Positions 1 to 64,000 of a stretch of DNA of 64,000 nt are shown piece after piece; position 1 is the first letter of the stretch, and every line of letters begins with the position of its first letter. The DNA is from Tubulanus polymorphus. Taxonomy: Eukaryota; Nemertea; Palaeonemertea; Tubulaniformes; Tubulanidae. Position numbers and translations under genes: made by a program. The notes under the pieces were generated by a model that had not been told where the DNA came from, made no database searches, and saw only the letters and a program-made list of their open reading frames with translations. Location of the stretch: positions 3,889,001 to 3,953,000 of the forward strand of contig NC_134031.1 of assembly GCF_964204645.1 (NCBI RefSeq). Direction: 5' to 3'.

Positions 1-2047
1 AGCTTTACTAATATGTGCAAAAGATACATAATAAAGTAATTTCAAGGTACGCCATGTTCTTCCTTCAAATATCTATGATCTATTCTTCTAAAACTTAACA
101 AACAAACCTATAAATTCAAGGCCACACTCATACATAAGAACAAATCAAAATCAACAATATAAAATTAACTTTCGAGGTTCAATGTTTCAACAAAACCACT
201 GTCTTGACTACGTAAAGTGGAACCTGGTCTATGACGAACTGAATTTTGCCCTAAGTCGGACAATTTAATCAATTTCCCACTCTCGATACAAAGAACTATC
301 GGTTAGAGCGAATAGCTTTTCTGGTCCCCTGAAGTTGGTTGTAACAAGGTTCCACCGTATGTATGTCTGCTTAACCAGAAGCGGATCTAGGAGGCAAATT
401 TCGAAAGACTTGTTGCATCCCATAAGGACACCTTGTCCACTAGGGGCACTACTGCACCGAAATGCACCAATTATCTTTGTTGACAATAGAAAAGGGCACT
501 CCAAAAAATTTGCTGGACTTGTACAAGTCTCACAAGCTCCCCCGGATCTGCCCCTGTTAACTGATCTGAGGCATTTTTCAAAAGGTTACACAAGACCGAG
601 AGAAATAGCGAAATTAAAAAGAAATTACAATCCGTTATAAAAATTGTAATACTTTAAGGTCTAGGCTTTAGATTTACATACATCTAACAATCATTAGAAA
701 AATCCTTTGGGTGAATATTTTATGATCAGTCAAGACCAAAATTTAGTCCTTGTATGAAGCGTACAGCAATTTGGCACAAAAATGATTATCTAAGATATTT
801 TCCCATCATCATCATGGATACTTATCATGAGCATTTTTCGATAAATGCACATAGGTAAAATTACATTTTTCAAACCTCCCCAAAGGATCTTTTTTTTTTC
901 TTGGAGAATTTTTTCGAACGTTTTCTTTCTAATCTTTTTCGTAAAAAATCTTCAAAGCATGAAAAGCGACGTGAAAAATTTAATTTCATTTCATGATCGA
1001 GTTGTTCATAAATATACCGATTATGTATTTACGAGATGTGATATAGATGACACATAAATATACAGTAAACCGATTCATTTTAGCTGCTCTGAAATATCTG
1101 CTGTCCAGAAAGTGTATTTCCATTTGCTTGTCTCTTTTATTGAAACAATTTTCTGTCTTTCCTCCGTGCCATAATCTTCACCTCAAAATGATGCATATAT
1201 TCTCATGCATGTAAGATGATCGTGCAGAAAAATCTCTGCACAACCAAAAATGTATTTTCAGTATGACATATCTACCAGCATGTCATCCAGACCTGGAACC
1301 TCTCATTTTTGTACTAAAGACTAATAAAATTGATCTCAGCAATGCGGTCTTCAATTGCTCATAGCACCTTTCAATATGCGTCGTAGACCAAAGAGTTGTA
1401 ACTCTAATTTAGCTTATTAGTCAATTAAGGGGTGAATAGTGCATTTGGTCTATCAAACCTACCCCAGATTTTACAAACAAGTTTCAAGTTTAACACTGGG
1501 GTTATTCAAATCACTTTCAATTGAGTTACTTCCAGGTTTCGGATAACCATTATCTGAACAATTTGCATCATTTTGAGATGAAGTCCGAAATCAAGCTTTT
1601 TATTCGTCATCAGCACCATCAGTGATTAAACCTTTCTTACCATTATGTCAATTTTGAATTTGGTAATTACAAATCTTCGTATTAAAAATATTTAAATTTC
1701 TATATAATCCATACAGGCAAGTCCATCACATCAACAACTCACGCAATTAAGTACACGTAGCTTCAGATGCCAGTCCCTTTTTAACGCTAACGATATTCAA
1801 GGTTTTTTCATGCGCTTCGCTAACGCCAAAATGTCGCGGTTTAAAGCGACGCGTTTCGTTGCTAGTGCAAATCACAAAAAGTTTCGTCCACTCGAAATAA
1901 ATCGATCGTGCGTTCCGGTTTGTGACGTTCATTATTTTTTCAAACATGTTGTTAAGTCGTGACATCGATTATAGACGGTTATAAATAGGTATTTGATGAT
2001 TAATTTCTTGGCGGCGGCGGCGGCGAAGAAGCGACCGGTCGATGAGA
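1..2047. other. Stomatin 3' UTR and downstream flank, no gene seen
   Basis: AT-rich sequence with no convincing coding exon. On the minus strand a possible AATAAA poly(A) signal for stomatin lies at 1604-1599. Short open frames at 265-504, 335-640 and 1747-1965 show no family similarity that I recognise. The CpG-rich stretch around 2010-2040 is part of the 3' UTR beside the stop codon. Confidence 0.5.
1599..1604 (-). terminator. Possible poly(A) signal of stomatin
   Basis: AATAAA on the minus strand about 445 bases after the stomatin stop codon. Position is reasonable, but such hexamers are common in AT-rich DNA. Confidence 0.3.
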
Positions 2048-5000
2048 TCACTTCTTATCGATGAAAGCTCTGACCAGGTCAATCGGCAGCGGGAATACGA
2101 TCGTAGAATTCTTCTCAGCGGAGATAGTGTTGAGGGTTTGCAGGTAACGCAGTTGTAAGGCGGCCGGCGATTCGGCGATGACGTCGGCGGCTTCTTTCAG
2201 CGCGCGCGATGCTTTCTGTTCACCTTCGGCAGCGATAACCTACAAATTAATCGTCGACGATATACTAGAAAGAACCTCAGGGCACTTTCTTAATGAGGTG
2301 AGGGTTCACTCCTCGTAAAAAATATTTCTTTTTTATGACCGGTAAACTGAATCTCGGCATTCAGAGTTGAAACCCACAGTCCATGATTAAAACATTTTTT
2401 GGCTGTTAGTTTCGGAGTTAACACTACACTCCACCATCAGAGAAACCGAGTAACATGATTAATTATGAAACCGTCAGAAAATAAATGGTTTAACCATGGA
2501 CTGCGGGTTTTTCTTTTTTTTTTTAATGCAAGATATACTGACCTTAGCGCGAGCTTCTCTGGCAGCTTCAGCTTCTGCAGCCATAGCTCTCTGTAACTGT
2601 ACCGGCAAGCGGACATCTTTACTATAAAATAGAATTCAGCCGTTAATATACAAAGAATGTCATCATAATATCTTCGATCAAATAAGGCAGACAACACAAT
2701 TTCTGTTTCAAGTTTCTATTGGTATTGACATGTTTTCGAGATGGAAAATTCCAGAAGCTTTACAACAGCTCTGGGCTACACCTACCCAAGTTTGAAAAAA
2801 AAAAATCTTGCACATTTTCGTTTTGTCATGCGATGATATATATTGATTTGGAAGCCTTAAGTTGATCAAAAATGAATGAATGACTGAGCGCTCATCATGC
2901 CTGCACTATGGCTCGCGATTGAAAAAATGTTCCCGCAGAAAATACCTATTGTCTCTCTATTTTAGAACATGACGGTATATTTTCGACAGAATTTCATAAC
3001 AACTGCTCACGCTCAGCTTGGCAAAATGACAAACTGGATAAACAAACGACATTCCGAGCTTGTAAAAGAATACAAACATCAATACTAATCAATACAGATG
3101 AATGTGCGTCAACTGCGATGTTGATCTCTCGCCACATTGATGTGATGTGCTCTTCTGCTCGAGGGCTGAAAATATTGAGCTTTGAAGTGTCGGAAACACA
3201 TAGACAAAATAAAGGGTTAGTGGCGCCTATACGCTATATTTGATCTAACCCTGAAGTAAAACTCCTCACTTCAGCTGTGGTTATTAATGATTTGGTAACT
3301 ATTTATTACTCCACAGAGTTAATCTGTGTCTTGTTTCCAGATTTTTTAAGGTGGCCATTTTTATTTTACTATTCCTTGACGTGCATGTTGTTTTCTTTGA
3401 CTTGAGTTGCTAAGAATCCGATCAATTTACACAGTCAAATACGTAAGACATAGGTGGTAACTATTTTTGGGCGGTACCAATGTCAACAGATTTCCCTGAT
3501 TTTAGCTTTTTTACAAAATTCCCTGATTTAAAAAAAAAAGAAGAAAATTTCCTGACATTCCCTGATTTCCAAGTAAGTCGCCCCCCCCGTTTTTCTAGCT
3601 GTGTACACTAAAAGCTTAAAGCATGATGCCAATACGTATGTGTAATGGTTAACGCCAGGGATCTCAAGTTTATTATTGCCTAAGAATGTCAACGTAAAGA
3701 TTTTGTCATAATTTCACTTACATTTCGACACGTTCAACCTTCACTCCCCAGTTATCCGTAGCTTCATCAAGATTCGACTGTGGAATAAATATTAAAAAAT
3801 CAAATGAATATTGGTTACACTTTATATTCAATCCTGAAGGCTAGATTAGATTCCGAAAACAAACATTGATGATAGGAAAAAGAAGCCTATAACTTTGTGG
3901 ATGTGGGAAAGACTGTTATAACGCCATCTCTTGAATGCTTAAATCATCTCTTCGTCTCTTTATTACCTTAATATAGTCAACCACCGATATACCGCCCTCC
4001 CATATACCACCACCCCACCTACCGCACCCCACCTACTGCCAGGTGGTATATCAGGGGTTGACTGTACATGTATATACATGTGTGATGCCAAAATTTCTTG
4101 AATAAGCCAAATCTCATTCATATTCAATGAAAATAGCATTTTTCATCTATAAAGCCATGTATTGCTGCTTGGTCCCGGTGCTTGAACAGACTTTTGGCCA
4201 TAACATGTCATTTTCAGGTGATCACACTGACCTGCATCTGGTGGCTGATGTTTTCACGGTCGGACAACAGTTCACTGAGGTTCTTCATACCGAGCACGTT
4301 ACGTAATGTAGTCGCCGATAATAATCGCGTCGATCGACTCGCGTCTTCCACATTCGTTACGGACATAGTTGCGTTATAAATACGATAATAAACAACAGCA
4401 TCGACGGCGACTGTCACAGAATCTTTAGACAGAATCTGAATTTCGAATGGAATATTCGTTAACATCTCATTACTGAGGCCCAACGCGGGCAACGAAACAG
4501 GAGACGGAAACATGTTTCGGAGTGTTTCCCTGCGTTGTCTGTATTTACGACAAGAAACCTGGTTTTGGGAAACAATGTTTCTAACATCAACCATATCTGA
4601 TTCAGTGTTTCTGTTTTCATAGTGCTAACAGGGGTGGATCAAGTTTTTGGAAAGAGGGGTGAACATGAAATATTGGGACACTATTTACATAAGTTTTTGG
4701 CCCATAAAGGGTCCTCCACCAGACTAATTAGAAAAATTTGATGCATTAAGGTGGATTCTGAGCACTTTCCTGGTTGAAATTAGGAATGAAATATGGGCAC
4801 AATTTTACCAGTTTCTAAATAACTTGGGGAGGAAATTCCAAGGTCACTCCGCCGAAAAAAGGGGTGCACCCGTAGATCTGCCACTGTTTTGATACAACTT
4901 ACTTGCCTCCCAGATGCTCTAGAAGTCTTTTACTAATTTCTTCAGTATTCGTAGATTAGATAGAATTGGAAGGCAACAGAGGTAAAGGTTTCTGACCGAA

Positions 5001-8000
5001 TGAAAAGAGCATCCGTGCTACAACCTGGCACAATTTGCTTTTTATAGATTTCTCAAAAAACCATTGGTAATTCCCATAATCTTCAAATCAGACTTACCTC
5101 TTGTGGAGGTACGTCGAATGAAACGGTCCTGAGGTCGATCTTAAAGTATTGATCGGTACACGGTATGATGAAAAAGAGACCGGGTCCTTTAGCGCCTCCC
5201 GACAGCAAACGACCGAGACGGAATATGACAGCTCTTTCGTATTCTTGTACAACCTAAAAACGACATATGTAGGCGATTGCTTGGGCAGTCGGAAGTATAG
5301 TCCGGAAATAGTTCGGAAATTAAGCGCATTCGGTTATTAGTTCCGACCAGTCGACTAGATAAGAAAACCGAATTCGGCACTGGCTGCGATCAGGGGTGAG
5401 TCCAGGGGCAGACTTTGACAAGAGCACTCAGAAATTATTAAAAGGGTATATATACTGAAAAAGGGAAGTTAAGTATCCAAGCAGCCAAAACAAGGGTCTG
5501 AAAAATTTTAAAATTTCAGTGCATTTTCATACAATTTCTAGGCACTCAAGGGATATTCAAGAGAGAATATAGGCTATATCTTGCGCTGCAGACTGCTGTC
5601 TTATTAGTTGTCGATGGAAAAAGTGCACTGAAAAATATTGCATCTTCAAAATGAGCTCGGAAAATTGCGACGGGAGCACTATGCTCCTTGTGCTCCTGTC
5701 CGGATCTGACCCTGAGGCTGGAATACATATACATACCTTCAAACAGAAGGCTAAAGAGAATGGTATAGTACACAGGATGAGCAACCACGACAACGCTGTC
5801 AGGAAGTAACTACAGCATCCCATCTTTTCGTCCGTGGCTGAAATGAAAACATCGAAACATTTAGAATAACATCGTCAGGACAGCGATGATTCCGGTATAG
5901 TACACAGGATGAGCAACCACGACAACGCTGTCAGGAAGTAACTACAGCATCCCATCTTTTCGTCCGTGGCTGAAATGAAAACATCGAAACATTTAGAATA
6001 ACATCGTCAGGACAGCGATGATTCCAGCGCTCTTAACTTCCGCGCGGCCGTGAGTGGAGAGTGAAGCTATAAATAGCACATTGTAATAGCATGCTAATCA
6101 ATAGATTCACACAGCGAAGCGCTAATACTGGAAGGATTGGGTGACATTACACATTGCCAACTGCTTTTCCATTTGATGCGATAATCAAAACTACTAAACA
6201 GTAGTTTAACAAAATCAGATTAAGTTTAACGCAGCTGTAAGCCGCGATCACACGAGCATTTTTGTCCCGTGCCGAATTAAGCCAGGAACAACCATTCACA
6301 CAGGTGTCAAATAGGCGTACATTGCCAATTAGGCTGATAAAAAATATAGGACCAGGCCCGAGCCAAACTTATTGAATTGCAACTGGTTCCACAAGTGATT
6401 CACTTCGCTATGTCGTGGCCGTTTAGTATATGGTTTACATGTGAACTCGCTCCCAAGTAAGCCATGGGCCAAATTTGACTTGAGCCTGATCTGGGTTAAA
6501 TTGTCCTGCGTGATCAAAGGCTCGATGTAATTTTTTCATTTTCTATGTTGTATTATTACCCGCTAGCTGAATTTAGTTTTATATCCATATCCTCATGTGC
6601 ATGATACGCAGGCAGCGCTGGTCGCGGATTTGAAAACAAAATGTTATAAGCAAATTTTCATTGTAAGCTGAATTACGTTAATCCCATCAAACTTCGATTC
6701 AGAGATACCTACATCATCTGATAGAATCTGCCGGACAAAAAGCGGACCGGCATAGCACTAGCTTACCTTTGAGAAATATTTCAAGTCAAATAAAAAAAAA
6801 ACTGTTTTACATTCCTACGGACTGAAAAGCATTCCTTTTACAAATCGATGTGATCATTTTTTTCGAACTCAGTATAGATAGATAATGAAACAGTTCTAAC
6901 AATAAACCCAATTTACCGGAACTCCCGTATGTCGCCTCAGAGCTGGAATGTCAAATCCCGGATGTCAACTCTATACCGTGTAACTAATATTGGTCGCGTT
7001 ACAGAGCAGGCGTAAATTTACCTACAAAACATTGACTACCTCCATCTAAACACCATCGTCACTTTGTTTGAGAAAAATTTCAACTGTCATCAAGCAAAAT
7101 TAGTGAAATGATCTTTTCTATCTTAACCCATAAACATTGATCTCTAATGTAATGATTGATCTCAGTGCATCACCCCTGCCATCAGTATCCACCATACTAT
7201 GCATTATTGACCGGCTACGATGATATCTACTCGTCCTTCTCATTCACTTTCACAATTCATACCTTCTATCGACAAACTGTTACTCGGACGATCGGCGATT
7301 TTTGAATGCGAACTTTCATCATCATCGCGCTGCTGCTGCTGTGTATATATCATATTCCTGCTACCGTTTTCGATCACAGACGCTTGCATGATTACAAATC
7401 GGCGCACACACTGCCGAGCAGTGACAGTGTATCGGTTACGCCGATGCTATACATACCCATACGACGATGACGGAGAGGCAGAGAGAGTGTGAGGAGAGAG
7501 AGGCAGAGCAGAAAGAGACGTTAAGAGACCTGCCACCATCCACTCTACATGCATATTCCCGATAATGAGAGTGGATGGCGTTAACCAACGCTATTCGGAA
7601 TAACAGATTTGGAATAACGGATAGCTGGGGATGCTGCAGAAATCGATGCTAAATTTCTAGATACTGTCCATAGTTATCAGGTTTACTTTTGACTAGGAAT
7701 TAGGAATTATGAATTCACTTACGCTCCAACCCTTTCCATGGTATATAGAGCGAGACTATATACAATATTTACAAAACAACAGAAAATATAAACTCTTAAC
7801 AAAATATAACAAAGTTATTAACAATACATAGATACACTATCTAAAATATAATAATTCAATGATCTATACAAATCTAAGCCTATTTTGATGAATTTAGCTA
7901 ACCGGGTTGTTAGAGTTCAAGACTATCAAGGTTTCCAAAAGTAAAGTACAAGCTAATAAAACTAATTCATCACCTAAAATATTACAAAATGATTCTATCT

Positions 8001-8942
8001 AACTGAAGGTTTGATAATCTATTCGCAGGTAAAAGATAAGACTCAATCCAAAAATTTGAATTAACTGATTACTTAATCATCTGATTGTGTCATGCAACGC
8101 CCCCTGATGAACATACTCAGAAACAGATGACATTGAAACGCGGCACGAGTTACACGTCAACGTGTAACAGCTGAGCAATTTTTAGCTGAAAAGCGAAGTG
8201 AAAATACGCTTTTGCCACTCAACTATTCAATATGAAAATTCTAAAAAATAACCATATGAAATGAGATGGGAAACAGTCAGATATTTCAATACGTACGAAA
8301 ATTGCGTAAGGTTCTACCATACATGTACTTCAAACGTTGGCACTTTTACAAATTTGATCTCGTGGGCGGACTATTGTATTCGCTATGGGCTCGAATTCTA
8401 CTGTCTCAAGATGAATTAGTAGATCGCAATATGCATGACGAAATGACAAATGTAAATTCCAACAATTGTTGCCGGGCTTTTTTAGACTGAAGAAAGGTAG
8501 TTCCCCGAAATAATTCTAGTATTTTCAGATAAACTTATTAAACTCAACAGTTGTGGGATTTGACATTTCTTTTCCAAGTCTAAAATTGACGCCTAGATTT
8601 TGTTGATTTGGATGTTTTGACTACCGTATGATACAACAGTTATCAAAAGCAAACAGTTAGGATAATAAAACAGCCCGTAAACTACATAAAAATCCGATAA
8701 AATGTAAAAATTGTATCTATCCAGAACGAACTTCCTACAAAGTATTTTTTATCACGATTCAGTCGTTCTCGTGAAAAAAAGACAATCAAAACACTTCAAA
8801 AATTTAAAAAAAAAATACCAACAAACCTACCATCTTCTAAATCATCTTTATTTTTTGACTTGAACGTCGTTGATGGGCCCGGATCGGCGTAGCCACCATC
8901 ATCTCGATTATTATGATAAGCGGGACCGACTTTTGATTCCAT
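2048..8942 (-). CDS. STOM: Stomatin (band 7 / PHB-domain membrane protein), seven-exon form
   Basis: Integral membrane scaffold that inserts from the cytoplasmic side as a hairpin and oligomerises to organise cholesterol-rich membrane and modulate ion channels. Exons, in transcript order: 8942-8831, 5837-5737, 5253-5098, 4435-4232, 3777-3722, 2621-2543, 2239-2048; they sum to 900 nt (299 aa; vertebrate stomatin is about 288). All junctions are GT-AG and phases agree. Residues 1-37 are a variable acidic tail. Then come an M-G-C-C palmitoylation-like motif (about 43-46), a hydrophobic hairpin with the conserved proline (T-I-P), and the PHB domain with [11 protein letters not shown] and [11 protein letters not shown]. 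The C-terminal helix carries [10 protein letters not shown] and the end has [13 protein letters not shown] and N-S-T-I-V-F-P-L-P. The family is certain; stomatin versus a MEC-2/STOML3-like paralogue is less so. Confidence 0.93.
3345..3590. repeat. Dispersed repeat, copy also at 30790-31045
   Basis: The two stretches share CACAGTCAAATACGTAAGAC, the block TTTTTTACAAAATTCCC, and a final CCTGATTTCCA-GTAAGT near GTGGCGCC or TCGCCCC. Both lie in introns and look like decayed copies of one transposon family without coding sequence. Confidence 0.55.
3972..4066. mobile_element. Short MITE of the same family (family 1, copy 1)
   Basis: Ends read AGTCAACCACCGATATACCG and, on the other side, the inverted GGTATATCAGGGGTTGACTG, flanked by TA. 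It lies in the stomatin intron between exons 3777-3722 and 4435-4232. It is shorter and more diverged than the copy at 11567-11769. Confidence 0.6.
5762..6025. repeat. 132-bp tandem duplication covering most of stomatin common exon 2
   Basis: Unit 5762-5893 is repeated, apparently without change, at 5894-6025. The unit contains the acceptor and the first 76 bases of the exon 5737-5837, plus part of the upstream intron. The second copy lacks the end of the exon and its donor. If its acceptor (5970-5971) were used, translation would run T-I-P-E-S-S-L-S and stop, so only the copy at 5737-5837 makes full-length stomatin. Confidence 0.9.
6026..8830. other. Stomatin intron, no further gene seen
   Basis: Non-coding intron sequence between the common exons and the form-a first exon. 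It holds one copy of the AGCCGCGATCACAC-type repeat (about 6240-6524). The open frames at 7220-7492 and 8266-8490 are unsupported by splice sites or similarity. Confidence 0.6.
6240..6524. mobile_element. Repeat with GCCGCGATCACAC end and GGCCAAATTTGGC words (family 3, copy 1)
   Basis: Begins GCCGCGATCACACGAGC and ends near TGCGTGATCAAAGGCTC, a decayed inverted end. The interior contains several words of the type CGGGCC, AAATTTG and GCCTGATCTG found in all copies. Relatives: 17446-17725, 19795-19995 and 34421-34650. Confidence 0.6.
8831..8942 (-). CDS. Stomatin first coding exon, nearest alternative (form a)
   Basis: Starts at the ATG at 8942-8940 and ends at a GTAGGT donor at 8830-8825. It encodes 37 residues plus one base (phase 1). 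Joined to the common exon at 5837, that base completes an alanine codon and leads into T-D-E-K-M-G-C-C. The tail is polar and acidic, ending D-D-L-E-D. It is one of seven candidate first exons and the closest to the common exons. Confidence 0.82.
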
Positions 8943-9335
8943 GTCGATGAATTCGCGATCACGACAACGATATCCTCAAAAATACGACGCGGTTTTTTAA
9001 ATATTCTATCGCTCTTTCCGAACGCCAATGCTCGTCCCCGAGACCGACCGACGAGGAGCTCCGTCGTTACACTAACTATATAAAACAACAGGGAACTCCA
9101 TATATGTATAATTCTAATTATCCAATGAGGCTTTAATCCACGTAGGTACAAATGATACACAACCTGTTGTGGTCATTATTACCTCTACATCATCAATTAT
9201 CATACACAACAATAGCGCACTGTATCATCAACTGCTGGTTACCAGCAATCAATGGAATAGTTTGTGCATAGCTTAACAGTGGTGTCGCAATAATGCGCAG
9301 ACCGTATCCGTTGTGGTGCTGTAACCAGTATGGAC

Positions 9336-10357
9336 ATCTATATACTCGCGTGCCATATTTTCTAAAAGATGGATTCATCAAGCGGAATGAGCTCGATGAG
9401 AGAAAAGATAAATTAGGGGCCATCCGATGAAGTTTGTGCCTAAGAAGATTTGTACGGAAGTCTATGAAAAAGCTTGGGAAGGAGGAGAGGTCGATGGACC
9501 TAGAGACTTAGTCGAACTGGACCAAGACCCACCCCCCACCCCCCCCACCGGGGCTGGCTGAGGGACAGTGTGTACTAATAATGATAATATATAAGTGTAG
9601 TTTAAGTATATTACGAAAAAGTTTATGTTTGCTTATGGAGAAAGGTGAGGTTGATGGACATTGAGACTACATTGAGAAAATCACAGAAATTACAAACAGT
9701 TTGGGGAATGAACATGAGCCCCCTCCCTAGACCAGGCTGGGGACAGCGTACTAATTTATCAAGTAGGATTGTCTTTATTTTTATGAACTCTAAATAAACA
9801 CATCACACATTTGTGCTTGAATATAATCTAAAATTCAGAATTACGCCACAGGATTTTTCGAAAGTTGAAATGAGATCATATTCAAAAAATAAAACGTTCG
9901 TTTGATGAAGGCATCATTTGAAGGTTTGTATCGGAAAGTCTAAATCGCGAACGGAACATACAGCAGTATGAAAAATGTCTAATGAAAACATACTGAACTT
10001 TTAAAACATTTATTACTACCGGTACGCAACTGGAATGTCTTACGGAAATTGCATCTAAACATTTCATGTTAGATCGGTCGAGTTTTAAATGTCCCTAATC
10101 CCCACAAGGAAAAATAAATATGCGCCATTTTGTTAGCAAGTTATCTGCAGATTTCAGATATAAGATTTTTCTGAACGTTGAATGCAATAAATAACCATAT
10201 TGTTGTTCTCATAATCTATAATGAATGACTCAATGGAATACCAGGGATGCCCATACATCTACATACTTGCGTGCCATATTTTCTAAAAGATTGATTCATC
10301 AAGCGGAATGAGCTTGATGAGAGATGAAGAGAAATTAGGGGCAATTCGATGAAGTTT
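9336..10357. repeat. Direct duplicate of a ~100-bp segment in a stomatin intron
   Basis: About 9336-9433 and 10256-10357 share a near-identical stretch containing CGTGCCATATTTTCTAAAAG and the sequence around GATTCATCAAGCGGAATGAG. Between them, 9465-9585 and 9630-9755 are a second looser pair (gagaggtcgatgga, C-rich run, ggctgg, gtactaat). No coding potential is evident; this is a decayed local duplication or transposon remnant. Confidence 0.6.
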
Positions 10358-11566
10358 GATACTTAATAAATGCAACATCAGATGAGAATACAGAACTAAT
10401 AGTGACCACACCCGATTAAACATCAGTACTTGACACAAGACTTACGTTTCTACTAATCAAACTCCAGACACCCATCAAGATCTGCATGGGTGAGTTGGGT
10501 GTAACTATGATAGGTTATGAAATTTATAATACGCGCTCGAGAAAGCAGCTTCTTAAACCTAGTTCTGTGAAATATTCATATTCAGTGCACATAATTTAGC
10601 AAACAATTCCAGACAATTTTAAATAAACCTTTTTCAAATTTTTGATAACAAAAACTGCGCAAAGAAATTCAGAAACGCGAGAAAACAAACACTACCACCA
10701 TAAAATGAAAATTTTGCTAAATACTTTTATTCGCACCGGCACCAAAACAAAAACAAAAACGTTCCTTCTAATTTCCCCACCAAAACATATATCAACGCAA
10801 CGAAACAAATATTGAGGGTGAGAAAACAAAAATTTGTTTTCTCAAAATAAAATTTTTTTTTGCGGTCAAAAAAATCCGGCATGGCCCGAATGAGCCACCA
10901 TAAATAATCAATTGTCTATGGAAATATTTGGCTTTGCAGGTTTAACCAAGCATTGACAATGGGAATGTCCTTAACATAAATGAATTGACATACTTTATAG
11001 GATCATAAACTTAACTAAGCTTCCTTTATTTTCAATGACTAGGTTCGTACATCAATATAATTTAGGTTCCTGCTTATAATAATGAAAGCAAATTTTTCTC
11101 TTTCAAAACTTAACGATTCCACATGGAAGTAATCTATTTTCTCCCTCCCCTGAGCATAAAAGGACAGTTCTGCCGAGACTATATAACATATAAATAATTT
11201 ACTGATTTTATGTAACGAGCTATGAATGAATAAACTAGGTTTAGCCGAATGAATGCCTCTTGAATATAGGACAAACTGTATCAGTTTGCTTTAGTTGTTC
11301 TTAGTTCCGATAGCTGAACGAGAAATCGATAACGACAGAACTGTTTATTCATTTGTCCGCGAGATAACATATGATTCGATTGATCGACCGACCGATCGTA
11401 ACAATGATCATCGTCGCCGTATCAACATCCATTTATTATTCGCGCGACGACGAATAAAATACGTACGTAAGGAAAGTAAGGAAAATCGATTTCGTTTCGG
11501 ATAACGATTAGATCAGGTCACGAAAATAGTTCACAGACGCGAAACCAATAGATATCCAAATGACAA

Positions 11567-11769
11567 TACAGTCAACCCCCGATATACCACTTACATCGGT
11601 GCAGAACGATTTTGGCGGTATACAAAGTGTGGCTGTATATCGGGGGTATTTTTGCTACGTATTTGTATAGATTTGCTACGTATTTGTATAGAGATGTATG
11701 TTGAGAAAACCTGGCGGTAGGCGGCAGTGGCGGTATATGGAAGGGCGGTATATCGGGGGTTGACTGTAT
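11567..11769. mobile_element. MITE with ~20-bp inverted ends, TA-flanked (family 1, copy 2)
   Basis: Terminal inverted repeats CAGTCAACCCCCGATATACC face each other, with TA on both sides, which suggests a mariner/Tc1-type non-autonomous element. Internal sequence has no coding potential. A shorter relative lies at 3972-4066. Confidence 0.7.
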
Positions 11770-12370
11770 ATAGGCATATAGGCTCTACTACTTGAGGCAG
11801 ATCCATTTGAATTGGATATCTATTAAACAACAACATTTTCAATGCCATATTTGAAGTCATCAGTGGAGATATTCATATCTTTAATCTCTTATTTATTTGA
11901 CTGGTAATTATCAAAACTGTTGCGATTAGATTTCGTTTCGATTCGTTTTGATTACGAACCCACCACACCTGCCGGGTACGAAACGGAGCGCTAGATTTGG
12001 AAATCGGAAACCGAAGTACAAAATCTATATTCTTGACCCAAAAAAAGGATCAGACACCTTGCACTGAATTTCATGATTCCCTTTTAGGAACATGCCACCC
12101 CCTCCACCCAACAAGTGATGAATTCTGGTAACGCCAACAAATTACTAGTACTGAATAGATATTACACTGATAATTATAAGGATTTGTAGGAGCTTACATA
12201 CTGCATGTATGGCGTATACAACAATGATCCCGATAAAGAATTGGCAAAATATTTGTCGTTATTATTGATTTTCCGTTTATGCAATAACACGAACAGGATA
12301 TTTCTATTTGAGTTCGGAGCGTATCAATACACCACCCGTGTGGAGGCATCGGTACTACCACTCCGCCTAC

Positions 12371-12700
12371 CTGTACCAAAACTAAACCCACTTCTTGCCC
12401 TAACAAAGGAACATAATTTCTGAACGCTCCCCTACAATTCCTATATACTACAAAGAGAAAGCCTTACTTCGAGATGCATCGTCGATGTGATCTCCCGTAT
12501 AATGAGAAGTCGAAGTGGAAGTCTTCACTGGTTACTCCTGTACCAAAATCTAAACCCAACTCCCTCCCCTAACAGTTCCGAACGCCCTCTAACATGAATT
12601 CAAATATACTACGAATAGAAAGCCTTACTTCGAGTTGCATCGTCGATGTGATCTCCCGTATAATGAGAAGTTGAAGTAGAAGGCTTCACTGGGTTCCCTT
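12371..12700 (-). repeat. Degenerate tandem duplication (~165 bp) copying part of a stomatin first exon
   Basis: Two units, about 12371-12536 and 12537-12700, share the C-T-G-T-A-C-C-A-A-A-A start, the pyrimidine-rich middle and the exon end with its GTAAGG donor. The copy at 12468-12537 keeps the 3' part of the exon (S-T-S-T-S-H-Y-T-G-D-H-I-D-D-A-S-R) and a good donor at 12467-12462. It has no in-frame ATG and has an in-frame TAA just upstream, so on its own it looks like a dead exon copy. Confidence 0.7.
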
Positions 12701-12740
12701 GCTTATCCATCGGGTAAATACGTTCTCTACTGTCTGACAT
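12629..12740 (-). CDS. Candidate alternative first coding exon of stomatin (form b)
   Basis: Begins at ATG 12740-12738 (M-S-D-S-R-E-R-I-Y-P) and ends at a GTAAGG donor at 12628-12623, leaving one base (phase 1), so it splices in frame to the common exon at 5837 and reads on as T-T-D-E-K. It codes for 37 residues rich in Ser, Thr and Asp, ending H-I-D-D-A-T-R. It has exactly the same length (112 nt) as the exon at 8831-8942, but no clear sequence similarity to it. A partial duplicate lies immediately downstream in transcript terms (12468-12537). Confidence 0.68.
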
Positions 12741-13124
12741 GACGCACTAAAATTGCCGGTGCTCGAATATCACACTCTATTCGTACGCTATTTACGACCT
12801 GTTTACCGGCAGCCCTTAGCGCGTTATCTGTCATATGACTTTTAATCATATGCAAATGCGTCGTTATGCTGCATATTTCAATCGAACACACGTAAAATCA
12901 TTTAGCATGAAGGCAAACTAATACCATGAATAACGGTCGGTTTATTTTTGTTTCTGCGTGTGATCAACACGACTGAACACTCTGATTGGCTACGCGTCTG
13001 TCACTACATATCCTGTTTTAGTCCTGTATAGAATAGCAATAGGCCGTTGATATATACCGGTTATGCAATTTGTCAGAAAACCGAAAAAATATATGGAGGC
13101 AAATAACAATTGTCGTTCACTTAC

Positions 13125-13224
13125 ATTTCAATAGGTCATCGTCCTTATTATCATCGAGCATTAATACATCGTCACGGCCAGAATTGACCGCCGTTAAGCC
13201 GAAATCTGCATCCGTATTTTCCAT
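13125..13224 (-). CDS. Candidate alternative first coding exon of stomatin (form c)
   Basis: ATG at 13224-13222 (M-E-N-T-D-A-D-F-G) followed by 33 codons plus one base, ending at a consensus GTAAGT donor at 13124-13119. Phase 1 matches the common exon at 5837, giving L-L-K-S-T-D-E-K at the junction. The reading frame stays open upstream to another ATG at 13305 (M-I-C-K-I-S-L-K), so the tail could be longer. The peptide is acidic (D-D-N-K-D-D-D). Confidence 0.58.
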
Positions 13225-13575
13225 AGTCTCCTTAAAATTCTGGAGTTTACTTCCTTTACTCTTTAAGACTTTACGTCGCGTTTTTAAACTTATCTTACAT
13301 ATCACATGACTAGGGTAGCATATTTCGATTGAAGTCGATGACTTATCTACAGTTTGATTTCGCTTTTTTTTAACCTGACACTACAGTGCTTGCAACACAA
13401 TCTAAGTGTGGACCAGCTCACAAAGCTGAGTTTTCAGGTTAGTTTTCGCGTGGTTACCCCCTTATCCCGGAAAGGTAGATCCGATTTTTTCGGGACGCTA
13501 TAGGCGTATAGGCGGGTGCACCGGCAACTAGTGAAGCCCCTCGATCTGACCCTGCCGCATACTTTACAGCATCTA

Positions 13576-14042
13576 AAGCCTAGCGCACATCGACACTGCG
13601 ATTGGAGACAACTAGTTGCCAGGTAGTTTTCGGCGCATGAGAGCAACTGGCTGGATACAATCAGTTGCTCGAATTTGTCGATGTGAGCGAGCTTACGACT
13701 GGTTAGCGTCCATCTATCTCCAGTTCCACCCAGTTGCTCATGTTCTACTTTTGAGCAACTAGTTGTACTCAGTTGCTCTCATATCCGTCGATGTGAGCGC
13801 TCCATATTCAAAAACACATGGTTGTAACTGACTAAAACAAAGCGATTTGTCACGTGACTTGTGATACCCTCAAGAATATTTGCTAAACCACATCTCAGTT
13901 GCTGTCGATGTGTGCGCTATGGACCTAGCGACTGGCATGAGCCACGCAGTTGCTGGTTTTTACTAAATTTTCGATGTGCGCGGGGTACTCGCTCACTAAC
14001 AACTAGTTGTCTCCAGTCGCTTTGTCGATGTGCGCTAGGCTT
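13576..14042. mobile_element. ~467-bp foldback element with long inverted ends
   Basis: The left end (AAGCCTAGCGCACATCGACA, then a block ending in ACAACTAGTTG at about 13576-13618) is mirrored at about 13999-14042. The interior carries many copies of CAGTTGCT / AACTAGTTG and GTCGATGTG-type words in both orientations. There is no coding potential; the open frames that cross it are incidental. Confidence 0.65.
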
Positions 14043-14356
14043 AACTCATCAGTTGTCTCTCCAGAATACCGATGATACTTGTTAGAGGATTGCCATCGAT
14101 TCGATCAATAACACCAAGCACGGATCTATAGGCATGGACATATTTCTATTCCACGCTGTATATTTCATCTGTGCGCGTGCTAGAACAAAAACCCCTCCAG
14201 ATTAAGAAGCAATGAACGAGTCCCAGAGTCAATCTCAAGAGGTAAAGAAATACCAAAGAACAGTCAGTCGAAGATCAAAGATTTGAACCGATGAACCCAT
14301 AATCGATGGCCGACGAGTGACCGCTTGACTACTGGTTAAAAAACGTTTTTACTCAC

Positions 14357-14414
14357 ATTTCTGCAGATCGTCATAATTGCTTTTTGAGTTCGACACAATA
14401 TTTGACATTTCCAT
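14357..14414 (-). CDS. Candidate short alternative first coding exon of stomatin (form d)
   Basis: ATG at 14414-14412, 19 codons plus one base (M-E-M-S-N-I-V-S-N-S-K-S-N-Y-D-D-L-Q-K), then a GTGAGT donor at 14356-14351. Phase 1 again matches the common exon at 5837. A second in-frame ATG lies two codons in. Being short, this exon is supported mainly by its donor, its phase and its position within the array. Confidence 0.5.
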
Positions 14415-15310
14415 GATGATTTGATTCGATGTATCGAGAACATAGATCTACGTTATATTCAACATTTGCCGAACAGAACTTCCTGTTCATTTTTTATCGT
14501 TATATGATTTCATTCCTTTAATCTTCAATTCAGTTTTAGGACATGAATTAATACATGTCAACAAATAAATCAATATCAATGGGCACAATTTAATTCATTT
14601 AATCTCCATATCAGTCCTATGATACATTTAATGAGTCGTTAAATGTCTGAAATAAATCAATATCAATGGGCATTGAAATGGGTTTTTCTGTGGCATCTGG
14701 GATTCCTCCCGGAGAAGACAGGTTCCCTTTTGTAGTTAACGCTTCAAATTCGCTTACGAGAAATCAAAATTTATCCCCACGCATATTTGATAAGTGTAAG
14801 AGACGATTTAGGCAATAATAAATATATTTCGTCATGATTTACCGGTATTTAGAAATGCTTGTAAAACTTTAACGCATAAGCATCTGCCAACATACGCATG
14901 ATCAGCCATGAATCCTGGTTATCGAATTCAAATTCTAAAGCAATCAAATCAGAATTTAGCTAAACAGATTTTGTCGAATTCAAATATGCGATCAGAAGAT
15001 TTTGCAAGATCAAAACTCAACATTTCGATTCCGTTTTCCATTTAAGCCGCTTTAGGGCTCCTAATGAAGGGTCCAGATGTCTCATGCGTGGAACTACCTT
15101 TCGAAAGGAGACAATCATACATTTCTACTCATTCAGACTATCAAAATATTACGACTTAGGTGATTTTCCTAATTGAGAAAATCTTTTCTCTGAACATTTC
15201 CTTTAAATTAAGCATCTATCCAACTTATGGATACTGACTGAGAAATCGGCGACTGGTTGCCGACTCCTTACGACGCTCGGTTGGACCTTACGCGACCCGA
15301 ATCAGGCTTT

Positions 15311-15593
15311 AACCCTTTCAGTGCTGACTAATTAATACCCTATAGTGCTGGAGATAATTTGAAAATTTTTAAAAATTCCACTCTAGTGTGTTGAATAACG
15401 GGAATACCACTATAATGGATCTACACCACGGCGCGGTGTATCATTAGTTACTAGTATTTCACTATGTCTGACAAGTGCTGCCATCTTTCAAGGGAGATAA
15501 TTACTAATTACATTAATACACATAGTGCGGTGTACTAGCAAAATCTATCACTGATTTATACACCGCACTGCGGTGTAGATGCACTGAAAGGGA
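15311..15593. mobile_element. MITE with AACCCTTTCAGTG ends (family 2, copy 1)
   Basis: Starts AACCCTTTCAGTGCTGAC and ends in the inverted GCACTGAAAGGGAT. Internally it has small palindromes around ACACCGCACTGCGGTGTA. The left side reads TTAA-CCC, hinting at a piggyBac-type TTAA target, though the right edge has decayed. Related copies are at 35178-35470 and, inverted, at 45021-45302. Confidence 0.75.
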
Positions 15594-15718
15594 TAAGCCG
15601 ATAGCCAAACACAGCAAGAAACAACAACGAAACGCGAAAAACATTAGTGTTTCAACGATTCATTCGGCCGCCAAATTTTACAAAATGAGAGGACAACGTT
15701 ATACACATTATAGCCTAC

Positions 15719-15842
15719 CATCGTGAGCGTCGTCTACGGCTCGTTTGCCGTCGGCGGACGCGCGTTGGCGCGATAAATCAGCCGTCGGAGCGCCTCCGTT
15801 CACCGCGCTCGCGTCCGGAACGTTCGAATCGGTTTCGCTCAT
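15719..15842 (-). CDS. Candidate alternative first coding exon of stomatin (form e)
   Basis: ATG at 15842-15840 in an A-A-G-ATG-A context, 41 codons plus one base, GTAGGC donor at 15718-15713 (phase 1, completing Ala before T-D-E-K). The exon is notably CpG- and GC-rich compared with the AT-rich flanks, like the other coding exons here. The tail is Ala/Asp/Ser-rich and ends A-V-D-D-A-H-D. The frame is open upstream to an ATG at 15902; the inner ATG is preferred for length and context. Confidence 0.68.
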
Positions 15843-17095
15843 CTTTAATCTAAGGTGTTTTACTCGCCGGAATAACGAACGACGATCTCGTCTCACGTAC
15901 AACGCGTTATATAATGGTGTCTAGCGAGAGCGCGTGCGATGTGAACTCAAGGATGTTCGGTACCAGAGGCAGCTGCGACTGATTCTACGGTGATCTGGGT
16001 GTGGTGTCGTATATACGCGCCCCACCCCTTTTCAATTACGCCCGCCGGCAATTAAAGCGAGCAGAAACACGAACGATCAATCGCTCGAGTCTCGAAATCG
16101 ACAATTCATCTATTATGACGGTTTTCCATTTAAATTTTAAATATTAATTGCAAAATTATTATTATTACCATTTTTACGTTCTCTGTCTCCCACGAGAGAG
16201 AGTTGTCTAATCATGTACGAGGCCAGTTAGCAGCAGTAGCAGCGACGGCGGTGACGTGCCTCGTTTGAAATTTTCAACTGCCACGCCCGGTTAAAATTAG
16301 AAAATTACCTCATTTCATAAATTTCGTCTCAGCCTACTGAATATGCAACAAAAATATTTACTTATCGGCTTATTTCTTTTAAAGAACGCATACGCCCTCC
16401 AGTTACAGCTCTGAGGGCCCAGAGAAAGGGGGGCGGGGGTTTGTCTTCCTCAAATATGTGAATTTTCAATTAACATGTAATTGATCATTATTATTTTTTT
16501 GACGCTGTATAAACTGTTATAATAATCTTCATATACATTTATTACTACGTGTTATTTAAGGGAGTTTGGTGTGAGGCGATGTGCACTTCATCAAGATTGG
16601 CTAACATAACTTTAATGATCCTTCATATCATATAATTTATATCATAATAATTATCGTCAACAATATTAAGCAATATATGTATTATTTTTGAGGCGTCAAC
16701 AAACTTTCAAGTTAGTTTTTTTGTTTATATATATTTATATATATAGTTATGTTTATATATTTGAGAAATAAATAAATCAATCGATCAATCAATTCATTGA
16801 TTCATTCATTGTTGTTATAACTAGTTGTTATAACCGAAGTGTTTTTAACGAATGAAGTTCAACTGTATCATCAGGGAGAGAGGTATCCTCCCCATCATCT
16901 AAATAAAAGTGAAATAGCCCTGGCAATAATGGCCCACGTAACTTTCGAGCCCACCACTACCAATTTTCTAACATGAAAAAACCCTAAAATAAACTGTACT
17001 TCTTATTTCGATCAAAATCAGGCCATTCAGACTATTAAATATTTTTCTGTCGATTAAGCGCTTGGTTAAAAAAACCTAAAACAGTTAAGACGTAC

Positions 17096-17348
17096 TATCA
17101 GCCGCGTCGTCTTTATGGCGTGGTCTTTCGTTGGTTGACTCGTATTCCGGAGGAGGCTGTTGCGGGGGAGGCCGCTTCGGAGGATCCGCGTCCGAATTCG
17201 CTGATGTTTCGGGTCGACCCGACGAATTCGTATTCAAATCGGTACGCTGTCTCCATTGACCCGGCGTCTCGTAATGGGCGGGATTACCCGCCGTCCCGTC
17301 TGGTTGAAACTGTTCCATGTCTTCGTGTCCGATCTTATGTCCGTACAT
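17096..17348 (-). CDS. Candidate alternative first coding exon of stomatin, long proline-rich tail with PPxY (form f)
   Basis: ATG at 17348-17346 (M-Y-G-H-K-I-G-H-E-D-M-E-Q-F), 84 codons plus one base, then a GTACGT donor at 17095-17090; phase 1 gives D-T-T-D-E-K on joining to the common exon at 5837. Residues about 57-69 are a proline run that ends P-P-P-E-Y, a PPxY motif of the type bound by WW domains. The tail ends in charged H-K-D-D-A-A-D. The second methionine, at residue 11, could also be the start. GC-rich relative to its surroundings. Confidence 0.68.
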
Positions 17349-17445
17349 TTAACGCGATGACGATAACTAGTCCCAGATCTACGGTGGAAAATGAAAAAAA
17401 AGAAAGAAATAGACATTCGTTACCCGTCTGACGCGCGAATCAATA

Positions 17446-17725
17446 GCAGCGATCACACGGAGACGATTTTGCCCGGGCAAACTTGGCACGGATCAGGCTC
17501 GGGCCAAATTTGGCCCGCGCCTAATTAGAGAGCGCATTCACACGCAAACCATTCCCTCGATACTCAGCAATGCTAAAACAAAGCGAAGTGGATCATTTCC
17601 GGTGCCAGTCAAACGCAATCATTTGTCTGGTGCTAAAATTTGGCTTGGGCCCATTTGGCACCCGTGTGAACATTTGTTCCGGGCCAAATTTGGCCTGGGC
17701 CAAAAACGCTTGTGTGATCGCGGCT
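17446..17725. mobile_element. MITE with GCGATCACAC ends (family 3, best-preserved copy)
   Basis: Left end GCAGCGATCACACGGAGACG and right end TTGTGTGATCGCGGCT are inverted repeats. The interior is built of GGGCCAAATTTGGCCCG-like palindromic words. It lies directly upstream (in transcript sense) of stomatin first exon f. Confidence 0.7.
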
Positions 17726-19794
17726 AATATTAATAGCATCATGCGACTATCCACTGACTAGATTTTCAGACAAGTCTACGAAATGGAATATGTTCTTAGA
17801 AGCCTGATACAAAATAAGCCATCTTCGCATGAGTTCCGGTGGAGAAAAATTTTCAAGGCCTTCGCCCAGAGTGGTCTCCAAAATTGCAATGTCGTGTTAT
17901 TTGTTTTTGATTGATTAATGATTAATTTCTTCAAAAATCTTTTGATTTTTATTTTCTGAACTTATCATCGATCCTCCACGTCGTGTCTGAAGTGGAGCTA
18001 TTCTACCAATGTCCCAGCTATTCGAGTAGGTGAAAAAATAAACAATTCATTTACAAGTTATTATAAAAAACAGTTATTATTCATCATAATATTTTATGCC
18101 ACAATTAGACCCTATTAACGAATTATTTCAATTCTACTATTTCCAAAAATGATCGGTTGCTAGGGTGTTAGGTAGATAAATGAAAGGTAATCTTACTACA
18201 CAAAATCTTTTCAAGCCAATTAAAGACTTAGGTATTTGAAAATGAAAATTTTCTAAAGAATCAAAAATTTCGAAAAACAAATCTAAGCGCGACTTTGGAA
18301 ATATTCACTAATTTCAAAGATAGCCTTACCAGTTGAGGTGATCGATTCCCCGCGCAGAATGAGTATAGAAGTATACTGCGAGTGCACGTATTCAAACCGG
18401 CAAACCAGTTGGCATTACCAGTACGTAGTATAAAAACATATACACAGCGCAATGGGACATTGTGTGACGACTGAGCTAGACAACAGCACCGTCACAATAC
18501 GACAGAATAAGCGTCCGAGTCCAATCATAATGCCATTAGAACGAAATAATGCGTATTTATTGATATTCATTATGTTGGCGTTGGTTTTGGTTGATTGAAT
18601 TTTAAAAACCGGGTTGCCATTAGCGTCGCTAAAAACAAGAAATCTAATTTGAACTATTTACTGGTTCGAGTTCTACTTATAAATACGAAGAATACACTAG
18701 GGCTAAAAAAGGATACAAATATTATAGCACCTTCTTTATGAACTCGAATCGCTATTGAGTGATTTTAGACTTATATAATATATATATATATCTTTCATTC
18801 AGGTCAAATCCTATGATTAATGGAAATATCATAAACAGTAAAAACTCTCTGTATAGTGAACGCCAGTGGTACCGAGCTAAAAGTGTTTACTATTCTGTGT
18901 GTTCACTGTTCACTACTATAGGGAGGTACTGATGTATGTTTTTTAGATATAGCTTTCCATAGCCATAGCTTTTCCTAGGCCAGGAAAAAATTCATATGGA
19001 ATGACTATTTCCATTAGTAAACGTGACAACACCCGTGAAGACCACATCAAAAGGACCTCAAACAGGGGCGGGTCGTGGATCCAAGGGGTTTAAGCGGCCC
19101 TTTTTGCAAGCATCATCTTTTCATTACTTTTTGATACTTAATCACTGTTCAAAAGATGCTAGGAAATCTCTTCTAGAGGGCCTTTAGTTCAACATTTTCT
19201 TGGGGAGGATCTTCAGAGACCCCTGCAAAAATGCTTCATGCCGTTGACGCTCTTGTTGTACAAGGCACATAGCCAGTAAATTTATAAATAAGGCCACCCT
19301 ATATGAAATTCCTAGATCCCGCTGATAAAGGGTGAAAAATCAATCACTTTTGCTCTTTATTTTTGTAGAGCGTGATGATACTGCCAAAACATGCATATCC
19401 AAAAGTTCACAGGGATACGGGAACGATCAGCTTCGCGGAAAACGCATTTAAAACCACTCAGAATTCTCGCCGGGGACATACAGCGGTTTTCATGCATCGC
19501 GCACTCCGGCAGTGACAGCAAACCAAACAACTCACTAAATCGTTGCCATGGTTACAGCCACAGAATCAACGTCGTCGTCGTGGCGATGTGTTTATCATCG
19601 ATAAATCCGACGACCCTGGATTCCGCCAAAAATGTCACCATCTATAAATATCGTCATTCCCAAGGTTAATCGATACCGTTAGTGATCTAGTGTAGAGATG
19701 CGCACTCGGGGATGATCGCAGTTATCCATACGTGCATGCTTCATTTCATCGACCATCAACACTTCCGTCTATACCGACCGGTACACGCTTTTAT

Positions 19795-19995
19795 TAGCCG
19801 CGATCGCAATTTATGGCCTGAGCCAATTTAGGCCCGGAACAACTGAAAACACTGGTGTCACAGGCATGGGCCCATGCCTGGATCAAATAATTGCATATGA
19901 ATTTCAACTGGGTCGGAAATGACTCAAACGCGCTCTTTAATCACGGGCCAAATTTGACTCGGGCCTGATCTGCGCCAGGTCAAATCGTCTCTGGG
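19795..19995. mobile_element. Family 3 MITE copy, one end eroded
   Basis: Begins TTAGCCGCGATCGCAA and carries the family words GGCCTGAGCC, GGGCCAAATTTGACTCGGG and CTGATCTGCGCC. The right inverted end is not clear. Confidence 0.5.
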
Positions 19996-21540
19996 GCACT
20001 CAAGTGCCATCTGATGGCATCGAAATTTCAAAAATTTTCCAAATCCTTTAATTTCAGCTTCCTCTACATCGTTAGCTCTGTGTGGAATGACAACACTACG
20101 CCATTTTCGTCTCCAAGTGCCTTCTCCTGGATCTGCCCCTAGTATCTGTTCAGAGAACTTTCATACGCCACCTGGCCCTTTTGATTCTTAAATAAGATCA
20201 AATATCACTGCATCTTACTCGTTCATTACCCAGCGATCTATGTATGATATATATAGCAGGAGTATAGATTTAAAATGGCTACCCGTACCGGCATCCACCT
20301 CGTCTGAGGCTTTTGAAAAAAATTGATAACTTGTTTCTCATTTCATTATCTACCCCGTACATAACTTTTTTTTTTCAAATCAGGACCAAACTTATCATAA
20401 CAGACACCCGGCAGCTGTAGAAATGAACTGATAGCAAATCTTATTGCAGTTTACTAAACTCGCCGATTAGGAGAAACTAGGCATCAGTAGAAGAGGTAGT
20501 ACTCCAAAGTAGAAGAGATCCGGTTTTGACCTCCTGCCCCATGGTTGTGTTGGTGGTAAGCTTGCATAAAGTGGTAAGCTTGACGTGCACAGGATTTTCT
20601 TCAAAAATCAAATAAAATTTGTAAAAGCCTTTTCAGCTAAATATTTCGAAAAGGCGCCCATTTTTGAATGGTGAGGCAGTCAAATTGGATCATTCTCGAC
20701 CCCGTGCTTATGCCTCTAAGGTGCCCCTCATCCATTTTTCGTGATATTTGCCCTATCTGAGCAGAAGCATGTTTTGCCTGTCAAACTTGAAGTTCCTAAA
20801 ATTTGCTTTAAAAATTACTCACTATAGATTAAAAAGGGGATTCAATCGCACACCCCTTGAAACCCCTGCGTTCAGCCATGCCCGAATAATTAGGTAGGCT
20901 TATAGCAAGCAGTAAACTTAGAGCCCGCTAAAGCCCCACTAATAATTGTAGTAGCATTTGATTACCGACATGCATTAAGAATCCTCACCGCTTATCTACC
21001 CTTGAAAACGACCCTGGATATCTTATAAATAGCAGAGATCATTGACTCACTAAACGAAAATAGATCGTTCTACCTCCGCTGCATTACAGTAATAAACTTA
21101 ACACGTAAAAATATACATAATACTACAGAAATACATCTCATAGGCTAACAATGTATGTACAAACGATGGTAGGCCAGTGTGCATGCATCCCCGATGAGCC
21201 ACACAGGGCGCACACACCTCGCCGATTTTGTAACAAAACATTTTTTGGAAAACGTGTTATGAAAGTTCCGTCTGGAAGCATCTAAATCCATTGAATTCTC
21301 CAGGGAAATGGCTCCAGAAGCCATGCATAACACCTGACTTGTACGTTATATAGTTTGAAAACTGCGGTTTCTGTAAACGATGCCCCCCTTCCAAAAAGGC
21401 TGACAGGAATACACTTTCACATGGTTGATGAAATGCTTGATTTAATTTAAGTCATACAGGTCATGCAAGTTGCCAAGTAGCCGAGAACTGGCTGGGTGCA
21501 GTCGAGGATTCATTAAAAACATCAAACATCTCTTTGTGCT

Positions 21541-21706
21541 ACAGTAAACCTTGCCCTACTCGGACACGGCCAACTCGGACTTCCGACTTACTCGCGCAAA
21601 AACGAAATCATTTTTGTGAATTCCTAACGTATTTTCCTATCCTTAACTTGGACTTTGTTTACCACGGACCAATTTTGCTGGTTTGTCCGAGATGGGCAAG
21701 GTTTAC
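21541..21706. mobile_element. MITE with ACAGTAAACCTTGCC ends (family 4, copy 1)
   Basis: Left end ACAGTAAACCTTGCCCTACT and inverted right end GATGGGCAAGGTTTACC, with TA at the left border. The interior has ACTCGGAC words. The second copy is at 42145-42321. Confidence 0.65.
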
Positions 21707-22085
21707 CAGCCAGTACCAATAGGGGGAAATCGTGAAATGAATACCGTATTCTTAATTTCACTGAAGCGCTACAAATGATTCCAATCACTGTGTCCACTGA
21801 CATTACTGGGCAACAGTTAAATATTGCCAATCATTGGCGAGAATGGTATCAATGTCTGACTTAAGGCTAGTCTAGTATCTAGCTGCTGTTCATCAGACAA
21901 GTTGCAGGGGGGCCGCGTAAACTTCTGGTATTCAGACTAACTTAAGGCAATTGTGATCTCAAAGATTCATGGATTTAGATTAGAAGCAACTTCCAAATTT
22001 GTCACCATCTTCAGCTCGCTCAAAGAGTCGTCTCAAGGCAATGAAAAAGAGCATTCATTGGTCTCAGCAACCACACGGGCCCGAC

Positions 22086-22145
22086 CCTAAAAGTTTTTGA
22101 CCCCAGTATCCTAGGTACTATATACTGGGGTCAAAAACTTTTTGT
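22086..22145. repeat. Hairpin with 21-bp perfect arms
   Basis: Arms 22089-22109 and 22122-22142 are perfect inverted repeats containing GTTTTTGACCCCAGTAT, with a 12-base loop. Weaker pairing continues outward (GGGCCCGACC against GTCAGGCTCC). Confidence 0.8.
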
Positions 22146-22217
22146 GTCAGGCTCCTGTGTTAGCAACGGTAAATTCAGATCGAGCGCAAGTCAGAAAAAC
22201 AGCATCAGAAAAATAGC

Positions 22218-22388
22218 CATCCCGGCCACAACACAAGGACTTGTATCAGAGTTGTAGGTAAAAACGATAATCTGTTAATCCAATGTCTGTTATCTTATAT
22301 ATGCCATAGACATTGGATTAACAGATTATCGTTTTTGTATTACCAGTTGGTACATACAACTCTGATACGAGCCGCTGTGATCCCGGCT
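22218..22388. repeat. Long palindrome (29-bp perfect core arms, extended imperfect arms)
   Basis: Core arms 22260-22288 and 22308-22336 match perfectly (AACGATAATCTGTTAATCC and complement) around a loop of about 19 bases. Pairing extends outward through GTATCAGAGTTGT / ACAACTCTGATAC to CCCGGCC / GATCCCGGC, giving arms of roughly 70 bases. This is probably a foldback transposon, 140 bases from stomatin first exon g. Confidence 0.8.
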
Positions 22389-22528
22389 TGAAATTTTGGA
22401 GGGCAAATGATTTTGACGCGTGCCACTCTGTCGATTGTCTGCGTAGATGAGGATGAAAGTAAGGTATTGCACGATATAAAAAGTGGAGGGCAAGTTAATA
22501 CAGTTAAATAGAGTTTTTCGATTTTTAC

Positions 22529-22616
22529 CTGCACCGGATTCATCAGAAGGCGCCGCATCATCTTGACCAACTCTATGAAAACTAGTACCCCCACGATCTT
22601 TTGCACCATCAGCCAT
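22529..22616 (-). CDS. Candidate most distal alternative first coding exon of stomatin (form g)
   Basis: ATG at 22616-22614 (M-A-D-G-A-K-D-R-G-G-T), 29 codons plus one base, GTAAAA donor at 22528-22523. Phase 1, so it also reads into A-T-D-E-K of the common exon at 5837. No other minus-strand acceptor exon is evident between it and stomatin, and the next gene upstream on this strand ends at 24218. The assignment rests on phase, strand, acidic character and position. It could instead belong to a small unrecognised gene. Confidence 0.45.
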
Positions 22617-23092
22617 CGAATGCAGACACTTAAGACTTTAATCTCGGGAGCTGGCCGACTCACTCGCACCACTGGAAGACGGTGGATTTTTTGAAGAATT
22701 AGGGAAGAAAAAATGATACGGAGATGCTTTCTTTAATCCATCAAATAGTGGCTGTTGATTTTGCCTCCCACCAGATCGAATCTTTCCAGTCATTTTCATC
22801 GTTTTTCTTTCCGAGCAATCAACCGATATTGTATTAGATTTTCTTCAGATAAAGAATACTTAAATGTTTTTTTGAATATGCAACGAAAATTGGTGATGAA
22901 TGATGCATTTCAGGGCCATTTAACTTTAGTTGAGACGAACGATATCGAATCGTGTTAATATGCAGTGGGAGTTAGAGTGAAGTGTGATGGCAGCACTTGG
23001 TGGCTTTATGTGTGTATACAACCATCCAGTGGCTCGAAATTTGAATAGTAGCTTAGACCCTCCCCAATACCTAGGGAAGGGAAATGTTTACC

Positions 23093-23470
23093 TTTTTTTT
23101 TAAAAGTATTTTTCTGCGGCTTTACTTTTTCCAAAACAATTTTTCTGTGACTTCATTTTCTTATGTCAATTTTTCTGCGACTTAATTTTTTTCAAAACAA
23201 TTTTTCTGGATTTCTCTGTCCATTTTTCAGCGACTTTATTTTTTCCAAAACGATTTTGTTATGACTATATCTTTTTCCTGGGTTTATATATGAACTGAGC
23301 AGTTCGGAGGAAAATTTAAGTTGTAGAAAAATCGTTTTGAAAAAATCTGAAGTTGCCGAAAATGATTTTGAAAAAACTAAAGCTAAGAAAAATTGGAAGA
23401 AAAAAATAGAAGTTGCAGAAAAATCGGAAGAAAAAAATTTGATTGCAGAAAAATTGTTTCGAAAAATCAT
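23093..23470. repeat. Low-complexity tandem repeat that inverts on itself
   Basis: The left half repeats about 30-bp units built on TTTTTCTGCGACTT and TTTTCCAAAACAA. After a centre near 23285-23310 the complementary units (GTTGCAGAAAAAT, CGTTTTGAAAAAA) follow. The two halves can fold together over more than 150 bases. Confidence 0.75.
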
Positions 23471-23876
23471 GTTCTAGTCACATCCCTAAGACTAAACCAG
23501 TAATCCCATCTATTTTTAGTAGAACTTTGCTGAGATATTGGTCAATCGGAGCAGGGAAGTTCAATGAGATTACATTATACTTCCCTGATAAGCTTCTATT
23601 CAACTACAAGCCTCTGTGTATCATTCTTGATGAAAACTTTCATGAAAGGTGTACTGGTAGCCTAATTCACAAAAAATACAGGCTCCTTACACAAGATATT
23701 ATTTACCATAATAAAAGTTTGAAATATTTGTCGTTTCATTAACATATTCTCGGTCCATCCTTCAGCAACCCATGATATTCTCGACTCTTCTATTCCAAAT
23801 TTATGAATAAAGGCGAATGAATGGTGAATTAATTAATTCATAAATAAATTATCCATGTTCAATTGTGATCACAAAG

Positions 23877-23882
23877 TTTATT
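23877..23882 (-). terminator. Possible poly(A) signal of the CCDC180-like gene
   Basis: AATAAA on the minus strand about 340 bases past the stop codon at 24218. Only a hexamer match in AT-rich DNA. Confidence 0.25.
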
Positions 23883-24217
23883 TCAACGTTATCAATTAAC
23901 AAACTAATCATATAGATAATATATATGTATATATATAAATATTAACATAAATTCACTAAGACTTATAATGAATTTTCTTATATTAATCACAGGTGAAAGA
24001 TACATGAAATGAGTCACGTAAGACATACGTAGCCTAATCAAAATAATCAAAAACAGTACCAGCAGTTAGTCCATGTAAATAAAGATAAATTTTCTAAATG
24101 GACGGAAAAGGTCAATATACAATGAGGCAAGTCAAAACAAGATTTATACACACTGGTAGCCTCATTTATCTTTTTATCTGATGGACGGATTTTGCAACGG
24201 AAATTAGTCGACACGTT

Positions 24218-27200
24218 TCAGTAAAGTTTTTTCACTTTATCTACGGATTCAGCCCAGCTGTCGGTCCAGCGTTTTTCTTCGATCAAAAACAGATTTTTCT
24301 CATTTTCGATGTCAAGCAGCATTTTTTCGAAGAAACTCTTATAGTCCTCGTAACACTTTTTCCTCGCCGTTATCAAAGCGTTGTGACCCATTGTTGTTTT
24401 ACAGGTAGTAACGGACGCAGTGTGTTTCAGTTGATCGGAGTTCTCCACGACGGTCATCTCGTTTTGTGGAATTCCTAAAATGCAGCATAACATGATTGTC
24501 GACTGACATTGAATTCAATAGTTTAAACAAGGGGTGTAACCATCAGTCTAACATGCCTCAAGCTTAACCGCGTTATAACACACCTCAGGGGACTTTTTTC
24601 AGAGAAGACACCTTTCATTGACCTTTATATCGGTAAGAGGGCAGGGCAGTGCCTGCTCTCCAAATCTACACTGATTATCTTGTATAGTATATGCACAATT
24701 TGAGTTGAGTAGGCCGCTTTCAACAAATTAACAAAATAAATCAGCAGATGGTTAAGCCTATACCTATATACCGGTACATGAAATATAATGTTTAATCAGG
24801 ATTTTTAAAACTGAATAATTTTTCTTAGCTGGATGATCAGGGATCAAGTGGGGGTCTAATGTATGTAGTTCATTCTAAGTATATTCACCTGGCCATTTAT
24901 TCTTTCCACGCGGAATTAGTGTTTTAGATTCATCATCCTCGAGTGGTAGACCGGCTTGTTTACGTCGGATTAGTTCAGATGTCGGAAATTTCTTCGCTTC
25001 CGTTCCTTAAAATGGAAAAAGAAAAAATATATCAAGAAATCTTTCTTCCAGGTGGGACGTCATAGATACTGGTTCAATCTTAACTGCAATCTGAGCCAAT
25101 CTATTTAGCAGGACAATTCACAATTCATATTGAATTCAGCAATAATTTGTTCCCATTTTATGGTTTCATCTTAAAAAAAAATAGCTAAAAAAATGTTCTG
25201 GTGAATTGGCAATAAAGTTACTCTGAGTATTAAGGTATATAGAAGAGCCTAAACCAGATCAAGAGAAAATTGATAGAATAGATAGATTTTTGGAGATATC
25301 AAGAAATCCATAATCAAAAGACATTTTGACAATCCGGATGACACATAGTGGAATTTTCTGCTGGGCAATAATTGCTAATTATTCCTTTTTATCAACACGT
25401 ACTTCCTTTGTTCACATCATCAATTGTTAAAAGATTGTCGAACTGAAGCAATAGTTGTTCACTGGTACCGGATAGGTGGCGCACAAAGTCAGACGCTAGT
25501 TCTTCAGCGCAGTCCTGTCATCAAAAGCACCGACATAAATGAAATAAAAACAATACAAAGATAAACACGTGTACGTAATCGAAACAGTCATTCAGTGAAA
25601 TAGCTTCCTAGCTCAACAGTTCTGAGTTAAGATTTAACTTGAGGTCATCGCAAATGAACATCTGACTCCTTGGATTGTGAAACTTGGTTTTGTGCCATTT
25701 ACTGTAAATGTTTCAGGGCGCTATAACTTACATGACGTTGAGTGATGTATTGCTCAACTCCTTGTAGATAATCCTCATGCCTTTCACCTTCTAAATTACA
25801 CAGTTCTAACATATCTGCGTATTGTTGAGGATGTCCCAGTGTCGGACGTAACAGATTTTTATACTCGAACTATAATAAAAAGTAACAAACATTATTCAAG
25901 CACTAATATCACGTTAACCTTATTCAATATTTCTCTGAATTTAAACAGACCTTTTTCGTTTCCCAGTCAGTACTCTTGATTTCAAATTCTTTTTGACGTT
26001 GCTGTTGAGCATTCTTCGACTTCTGTATTTGAATACTAACGACTTCCTCCACGATCAACGCAGGAACGCGAGCAATCAATCGTTCCAACTTCTCCAGTTG
26101 AACGCGGAATTCTGTAGCAAAGAAAGCGAATAAGATATCTGACAAATGCTGCATCTGAATTCAAAGCTGTCCAACATTGTAATAAGTTCCTACATAATGG
26201 CTATATGCACAAAAATATTCAGTCTCCTCAGGCTATGAATATGCGAATTGCAAGGGGTCGAGGCCCTCTTTATCTCCTTCACAGTTCTTTGTAAAGCAAG
26301 AGTACAAGAGGAATGAAACATGTGTAGGACAGAGTCGAGGATAGGGAGTACACTACGTACCAACTGGAGTACTTTATATAGATTTCTAACCTTTACATTA
26401 AGAAATATAGTTAGAAGTTACAGTTAAAGGGAGGCTGCAATACTGGTACATCAAAACTGGGGATTTTTTCAGCCCAAAGGACTATGGAGGCAATATGAGA
26501 CATCCTGCGAGGAGGAATGGAAACCGCTGCCCTCAGTCGAAGTGGTCATGGGCCAAAGCAGAAAAGCATGGAAGACCACCATGAAAAGGTTTTTACTAAC
26601 GGTTCTCAAATGTTATAGTTTCTTGAAGTTTCTCTTCCATTGTGGTTTATATTCCAATGCAATGTTCTGGTATATTTACCTTGTAGACACTGATTCAGAT
26701 ATTCATCTGATTGATTATTATAAGACTGAAGTTTTTGTACGATCACTGTGGCGCATTCGTCGAACGTTTCCTGTAAAACTTGTGGTCGTGTGACGGCCCG
26801 ATGACTCTTCTGTCGGTAATAGGCCTGAAATAAAGTAAGCATCTAAAATGATCTGAAATGATACACATTGTTAGTACCAATCAACAGCTCTAATCTTAAT
26901 TCTTAACTCTAATGCATTTTAGGCATTCACCAATGTAGGGTGATAAAATTTGTGATATGGTTTCTGGCATTCGTAGTTCATTCATTAGTAATTCTGGAGT
27001 GAGGTTCAGAACAACGGGGACGCTAGTAGTTCAGTTTTCTTTACCTCCGCTGCAGTAAGCATTCCTTCAAGGGCTTTCTTCACTACCGATCTAATGGCAC
27101 CCATAAAATGGCTTTCATCGTCTTCATCATCCCAGTCTCCAAATACAAGCCATTTCTTGTCGATTTTAGCTCGGCCACCTCGTACTCGAGACCTAGAAAC

Positions 27201-30200
27201 AAGATCGCATATAGCATAACAATAAGGTACTTCGAGTGAGAAGATCTTTTCTTGTATTCAGTAGGATATTGATTACATTTTCTTAAATGATATAGTACAA
27301 AATCTTCAGTTCGTCATATCCAAGTTTATTATAACAAGGTTCACTGTGCGAAGTAAACATACCCTGCAGCTTGTCTTTTTGATGGTGTATCTGAGGTAAT
27401 AGATCCAGTTCCACTCCTGCGTGCTGAAGATTTTACATCAGTCGTTGATGCTCGTGACGTCAGCGATTTTCGTCGTTCAAAACTCTTATTGGCTGGAAAT
27501 ATTTTATACATCGTCATTGTACAGGATTGTCATTCATTTTTAAAGAGATGCTTACGGATATTAAAACAAGTTGCAATAACTTTCATTTGTTTTTTGTAAA
27601 TACAAGACCTCGCTGAATCTAACTTACTTGGTACTTGGAGCATGCCGTCCAATTCAGCTTCCAAACCAAATCTTAACTTACTCGTTTTCTGTGTCCTGAA
27701 ATTATCGATTCAAATGATTAGCAATTTTTTCTTTTTTAAGTATCATGAATGAGGCCTCTTTAACATAGCATAGTAAGCATAGATCCACTAGAACTTTCTC
27801 TCTGCTTGCCGGACAAAATCACATATGTTATGATATGATATGTTGGATAACCAAATCCCAGCAATGATGCTAAGCTAGTAAAAGAGAAGTCTACTGAGCT
27901 AGGTGAATGTCCTGAAACTCAAGACAGATACTCAGTACATACTTAAGAATATTTTTGATGACTCCAATAGATGGGTCTTCGACAGGCTGTTTTCCAGCTT
28001 TACTAATCGGTGCTATGTCAGTAGAAAAACCTACACGGACACCTGAAAATTAGAATCATACATTATATGCTGAAAGTCTTCATTACGCTTAAGAGCCAGA
28101 AATTTGATTACATGTTGAATCAATGGAAATAAGATGTATTTCTACCTTGCGCCGGTGCCCCTTGCATCGTTCCCGAGGATGGACGCATTTCTTGATCTTT
28201 CAAACTTTTCAAGTACAATCCGCGATTCATGAATGCTTCAAAAATCTCTTTCAAACTGTCATTCAACTCTGTTGGCGTAATTTGCTGGAGGAGAAATAGA
28301 GTACAGACGCATGAAATCTACGTTGAATTACTACTTAAATTTTTAAACCACCTAACAGGGCTGCGGACCTCTGAAAAGTGCTATGAGTAACAAATTGAAT
28401 TTTTTTCAGTAACATTTCATTGAAAAATGAAAGAAAATGTTCAATTAATCAGTTAAAAATAGTAAGACCTTCAGTAACATCTCTCATATTTCTGTATACA
28501 TCAAACAAATCAAATCAGTATTTCTAAAGACAAAAAAGTACCAAATACTGAAAAGCAGGAACAGTTGGCAGCTCCATGTCTAATATTTTCAATGAGCTAT
28601 ATGGTTGAAATAAAAAAAATATTCAAATCAAAAATTCTTTTAGGTTTACCTCTTTGTCCAAGTTCGGGCGTTCGCAAGCGTCAATCCTAGTTTCCAACTG
28701 ATCGATGTATTGAGCAAGCCGTTTTGCCATCGAATTACTGGCGGCGACTTCGGCTTTGATTCTCACTTGTGTATTCGTCAAAAAGCTGCTGATTTTCTCC
28801 ATGAAAACCAAATCAATCATATGATGCTTAAACCTATTCAAATGATAATGAAAGTCCGAATCAAATCTTACTCACAACCGTGCAACTGGGTTAGCTTGAA
28901 TATGAGACCTACCTGTCTTCGAATTCATGAGAAACTTTAGTCGCTTGTTCGAGCCTTTTCGATTCCATGCCTTCTAAGTCAGTCATTATGACCCCTTCCA
29001 TCGCGTCGATTTTGTGCGACATTTTCTCCAGCAACTTTCGATAATCTTCGATCTCTTCCGGGCAAAAATTTCCGCCATCAGAAAAAATTCTGCAAAGAAA
29101 TGAAATTATTCAGTAACATTCAATGATTAACACTGAAATGATAAACATGAAGGTTTTATCCAACATTCTTTGACATATTGATCAATTTTTGATTTTGTCT
29201 TAGTTTAATTTCGCAATTGAGTAATGAAAAAGTGACCACGGAAAAAGGAAAACATAGTATAAAATGTGAAAAACTAAACACGAAATATATAATGAGCACT
29301 ACTGATAGACCAGCTACACGCTGATGAAGCACCAGTATTTCTACGTGAACAAATGACTAACGTGATAATTTTCTGATATGACGACTGAATGAAAATGGAG
29401 GAAAAAACTGAGAATACTTACTTGAAAGATTTAATGAACCGTGCGTTTGAATCCCGTAACATCTGCAATGTGTCGTCGATGTGTTGTCTGAAGTTGCGCA
29501 ATGACGAACGGATCGTCGTCATGAAATTCTCCAACTCTTCGGCGAGTTTATGCTGTAAACTAACCAACCTGAGAAAAATCATAACATCAAAAAACAATTG
29601 AATTAAACAATTATAGTAATAGTAATATAATTTCTGTAATGAAAAGTGGACTCAATCATCCGCTGAGTTTCGCTCCAAGCGGGCTAGAAATGCTACCTAG
29701 AAGATTTTGTCGCCGTGATGAAAATCGTTTCCAGATTTTCGATATCTTCGCGGAATTTCAGCAGCAGTTTGTCGTGATCTTTCGACATGTCGTTGAATCT
29801 CTGTTTCAGATCATTCAGCGCTTGTGAGATACCTTTACAATGTCGCTGTACGCGTTCGGAATGCATTACCAATTCAGCTACAACAGAAATACATATCTTA
29901 AGACCTTAAATAGTCAGATCATTAGTTAGGACATGTCGAGAGGCAGGCTGCACCTCATCCTCCCCTGGCAGGGATTCGAACCTGATGGCATTGAGATTGC
30001 CACGGTACGAAACCCTGCCACACTAGACCAAAGTGCGCATGTACCTGCGCACCTGGTCTACTGTGGCAGGGGTTTGTGCCATGGCTGAGTGTAGCGATGC
30101 CATCAGGTTCGAATCCCTGCCGACGCAGGATGGCTGCACATTGAAGTACACTATTTGGTATTTTTTACAAGTTTCATGAGGCAGGTTCATGGTGGAAATT

Positions 30201-31322
30201 GAACAATTGAACCTTCGCTGCCACCATTATAATACGGTGCTGCTCCCAATCACCATTACGAGTATACTTGTAGGTTGGCACTGGAGCTGTTTTTGAATAT
30301 CAAAGTGATAGCAGTGATAGTAATTAATTCAATTTCTATTGTGCCCTTTCCACTGATACAATGTTCAAAGGTGCTCTCTATTAAATCGTTATCATTACCC
30401 CAAGCCTATAACTCTAATGCTAACCATGTATCAGTCATCTCTCCGCATATAACACGGATATGTCCAGTTCCTTGTTGTTGAACTGAATCCAGGGTCATGA
30501 ACTAACTGATATCGCCGGTACACATACCTGCTCGCACGTTATGAACATCCATTTCAGCCCGCCGGGCGCGCGGTTGATGTAAGTGCATACGCAATTCCAA
30601 TTCACTGACCAGTTCTTCAGACTTCGCCGTTACAACCAATCGACCTCGATCCATAGCCTCATCCACCCACTTATCCAAATGATTCAGAAAGTTTAATCGA
30701 ATCCTAAAAAATTGAAACGAGTTTATAGATTTTTCAGATTTAGCTTTTTAACATTCCAAATCGGCACCATAGAGAAAATAAGTGCAGGTTGACCACTTTT
30801 ATTTGACTTGGTTTGACTACTGACTGACTATTCCCTGATATGCACATTGTTTTTTTTTCAGACTCGATCGCCTAAGAATCCAATCAATTACCACAGTCAA
30901 ATACGTAAGACATAGACGGAAACTGTATCATTTTTTATGCGCCATCTAGCAATCTCAACAAATTCACCTGACTTTTCCATGATTTAAGCTTTTTACAAAA
31001 TTCCCCAACTTTTTCCTGATTTCCAGGTAAGTGGCGCCACCCTGTAGTGTGGTTTGTAAGGTGTTTCATCTTACCTTTTCTTGATATCAATGAATAGGTC
31101 GTGCGACATCGTTATACTCTGTAAGTACGGCGGGAGTGTTTCGGAATTTTCGCAAACCTCTCCATCTTCTTTATCCGCCTCTTCCTCTTTCGACGGTGGT
31201 AACTGCTTCTGAGATTCTGGAGGGATTCCATGCTCTCCGGCGACATTCAGAACATAAAACGCTGTTCCTCCAGTAGTTGACAGGATTTCTGCCATGGCTG
31301 CTGGGATCGGTGTTCCTCTTAT
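24218..31322 (-). CDS. CCDC180: CCDC180-like gene, C-terminal half (DUF4456 part, exons 16-32)
   Basis: Residues 638-1512, continuing after an 8.7-kb intron. Exon 31322-31075 is acidic (E-E-E-A-D-K-E-D-G-E). The DUF4456-like region begins about residue 1160 with K-K-W-L-V-F-G-D-W-D-D-E-D-D and includes A-Y-Y-R-Q-K-S-H-R-A-V-T-R-P-Q and E-F-R-V-Q-L-E-K-L-E-R-L. It ends with a basic stretch (P-R-G-K-N-K-W-P-G-I-P) and a final helix finishing D-K-V-K-K-L-Y. For exon 26111-25951 the acceptor inside the longer open frame (26113-26112) is used. The upstream one at 26156-26155 would break phase. Confidence 0.8.
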
Positions 31323-34300
31323 CTATAAAATCGACAAAATTAGTGTAAACAACTATGGTGAACCTAGAATGAAGGTTTTACTGCAGTTTCTGTTTCAAAG
31401 AACGAATTAAAGTTTTGGTAATGGTGAGGCGAAGGTGATCGGTAAAGGGAGTTTTCGATTCAGGGATTTTCATGAGTGAAAAATAAATCAACCTTCCTCA
31501 CAATCCAAACCCATTCTACATAAATCCAGATGGAAATGGTTGAAATCATTGATTACAAAAATCTTGTCATAGAAATTACCCTTACAAAGGGTTCTTACGG
31601 GTTTCCCAATTTCATTTTCCATTCCTATTCTATAACCAGATTATGAATTTTCCATACCCATAAGTAACACATTGCCAACCTAGAACAGGTACAATGTAGA
31701 CCCATTAAAAGGATATAAGTGTCAATTATCAATACCATCGACAAACCTTTTCCATAAAGAACTAAAATATCCATACCTTTTCCAGGGACTGGAAAAAATT
31801 CCCATTTTCCAAAAATTTCCAAAACCCGGAAGAACCCTGCTTACAGGTATTACAATAATGTATATCGTAGAGTAACCCAAAAAGTATAGATGTAGTCTAT
31901 TTTTGTATTCTGTGAACATTAAGCTGAATAAACAAATGCTTGAAGTAGAGTTATTTTACGAATGACATTTCCAGAGAACTACCTTCCATGAATACAGCAA
32001 TCATTACATCACTGAGGCCCCGTACTCAATAACAAATAGTAACCATAGATTCTTTACATTTCATCACAACCCTCACTCAACATCAAACATTGACTTTACT
32101 TAATACTAAATCAACATCACATTCTGATTCAGTCAGTGAAATAATTGCGTTAACATAAACAAGCCCAACTATGTTGATAATTATGGGCCCTACAGGTTTT
32201 TTAGCCGTCACACATTACTAATGCTACCTCCAATTAGGCAGTTAATAGTATTTTCATACGAAATGAAACATAATTGAGGTGTATACTTGAGTGCATACGA
32301 ACGCACAGCAGGAGAATCACAGTTACAGAAATATCGAGACTAATGAATGTTCTAAATTGAAGAAAAGAGTACCCGAATACACTTTAAGCTGGCATATTTC
32401 TGTAGGCCACCACGACAAACTATTTGGCTACTCTTTTGTTCGATTTCTACCATTTAAAACAATTCAGAATTAACGAAGGTTTATTCACGATTCTTTTAAT
32501 TGTATCAAAAAGCTTATCATTTCAACCTCATCAGTTCGGTTGAAAAGGGTCGCCAGAATGACATTTTTGTTATAATTTAGTTCTTGATGAATTGGTAGAG
32601 ACTCAGATGTTGCCTGTGGATTCACTTCTGATATTCATTAAGTAAAAGTTAAGGTCCAGGGACACCATGCCCACCACTGGTCTGATATTCATAATTGATC
32701 GAAGCGTCTTCAAAATTTCCCACGAAAACTTGATGGCCATTTTGATTTCGATCAGGCCAATTTCTGGGCTACAGATGCAGCTAGGGTAGATTCATATATA
32801 AAACAAATATTGAGACCATACGACAAAGCGTATCAGAAATTTCCTAAGAAAACAAGAATCTGTCTGCAGACGGAGGGACAGACGATGGACGGAAAGTGAA
32901 CGCAATAGCCGACTGGAACTAAAATCCCAAGTGGGCAAAAAAAACCAGCACTCATACGCAAACCACACTAGTAATTATCATAATAGCAACGGAAATAGCG
33001 TGCCGTACAATCATTTCAAAGAGTAGAAGAGAAAGTTAAATATTTGATGTGCCAGATGTGTGTACATATACACTGCCTACAAATACATAGTTATTAGATA
33101 GAATCGTCCAACAGTATACATATATATATATATATAGCGGTGAAAATTAATTAATAAACGCAAAAACTGAATTATATCGATATAACGCGAACATTGCACG
33201 GGAATGATTCATGCGTCCCTTTCTGTACGGGGAGTTAACGCGGAATTATTAGAAAAAAACTCGCCCGGCCGCCTCCCCGAGGCAAAGTAAAAGAATGTAA
33301 GGTGGGTTTCCATATCGAATGCGAATTCGGTATCGAATTCAACTTTCATATTAATAAGACCGCAGGCGAATCTACCGTTTTATAAAGTCTCATTGTCTAC
33401 GAATCTAAACGATAACCATGGTAACTGAAAAATCGGCGAATACACCTCGATTATGATCGAGGAAAGTGGAGCATAGAACAGGAAACTCAAGAGAAATATC
33501 GGTAAGCATCACGAGTATGTAAGTAAATAAAAGCAGTCGCTAAGTCGTGATTTGACTTGAGTATATAGATGGGTAAGAGGTCTGAATTCATTAGATTAGG
33601 CTTAAATGAAACGATTGATACCTTGTTTCTCATAAATGGCTGAGTTTTTTAAACTGCGATAAAATTTGTAATCAGTTCATTTCTATAACTGTCGGGTGTC
33701 TGTTACGCTAAGCTTGATAATGATTTTCGAATAAGAAGCAATGTCCAGGGTAGATAGCCGGCCGGGTCAATTTTTAATCCTACAGACAAAATGAGAAACA
33801 AGGTATCAATATTTTAGCCTTAGATATTGAACTGAAATTTTAACTGAAATTAGCGCCATAGACTGATATCAGAGTTAAATTCGCGACTTCGAAACAGATC
33901 CTTCACATTCCTGTTTTCATTCCCAACTCAATAAGTCAGTACTTCGTGCAGACTTCGAATAGGGGAGGATATCATTGAGTAAAAGGTCGCGCTGAATTTC
34001 AACGGATTTAAGAATGGAAATCTTAACGACGTAGGAAAACACTTTTTCGTGCGTGATAAAAGATAACAACATCTATCATCATCGCACGTTTGCTTGATAA
34101 ACACAGCGGAAAGGCAGCGCGGGTAACTATTGGATACTACTCATTCACAGTGAAACAGTAGGAAGATCGAGTGCACATAATTCCACAATCTCCATCATCA
34201 CGCGGATCATGGATCACTATCGACACCGACGACATAGTTTCATACTTTGTAAGTTTTTCATTTGACGCAGGAGTTAATAAATAAGTTCGAATAATTCTGG

Positions 34301-37300
34301 ATACAATACCGATCACGGTAAGTTGCAAATTTGATAATATAGGGAGTCGAAATTATTGACTGCGGGAGTTCCACCGTTTGATCTGTGTATGAACACAATT
34401 CAACAGTTGTGGAAAGCATTAGCCGGGATCATACAGAGATGATTTTGCCTGTATCAAATTTGGCCTGTGCCTAATAAGCGAGGGCATTCACACGTAATCC
34501 AATCACTCAAATACTCAATAGTGCTTAAACCGTGGAGTGAATCTCTTCCAGAACCTGGAACCTGTGGCAATTCACACGCAATAATTTGGCCCGTGCTAAA
34601 ATTTGGCTTGAGCCTGGTCCAATGTTTCTGGTTTGGCCTTGATGCAGTCTGAATGTGGTACTGCCTGAATGTCCTTATCAAATTGAATTGCCCTGAATAA
34701 TTTGTAAGACCCTCAGATCTCGTCTTGCCAAACCCTGAATTACTGCCGTGCCTCCAATTGTCGTATTACATGTACTGGCAACCGATTAATATCACGTCTC
34801 TGTCACCAAACCAGTTTTTTTTTGATGTTGTGAATTTTTTCACAAACAGGTTTTCAGTATACTATATTAGGCCATATAAGACAATAAGTGGTATTTTTAT
34901 ATCATTTGTCGTATGACGATATGTTTAAGCATTCTCCACACACTAATGTTTGGAGTAAGTCGGCAAGTATACTATACTATACATTCATATATACGTACTA
35001 TTGTGTATGGAGACAAGACGTTCAGCAAATATCAATTGGGCAATTTGATATTTGGAGACTCTACAGCGAAGGTAATGGTCAGTATTCAAGAATAATCCAC
35101 ATTTACTAGCTTTGTAAAAAGCAATTCAACGTTTGAATTACACGTAATACTAGCAAGCTATCTACTAGAAATATTCTAACCCTTTCAGTGCTGACTAATT
35201 AATACCCTATAGTGCCGGAGATAATTTGAAAATTCTAAAAAATTCCACCCTAGTGAGTTGAACTACGGGAATAACACTACAGTGCGTCTACACTGGGGTG
35301 CGGTGTATCGTTAGTTACTAGTATTTCACTATGTTTGACACGTGCTGCCATTTTTCAAGAGGGATGCATACTAATTACTAATTACATCAATACACCGCAG
35401 TGCGGTGTACTAGCAAAATCTATCACCGATTTATACATTGCACTACGGTGTAGACGCACTAAAAGGGTTAAGCATTTTCCTCTGTATACGAGAATCATGT
35501 TTTCAACTTTGAAATACAAACGATCGATTTCTAAAAATGATTTTTTAAATAAACAAATCAAATGCGACTTCCTCAAATGTACGATTAATGCTCCTCAAAA
35601 TTAAAATCTATTCTCGATAGAACTTTAGCCAGAGGGCCTTCCTTTGGACTCTGCGTTAACTCTAAAAAAATCTCATTTTCAATCGAATAGTAAACTAGCA
35701 ATATCAAGGGAAACTACCAGGGTCCAGTTCCAAAGTTAAGATTTGACTCTGGGTTAAAACATTGAAAATGAACTAACTTAAACTCAGAGTTAACTCTAAC
35801 TCACAACTGTGGAACTGGGTCCAGTACGTTATTTTCAATGCATGTACGCCTAATTCACGTAAAAAGTCTGGTACATATTTATAAGTGTATATAATTATAC
35901 CGGGTTCAACCTGTCTTGACATTATATTTGAATCGAAAAGAGGAAACAGTTTCTCTCTTATTTCTATAGAACGACTAGAATTCAACCGTCGCAAATCGAT
36001 TCATAGCTGCTAATATCGAGTAACTATTTGATTTGTCACTCCTTACATAATGTACATATGTCCATATTGATCAAAACAATGTTGCTACATATGTACCACG
36101 ACACATATGACGCTAGACTCTTCAATATATGGATCACTTAAAAACGCCATCCGGGGGTGCTTTAAACTCAACTAGCGGCTTCATTTTTCAATAAATTTCT
36201 TAGTTGAAATGGGACCTGTATACCACCGCATAAATAAAATGCCTGTGCATATCTAGTGCGATTATTAATGCATGGCTTTCTGCGATACAACAAACTAGAA
36301 TACATATGTTGTTATAGATACAGTCAATCCCGTTTAATCCAGATCAGTTTAATCTGGATTTCGATCTAATCCGGATATTATCTACGATCCAACTATACTC
36401 TAAACACTTATGCAGATTTCTTATAAACTGGATGAATTTTCATGGACGGATTTGGGGCGTACCAGGTAGACTAGAACAGCCCCCTCAATTCAAATGTGCC
36501 TTCCAAAAAAGCGGGATTGATAAATTCTTTTTTGCACAGAAAATTTTCAAAAGATGGAAAATAAATCCAAATGGCCCCTGTTAAAGCCCGGAAATGGTCC
36601 AAAATTTCCTGTGGGAGGGCCACCAGAACCCCACCACAATTTTTCTCATTTGCAGCCCTCGCATTGCCAAATTTGCCCTTTTCAAATTGAGTGCCTGTTC
36701 CATCTTTCAGGTCGACCCCTTCCAAACAAAAGATCCGCCCTTGATTTCATAGATCCAACATGATCGGAATTAAGTTGGGTTCTACTGTCTGTGTACTGTA
36801 TTTACGTTTATTTTTCAGCCAACGATATCAAAATGAGCGACGAATAACGGTTCGAAAAAAGCCTTGAATTCCGAGAATACGAGATGGGAAAAATATCGAA
36901 ATTAGAAATACAACTGTCGCACGATATCGACGAGCATTATCATTATAACCCGGGCGAACAGATCGAAGGATGCATCCTACTGGGAATAACCGATTTGTTT
37001 CACTTGAAATCGCTGAGCGTCACGGTAACCGGCATGGGATCGGTCAGTTGGACGGACAGCGAACAAAACACCTACCAGGCTCAGGAGAACTACGTCGATA
37101 ATACGATACAGGTGGCGCCGGTGGTCGATTACGGCGTAACGGAACTATCCGTCGGAATACACGAATTCAAGTTCGCGTACGAGCTGCAAACCGATTTGCC
37201 GTCGTCGTTCATCGGCAAATTCGGCAGCATCACGTACGTTCTGAAAGTCTCCGTGAAAGAGGACTCGAAGTACGGCATCGCGTCGATACTGACGAGCGAA

Positions 37301-40300
37301 CCGTTCCTCGTGTTGAACCGTCAGAGTCTGTCGGCGTTCATCGACAACAAGTCGTTGACGTCGAAGTTTGAACGGCGGCTGTGGTCGAAGTCGCTGCGCA
37401 GCGGCAAAATCTCCGTCATTTTGACCGTCGACAAAAGCGTCTACAGCCCCGGCGAGGAGATCGTCATGAACGCCGAAATTCTCAACCGCAGCCCGAAACT
37501 CATTCACGGCTTGACGGCGATGCTCCTCATGCACAGCACGTTCTCCGCCCAGAATCATAAACACACGCATATACAAGTAGTCAGTAAACGGCGCGACAAC
37601 TGGCAGCTGTCGCACGGCGAGGGCCGGCGCTGGAAAGACGCGGCGATCACGATACCGACGTACGCGCCCGAATCGCGACTAGACGGCTGCGACATCATCG
37701 ACGTGTCGTACGAACTGATCCTACGCGTCGACACCGCCGAGAAAAAAGAGATCAAAGTCGTCGTTCCGATCGCGATCTTTCCGAAAGAGGGCACGAAAAT
37801 AACGAACGGCGACGCGGCGATGGTCGACTTCGGCGATACGTTCAAAAGCGGCGCGACGAGCCATTTGACGTTGGATCGCGCGACGCTGCAGAAAATACCG
37901 CTCGATAAACTGTTACAATTACAATGCGACGATAACGAGTTGAGTTACGAACGTCCGATCGATGACGGAACGCTACGTATAAATCCGTTATATAATTCAT
38001 TACTACCCGAACAAGCCGTTAATAAAGAAGATGCCGTTACACCTCTATAGAGTTCTTGAAGCCGCGAGCTTCATCCCCGTCACATCCCTGTGACTACGCC
38101 ATATCGGTGGTCAACAAGTGAAGATCCAGCCTGTTACCGCTTGAGTTAGCGATACTCACAGATTTTTCGACATGTTTTAAGAACGAGATTATTTTCAAAC
38201 TTCAAACACCGGAGATGATCTTATTTTCAAAATGCATGTAATAAACTTTGTCTATGTTCTTTTATTGTAAGTCGTTCAACTTTTTGGATAAGTTGGAACG
38301 ATTCGTGGAAAATTTAATCTAACGTGTACACGAATTCTCAGAAAAGAAAAACATGAATTAGAATAATATTGGTCATTATGATATAATTGATGTAATATGG
38401 GCATTTTGGGATTTTTTAACACTGATAATGTTTGCCAAAACCTTTGAATGTAACTAAATACAACATTTGCCAATTGAACCAATAAGGAATTAACATAGCT
38501 ATGTTCAAATCCAATCCGTAATATGACAAATATAGCTTCAACCAAATAATTTGGTAAGTGGATTTCTGTCCGGTATCCCAAAAATGTGAACTGGGTCAAG
38601 GATCTGGAATCATTGTAACCTATTTCTCAAAAGAAGTAAAAAGCTGTCAAACCTTACAAGGTGCGTAATACTAGCGATATCGATATTTCATGCATGAGTC
38701 GTGCTTCAGAATGTTTACTTAAAATTTAATGGGATGTCAGTCAATTTTATGCCAAGAAATCAGTCAAGTTGTACTATTAATAGGGTTTTACATCAGTTGC
38801 ATATACCGGGAACGATTACTGTTATGATACTTCAGGTAATAACACAAGGCACTGGGTGGGAATACTGAAATAATCATTATATGGTTATTACTAAGTGCTC
38901 ATTATAGAACTAATAGCATGACATTTCTGGTAGCAGATACTAAGACTGTCCCCGTAACCTGTTCAAAAAATGCGAACATAGAATTTGATAAGTTAAAACT
39001 GACTACATACAAAGTTTAAATAATCAAAAGCAAAATTTATTTATCAAAAATTAAAATCATAAGACACAACGTTTTGAACGTCACTAAAGATCATCGTCAG
39101 GTGCGACGTGATATTTCCCCTGTCAATAATCTCTAGCGAGAATTCGAAACCTTGTATCTTGTGATTTTAATTTTTGATGAATAAAATTCGCTTTTAATCT
39201 TTTAAACTTTGTAGATAGTGGGTTTTAAACTGATTATCTATTCTCCACGTCTGAGTCTACGGGACTATTGTACTAATATGGGATTTAATCTAACAAAGAA
39301 AACATATGGATACAGGATGCCCACCCCCAAATAATGCCCCTTAGTCCTTTTTGCCTCGGCTATCTTCCATAATACAAGATGAGCTAACATTAATGTTAGG
39401 CTGTTGTTTCAATGGCATATTGTATTGTAAATTGTATTCATTATAAGTGATGATTGTTATAAACTGCTATCATTCTTTAGAATTGTGATATCATTTTCAT
39501 TGAATAAATCGATTTTGTCAATTAATAGAAATAAAGCTATTTCGATAAAAAAATATCTCTGTTTCCCAACCAAATCTTATAGATAGATGTGTCAGAATTG
39601 AACATCATCCCACAACTCATGGCATTATTAGCAGGTTCCAGGATTTTTTCCCTCATGGGAAAAAAGAACTGTCGACTAAGCCTTGCAAGATATTTGAAAT
39701 CCTAAATTGCCTAATCTGTAGGATCCCTGCCAAGAAACTCTGCCGTCACAAGGATTAGAACCAATCCAACCAGACAAGTGAAATGAGAATATGAAAGCAT
39801 AAGGATTTTGCGTGAAACTCAATATCCAAGCAAATGGCGAAAAAACAAAAAGCGTGAACACAAATTTATGAAATAAACGTGATCAACAGTGAAACCTCTA
39901 AAGCTAAATCAAACCGATAATACTCACAATATCTGCATACTAATAAAAAAGTAAAATGACGCACATTGGAACAATGTTACTCTTGGAAATTAATTCTTTC
40001 AAGTAGCCAAGCAATAGGTTCTAAGAGGCAGGATTTATGAAAATTTGGAAATTCAACAGTACTTACTGCATCTTCTTCAGCTACTTTCTTCTTTTTCTTT
40101 TTCTTGGAATGTGGAGTTGGGCTGGTTGGTTCTCCAGTGTCTGACAGGTCGCTCGTCTGCTGTTTCAGATCATTCACTTTTAAACGCTAGAAATAACAAT
40201 AATCATTTTCTAGAACAGGATTTTAGATGATGCTATTCATGAGATACTTTCCCAGTAGGTTCTGGTATTTGGGGCCATACATAGCGAGGGTCATTTCACT

Positions 40301-43300
40301 ACCAGTAATGACGGATTGTGGCGCTTATTTGAAATATGCTGACCTTAAATGTTGACCAAACTAAAAATTTCACATGCCATATTTGCCACCCTGACCACGT
40401 CAATTGCATGCATTGCCATACCTCACTCAATATTTAGAAATTTGGAACCTATTTGGCCGAAAGAATCTCTCTGGCTCAAGGGCTAAAAATTTCTTTTTCA
40501 GTTCATCGCTCCAAAAACATATCAAACGAGCTATATATTTTACCTGTTCAACTCGGTCTACGCCGAAAAATCGACAGGTGGCGTTGTCGTACTTATCAAT
40601 TTCATTCGCTACCATTCCTGGATATCCGCGTACAATATGCAACTGTTCCTGATGAAACTGTTCGTAACTTTAAAAAGAAAATTCAGACAAACTTGAATAT
40701 GAAGTTGATGTGATATCTTTTAGGTACAGGATCTTTAGACTCCTCCGTGATGTTATCGTTAGAAGTTTTGCTTCGGTTGCAAATTACTAACCCCATTTTG
40801 ATTTTATCTAACATATCAAGCGCTCTCTTCAGGCTGTCTTTAAGTCCTTGTTCGTTTGCTTCTTGTCTCAATTTATCCATCATCATATCTAACACGGCCT
40901 CTCGCTCCTAACAATGAGAAATGCACTAGATCAACATTGGAAGGCTGGGGTCCAGAAGAAAAGGCATTTTTCCTTTAACAGTTAAAGGCCACTAGCGGGC
41001 TCCTTCCCTATATTTCAAGATATTTCTAAAGATATACGTCCTAAAAGATGCAAATTTTGAGAGCGTCAGATTTGCAGGTTTTAAACTATGTCTTGACGAA
41101 AAGACCAACCTTAGTGGGAAGGCAGGGGTCTGGACCACAGGACCACCCCCTAAATAAATCATTTATTGTCTAGTTGAATATTCATTGACAAAGTAAAAAT
41201 ATTTGAATCCCACTGTAGTACCGTATTTGAGCATCATACCTGATTTTCATTGTCATGCTTTTTTCGGCAGTTTTCAAGTCTCTCCAGCAGGTTGCGCTCT
41301 TGCTTGGCTAAGCCTATTTCGTGGACATCCCAGATGTGCGCCGAACCTTGCGCGAACTTAAACAGCGACTTAAGCTGCTGCATAACTTCACGATTTTGAT
41401 TCTCCAATGATTTCTGCAATTCAGAAAAGTCAGAAACAAGATTTCACTGAAAAGTGGAATTGAGTATTTTGCCACTTCCAACATGTGCAAGTTTTGCCAC
41501 TTCCATTGCTTTTAGGTGCTATACTTTAGCTTCATACTGATAGACTTTCACACCTCAGAACCTCCACTAAAAAAACGCGAATATTTGCAATTTGTATCCA
41601 AAGAGTTCAGTAAGACATCATACAGAATATCTTATCTACAAGTCTGCTCCGATGCATAACAATGCCATCCAGAATATAGGCCTACAAGGAGGAGCATATC
41701 AACTTACATCCATTTTTTCAAGAGTCGCTTCAAATATGCGTTGACGTTCACCAATCTGAGGCAAAAAATGTTGTGTTACGACAACATTTGCTTGTTTCTC
41801 AGTAGAAATTCCTTTCCTGATCAAGTCATCCTGAAAAACAACAACAAAAATTCAGTAACCTTTCAGTAACCTTTTATGCGTTCAGCAACCTTTCCGTTAC
41901 TTTTTACCTTTGTATTTTCGACGACTTCCAAACACTGCTGGCAAACGTGTTCATATTCGATGTAAAGTTTCTGCAAGTATTCCTGGTTGACTTGATCGAT
42001 CTGCTTTGTGACTTCTACGATGCTTTGATTCCATTTGTAAACTGATGATTTGGTCGACGTCGGCGGACCCATTTCACTAGAATTAGACATGCACAGTATA
42101 TAGGCCCCTATATAATATAGTTATATCCATCAACAGAATTAGTAACAGTTAACCTCGCCTTACTCAGACATGTCCAATTCAGACTTTCGACTAATTCCGA
42201 CAAAAACAGAATAATTTTTTGTGATTTCCAAATTTATCCTCCCTATCTTTAACTCGACTTCGCTTACCTCTGACCCATTTTACCAGTCTCAGTTTGTCCA
42301 AGTTGGACGAGGTTTACTGTATTATTATCAAACATGGAACATGGAAATTATGAATGATGAAAATATTTACAGTAATGTTTCAACGAAGTCGATTCTTTTT
42401 TTGTTCAATGTTTCTTGTTCTGCAATCAATAGTTTCATAATGCTCTCTACTTTCTCTGGTTTAGTCACCAAATCACTCTCCATATATTTGCTAGAAAAGA
42501 ATTAAAACAATAATTCATAGATTAATTATAAGTAGACCCCCGGTAATGGCTAACAATTTGTAGCATTTTTTTACCACTGAGTATTCAATTAGGTCTTAGT
42601 TATTTACCCTTTCGATGAGTATGGCCAATAAGGATAAAATTACAGCCACAGGACTTTCTCAAGCAGTTCTTTATTCCGAAAAGAAAAATTATTCTACCAA
42701 AAAAGCATATTTATGTTGGCTTGTCCTAAGCAGAACATAGAATTTTGGACAAGGGCAATAAAGAGCCAGAATGCCAAAACAGTACTATTGCCTCAAATTT
42801 CCTTTTGACACTCTAACATGATTCCTAGCAACCCTGCCTGTCTGCCTGCTTCATATTTGAGCGGCCTACATCTCTACGTACGTGAATTGTTTAATGGCGG
42901 CTTCTGTGTTCAGGTTTTTCCAATCTTCAAAACGCGACGTCCAGTACGTATGCTGCTTACGTTCTCGGTCTATATCTGCAGTCATTAATCGTTTGTATAG
43001 ATCAGCGTACGCTCGTTTGTTGCTCAAAACTGTCTGGTTTATCGCCTATAAAAGTATAGAAGATACAAACTCATATATCGGTAACTGACTTTATACGATT
43101 AACCTTAGAGGTCTTAGTTGGGACCATTACATTGTATTATGCAGATGAATTAAAATTGCAATGGATAAGGCTATGTATTTCGAATGTTTTTCACCTGTGA
43201 CTCTGTATCGAGATATCTCTGTAGGTCAGGAGCCATCAAATGGGCGATGTGGCGCAAAGTTTCCGAATATGATGAAAATATCGAACGGATCTGAAACATG

Positions 43301-45621
43301 AGCGAAAAATTATGAAAATTTGAAATTATGTTCATGAAAAAAGTTACTCATACTTCTTCACCAATAAAGTTGCCATGACCAACAAATCCGATGACACCAT
43401 AACTTCATAAAGTGAATTTCCACATACAATATTTTGGTCAACGAAGGTATTTCATGATTATCTTACCATTTGGATGCGATCAGCTTCTAACTGTGTCGTA
43501 GTTTTATCGAGTTCATTGATCCAATCTTGTCTGATCTCGGATTGTTCTTGGATTTGACTCCACAGATTGTGCAACTGATCCTGAGAAAACTCAATGATAT
43601 CCTGTAAATGAAAAATATGGCGTTATGTACCCATAACCACAGAATAAACTAATACAGAATAAAACAGGCTTCCGAAGCCTATTTTATTCTGTATTAATTC
43701 ATTTCCACTTTGAATCGTAAATGTTACCTCATCTTTCTCAATTTGAGCCAGTAAGCGCTCTATTTCACGATCACTTTCAGATAAACAACTCAATAAATGT
43801 TCACTGGCATCAACGATACGGGGCTCCAATTCCTTAAGTAAGAAAACCAATAAATAGTAATTTTTCCATGCACTGGTACTTATTCATCACAGACTCTTTG
43901 GATCCATATCTGTATTTTCGTTTGTCTTATGATGTATTGACAGAATACATATCACATACATGCACATACCACATGAACATGAGATGTACCCCGTACTTAG
44001 TAATGATAAAATATGACTAATTTTAGGGCATTATATTGGTAAAATGTAAGGCCAGGGTATTCACTTACCAGACTGACCAGACCCAATTCCTGGTTCATAT
44101 CTTCAACAGTAGATTCATGTCTGAAAAAAAATAAACAATTTTGATGAAAATAATGCGAGAAAATCAGCAACAAAACAGAATAATACGACCAACATCTTAC
44201 ACACCGTTCTCTCCTGCATTCAGCAATACGGTCAATGATATCCGATCCAACTTTCGAGGGTACTACAGTTACGAAATACAAAGCACTTAAAATGACGTGA
44301 TTTGGATATTTCTTTTTTGTACAAAATGATTTGACTTCTGTCAATCGTTCTGAAGACAACTGTAACTTTCTTAAGACGAGAAGATACACAATATCCGTGT
44401 ATGATGATAACGAGAGAAATCCTACAATAATGAAGCCATTGAGTACTACGCCTGATGATGGCTAATAGCATTTAGCCGAAACGTTGCTCTTAATATAATC
44501 ATTTTGATATAGAACTTTTCATTTGCGGCTTCATTATTGTGGGATTTCTCTCATTGTAACTTTCTCGTTACACTACTGATGTTAGTATGAACTCAGTCTA
44601 AACAATATTCAAATATGCAAAATAATGTGACCATGAAATGACGCCTTCAAAGACGCTTTTGACTGAATCGCATTAAGCGCAATATGATTATATGGTCAGA
44701 GCTCAGTTTCTCAAAAAGAGTAACTCCTAAATCAATTAAATGTAGAGTTACTGATTGATACTTTTTTTTTATATTTAGGTCATGGGGAAATCAATTTCTT
44801 TGAATCGTTAAACTTACCAACAACGTCGGGCAAATTTTCAACCTCTCGTCCCACAACTGAACTTTCCGGTTCTCGTGTTTGTACTTTTACGAACTCCGTA
44901 ACTTGCCTAGGAAAATTCAACACAAGATTGACAAGTTGAGCATTGATAACGAAGTAGGCAGCAGAATTTATTATAACGTTTTATCGGAAAATTTGCGATT
45001 CGGAAACAAAACCTTCTTTCAACCCTTTCAGTGTGTCTACACTGCAGTGTGATGTATAAATCGGCGATGACTATGCTAATACACCGCATCACGGTGTATT
45101 GATGTAGTCTGTAATTAGTTTTTATCTATATCGAAAGATGGCAGCGCTGGTGAAACATAAGTAACTAACGATACACCGCACTACAGTGTAGACTCGTTAA
45201 AGCCGTATGCCTGTTAGTCAACACACTGGAGAGGAAAAATTTTCATAATATTATCTCCAGCACTTTCAGGGGTTAGCCTTATTAGTCAGCACTGAAAAGG
45301 TTAATTGTCAAACCATAGAGGGAGAAATGGCAGCAGACTAGATGACTTGACTAACTTTATGAGGACGGGATTTTCGATGAAATGATCATTCGGGAAACTT
45401 TCCACCCAGGCTTTCTGTCTACTGTTGAGTAAGCCATTCAGCGGTTCTCGGTGAACAATCGGAATTCCTCCCTCCGGCACGACGACCTTGACGCCTCCTT
45501 TCCGTTTACGTTTTTCCTGCGCTTCATTCAACGTATTTACGAGTTGGACTTCGGCGTCGAATATTTGTCTGTAGACTTTACCGCTTTGCACCGGACGAAC
45601 TGGTAATTCCGCTTGGGCCAT
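24218..45621 (-). CDS. CCDC180: CCDC180-like coiled-coil protein (DUF4455/DUF4456), 32 exons
   Basis: Long coiled-coil protein of the CCDC180 type, a family associated with cilia and sperm flagella. Coding exons in order: 45621-45356, 44906-44818, 44262-44205, 44120-44069, 43832-43728, 43601-43467, 43290-43195, 43045-42882, 42490-42371, 42076-41908, 41830-41708, 41413-41240, 40907-40792, 40667-40544, 40186-40067, 31322-31075, 30703-30528, 29877-29697, 29568-29422, 29089-28913, 28833-28650, 28284-28146, 28042-27943, 27695-27628, 27492-27363, 27192-27045, 26824-26680, 26111-25951, 25869-25732, 25514-25403, 25005-24889, 24474-24218. They sum to 4539 nt (1512 aa) with every phase matching. An acceptor at 45642 implies a spliced 5' UTR. 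The human protein is somewhat longer (about 1700 aa by memory). Family identity comes from the overall plan and remembered motifs. Confidence 0.8.
29950..30135. mobile_element. Foldback element with tRNA-promoter-like B boxes in both arms
   Basis: Arms 29967-29991 and 30097-30121 are perfect 25-bp inverted repeats, each containing GGTTCGAATCCCTGCC or its complement, which fits the RNA polymerase III B-box consensus. The right arm is preceded on the plus strand by TGGCTGAGTGT, close to an A box. Inner parts (CACTAGACCA... / ...TGGTCTACTGTGG) also pair. This is probably a tRNA-derived SINE dimer or foldback element. It lies in a CCDC180 intron. Confidence 0.65.
34421..34650. mobile_element. Family 3 MITE copy in the CCDC180 intron
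   Basis: Begins AGCCGGGATCATACAGAGAT and contains the family words AAATTTGGCCTG, AATTTGGCCCG and AAATTTGGCTTGAGCC. The right end is diverged. Confidence 0.5.
35178..35470. mobile_element. MITE with AACCCTTTCAGTG ends (family 2, copy 2)
   Basis: Same termini and internal palindromes as the copy at 15311-15593, in the same orientation. The right end reads AAAAGGGTTAA, keeping an intact TTAA. It lies in the large intron of the CCDC180-like gene, upstream of the nested arrestin gene. Confidence 0.75.
35720..35823. mobile_element. Short MITE with GGACCCAGTTCC ends (copy 1)
   Basis: Left end GGTCCAGTTCCAAAGTTAAG and right end GTGGAACTGGGTCCA are inverted. The interior has GAGTTAACTC words. The second copy is at 56432-56546. 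Confidence 0.65.
36819..36883 (+). promoter_or_regulatory. Arrestin-gene 5' UTR with acceptor site and a 4-codon upstream ORF
   Basis: TTTTTCAG ending at 36818 is a good acceptor, so the 5' UTR is probably spliced from an unseen upstream exon. A tiny upstream reading frame, M-S-D-E-stop, occupies 36833-36847 and ends 36 bases before the main ATG, which could damp or tune translation. Confidence 0.5.
36884..38050 (+). CDS. Alpha-arrestin (arrestin-domain-containing protein), intronless
   Basis: A 388-residue protein of the ARRDC/alpha-arrestin family, adaptors that link membrane proteins to ubiquitin ligases and endosomal sorting. The N-terminal arrestin fold spans about residues 5-155 (Y-N-P-G-E-Q-I-E-G, later L-P-S-S-F-I-G-K-F-G-S-I-T-Y). 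The C-terminal fold runs about 170-310 (Y-S-P-G-E-E-I, then D-V-S-Y-E-L-I-L-R-V). The tail of about 80 residues has no PPxY motif, unlike many ARRDC proteins that recruit Nedd4-type ligases. The coding sequence is CpG-rich and uninterrupted, in contrast to its AT-rich surroundings. It sits inside a CCDC180 intron on the opposite strand. Which ARRDC subgroup it belongs to cannot be told by eye. Confidence 0.88.
   Translation: MGKISKLEIQLSHDIDEHYHYNPGEQIEGCILLGITDLFHLKSLSVTVTGMGSVSWTDSEQNTYQAQENYVDNTIQVAPVVDYGVTELSVGIHEFKFAYELQTDLPSSFIGKFGSITYVLKVSVKEDSKYGIASILTSEPFLVLNRQSLSAFIDNKSLTSKFERRLWSKSLRSGKISVILTVDKSVYSPGEEIVMNAEILNRSPKLIHGLTAMLLMHSTFSAQNHKHTHIQVVSKRRDNWQLSHGEGRRWKDAAITIPTYAPESRLDGCDIIDVSYELILRVDTAEKKEIKVVVPIAIFPKEGTKITNGDAAMVDFGDTFKSGATSHLTLDRATLQKIPLDKLLQLQCDDNELSYERPIDDGTLRINPLYNSLLPEQAVNKEDAVTPL
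38240..38245 (+). terminator. Poly(A) signal of the arrestin gene
   Basis: AATAAA about 190 bases after the stop codon, followed by a T-rich stretch (TTTGTCTATGTTCTTTTATT). Confidence 0.5.
38990..39230. mobile_element. Inverted-repeat element with ~50-bp arms
   Basis: Arms at about 39011-39060 and 39159-39210 pair through AAAGTTTAAA, AAAGC and ATCAAAAATTAAAATCA. The interior contains CAACGTTTTGAACGTCACTAAAG followed by ATCATCGTCAGG, a motif style I associate with Penelope-like or DIRS-type repeat ends. No coding sequence. Lies in the big CCDC180 intron. Confidence 0.55.
40067..45621 (-). CDS. CCDC180: CCDC180-like gene, N-terminal half (DUF4455 part, exons 1-15)
   Basis: Residues 1-637. It opens M-A-Q-A-E-L-P-V-R-P-V-Q-S-G-K-V-Y-R-Q, then heptad-rich helices with almost no proline, containing F-A-Q-G-S-A-H-I-W-D-V-H-E-I-G-L-A-K-Q-E in exon 41413-41240. 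Two boundaries need care. The exon at 44262-44205 ends at a weak GTGTGT donor chosen for phase. The exon at 40907-40792 ends at GTTAGT, so the frame continuing past it to 40683 is intron. The half ends in exon 40186-40067 with a run of seven lysines (S-K-K-K-K-K-K-K-V-A-E-E-D), probably a flexible charged linker before the second half. Confidence 0.78.
42145..42321. mobile_element. MITE with ACAGTTAACCTCGCC ends (family 4, copy 2)
   Basis: Left end ACAGTTAACCTCGCCTTACT and right end GGACGAGGTTTACTGTA are inverted repeats. It lies in a CCDC180 intron between exons 42371-42490 and 41908-42076. Confidence 0.65.
44412..44552. mobile_element. Element with 26-bp inverted ends, GAGAGAAATCC type
   Basis: Ends at 44412-44437 and 44527-44552 are near-perfect inverted repeats containing CAATAATGAAGCC. 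The interior has the CCTGATGATGGCTAATAGCA and GCCGAAACG words, then AATATAATCATTTTGATATA. A related partial copy is at about 52708-52775, after the second GPCR gene. Confidence 0.6.
45021..45302. mobile_element. MITE with AACCCTTTCAGTG ends (family 2, copy 3, inverted)
   Basis: Opposite orientation to the other two copies. It begins AACCCTTTCAGTGTGTCTAC and ends GTCAGCACTGAAAAGGTTAA. It sits in the first coding intron of the CCDC180-like gene, ending about 50 bases from the donor of exon 1. Confidence 0.72.
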
Positions 45622-45641
45622 AATTCATATCATCTCCTTCA

Positions 45642-46944
45642 ACTGGAAATAAAACGTATATAGAAGCAATCGGGTGTTTGTGAGGTCTCGTGCAACAGTG
45701 CGCAAGTGCATGCCGGGTTAACAATTGCTGATAAATGATAACTTAAACAATTTTTGGAAAAATCATAGTTTATTTCTGGGTAAAAGTGCAGATCCGCAAC
45801 TCTTGCAATAGTTCAATCAATCATATTAAAGATCACTGTTTCAGACCCAGAATGTCATCAGCAATCCAATGCAGTGGTTTATTTTATCATAGTAAGTAGG
45901 TTTTTGCAATCAAACCCTGGAAAGCGAGGATGAGAGACCATACAATACAATCCAAATCCAAAGGGATTTGTTATTTACTAGATTGCATCAATCATGAGAG
46001 GTGCGGATCTGCGCTCTTACTACTTTTAGGCCCTATTCATTTCTCAAATTTCTGAAACAGAAAGTTTTTCATGACAAAAACTGATTAGCCTACCAATGAA
46101 TTGAAAACATCGCAAGGCCAAGGGGATGTGTAACAACAGACACTAGAAGCCATTGTGCGTGAAACAAGCGAACCACATGGATTTCCTAGAATTATTTACT
46201 TTTCGATGTATACAAATTTAATCAGCAATAAATTCAATTTGAATTTGATGTAAAGTACTGTGTAGCTGTTGTTAAAATTATTACGCTACTGAGATTGGAG
46301 AAGATTCTATAGGACTGAATCACAAAATATAGCAATAACTGTATATAATGGTAGACTTAGTATCTATTTTTCTATTAGCTATAGGAACTAATCGCAATTA
46401 AACTTACAAAATGCAAATAAAAACGTAAACGACTTTAACGTTCCCAAAGCAACATATAAACACTTCCGGGTTTTACGAAAATATGCAATCCTTCATGGGA
46501 CGAAATTAGCGGTTACGACCTTGACAGTCTCGGAATAAATGACCGCAAAAAGGAATGAACCGAGAATATCCAGATAGCGATCTCCAGTTCCGTCAATAGC
46601 CAAAGTTGGGCCCGGCCGGTCAAATTAAAAGGGCCTTAATATCCCTGATAGTAGAACATCAGTATCCGAAGTACTATAAGCTTAACTTTTTCCATTTTGT
46701 CGACAAATATGATTGGTGCATTTCAGGGGGAAATACGCCAAATATTGGACAGATCAAAATGCCCGGCCTATTTGGACTTGTAGTCCTGGCTTCAAAATTG
46801 GCATCTGGATCAACCCAGCATAATGGTTAAGTCAAATAGTTTGAAATTGCATTGGATTAGAAATAAAGGGCCGGCGGTAGAAATTGGCCCGGGACGGCAC
46901 GAGGCGTTAACCGCGGCGGAATCGGGCTTGATTCAGAAATGAAA
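45642..46944. other. Region between the CCDC180-like gene and the first GPCR
   Basis: No coding gene seen. It holds the inverted-end repeat at 45778-46020. About 46790-46920 resembles the GGCATCTGGATC...GGCACGAGGCGTT segment found again near 49318-49405 and 50092-50185, so the duplicated block may begin here. The open frame at 46606-46830 is likely part of that repeat. Confidence 0.5.
45778..46020. mobile_element. MITE with GGTAAAAGTGCAGATCCGCA ends (copy 1)
   Basis: Left end GGGTAAAAGTGCAGATCCGC and right end GTGCGGATCTGCGCTCTTAC are inverted. A related copy with the same ends is at 53652-53865 in PSMD5 intron 1. Confidence 0.65.
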
Positions 46945-47271
46945 TTAACGAAGGGCAAATGAAAAGTGTCTTAGGTTTAAATCAACAAATGTCACGTCTA
47001 ATTCTGAAGCAGATTCGGGTTGACTGAGCGATGCCAAGTCTCGTCTGCCTCTTTCAGTTATCACGCTATGACAGAATATTCCAAGTTTCGCTGTTACTGA
47101 TTTCAATGAGTGATGATGCATATCAAATATGATTCTGGCTCTAGTAGGCCTACTATGTTTATATTCGCCTCGTTGGCAATTTTTACTGGCTTCGTTGTAT
47201 TTGAGCATATTGCGTGCATGCGATGGAGACATCGGATATGTGCTGAGTCGTGTTTGTAGCAGCTGAACGCA

Positions 47272-48318
47272 ATGAACAACAGTAGTACTGCTGCTAATGT
47301 TAGCCTTGCCACCCGCTTTCATGGACTGGACCATGTACGTGAAGCCACCGTTTTTCTGGAGCGATTTGTGTATCTGCCCATGCTCTTGTTTGGTTTGATC
47401 AATAATGCATTGATAGTGGTGGTTTTTTTGCGTCACCGCGAATTCACCAAACCAGGCATCATCTATCTTTGTTATCTGGCGTGCATCGACTGGATGATTA
47501 TATTTATAAACGTTATGTTCTGGTTTGATCGTGGTCTATCGTCTTTTGGTTGGAACAGCTTTGACTTCGCTGGTTTGAATAACTTCACTTGTAAACTCAC
47601 ATTTTATGTGTACTATTTTTGTTTATCTCTGTCCGCATTTGTAACAATGGCGATGACTTTCGAGCGATTTATTGCAATAAAATTCCCATTATTCACGAAA
47701 CGTCATTTAGGCCGGACACGATCACGGCTGAAGTATTTAACTGGCTTCAGTTTATTTTTGGGTATTCTAAGTATCAGAGAAATCTTCCTGTATGAAGTAG
47801 CTCCCGAGTTTGATACAGCAGGAAATAAATTAGTTTGTACTGAAAGTCGCTCAGTAGATTTAGATCTACTTTATGCCGTGACATTCATGGTTCCTCTTAT
47901 TGGCTATCATATAATTCCAGCATCCGTTCTTTTGATGTTAAACATTCTCATTAGTTACACGTTACTCAGTTTACGATGGAAAAGTGATGACTGTCAACAG
48001 CCGATAAAACGACAAGAAAAACTGATCAGTATTACTCTAATGGTTGTTTCGACTTTTTTTATTCTTTTCACTTTGCCACTAATATCGGGTATGATTTACG
48101 GACATTACGTTGTTCAAAATCCGCACCTAGTCACCAAACAGGACATGCAAAATTTGCTAGACCTTTTTTGGTTATGTTCATATGTTAATATATTCAATCA
48201 TACATTAAATTTTCCGGTATATGTAATAAGGCTGCCATATTTTAGAGCGCATCTAAAGGCTATATTTTGTACGAAGTGTAGATTTGGGGTACCTGTTACC
48301 ACCATAAAGACCGGTTGA
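47272..48318 (+). CDS. Rhodopsin-family (class A) GPCR, peptide-receptor-like, tandem copy 1
   Basis: A 348-residue seven-transmembrane receptor in a single exon. The N-terminus has glycosylation sites (N-N-S-S-T, N-V-S). TM1 ends G-L-I-N-N-A-L-I-V-V-V, with the class A Asn. TM2 follows I-Y-L-C-Y-L-A-C-I-D-W. The disulfide cysteines are in F-T-C-K-L before TM3 and L-V-C-T-E-S in loop 2. The DRY position reads E-R-F (F-E-R-F-I-A-I), and the NPxxY position of TM7 reads L-N-F-P-V-Y, lacking the usual Asn-Pro spacing. There are further cysteines in the short tail (F-C-T-K-C). It resembles invertebrate FMRFamide-type or orphan peptide receptors, but I cannot name the ligand. Confidence 0.85.
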   Translation: MNNSSTAANVSLATRFHGLDHVREATVFLERFVYLPMLLFGLINNALIVVVFLRHREFTKPGIIYLCYLACIDWMIIFINVMFWFDRGLSSFGWNSFDFAGLNNFTCKLTFYVYYFCLSLSAFVTMAMTFERFIAIKFPLFTKRHLGRTRSRLKYLTGFSLFLGILSIREIFLYEVAPEFDTAGNKLVCTESRSVDLDLLYAVTFMVPLIGYHIIPASVLLMLNILISYTLLSLRWKSDDCQQPIKRQEKLISITLMVVSTFFILFTLPLISGMIYGHYVVQNPHLVTKQDMQNLLDLFWLCSYVNIFNHTLNFPVYVIRLPYFRAHLKAIFCTKCRFGVPVTTIKTG

Positions 48319-48666
48319 ATATCATGAATGATAATGAATTGATGGAAAGTGAAACTATTGTCCCACGAAATATGTCTACCATCAGATTTTTACATTCTTA
48401 TAGTTGTTAGAAAACCGACAACCATAGAAAAGTAGTCAGTCACTTGTTTTTTTTTCTTTTAAGAAAATCAACGTGTGTAATTATATCTTGTTCATCCACA
48501 CACACACACGCATATCGAAAAGAAAACAAAACCTGTCCCTGTGATGTTGCTATTGATAGTGTTTTGATGTAGGACTGCCTATTTTACATATTTTTATCAA
48601 CTGTTAATACTAAACGATCACAACCGATTTTGAATTCGTAAACAATGAATAATTAGACTCAGTCAC

Positions 48667-50217
48667 CTATTAACTTATCCCTCTTTGACTGTAGCATGAT
48701 GACACCTAAATCGTTACGTTTTGAGTCATGATTTTAGATACAATTTTCAATAAGGATTAGTACGTCACATTGGAGTTGATAACTAGGTGGTTCAAAACTG
48801 CTGAAATCAAGAATACTGGGTTTCTTCCTAGAAATCTGCGAGCTTGGATAAAGAAACTTCTCGATGCATTACTGGACCATGTTGCGTGCTATGCCGCCCT
48901 GTCTTATATCTCTTACATGTTATAAGCCTCCATCGCGCGTTGTTGATAAAATGTATTCAATAGATCCGGTTGTGCGAACTCTTTTTGAAATTTCGCGTGA
49001 TGAGCAATGCTCAAAGGTATCTATCATCCACTGATACATTTTATGTATCAAAATTCATTTTTTTGTACTTTACCTCGGCTCGATTTTGTAAGCGCTGTCT
49101 GATAGAGCGCAAGCGGATGCTCCGGGTATACTACAATATGTAACGTATTTCTAACAGGACACTTGCCACATCACAAGGTTAGGAAATAAACATACAGTAT
49201 CTCCGCTGGTTGAGGTAACTGTATAAAATTTGTGCACTTCAGTGCGGGAGTACGCTTAATATTGGATTTTTGGACATCAAAAGTGCTCTTTTGGGACTTG
49301 ACAAGTCGTTCAAAATTGGCATCTGGATCCACCCCTGCAAAATGTAAAAACAGAAATTACATTGTATTAGAAATACAGGGCCGGCCCATATCCGACGGCA
49401 CGAGGCGTTGACCGCGCGAAGACTTTGCGCCCCATTTTTCATCTATTAACTTATCCCTCTTTGACTGTAGCATGATGACATCTAAATCGTTACGTTTTGA
49501 GTCATGATTTTAGACACAATTTTCAATAAGGATTAGTACGTCACATTGGAGTTGATAACTAGGTGGTTCAAAACTGCTGAAATCAAGAATACTGGGTTTC
49601 TTCCTAGAAATCTGCGAGCTTGGATAAAGAAACTTCTCGATGCATTACTGGACCATGTTGCGTGCTATGCCGCCCTGTCTTATATCTCTTACATGTTATA
49701 AGCCTCCATCGCGCGTTGTTGATAAAATGTATTCAATAGATCCGGTTGTGCGAACTCTTTTTGAAATTTCGCGTGATGAGCAATGCTCAAAGGTATCTAT
49801 CATCCACTGATACATTTTATGTATCAAAATTCATTTTTTTGTACTTTACCTCGGCTCGATTTTGTAAGCGCTGTCTGATAGAGCGCAAGCGGATGCTCCG
49901 GGTATACTACAATATGTAACGTATTTCTAACAGGACACTTGCCACATCACAAGGTTAGGAAATAAACATACAGTATCTCCGCTGGTTGAGGTAACTGTAT
50001 AAAATTTGTGCACTTCAGTGCGGGAGTACGCTTAATATTGGATTTTTGGACATCAAAGTGCTCTTTTGGGACTTGACAAGTCGTTCAAAATTGGCATCTG
50101 GATCCACCCCTGCAAAATGTAAAAACAGAAATTACATTGTATTAGAAATACAGGGCCTGCCCATATCCGACGGCACGAGGCGTTGACCGCGCGAAGACTT
50201 TGCGCCCCATTTTTCAT
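48667..50217. repeat. 777-bp tandem duplication downstream of the first GPCR
   Basis: Unit 48667-49443 is followed directly by a near-identical unit 49444-50217. Only scattered single-base differences and a few single-base gaps are visible. Each unit ends with the GGCATCTGGATCCACCCCTG ... CGCCCCATTTTTCAT segment. No gene is apparent in either unit; the minus-strand frames at 49239-49442 and 50053-50238 are the same non-conserved stretch twice. Confidence 0.9.
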
Positions 50218-51184
50218 GGGGTTCCACGAAGAAATCATTTCTAAGTGGTTGCATTTCGAATGGTCTGGAGATATTTGAAACCATAATTTTCCGGTATCAT
50301 GATTCAGGTCGATTGTGTCACTTTATTCATGATTGTTGCGGACCATAATTTTCTCAGCGCGTCTGTTTCATAGTCGATCACAAATACGTTTTCAGGGATG
50401 GAAGCAGGCCTAGCTTAAGTTTTTGAATAACCTTCAGCAAAAAGAAAACATCATCGGAAAAATTATTGGCCGCCCGGCTCTGCTGGCCCTGAAATAAGGG
50501 ACTTGGTTTTAGGCACGATCCCGTGTGATTTCCTAAAACGAAGACCTATACACGCAGGAAAACCCAAGGTCTTTATTGACTAGGATCTCTGATCCTCGTT
50601 TGAGGCATACCCACTGTATAGGAAAAAATTTTAGTCATCATAGATCAAATTTCCATGTTTGAAAATGAACGTGTACAACCAAGAATAAAACAATAAAGAA
50701 AAAAGAAAAAGAGACAATCTGTAACGTGACAAATACAATATATATTTGTCACTTTATAGATAGTATATCTTATTTCTATTTTTTCCCCAGTAAACATGGC
50801 GCAGTTCAGACGTTGAAAATACATCTTTTTACGACGTCGTGTGGATCTCATTTTCAGCATATGTAACACTTCTTCGTCGAGAAATTTGAAAATCGCGATT
50901 GAATCCGTGTCAAATACAATACAATACCTAAATTTCGCAATATTCAGAAAAATTGACTGATTAGCATCAATGAAGGCCAAGTGAAAAGTATCTAGGTTTC
51001 GCTGTTGCTGATTTCAGTCAGTGATATTTTAAAGTTAGTAAATATGATTCTGGTTCTAACACGATGTTGCTATTCTCCTCGTTGGCACTTTCATACTGGC
51101 TTTGTGGTTGTATTTGAGCATATTGCGTGCATGCGATGGAGACATCGGATATGTGCTGAGTCGTGTTTGTAGCAGCTGAACGCA

Positions 51185-52222
51185 ATGAACAACAGTAGTA
51201 CTGCTGCTGATGTTAGCCTTGCCACCCGCTTTCACGGACTGGATCATGTACGTGAAGCCACCGTTTTTCTGGAGCGATTTGTGTATCTGCCCATGCTCTT
51301 GTTTGGTTTGATCAATAATGCATTGATAGTGGTGGTTTTTTTGCGTCACCGCGAATTCACCAAACCAGGCATCATCTATCTTTGTTATCTGGCGTGCATC
51401 GACTGGTTGATTATATTTCTAAATGTTCTGTTCTGGTTTGATCGTGGTCTATCGTCTTATGGTTGGAACAGCTTTGACTTCGCTGGTTTGAACAACTTCA
51501 CCTGTAAACTCACCTATTTTGTGTATTATTTTTGTTTATCTCTGTCCGCATTTGTGACAATGGCGATGACTTTTGAGCGATTCATTGCAATAAAATTCCC
51601 GTTATTCGCGAAACGTCATTTAGGCCGGACACGATCACGGCTTAAGTATTTAACTGGCTCGAGTTTATTTTTGGGTGTTCTAGAGATCCGAGAAATCTTC
51701 CTGTATGAAGTAGCTCCCGAGTTTGATACAGCAGGAAATAAATTAGTTTGTACTGAAAGTCGCTCAGTAGATTTAGATCTACTTTATGCCGTGACATTCA
51801 TGGTTCCTCTTATTGTCTATTACATTATTCCAGCATCCGTTCTTTTGATGTTAAACATTCTCATTAGTTACACGTTACTCAGTTTACGATGGAAAAGTGA
51901 TGACTGCCAGCAGCCGATAAAACGACAAGAAAAACTGATCAGTATTACTCTAATGGTTGTTTCGACAATTTTTATTCTTTTCACTTTGCCACTAATATCG
52001 GGTATGATTTACGGACATTACGTTGTTCAAAATCCACATCTAGTCACCAAACAGGACATGCATAATTTGCTAGACCTTTATTGGTTATGTTCGTATGTTA
52101 ATATATTCAATCATACATTAAATTTTCCGATTTATGTAATAAGGCTGCCATACTTTAGAGCGCATCTAAAGGCTATATTTTGTACGAAGTGTAAATCAGA
52201 GGCACCGGTTAAGACTGGTTGA
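51185..52222 (+). CDS. Rhodopsin-family (class A) GPCR, peptide-receptor-like, tandem copy 2
   Basis: A 345-residue paralogue of the receptor at 47272-48318. By hand count about 17 substitutions separate the first 335 residues (about 95% identity). They cluster in TM2 (D-W-L-I-I-F-L-N-V-L), around TM4 (G-S-S-L-F-L-G-V-L-E-I-R) and TM5 (L-I-V-Y-Y-I-I-P). The C-terminal tail differs more (C-K-S-E-A-P-V-K-T-G). E-R-F, both disulfide cysteines and the N-F-P-I-Y motif are kept. The frame is intact and the changes are mostly conservative, so both copies look functional. Ligand unknown. Confidence 0.85.
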   Translation: MNNSSTAADVSLATRFHGLDHVREATVFLERFVYLPMLLFGLINNALIVVVFLRHREFTKPGIIYLCYLACIDWLIIFLNVLFWFDRGLSSYGWNSFDFAGLNNFTCKLTYFVYYFCLSLSAFVTMAMTFERFIAIKFPLFAKRHLGRTRSRLKYLTGSSLFLGVLEIREIFLYEVAPEFDTAGNKLVCTESRSVDLDLLYAVTFMVPLIVYYIIPASVLLMLNILISYTLLSLRWKSDDCQQPIKRQEKLISITLMVVSTIFILFTLPLISGMIYGHYVVQNPHLVTKQDMHNLLDLYWLCSYVNIFNHTLNFPIYVIRLPYFRAHLKAIFCTKCKSEAPVKTG

Positions 52223-53342
52223 ATATCTATATTCGAATTGATGAAAAGTGAAACTATTGTCCCACGAAATATCTCTTCCAACAGATTTACACTTTGGTAG
52301 AAAAACCCACAACAAAAGAGAAGTAGTCACTCACTTATCTTTTAGAAAATCAACGTGTGTAATTATTTCTTGTTCCATCACACAAACATCGCATATCGAA
52401 AAAGAAAAAGCTGCCCCCTGAGCATGATGACACTCGTCTCGTTCATGACTATGACTACAATTGTAATAGGGATTAGTACGTCAGATTGGAGTTGATAACT
52501 AGGTGGTGTTAAACTGCTGATGCTGGGTTTCCTCCTAGAAAAATACGCTCGTGTGCCCCTACCTTTACTGGCCCATGTTAAGTGTTATGGCTATACCCTG
52601 TCATAAGCCTCCATTGCGTGTTGTTGATGAAATTAATTCAAGGTTCAGTTTTGCGAACTCTCTTTAAAATTTCGCGTGATAAGCAATGCTCAAAGGTATG
52701 GAAACGAAAGAAATCCCACAATAACGAAGCTAAGATTGAAAAATTCTATATCAGAATGATTATATTTATATATAATGATTATTACGAAATGAAGTTATTT
52801 TTCTTGTGGGGTCTCAACACGACATCAGGGTGGCGTAGGCATGGTAACAATGTTCAAATTCAAGAAATTTCACAAAATGGAGGATTTTCTCTCTCATTCG
52901 ACTGAATTAAAGGAGACTTTTGAGCAATCCTTCTAATTGGTACAGAACTGGAATAATATCGGATATTCAGTTGTTGTCCGCGATTTTTGACATTCTGTTA
53001 AGACATAAATGAGGTATGTACCCCAAAAAGTAAGCAAAATATCCCAGAAAAACAGGTCTCATCAATTAATAAATAGACATTGATTACTAAAAAAAGTAGA
53101 TTGTGTTAGATCAGAAGAGTGGAGCAGCGTAATAAATGATTAATGTAACTTGATGAATGAGCAATGATATTTGTATTTTCCTACTTTTGATAAGATGTAT
53201 CGCACTGTCTTAAGACTCAACAAAGTTTCTTGTATCTTGTATCTTGTGTTGCCTCAACTGGGATTCGAAGCCTCCCTTGACGGTGCACGGAATGCACTGT
53301 GCCCTGCTTCATTGTGGCGAACCGTCACCTGTATGCCGCAAA
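52223..53342. other. Region between the second GPCR and PSMD5
   Basis: Decayed 3' flank of the GPCR duplication to about 52690, then a partial copy of the GAGAAATCC repeat (52708-52775). The remainder, including the PSMD5 5' flank, shows no gene. A TTGCATCTTG-like microsatellite-type run occurs at about 53229-53250. Confidence 0.5.
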
Positions 53343-56300
53343 ATGGCGTCTGTAAATACCCCGAACAGAATACTTGAAATTATCGAGCATTTGCCGCAAT
53401 CTGACGACGTTATTTCAGACTTGCAACAATTGAAAATCGCAGTATCTAATACTTCAAACGGCTGTCTTAAAGATATCGTCAACAATACGTCGCTGAACTC
53501 GCTATATGAGCTGTTAGATTCGCAAAACAGGTAGAAAACTTGAAAAAGACCTGATCAATCTAAAAATCAGCATCATGACTAATCATTATTGACATTGTAT
53601 TTTTCACTCTCCTTGGCGAACACTATTACAAATCCTGAGCAGTAGGAATCTGGGTAAAAGAGCAGATCCGCACCTCTCGTGATTGACGCAATCTACTGAA
53701 TGACAGAATCCAGGTTAAATCTTGCCAGTGAAGATATAGGCCTATTATTAGAATTAACCAATGGCAATGTACTGAATTGCTGATGACATTTCGAATCTGA
53801 AACAATGATATTTAGTGTAATTGATTGAACTGTTTACGCGGAGAGCTGCGGATCTGCACTTTTACCGCAATCTGTAGCCTGTAGCCGTGAAGTACCCAAT
53901 AGCGGTCATCCTTATTACCGAGATGACGTATTTTACCGAGATCAACCGAGATGAAATGAAATATAACATATTTATTTATTCCTTATCGATTTTAACAATT
54001 GAAATCATATTATATCGGTAATAAATGCCTGCTGGAGTCATATTTTACATATTTTGTCGGATATTTTTGTAGAAAAATAACTTAACTTTACCGAGATGAG
54101 ATCGTCGATACAATCAAATTCAATGAAATTTTATTGCTAACCGAGTTTACGTATTTGAAGTCAAAATTTTTTTAAATAAAAAAAATATGTAAAATATGAC
54201 TCTAGAAGGTATTTATTACTGATATAACATGATTAAGTGTACTCATACAACATGATTAAGTGCTAAAATCGATAAGGAATAAATAAATATGCTATATTTC
54301 ATTTCATCTCGGTTCGTCTCGGTTCATCTCGGTAATAAGGATGACCCCCCAATAGCTTATCATTTTCATCAATTTTGTTTCAGCGAACAGGTCGAACTAT
54401 GCTGTCAAGTTTTGTCTCATTTAATGTCATCGGTCGACGCGAGTGTTATACTCGTGCAGTATCAGAACGTATTATCAGATGGATTGAATCATAACGCACC
54501 ATCAGTTCGCCTTCTCTGCATTCATCAGGTTAGTTGTTAATCACTATCAAGCAGGTTATTTCTGTTTCAGCTCGGAATATCTGTCATAGAAACTTAGTTT
54601 CTGACTTGTCAACCCGGGTCCTTTACTTAACCGAGTAGGTTGCATCCCGCAGAGAACGGGATAGAAATAAGATATAATCTAGGTCCTGGAAATCATATAT
54701 GAACACAGTGGCCACTTACCTTGAAATCAGAGACATCGCTGAAATGTGTGTCTGTCACGATGACAAAATTGTTAGATAAGGTTTATTTCTATGAATCTAG
54801 GGACGAACAGTCCTACCAAATTATTAAGTGAAGGACCAGGGTTTCTATTTGTAAGTGTAATTAATCATCAGGGGCAGGTGGTGTAGTCACAGCTTAAGAT
54901 TTAAGACCACTCTTGGACTGAAGCCACTAAATAGCAATGAGCCCCTGAAATACCGATATTTAAAAAACGTGTACATCAGTACTTGAGTGTTGTTGAATTG
55001 TTATATCCATGTCGTTTTATTCATGATGTTAGGTTACCTTTATCGTATTACAGCTACAAAGAGTTTGTGACGACGCGATTCAACAGATATCTTCATACAA
55101 GGATATCCTCAATAAAGTGATCAATCTTTTAGGAGATGATGTACTGTTAGTTGCCAAAGAAGTTAACAAACTGCTCAAACAGTGGTGTAAGTAGACAAAG
55201 TGCATGATCAGTTTAATCCAAATTTTTGATTCGATCCATTCATTGTTCCTAAAAATATCTAGCTTTTTGAAAAAAGGGGCACACGTCGAATATTGGGTCT
55301 CTACTTACACGCGTGTGTGGCCTGTGATGACAAATTATCAGCAAGTGCCGCAGGTGTAAGGAACCAGAAGCTGGGGTCCGCCTCAAGAAATTTTTAAAAA
55401 ATTAGATGCAGTTAGGTACATTCTGAACACTGCTGGTTGAAATAAGGTATCAAATGTGCTCACAATTTCACCATTTTGCTGTCTGAAAATACTCATTTTT
55501 ATCCCCACTGGATTTAATGAGGAATCTATGCTATGAGATTAATGTTCATATTAAAAAGTTGATTCAGCTGAACCAAGATCTGTCTCTAAAACATTCGAAC
55601 CATTTTATCTTAGATTTCTAACTTGTAATGCTGTTGTTTTTGTTCTAGGTGGTAGCCGGGAAACCTTGGATATGTTGTTGAGTGGTCCGGTTTTTGAAAC
55701 GATGAATTCATTGATGCAGAAATCGGATACTATTCGTTATCGGGTATATGAGGTATGAAATTCAATCATCTCTGAAATAGGGACATCTATTTCTTTTTCC
55801 GATTTATAGTACGGCAAACTAGTATTCAATTCCTTAATGATCCTTCAAAAAGTTGGAATTAACACATATTTTGAGCATGTTCGGATCCGCATGGATAAGC
55901 CGCTAAGATGAACATATGAGATAGACTTTACTGGAACCACAATAGCAATGCGATGTTTGAAAACGTGATGATAATCTGTATTTCCAACAATTTTTATAAT
56001 CGTATATATGTTGATATCAGTTCAGTCTATATTGATAACATACTATGTGCATACTGAAATATTATCCTAGCCTACTAGTAGAAAATATTGAAAATTATTT
56101 AACCTTACAGCTGATAGTAGATTTGGCGAATGGATCCGAGAGTGCCATGCAGCAGTGTCAAGCCAGCGGCGTTCTGGATCTGTTGATCAATGAGATTTAT
56201 AAGGATGATTTGCTCGTGCAGCTGAACTGTTTGGACCAGCTAACGGACATCGCAATGACAGAACACGGTCTGCAATTTCTTATCAAACAAGGCATCGTGT

Positions 56301-58571
56301 TGAAACTCGAACAAATGTTAGAAATACTCGAGACCGATCCGATGGTTTCATTCCTGCTGCCAGGTATGTTTAATCTCATTTGGAAGCTCTCAATCATCTG
56401 TCATCAGATATGTAGTTCCATACTGAATATAAAACCCCTGGATCCAGTTCCACAGTTGTGAGTTGAGTTAACTCTGAGTTAAGATTAGTTCATTTTCAGA
56501 GTTAACTTAGAGTCAAATCTTAACACAGAACTTCGGAACTGGGTCCTGGGTTTCATGAAGCAGTTTAAGCTTATTGTGGTTAAGTTTGTATTGTTGACCG
56601 CATGAAAAACATGAAGTAACCAATGGCAATTAAACTAAAAAGTTGACGAAATGAACCCTGAAATTCATTGTCATGAGTTCTATTACACCTTTACTGTGAT
56701 GAAACCTAGATAGATTACGATTATTTCATTTTCAATGTTTCAACTAACAAGTGATCTGCAAAGGGGTAGACTAAAGTAGGCTACCACACTATGCTATATG
56801 TAGAATTTCAGCCTATATGCACGTTCGAGTAACTGGTAACTTGACTCAAGCATCAATGCATTATTATCATCATTAAATTTTGAAAACGGGTAACTCTGAT
56901 GCAACAGTTTTTGGTACTGCTTTCGCTTTGAATTCAATTTTCTCGAAATCTCAAAATATTAAGATGGACTAACAACCTCACAGTGGCTTGACTGTGGAGC
57001 TGGCACTCCGGAGTTCTATAAATTGATCATGTTTTTATAGGTCTGATCAAATTTTTCGGTAACATGGCTCGACTTCACCCGAAAGAGATGTTCGACCAGT
57101 ACGATCTGTTTTTGAAAACGGTGTTTTCCGTGCTCGATAGCAGTGATGTATCCTTGAGCATTGTCGCCATAGAAACTGTAGGATTCGTCGGTAGAACAGT
57201 TGAAGGGAAGAAAGCGCTTGAAGATCACGGTAAGGAGAGATATGGAATGGAAATGAGGAGGAACGTTTTTTCAGTGTACTGTACAGTCGGTATTTGTTGG
57301 GATGGATGAAATCCATGCGGTATTTCCTTCAATAAGGTCCCTGTAAAATAATACATTAGCCGGCTGTGCCCGAATACACAACTTTTCAGTAACTAGGCTG
57401 TGGCGCCCTCACTCGATCTTAAAGAGCTGGCATACAATGCTAGTTTGTTAATTTTCTCAACCAAACAACCTTTTCGAGTTGCTCAGCAGCCACTAGTCTA
57501 TACATACATGTATATTTAGCCAAGCAGATGCGTTGTATTGATTGAGCGAATTTGCCGGTGAAAAACAACTCATCTGACCCTGATTGGTTTGATACATGGA
57601 CTGGTGGGAACTATGGCCAGGGTTTGTGTTGTCGTGAGCTCTGGCGGGAGGCAATCAAACCTTGGATAGCGAAGATGAGATAAGCAAGCGTGGCATAAAC
57701 TTAAAATGCCACCCCGATGTCGAAACCCTTGAGGTCAGGATAGTCAGTCCTATTCTTGTCCTAGACGAGGCTTATATAGCACTTATATCCAGCTGGGTTA
57801 CTCTAGATAAATATACTGGTTGTTAGTTGATTTTATTACCCCTGCCTGTATAACTAACAGTGCGTCAGTCATCTCTCCATGGTAACATACGAGTGACTAC
57901 TCAATGCTTAGGAGTCATCTCTCAGTACGGACACCCAAGGTTGTGAGGAAGAGTGCCTTGCCCAGGGACACTACAGTAATATGCGGGATTTGAACAGTCG
58001 ATTGCTCTAACCCCACACCTCTTTAGCCCACATCTAATGACCTAGCTTGTGTATGGTTAACTTTTTAGGTGTGAACACATCAGTCGCCGTGCGTCGTCTG
58101 GGAGCGTTGATGAGAAACTCACCGCAGGAAATTCGCGGCCGTTGCATAACGTCGATCGCGAATCTCATACATCTCGAGTTCGAGGAGCAGACGCCGCATT
58201 TGCTGTCGCTCACCGAGTCGTGGTTCAACCAGATACAAAAACCGATGGAGTTCGTCGTGTCGATGACGACGCAGCCGTTCGAAGATCTACGCGCGCCGTT
58301 ACTGACGCTGATTCGGTCGTTGGCGTCGTTGCCGTGGGGACAGCGCCGGATTAACGAGCATCCCGGATTCAACGAGTACTTGTTGAATCGGTCGACCGAA
58401 TTCGACAAACGCGGCAAGGAGATGAAGTACGCGATCGTACGAACGTTGGTCGATTCGCCGACCGCGCAGGAAATATTTGGCAATCCGTTTTATCTGCGAC
58501 TGCGCGAATACGCGAACGAAGGGGCGTTTTACGTACGAGCCGAAACGCAGGTGGCGCTCGAGTCGACATAG
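53343..58571 (+). CDS. PSMD5: 26S proteasome non-ATPase regulatory subunit 5 (S5B assembly chaperone)
   Basis: HEAT/ARM-repeat chaperone that helps build the base of the 19S regulatory particle, binding an Rpt1-Rpt2-Rpn1 intermediate and leaving before the mature proteasome forms. Exons: 53343-53530, 54384-54528, 55054-55186, 55649-55752, 56111-56363, 57041-57229, 58069-58571. They total 1515 nt (504 aa), the length I recall for human PSMD5, and all phases agree. Recognisable stretches are A-P-S-V-R-L-L-C-I-H-Q, D-T-I-R-Y-R-V-Y-E, V-E-G-K-K-A-L, T-E-S-W-F and E-I-F-G-N-P-F-Y-L-R-L-R near the C-terminus. The start is the first ATG in frame (M-A-S-V-N-T-P-N-R). The last exon is CpG-rich. Confidence 0.93.
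53652..53865. mobile_element. MITE with GGTAAAAG-GCAGATCCGCA ends (copy 2), PSMD5 intron 1
   Basis: Left end GGGTAAAAGAGCAGATCCGC and right end GCGGATCTGCACTTTTACC are inverted repeats. Same family as 45778-46020. Confidence 0.65.
53904..54346. mobile_element. Long foldback element (~150-bp arms) in PSMD5 intron 1
   Basis: Left arm (about 53904-54060) opens GGTCATCCTTATTACCGAGA and contains TTATTTATTCCTTATCGATT and GTCATATTTTACATATTTT. The right arm (about 54180-54346) carries the complements in reverse order and ends GGTAATAAGGATGACC. The right arm ends about 37 bases before the acceptor of exon 2. There is no coding sequence. Confidence 0.8.
56432..56546. mobile_element. Short MITE with GGACCCAGTTCC ends (copy 2), PSMD5 intron 5
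   Basis: Left end GGATCCAGTTCCACAGTTGT and right end CGGAACTGGGTCC are inverted, with GAGTTAACTC words inside, as at 35720-35823. Confidence 0.65.
57230..58068. other. PSMD5 intron 6, no gene seen
   Basis: Non-coding. About 57840-58025 contains words typical of dispersed repeats (GCCTTGCCCAGGGACACTAC, GGGATTTGAAC). Confidence 0.5.
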
Positions 58572-59802
58572 ATTACGCAACGCGGTTTGATGCTTTTTAG
58601 AAGTTTTTATTCAGCGTAAAGAATCTTGTAGGCGCGCTGGGTGATTTCTCAGTCCCGCGAGATTTGAGTTCAGCTCATCTTGGTTGTTCGAATTTTTTAG
58701 TGTCGATGGAAAAGTCTCAACTATTCTGTCTGTTGGCACGAAGTGATTATACTATCGGTGTTACCTTAAGCTGCCAACTCGCTCTATACCAGTTACTGAT
58801 AGCTGAACTTCCTTCATGAAAAAATCCTGGTCTGTTCAACTATTTTGTAGAGACTTAATATCTATAGGAAAATGTTATATTTTTAATATTGTATTTTGTA
58901 GTATATTTATGGTGGGGTAATTGTGACATGGTCATGTGTGAGGGGCCTTTCAGACTCCGAACTGATGATATAAACCCTTAACTCAATTACACGAAAGCGA
59001 TTTGTGATAAACATTGAACAGTGCTGTGCATTACGACTTCTTGCATTATATCATATTAAGGACTACCCCAAAAAATGTGTGCAATGGGGGCCTATAGCTA
59101 AGCATACATTGACTGGCATATGTTATTCGGAGATAACTTGTTGCAAGGCAGTTTTCCGCCTCCGTGAGAACTGGCCACATACAATCTGAATCAGTTGCTG
59201 GAATCTTATCAATGTATATGAGCTTACAACTGTTAATATATTAAACGATCCCCTGTTGCGGTCTGTTATTTTTCGGCAACTGGTTCTTGGATTCGGTGAT
59301 ATCACCCGATCTGCACTCTCCATTATCTCAATAACAGACGGTCATGTGACTAAAACTAATCGAGATGATACGTGGCTTAGGGATGGCCTAGAATTATTTT
59401 GCCAGATAATAGATTCTGGTTGCTGTTGATGATTGCGCTGTGGATCTCGAGGCTGGCACGCTACAACTGCTTGAATTTCACCAGTTTTTTCATGATGCGT
59501 GCGGGGTTCTCGCGACTGATCCGATTAGTTGTTAGTCCGATGTATGCCTAGCTTCCCTCGGTGATGTTTGATTGGACTGTAAAAATTTCACAGAGTTGAC
59601 CGCATACCGAGTCAACAATCGGTGAGACAAAACTACGGTTACCGAAGCGAATCTTCGTACAATTCATTTTACAATTCGTGCTCAGAGCTTCCTAGAGGAG
59701 TATTAAATCTTAACTGCTGCTGCTGGATAACTACTTGAATGAATGAAATATGGCTAGTAATTGACATTACTATGAACCATGATTTCAAATTTGAATCAAA
59801 AT

Positions 59803-59971
59803 ATTGTTGAACCAGCTTAATCCGGATTTTGGTCATATCTGGGCAAAATTTTCAATCCATTTGTTCTTTAATAAATATACAAGAAAATTACTTTTTACCC
59901 GGATTTCCCGTAAACCGGATGAATTTTGTTGGTCCTTAAATATCCGAATTAAGCGGATTCTACTGTACTGT
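59803..59971. mobile_element. MITE with TTAATCCGGAT / ATCCGAATTAAGCGG ends (family 5)
   Basis: Left end ACCAGCTTAATCCGGATTTT and right end ATCCGAATTAAGCGGATTCT followed by ACTGTA are inverted and decayed. A related element is at 61479-61637 (CAGTGAAACCCGCTTAATTC ... GAATTAAGCGGCTTTGACAG). The single end at 36321 (CAGTCAATCCCGTTTAATCC) looks similar. Confidence 0.55.
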
Positions 59972-60450
59972 CAATGTAGTAAATGAAAAATCTACAAGAC
60001 TCTTCAACCGGAACCCTATAACCCTGAATCCATAAGTTTTTCAAATTTAGATGTAATTAATATCATACTAAAGTATCCATCTTATTGGAATCTGCCTTTT
60101 AAATTTTAGTCCCGTTAAATTTAGGTTGGTTGAAATGTTACATCCCTACAGCTCAATGAGTTGAAAAAACGCTTGATTATATTTTGGTATGAGAATAAAA
60201 TTCCAAAATCGATGGTTTACAAACCTAATTCTAACAGACCGGTGGGGCCAATGGACACTAGCAAATATCCGAAGGGGGTGCTTCCAAGCAACAGATGGTT
60301 TTACTTGCATTTAGATATTTTATTAAATTAGATGATTTGAATAAACTTCGAAATTCATTTAGTTTAACATGCTCAATGATACAATATACCATTTCTGGTC
60401 TTCTAGATAAGTCTTTGTCGTATATTTGTCACTCGTTTGTATGGTATATG

Positions 60451-60456
60451 AATAAA
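60451..60456 (+). terminator. Possible poly(A) signal of PSMD5
   Basis: AATAAA on the plus strand 1.9 kb after the stop codon. It implies a long 3' UTR, and a nearer unrecognised signal is possible. Confidence 0.25.
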
Positions 60457-60597
60457 TATTGTTAAAATAATTGACATACAGGCGTTATTCTTATCATTAC
60501 TGTATTTTCCAGCCAATTTTCTGTGGAGAAATTCATTCCGTGGTGAAACAGAAAAAACACGTCACAAAACATTTACACAAAATAACGTTTTTTCTGC

Positions 60598-60603
60598 TTT
60601 ATT
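60598..60603 (-). terminator. Likely poly(A) signal of the SFT2D3-like gene
   Basis: AATAAA on the minus strand about 207 bases after the stop codon at 60812-60810. Confidence 0.45.
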
Positions 60604-60809
60604 ACATATATTACTATTATAACATAGAAAATAGAATTTCGAGATAAACAATATAGAACCAGTCGCCCGCTTTAAAAATTACAATCTTACTCTTAATCAA
60701 CAAATTTTCATTCCAGCACAATTTGCCCCACAAAATGCAGCAACCAGAACAAGTCTTTTCCGTTTTTACTATAAATTGATCGAATGGGTACTCCAGCGGG
60801 AATATGTCA

Positions 60810-62422
60810 TCACACCGGTAGCGTTTTACTGACAGTTGTAGACGCGGCTGAATAAAATATTTTTGTGAAGAATTTCATCCCCGTGTGTCCGCCTGGAATA
60901 TAGCTGACCATATACCTGAAAATAGATATCGAAAGATAATGCATTTTCTATCAATACGAGACCTCGCAGTTATCACTTTTTAAGGGTGGAGACTTCTTAT
61001 ACATGTACCTATTTATCTATGAAATTATGTTAATGATCTTGTACATATTATAAGTAAATAAATCATTCAATCATCCAGATGAGAGCACAATTTCTTAGTG
61101 CTCCTGTCAGAGTCTGCCCCTGGATACGCCCCTGCCACTTGAGTTTGAAATCAAGACAATCGCTAAGAAATCATCCATGTTCCATACTTACCACACTAAG
61201 GAAATCATTTGAGCCACAGCAAATACAATCGTTAGAGCAGTTGACTTGTACTACAAAATTAGGATTAAAAAATTTTCAATTTTTTGCAAATATCCATTCA
61301 TAGGGGCCTTTATGTAATAAGCAGTATGCTATGTAAGCTTGCACAGTTGCCTGTTTTTTGTATTCTGGAAATTTTAACATAATCAGGAGCCAGATCTACA
61401 GGTTCAAGTAAAAATGACGTGATGCCAGGGTCAAATACTATTAAAGTTACACATATAACTCCTCAGTTCCGAAAATACAGTGAAACCCGCTTAATTCCGA
61501 TGATTTAAATCGGGTCCATTTACAGTCCACTTCATAAATGTATGTAAAATATGAGGTTTAAATTCACATTTTAAACCACATAAACCTGGTCAGTTTCATC
61601 GGTCCAAAGTGGTCTGAATTAAGCGGCTTTGACAGTAGTCATAATCAATTAGGTGTATAATCAACAATGCGTTCTAAAGAAACTTACCCATACAGAGAAA
61701 TATATAGTCGCGAACATGGTGCCCAAATAAGCAGTTGTAAAAGCTATTCTTGGCCCCGATAATAAATGCTTCACATGATTCATTGGTCCCCACAGTAACG
61801 AAAAACTAGCGATTAGAAACAGACTTCCAAGTGTGTAGAGCAGTGCGAATTTCCTGGGTTTCACAACTACCATCGGCAAAAATAACCAGGCCTGTAAAAA
61901 ATATAACATTAATTCTATAACTTTCATGTGATTTGCCATGATTCAATTGCAATTAAATGTTCATTGACTGACAAAGTTCCAGTTCGGCGAGTCAAACTTA
62001 CCAAGACAAAACAGAACAGTCCAACCGCGATACAACCCATGAATCCTAATATTCTCTGTTTCTTTGACTGTCAAAGAGAAGATAAAATATTTGTTAGTTA
62101 TAAGCCTAGAACATCATCGATACCATTGTTTAAAACATGCATTTATGTATTACGGTGCAATAAAGATTAAATTGAATTGAATTGTATAAAGAGTACGGCT
62201 TACCAGTGACGGTAAACAAGGATCCCGATTGGCTTCGTTAAACCAGCCATTAGTCCCGTCATGACTACTAGTAGAATTATCATCCTCAGGATTCGGGGGT
62301 TTCATGAAACTAGGGAGCCAAGTTCTGTTTCCATCTGTTTCCAATAAGGAAGACGTAGAACTCGTCGAGGATTTGTCATTTTTCTGCAAATATGCTTGCA
62401 ATTTACTTCCAACACCGGCCAT
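60810..62422 (-). CDS. SFT2D3: SFT2-domain vesicle transport protein (SFT2D3/SFT2C type)
   Basis: Tetraspan Golgi membrane protein of the SFT2/Got1 class, linked in yeast to fusion of endosome-derived vesicles with the Golgi. Exons: 62422-62204, 62067-62002, 61891-61688, 61250-61192, 60915-60810, totalling 654 nt (217 aa; the human protein is of similar length). Residues 1-73 are a Ser-rich cytosolic tail (S-T-S-S-T-S-S-L-L-E-T-D) ending D-P-C-L-P-S-L. The membrane segments follow, with the family motif P-R-K-F-A-L-L-Y-T-L-G-S. The C-terminus has W-Y-M-V-S-Y-I-P-G-G-H-T-G-M-K-F and ends V-S-K-T-L-P-V. The ATG at 62422 has a good context (ATC-ATG-G). The paralogue choice is based on the P-G-G-x-T-G and S-K-T-L-P end. 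Confidence 0.88.
61479..61637. mobile_element. MITE of family 5 in an SFT2 gene intron
   Basis: Left end ACAGTGAAACCCGCTTAATT and inverted right end TGAATTAAGCGGCTTTGACA. TA precedes the left end. It lies in the intron between exons 61891-61688 and 61250-61192 of the SFT2D3-like gene. Confidence 0.6.
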
Positions 62423-63201
62423 GATAACATCCACTTGAGGGTGGCTCCGAGAATATCCTAATAAAACTCCATGTAACCCAAACGGCGGGTGCCGGCGAGA
62501 GTCATTTTTTTCCGAGAGGAAAGGGAATGCTTCTCATCGAATAAAGACGGGATACTTCATCAAAAACCATTGGTAGACTATTTTTGGATATTTAAGTATT
62601 TAAATACATATCACCGAAACTAGAGCCGCCAAAATGCCCGCTGCGGTCACCGATTCGGTCCAACGAGTACAAGTCCATCCGTTTATATAAGCTTACGACC
62701 CGACAGATGATCGATGTAACTATACCTAACTGAAAAACTGAGATGTCTAGTACAGTGTATTGGCACACTCCAGTCGTTTTGTAGGCTTGTCCCGGGTTCG
62801 AAAACTTCGCACCGTCGTTTTGTCTTCACCAATACTATATACTAGTCAGAATTGAAATTCAATTACCCACATTTTTTCTGTTTAATCACTTGAATAAGAA
62901 TTGTTGATTAGCTCAGCTAAACGTTTGATTGAGTTTTCTGACAAACCGGACACTCTACGTATTCGTCCCTTTCGTCAAAAATCCGACAAAATACTGATTT
63001 GAGTAGATTGGAGAACAACGGCATGATTTACCAAAACGCCACACAAAGCAAATGACATTAGGCGATTACTCTACTTCAAATAAAGAACAAAGATGTGGGG
63101 TTATAAATTTGTATATTTCATAAATAGTGTATTTCATCCACATTTTCTTCAGCAAGCACAATCATTCACCGTAAAGCTTGACTGGGTTTGATTGCTGCAA
63201 G
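62423..63201. other. 5' flank of the SFT2D3-like gene and 3' flank of the next gene
   Basis: No coding sequence seen. CpG-containing stretches at about 62480-62520 and 62620-62710 may hold the SFT2D3-like promoter or 5' UTR exon. Confidence 0.4.
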
Positions 63202-63839
63202 TTAGTTATATTCGTTTTGATAATGATGACCTTCCGGTGACGACTTAGGACTTTCATGAATAACCATTCGATGAAAGATGTGGTCACGTGTTATTGGGCT
63301 GGTGTCGTCCGTACTGGAAACGCTCCCTTTGCGAACTCTAAAACTTCCGTGACGACGCCACAAAACGATTAACAACACAACTATGATAATTCCGACGAAA
63401 CCTACAGCACCAGCTGAACTGTAAATGATAATGTTATTGCGTCGGTCCATTGATGCAATAACCTGACGATGAATATCCGCCGATTCAGATGTCTTTACTG
63501 TTACTGTCGTCGACGACACAATTTGCGAAGTCGATGACTCTAGTTTCTTATGAATTTGTTCAGTAAAATTTAGTACATCAGAATTCTGCGAAGTTGATGA
63601 TGCACTTAATTCTATATTTTGAGAGGTTGTCATGTTAACGAGGTCCACGTCTGATATAGACGTCGTGGTATACGATTTTTGTTCTGAAGTTACCGATGTT
63701 GGCCTGACGACCATCGTCGTCATAGTTTGTTCAACTGTTGTAGTATTTATAGTTGTTGAAACTCCGTCAACGGAAATATCACCAGACGATTCAAACTCGA
63801 CATCAGAGCCATTACTGAGAACATGAGATTTCGAAATAT
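63202..63839 (-). CDS. Last exon of an unrecognised single-pass membrane protein (partial)
   Basis: Open from an acceptor (TTTTTTCAG ending at 63840) to the stop at 63204-63202, about 212 residues, entered in phase 1. The first 130 or so residues are rich in Thr and Ser with several N-glycosylation sites (N-T-T, N-M-T, N-F-T), as in a mucin-like stalk. A hydrophobic segment follows (Y-S-S-A-G-A-V-G-F-V-G-I-I-I-V-V-L-L), stopped by L-W-R-R-H. The cytoplasmic tail of about 55 residues is Ser-rich (S-V-S-S-T-D-D-T-S-P) and ends H-H-Y-Q-N-E-Y-N. The layout fits a type I receptor or adhesion protein. The extracellular domains that would identify it lie upstream, beyond 64000. Confidence 0.75.
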
Positions 63840-64000
63840 CTGAAAAAAGTTAATTCTTCTTATTCAGTACGTCAATATGATGATAATGTATTTACGGTAT
63901 ATCAGGCCCGTGCCTAGCTTTCTTGAGCGGCAGTTTTATTTCAAGAAAAAGGCACTTTTGACCGTGGAAAGGGGCACTTTTCACGGTAGATTTCAAATAT
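63840..64000. other. Intron of the partial membrane-protein gene
   Basis: Sequence upstream of the last exon's acceptor. No second exon is visible before the window ends. Confidence 0.5.

Follow-up and report, generated by a model that had tools for sequence, protein, structure and literature searches.

The question raised by this locus is whether one stomatin gene can be served by a whole set of alternative first exons. A first-pass annotation of the window, a stretch of 64,000 nucleotides from the nemertean Tubulanus polymorphus, proposed seven minus-strand exons, each with an ATG, an open frame and a GT donor in phase 1, all fitting one acceptor. All seven are present where they had been placed and have these properties, and all seven read without interruption through exon 2, which starts at 5837, to the stomatin stop. 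We think it likely that this is a variable-first-exon array on a single stomatin gene, and that the array probably comprises six to eight interchangeable first exons. The features are listed in Table 1, and exons are referred to below by their lower coordinate.

Table 1. Features of the stomatin locus (positions in the window; register, Asp-Asp at the common distance from the donor; o/e, observed over expected)
Feature	Position	Strand	Remarks
Core exon 7 and stop codon	2048..2239	-	
Core exon 6	2543..2621	-	
Core exon 5	3722..3777	-	
Core exon 4	4232..4435	-	Part of SPFH/Band_7 domain
Core exon 3	5098..5253	-	
Common exon 2	5737..5837	-	Start of shared core and membrane hairpin (TDEKMGCC...); acceptor CATTTCAG, donor GTATGT; aligns with human stomatin
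Tandem copy of acceptor and exon 2 start	5894..6025	-	132 nt, 100%, upstream of 5762-5893
Probable eighth first exon	7263..7389	-	ATG, open, phase 1; donor GTATGA, 7.9; in frame with core; ends NSLSIE, DDD inside
Alternative first exon	8831..8942	-	Ends KDDLED; shared register; donor GTAGGT; CpG o/e 2.01 at ATG
Relic	12436..12540	-	Partial copy of 3' part of exon 12629 with donor; no ATG, in-frame stop; 89% over 105 nt
Alternative first exon	12629..12740	-	Ends IDDATR; shared register; donor GTAAGG; codon score below 0
Alternative first exon	13125..13224	-	Ends DDDLLK; shared register; donor GTAAGT
Alternative first exon, 19 codons	14357..14414	-	Ends YDDLQK; shared register; donor GTGAGT
Alternative first exon	15719..15842	-	Ends VDDAHD; shared register; donor GTAGGC; CpG o/e 1.82 at ATG
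Alternative first coding exon, 84 codons	17096..17348	-	Ends KDDAAD; shared register; donor GTACGT, weakest (3.6)
Candidate alternative first exon, farthest from core	22529..22616	-	MADGAKDRGG...DESGA; ATG, open, phase 1; donor GTAAAA, 7.6

The core has an SPFH domain (Band_7 matches) following a membrane hairpin, and is strongly similar to a solved stomatin: hairpin, SPFH domain and C-terminus align with human stomatin (STOM; 9oh9_A) over 256 residues, E 1.8e-122. The alignment, over residues 4-259, takes in the common part from its residue 4 onward, which supports the earlier proposal that the isoforms would be distinguished solely by the N-terminal tail preceding the hairpin. The common acceptor AG is at 5838-5839, and splicing to the upstream copy of the exon 2 start would lead to an early stop.

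With regard to the number of exons, there is probably a further first exon, 7263, which the first-pass annotation overlooked and which likewise translates through to the stomatin stop. The locus thus has seven to eight ATG-bearing exons in tandem, in frame and upstream of one common set. As alternative first exons of one stomatin gene, six of the original seven are well supported by phase, open frames, the register described below and the lack of any intervening Pfam domain. The case is weaker for 22529, in which Asp-Asp is present but outside the register, the codon score is below 0 and there is no CpG rise, and we treat it as a weaker member of the array.

The exons were said mostly to end in acidic residues. 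As worded this is loose, as only three of the seven have a final Asp, but in six of the seven (8831, 12629, 13125, 14357, 15719 and 17096) Asp-Asp-(Leu/Ala)-x-x stands at one fixed distance from the donor. Of the full eight, 22529 and 7263 are without this register. It occurs in 6/24 phase-1 candidates of the region and in none of 570 controls (Fisher 2e-9, with nested candidates not independent). The controls take in the remainder of the window on both strands, and no further exon with the register was found among them. In 200 order-3 Markov simulations the count was never above 1. The motif was spotted on the same exons that it supports, and post hoc choice is allowed for in a draw test, in which any dipeptide recurred six times at one register in 0/20,000 control draws and five times in 7. 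At the nucleotide level GAYGAYN10GTRNG has 8 matches in the window (both strands) against 0.63 expected, and 7 of these are in the array, one in each of the six exons and one in the relic. If the donor is relaxed to GT plus purine, the Asp-Asp pattern is also found elsewhere three times on the minus and five times on the plus strand, and a variant with T at the second base of the next codon matches 5 times, of which 3 fall within the array, against 0.90 expected. Open frames running from ATG to a phase-1 GT are common, with 24 (some nested) on the minus strand of the region against 15.8 +/- 4.5 in 200 simulations, the largest of which gave 35. The features used in the first-pass annotation would thus be unconvincing alone, and it is the shared register that lifts the array above chance.

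The register could in principle be an RNA signal, such as a splicing enhancer formed by GAYGAY near the donor, rather than a protein motif, and the exons could still be alternative first exons in that case. Such a role would suit the constant spacing between GAYGAY and donor that six exons and the relic show, and repeats of this kind can serve as exonic enhancers. However the motif codons differ silently, with Asp as GAT or GAC, Leu as TTA, CTA or CTG and Ala as GCA, GCT or GCG. Variation at third positions, with Leu retained through different codons, points to selection on the protein, and we consider an RNA signal rather unlikely.

It is also unlikely that use is confined to one to three of the exons, with the rest being copies of an ancestral first exon that have decayed, or are decaying, and have kept frame and donor by chance. 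There is indeed a clear relic of one exon, which a protein search also recovered (83% over residues 14-37), two exons are outside the register and the donor of 17096 is weak. However decay would be expected to break frames, as it has in the relic, while six exons have kept ATG, open frame, phase and the motif with its silent variation. Further, a repeat search (at least 25 nt) gave no similarity between the listed exons other than the relic pair, so they are not recent copies. As to a possible common ancestry of the first exons, six are alike in their last codons and there is one partial duplicate, with other similarity not seen. Four of the eight exons were searched singly against the genome, and for none was a second copy found: 8831, 15719 and 17096 gave no other match, and 12629 returned the relic. 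A DNA search with 8700-17500 was swamped by one repeat, with 40 of 5428 candidates scored.

That the exons are parts of other genes lying within the intron is very improbable, as all are in the phase of the stomatin acceptor and continue stop-free into the core, and a six-frame Pfam scan of 6031-22900, blind to genes that lack a Pfam domain or have very short exons, gave no match. Farther upstream on the same strand, at 26.7-43.9 kb, DUF4456 and DUF4455 pieces mark a gene that is presumably CCDC180-like. That the first-pass annotation selected frames which run open to a GT by chance is favoured by the abundance of such frames but can scarcely be credited given the control counts and draws for the register, an argument that does not extend to 22529 and 7263.

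In the array that we favour, a tandem series of six first exons would span 8.5 kb (8831-17348) ahead of six common exons, and two more would probably extend it to 15 kb. Each first exon would bring its own start codon, in a transcript that probably has a promoter to itself, and the donor of the exon would be joined to the acceptor at 5838, with the remaining first exons left within the intron and so omitted. As all donors lie one base into a codon, all isoforms would be in frame. The products would have the hairpin, SPFH domain and C-terminus in common and vary in a net acidic cytosolic tail of 19-84 residues, which may in turn give them different partners or locations and, as the first-pass annotation proposed, might set the choice of partner or channel by tissue. 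Six of the tails would share the nearly constant end DD[L/A]xx-[A/S/T]-TDEKMGCC, probably a common juxtamembrane element. The array has probably grown by local duplication of exon ends together with their donors.

Variable first exons typically have no acceptor and are for that reason skipped when unused, and the proposal of separate promoters leaned on the statement that none of the seven has an acceptor-like partner. That statement is not upheld by the scores. Using generic donor and acceptor matrices, to which all splice-site scores are relative, the six acceptors of the gene itself score only -0.5 to 3.4, and four of the seven exons have a site within 200 nt upstream of the ATG that is at least as good as the weakest of these (17096, 4.5; 8831, 1.9; 22529, 0.4; 15719, -0.1). 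The site of 17096 is 30 nt upstream of the ATG and in the top 1.1% of 890 AGs. Only 12629, 13125 and 14357 are clearly without one, with no site above -1.7 in that interval. Such sites are common, as the median best score in random 200-nt windows is 1.6, and five of the seven exons are below it. It may be that transcripts of 17096, and also of 8831, 15719 and 22529, start farther upstream. Separate promoters have indirect support from the raised CpG o/e at the seven ATGs taken together (1.48 against 1.09, P 0.0035), and each first exon may have its own. There is no such rise at 22616, and CpG is also high at 11.1-11.5 kb, where no usable frame with a donor was seen on inspection. The donor of 17096 scores well below the other six (7.2-8.0), and only five of the seven ATGs have a purine at -3. 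Codon usage gives side evidence only, as the model is weak (known genes score -0.26 to 0.28 when left out): 15719 scores best of 93 candidates in the region and the top three of the 93 by total score are all exons of the first-pass annotation, with 8831 and 14357 near 0 and 12629 and 22529 below it.

The layout is familiar from a few other genes and looks unusual for a stomatin gene; to our knowledge there is no first-exon array in human STOM. A literature search on stomatin first exons and promoters, with most subscription journals outside its scope, gave only mec-2 papers as relevant; PMC11335299 was considered, but concerns a scramblase. In the case of C. elegans mec-2, also one stomatin-family gene with the SPFH part common to its isoforms, 17 isoforms are predicted, of which Q, M, K, H and D have first exons not contained in a rescuing clone. 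Only seven of the 17 were amplified, together with two new ones (passages of PMC12284166). As a precedent for variant N-termini mec-2 thus stands with regard to isoforms with other first exons, and is limited by that number. It differs in that the functional differences reported are at the C-terminal end, and a shared tail register is not mentioned in the available passages (PMC12284166, PMC10035767, PMC8934639). The kind of arrangement is thus known, and what appears new is the number of exons and the shared end of the tails. The vertebrate UGT1, GCNT2 and protocadherin clusters are described, in the passages available, as tandem variable first exons joined to common exons, with relics in UGT1 and birth-and-death evolution (PMC1885805), and UGT1 as having a promoter before each first exon (PMC3325998). 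The tandem placing upstream of a common set is the same here at sequence level, as is the presence of a relic as in UGT1. However in UGT1 the variable exons closely resemble one another and each encode a whole N-terminal domain, while those of the stomatin array encode short tails alike only at the last residues. This bears on how arrays of variable first exons grow.

The second stomatin gene of the genome (C7:8641294-8678904) also has its acceptor in phase 1 at the equivalent position, ahead of DEN...GLGCCGW, but of 33 phase-1 candidates over 40 kb upward from its exon 2, including one within that exon, none has Asp-Asp in the last 15 residues.

Members of the stomatin family have roles in touch, olfaction and kidney filtration and are linked with channels, and it is an open question how a single core can serve many partners. 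A set of natural tails on one core, varying only ahead of the hairpin, would allow tail function to be tested directly. We suggest, tentatively and as a possibility that may well prove wrong, a code like that of protocadherins or UGT1, in which six to eight promoters would select tails that route one scaffold to different membrane domains or channels, the fixed DD[L/A]xx next to the hairpin would be a common coupling part, and the set would have evolved by exon-end duplication. The seven tails are hydrophilic relative to controls (P 3e-5). They also look disordered.

The common part of the stomatin gene is complete in six exons on the minus strand, at 2.0-5.8 kb (see table), and its protein, from its own residue 4 onward, matches solved human stomatin with an E value of 1.8e-122. 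The first-pass annotation had proposed that seven minus-strand exons upstream, each open from an ATG to a GT donor one base into a codon (phase 1), feed this core. All seven are present as described, and in each the frame continues across the one acceptor, at 5838, as far as the stop codon of stomatin. An eighth exon of the same form, 7263-7389 (minus strand), had been overlooked. Read back from the ATG, the frame of each of the eight meets a stop at a distance of 0 to 156 nt.

Exons of the stomatin core and candidate first exons with the Asp pair in register
Feature	Position	Strand	Splice sites or exon end
Common exon 2	5737-5837	-	AG acceptor, GT donor
Core exon 3	5098-5253	-	AG acceptor, GT donor
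Core exon 4	4232-4435	-	AG acceptor, GT donor
Core exon 5	3722-3777	-	AG acceptor, GT donor
Core exon 6	2543-2621	-	AG acceptor, GT donor
Core exon 7, last	2048-2239	-	AG acceptor
First exon	8831-8942	-	KDDLED + one base
First exon	12629-12740	-	IDDATR + one base
First exon	13125-13224	-	DDDLLK + one base
First exon	14357-14414	-	YDDLQK + one base
First exon	15719-15842	-	VDDAHD + one base
First exon	17096-17348	-	KDDAAD + one base

Frames that open at an ATG and reach an acceptably scoring GT are frequent. The minus strand of the array region holds 24 such phase-1 candidates, some of them nested, against 15.8 +/- 4.5 in 200 order-3 Markov simulations, and the form of the exons alone is therefore not decisive. 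What decides against chance is a common register at the exon ends, an Asp pair (DD) at a fixed distance from the donor, which had been glimpsed only faintly before. Six of the 24 targets have it, against 0 of 570 controls (Fisher 2e-9, with some targets nested and so not independent); the controls came from the plus strand of the region in three phases and, on both strands, from the rest of the window and 40 kb around exon 2 of a paralogue, with the region's own minus strand left out in phases 0 and 2. With DD allowed anywhere in the last 15 residues the counts are 8/24 and 9/570. Because the motif was picked post hoc, we also drew sets of 24 controls and scored every dipeptide at each of 12 registers: none of 20,000 draws had one common to six candidates, and seven had one common to five at one register. 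At the nucleotide level GAYGAYN10GTRNG has 8 matches in the 64 kb on both strands, with 0.63 expected and 0 of 100 shuffles reaching 8, and seven of them lie inside the array, being the six exons and a relic of one. Relaxing the donor to GT plus purine gives 10 minus-strand matches, of which 3 fall outside the array, and 5 plus-strand matches.

The codons within the motif vary silently (Asp GAT/GAC, Leu TTA/CTA/CTG, Ala GCA/GCT/GCG), a pattern that favours selection on the residues over recent copies or a signal in the RNA alone. At the level of sequence, both the anatomy of the array and the constraint on it are demonstrated. The remaining two exons, 22529-22616 (DD out of register, negative codon score, no CpG rise) and 7263-7389 (DDD at a larger distance from the donor), have open frames in phase and good donors, and are probably also first exons.

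We infer that the array is used in RNA as separate transcripts, each of which would have its own promoter and first coding exon, with every first exon spliced to the common acceptor and the unchosen ones skipped and left inside the intron. What varies is a tail, acidic and hydrophilic, ahead of the membrane hairpin; it presumably faces the cytosol, as in the stomatin family generally, and the tails may differ in function. There is also an ATG at 5821-5823, inside common exon 2, encoding MGCCSYF. A start there, if used, would give a tail-less isoform opening Met-Gly-Cys-Cys, which we take to be a possible lipidation signal.

With regard to upstream acceptors, said earlier to be lacking, we scanned up to 200 nt before each ATG with a generic matrix, on which the gene's six true acceptors range from -0.5 to 3.4, the top value belonging to the duplicated one, and random 200-nt windows have a median best score of 1.6. 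The lack is clear for 12629 (-1.7), 13125 (-1.9) and 14357 (-5.2), but not for 8831 (1.9), 22529 (0.4), 7263 (0.3) or 15719 (-0.1), and least of all for 17096, with a site of 4.5 at 30 nt before the ATG, in the top 1.1% of 890 AGs. These exons, most of all 17096, may be preceded by an untranslated exon, a possibility that leaves the coding anatomy untouched but weakens the case for one promoter per exon. Around the seven ATGs (401 bp each) the mean CpG o/e is 1.48, compared with 1.09 for random positions within the region (P 0.0035), peaking at 8942 (2.01) and 15842 (1.82) and falling to 1.01 at 22616; G+C is also slightly up (P 0.036). Other starts gave 1.41 (an arrestin-domain gene), 1.33 (the presumed CCDC180-like start) and 0.86 and 0.87 (two GPCR genes). 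As the windows include coding sequence, which may contribute, the rise is only suggestive of separate promoters. A further CpG-rich stretch, 11100-11500 (28 CpG in 400 bp, o/e 2.02), in which no first exon was found, is perhaps a promoter or an untranslated exon.

The relic (12436-12540, minus strand) is a 105-nt copy, 89% identical, of the end and donor of the 12629 exon, 161 nt downstream of it; it has no ATG, has an in-frame stop and looks like the remains of a local duplication. Apart from it, the four of the eight exons searched as protein had no other match in the genome (animal-type, 267.8 Mb, 77 contigs). An exact 132-nt tandem duplication (5762-6025) takes in the end of the intron, its acceptor and most of exon 2; the upstream copy offers a second acceptor, leading to an early stop if spliced. 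The duplication either arose very recently or is an error of assembly. Between two exons, touching neither, is a repeat of about 470 bp (13573-14044) with 43-nt inverted ends and at least 39 further genome copies at 95-98% identity (40 of 5428 candidates scored), which we take to be an apparently recently active non-autonomous transposon. Nested inverted repeats at 22067-22379, with arms of 43, 29 and 34 nt, those of 29 nt being 100% complementary, lie close to 22529-22616 on its downstream side.

The window covers C7:3889001-3953000, and the genome's second stomatin, at C7:8641294-8678904, likewise carries a phase-1 acceptor in the equivalent position. None of 33 phase-1 candidates in 40 kb there (one within exon 2) shows DD among its last 15 residues, and so such an array is apparently not general among this genome's stomatins.

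We file the array with the variable-first-exon kind already known from other genes; the UGT1 and protocadherin clusters are precedents for its organisation, and UGT1 clusters likewise hold relics (PMC1885805). The nearest precedent is C. elegans mec-2, of the stomatin family, with 17 isoforms predicted, five variants whose first exons are outside the clone used, and seven isoforms amplified plus two new ones (PMC12284166); the functional differences reported in the accessible parts are C-terminal (PMC12284166, PMC8934639, PMC10035767). Among the literature matches listed for stomatin first exons, promoters and isoforms, which cover few subscription papers, none reports such an array, and for a stomatin gene its length and fixed exon-end motif look unusual.

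Six-frame searches of 6031-22900 found no Pfam family between the core and the next gene, although a gene without Pfam domains would escape them. That gene, upstream of the array on the minus strand, has pieces of DUF4456 and DUF4455 between 26.7 and 43.9 kb (three Pfam matches, of which 43626-43883 is under the curated cut-off) and is presumably CCDC180-like; the frames at 24.2 and 45.3 kb, taken as its ends, matched no family. Beyond it on the plus strand is a tandem pair of single-exon receptor genes, 47272-48315, the one scanned, which is rhodopsin-type, and 51185-52219, with translations near-identical by eye.
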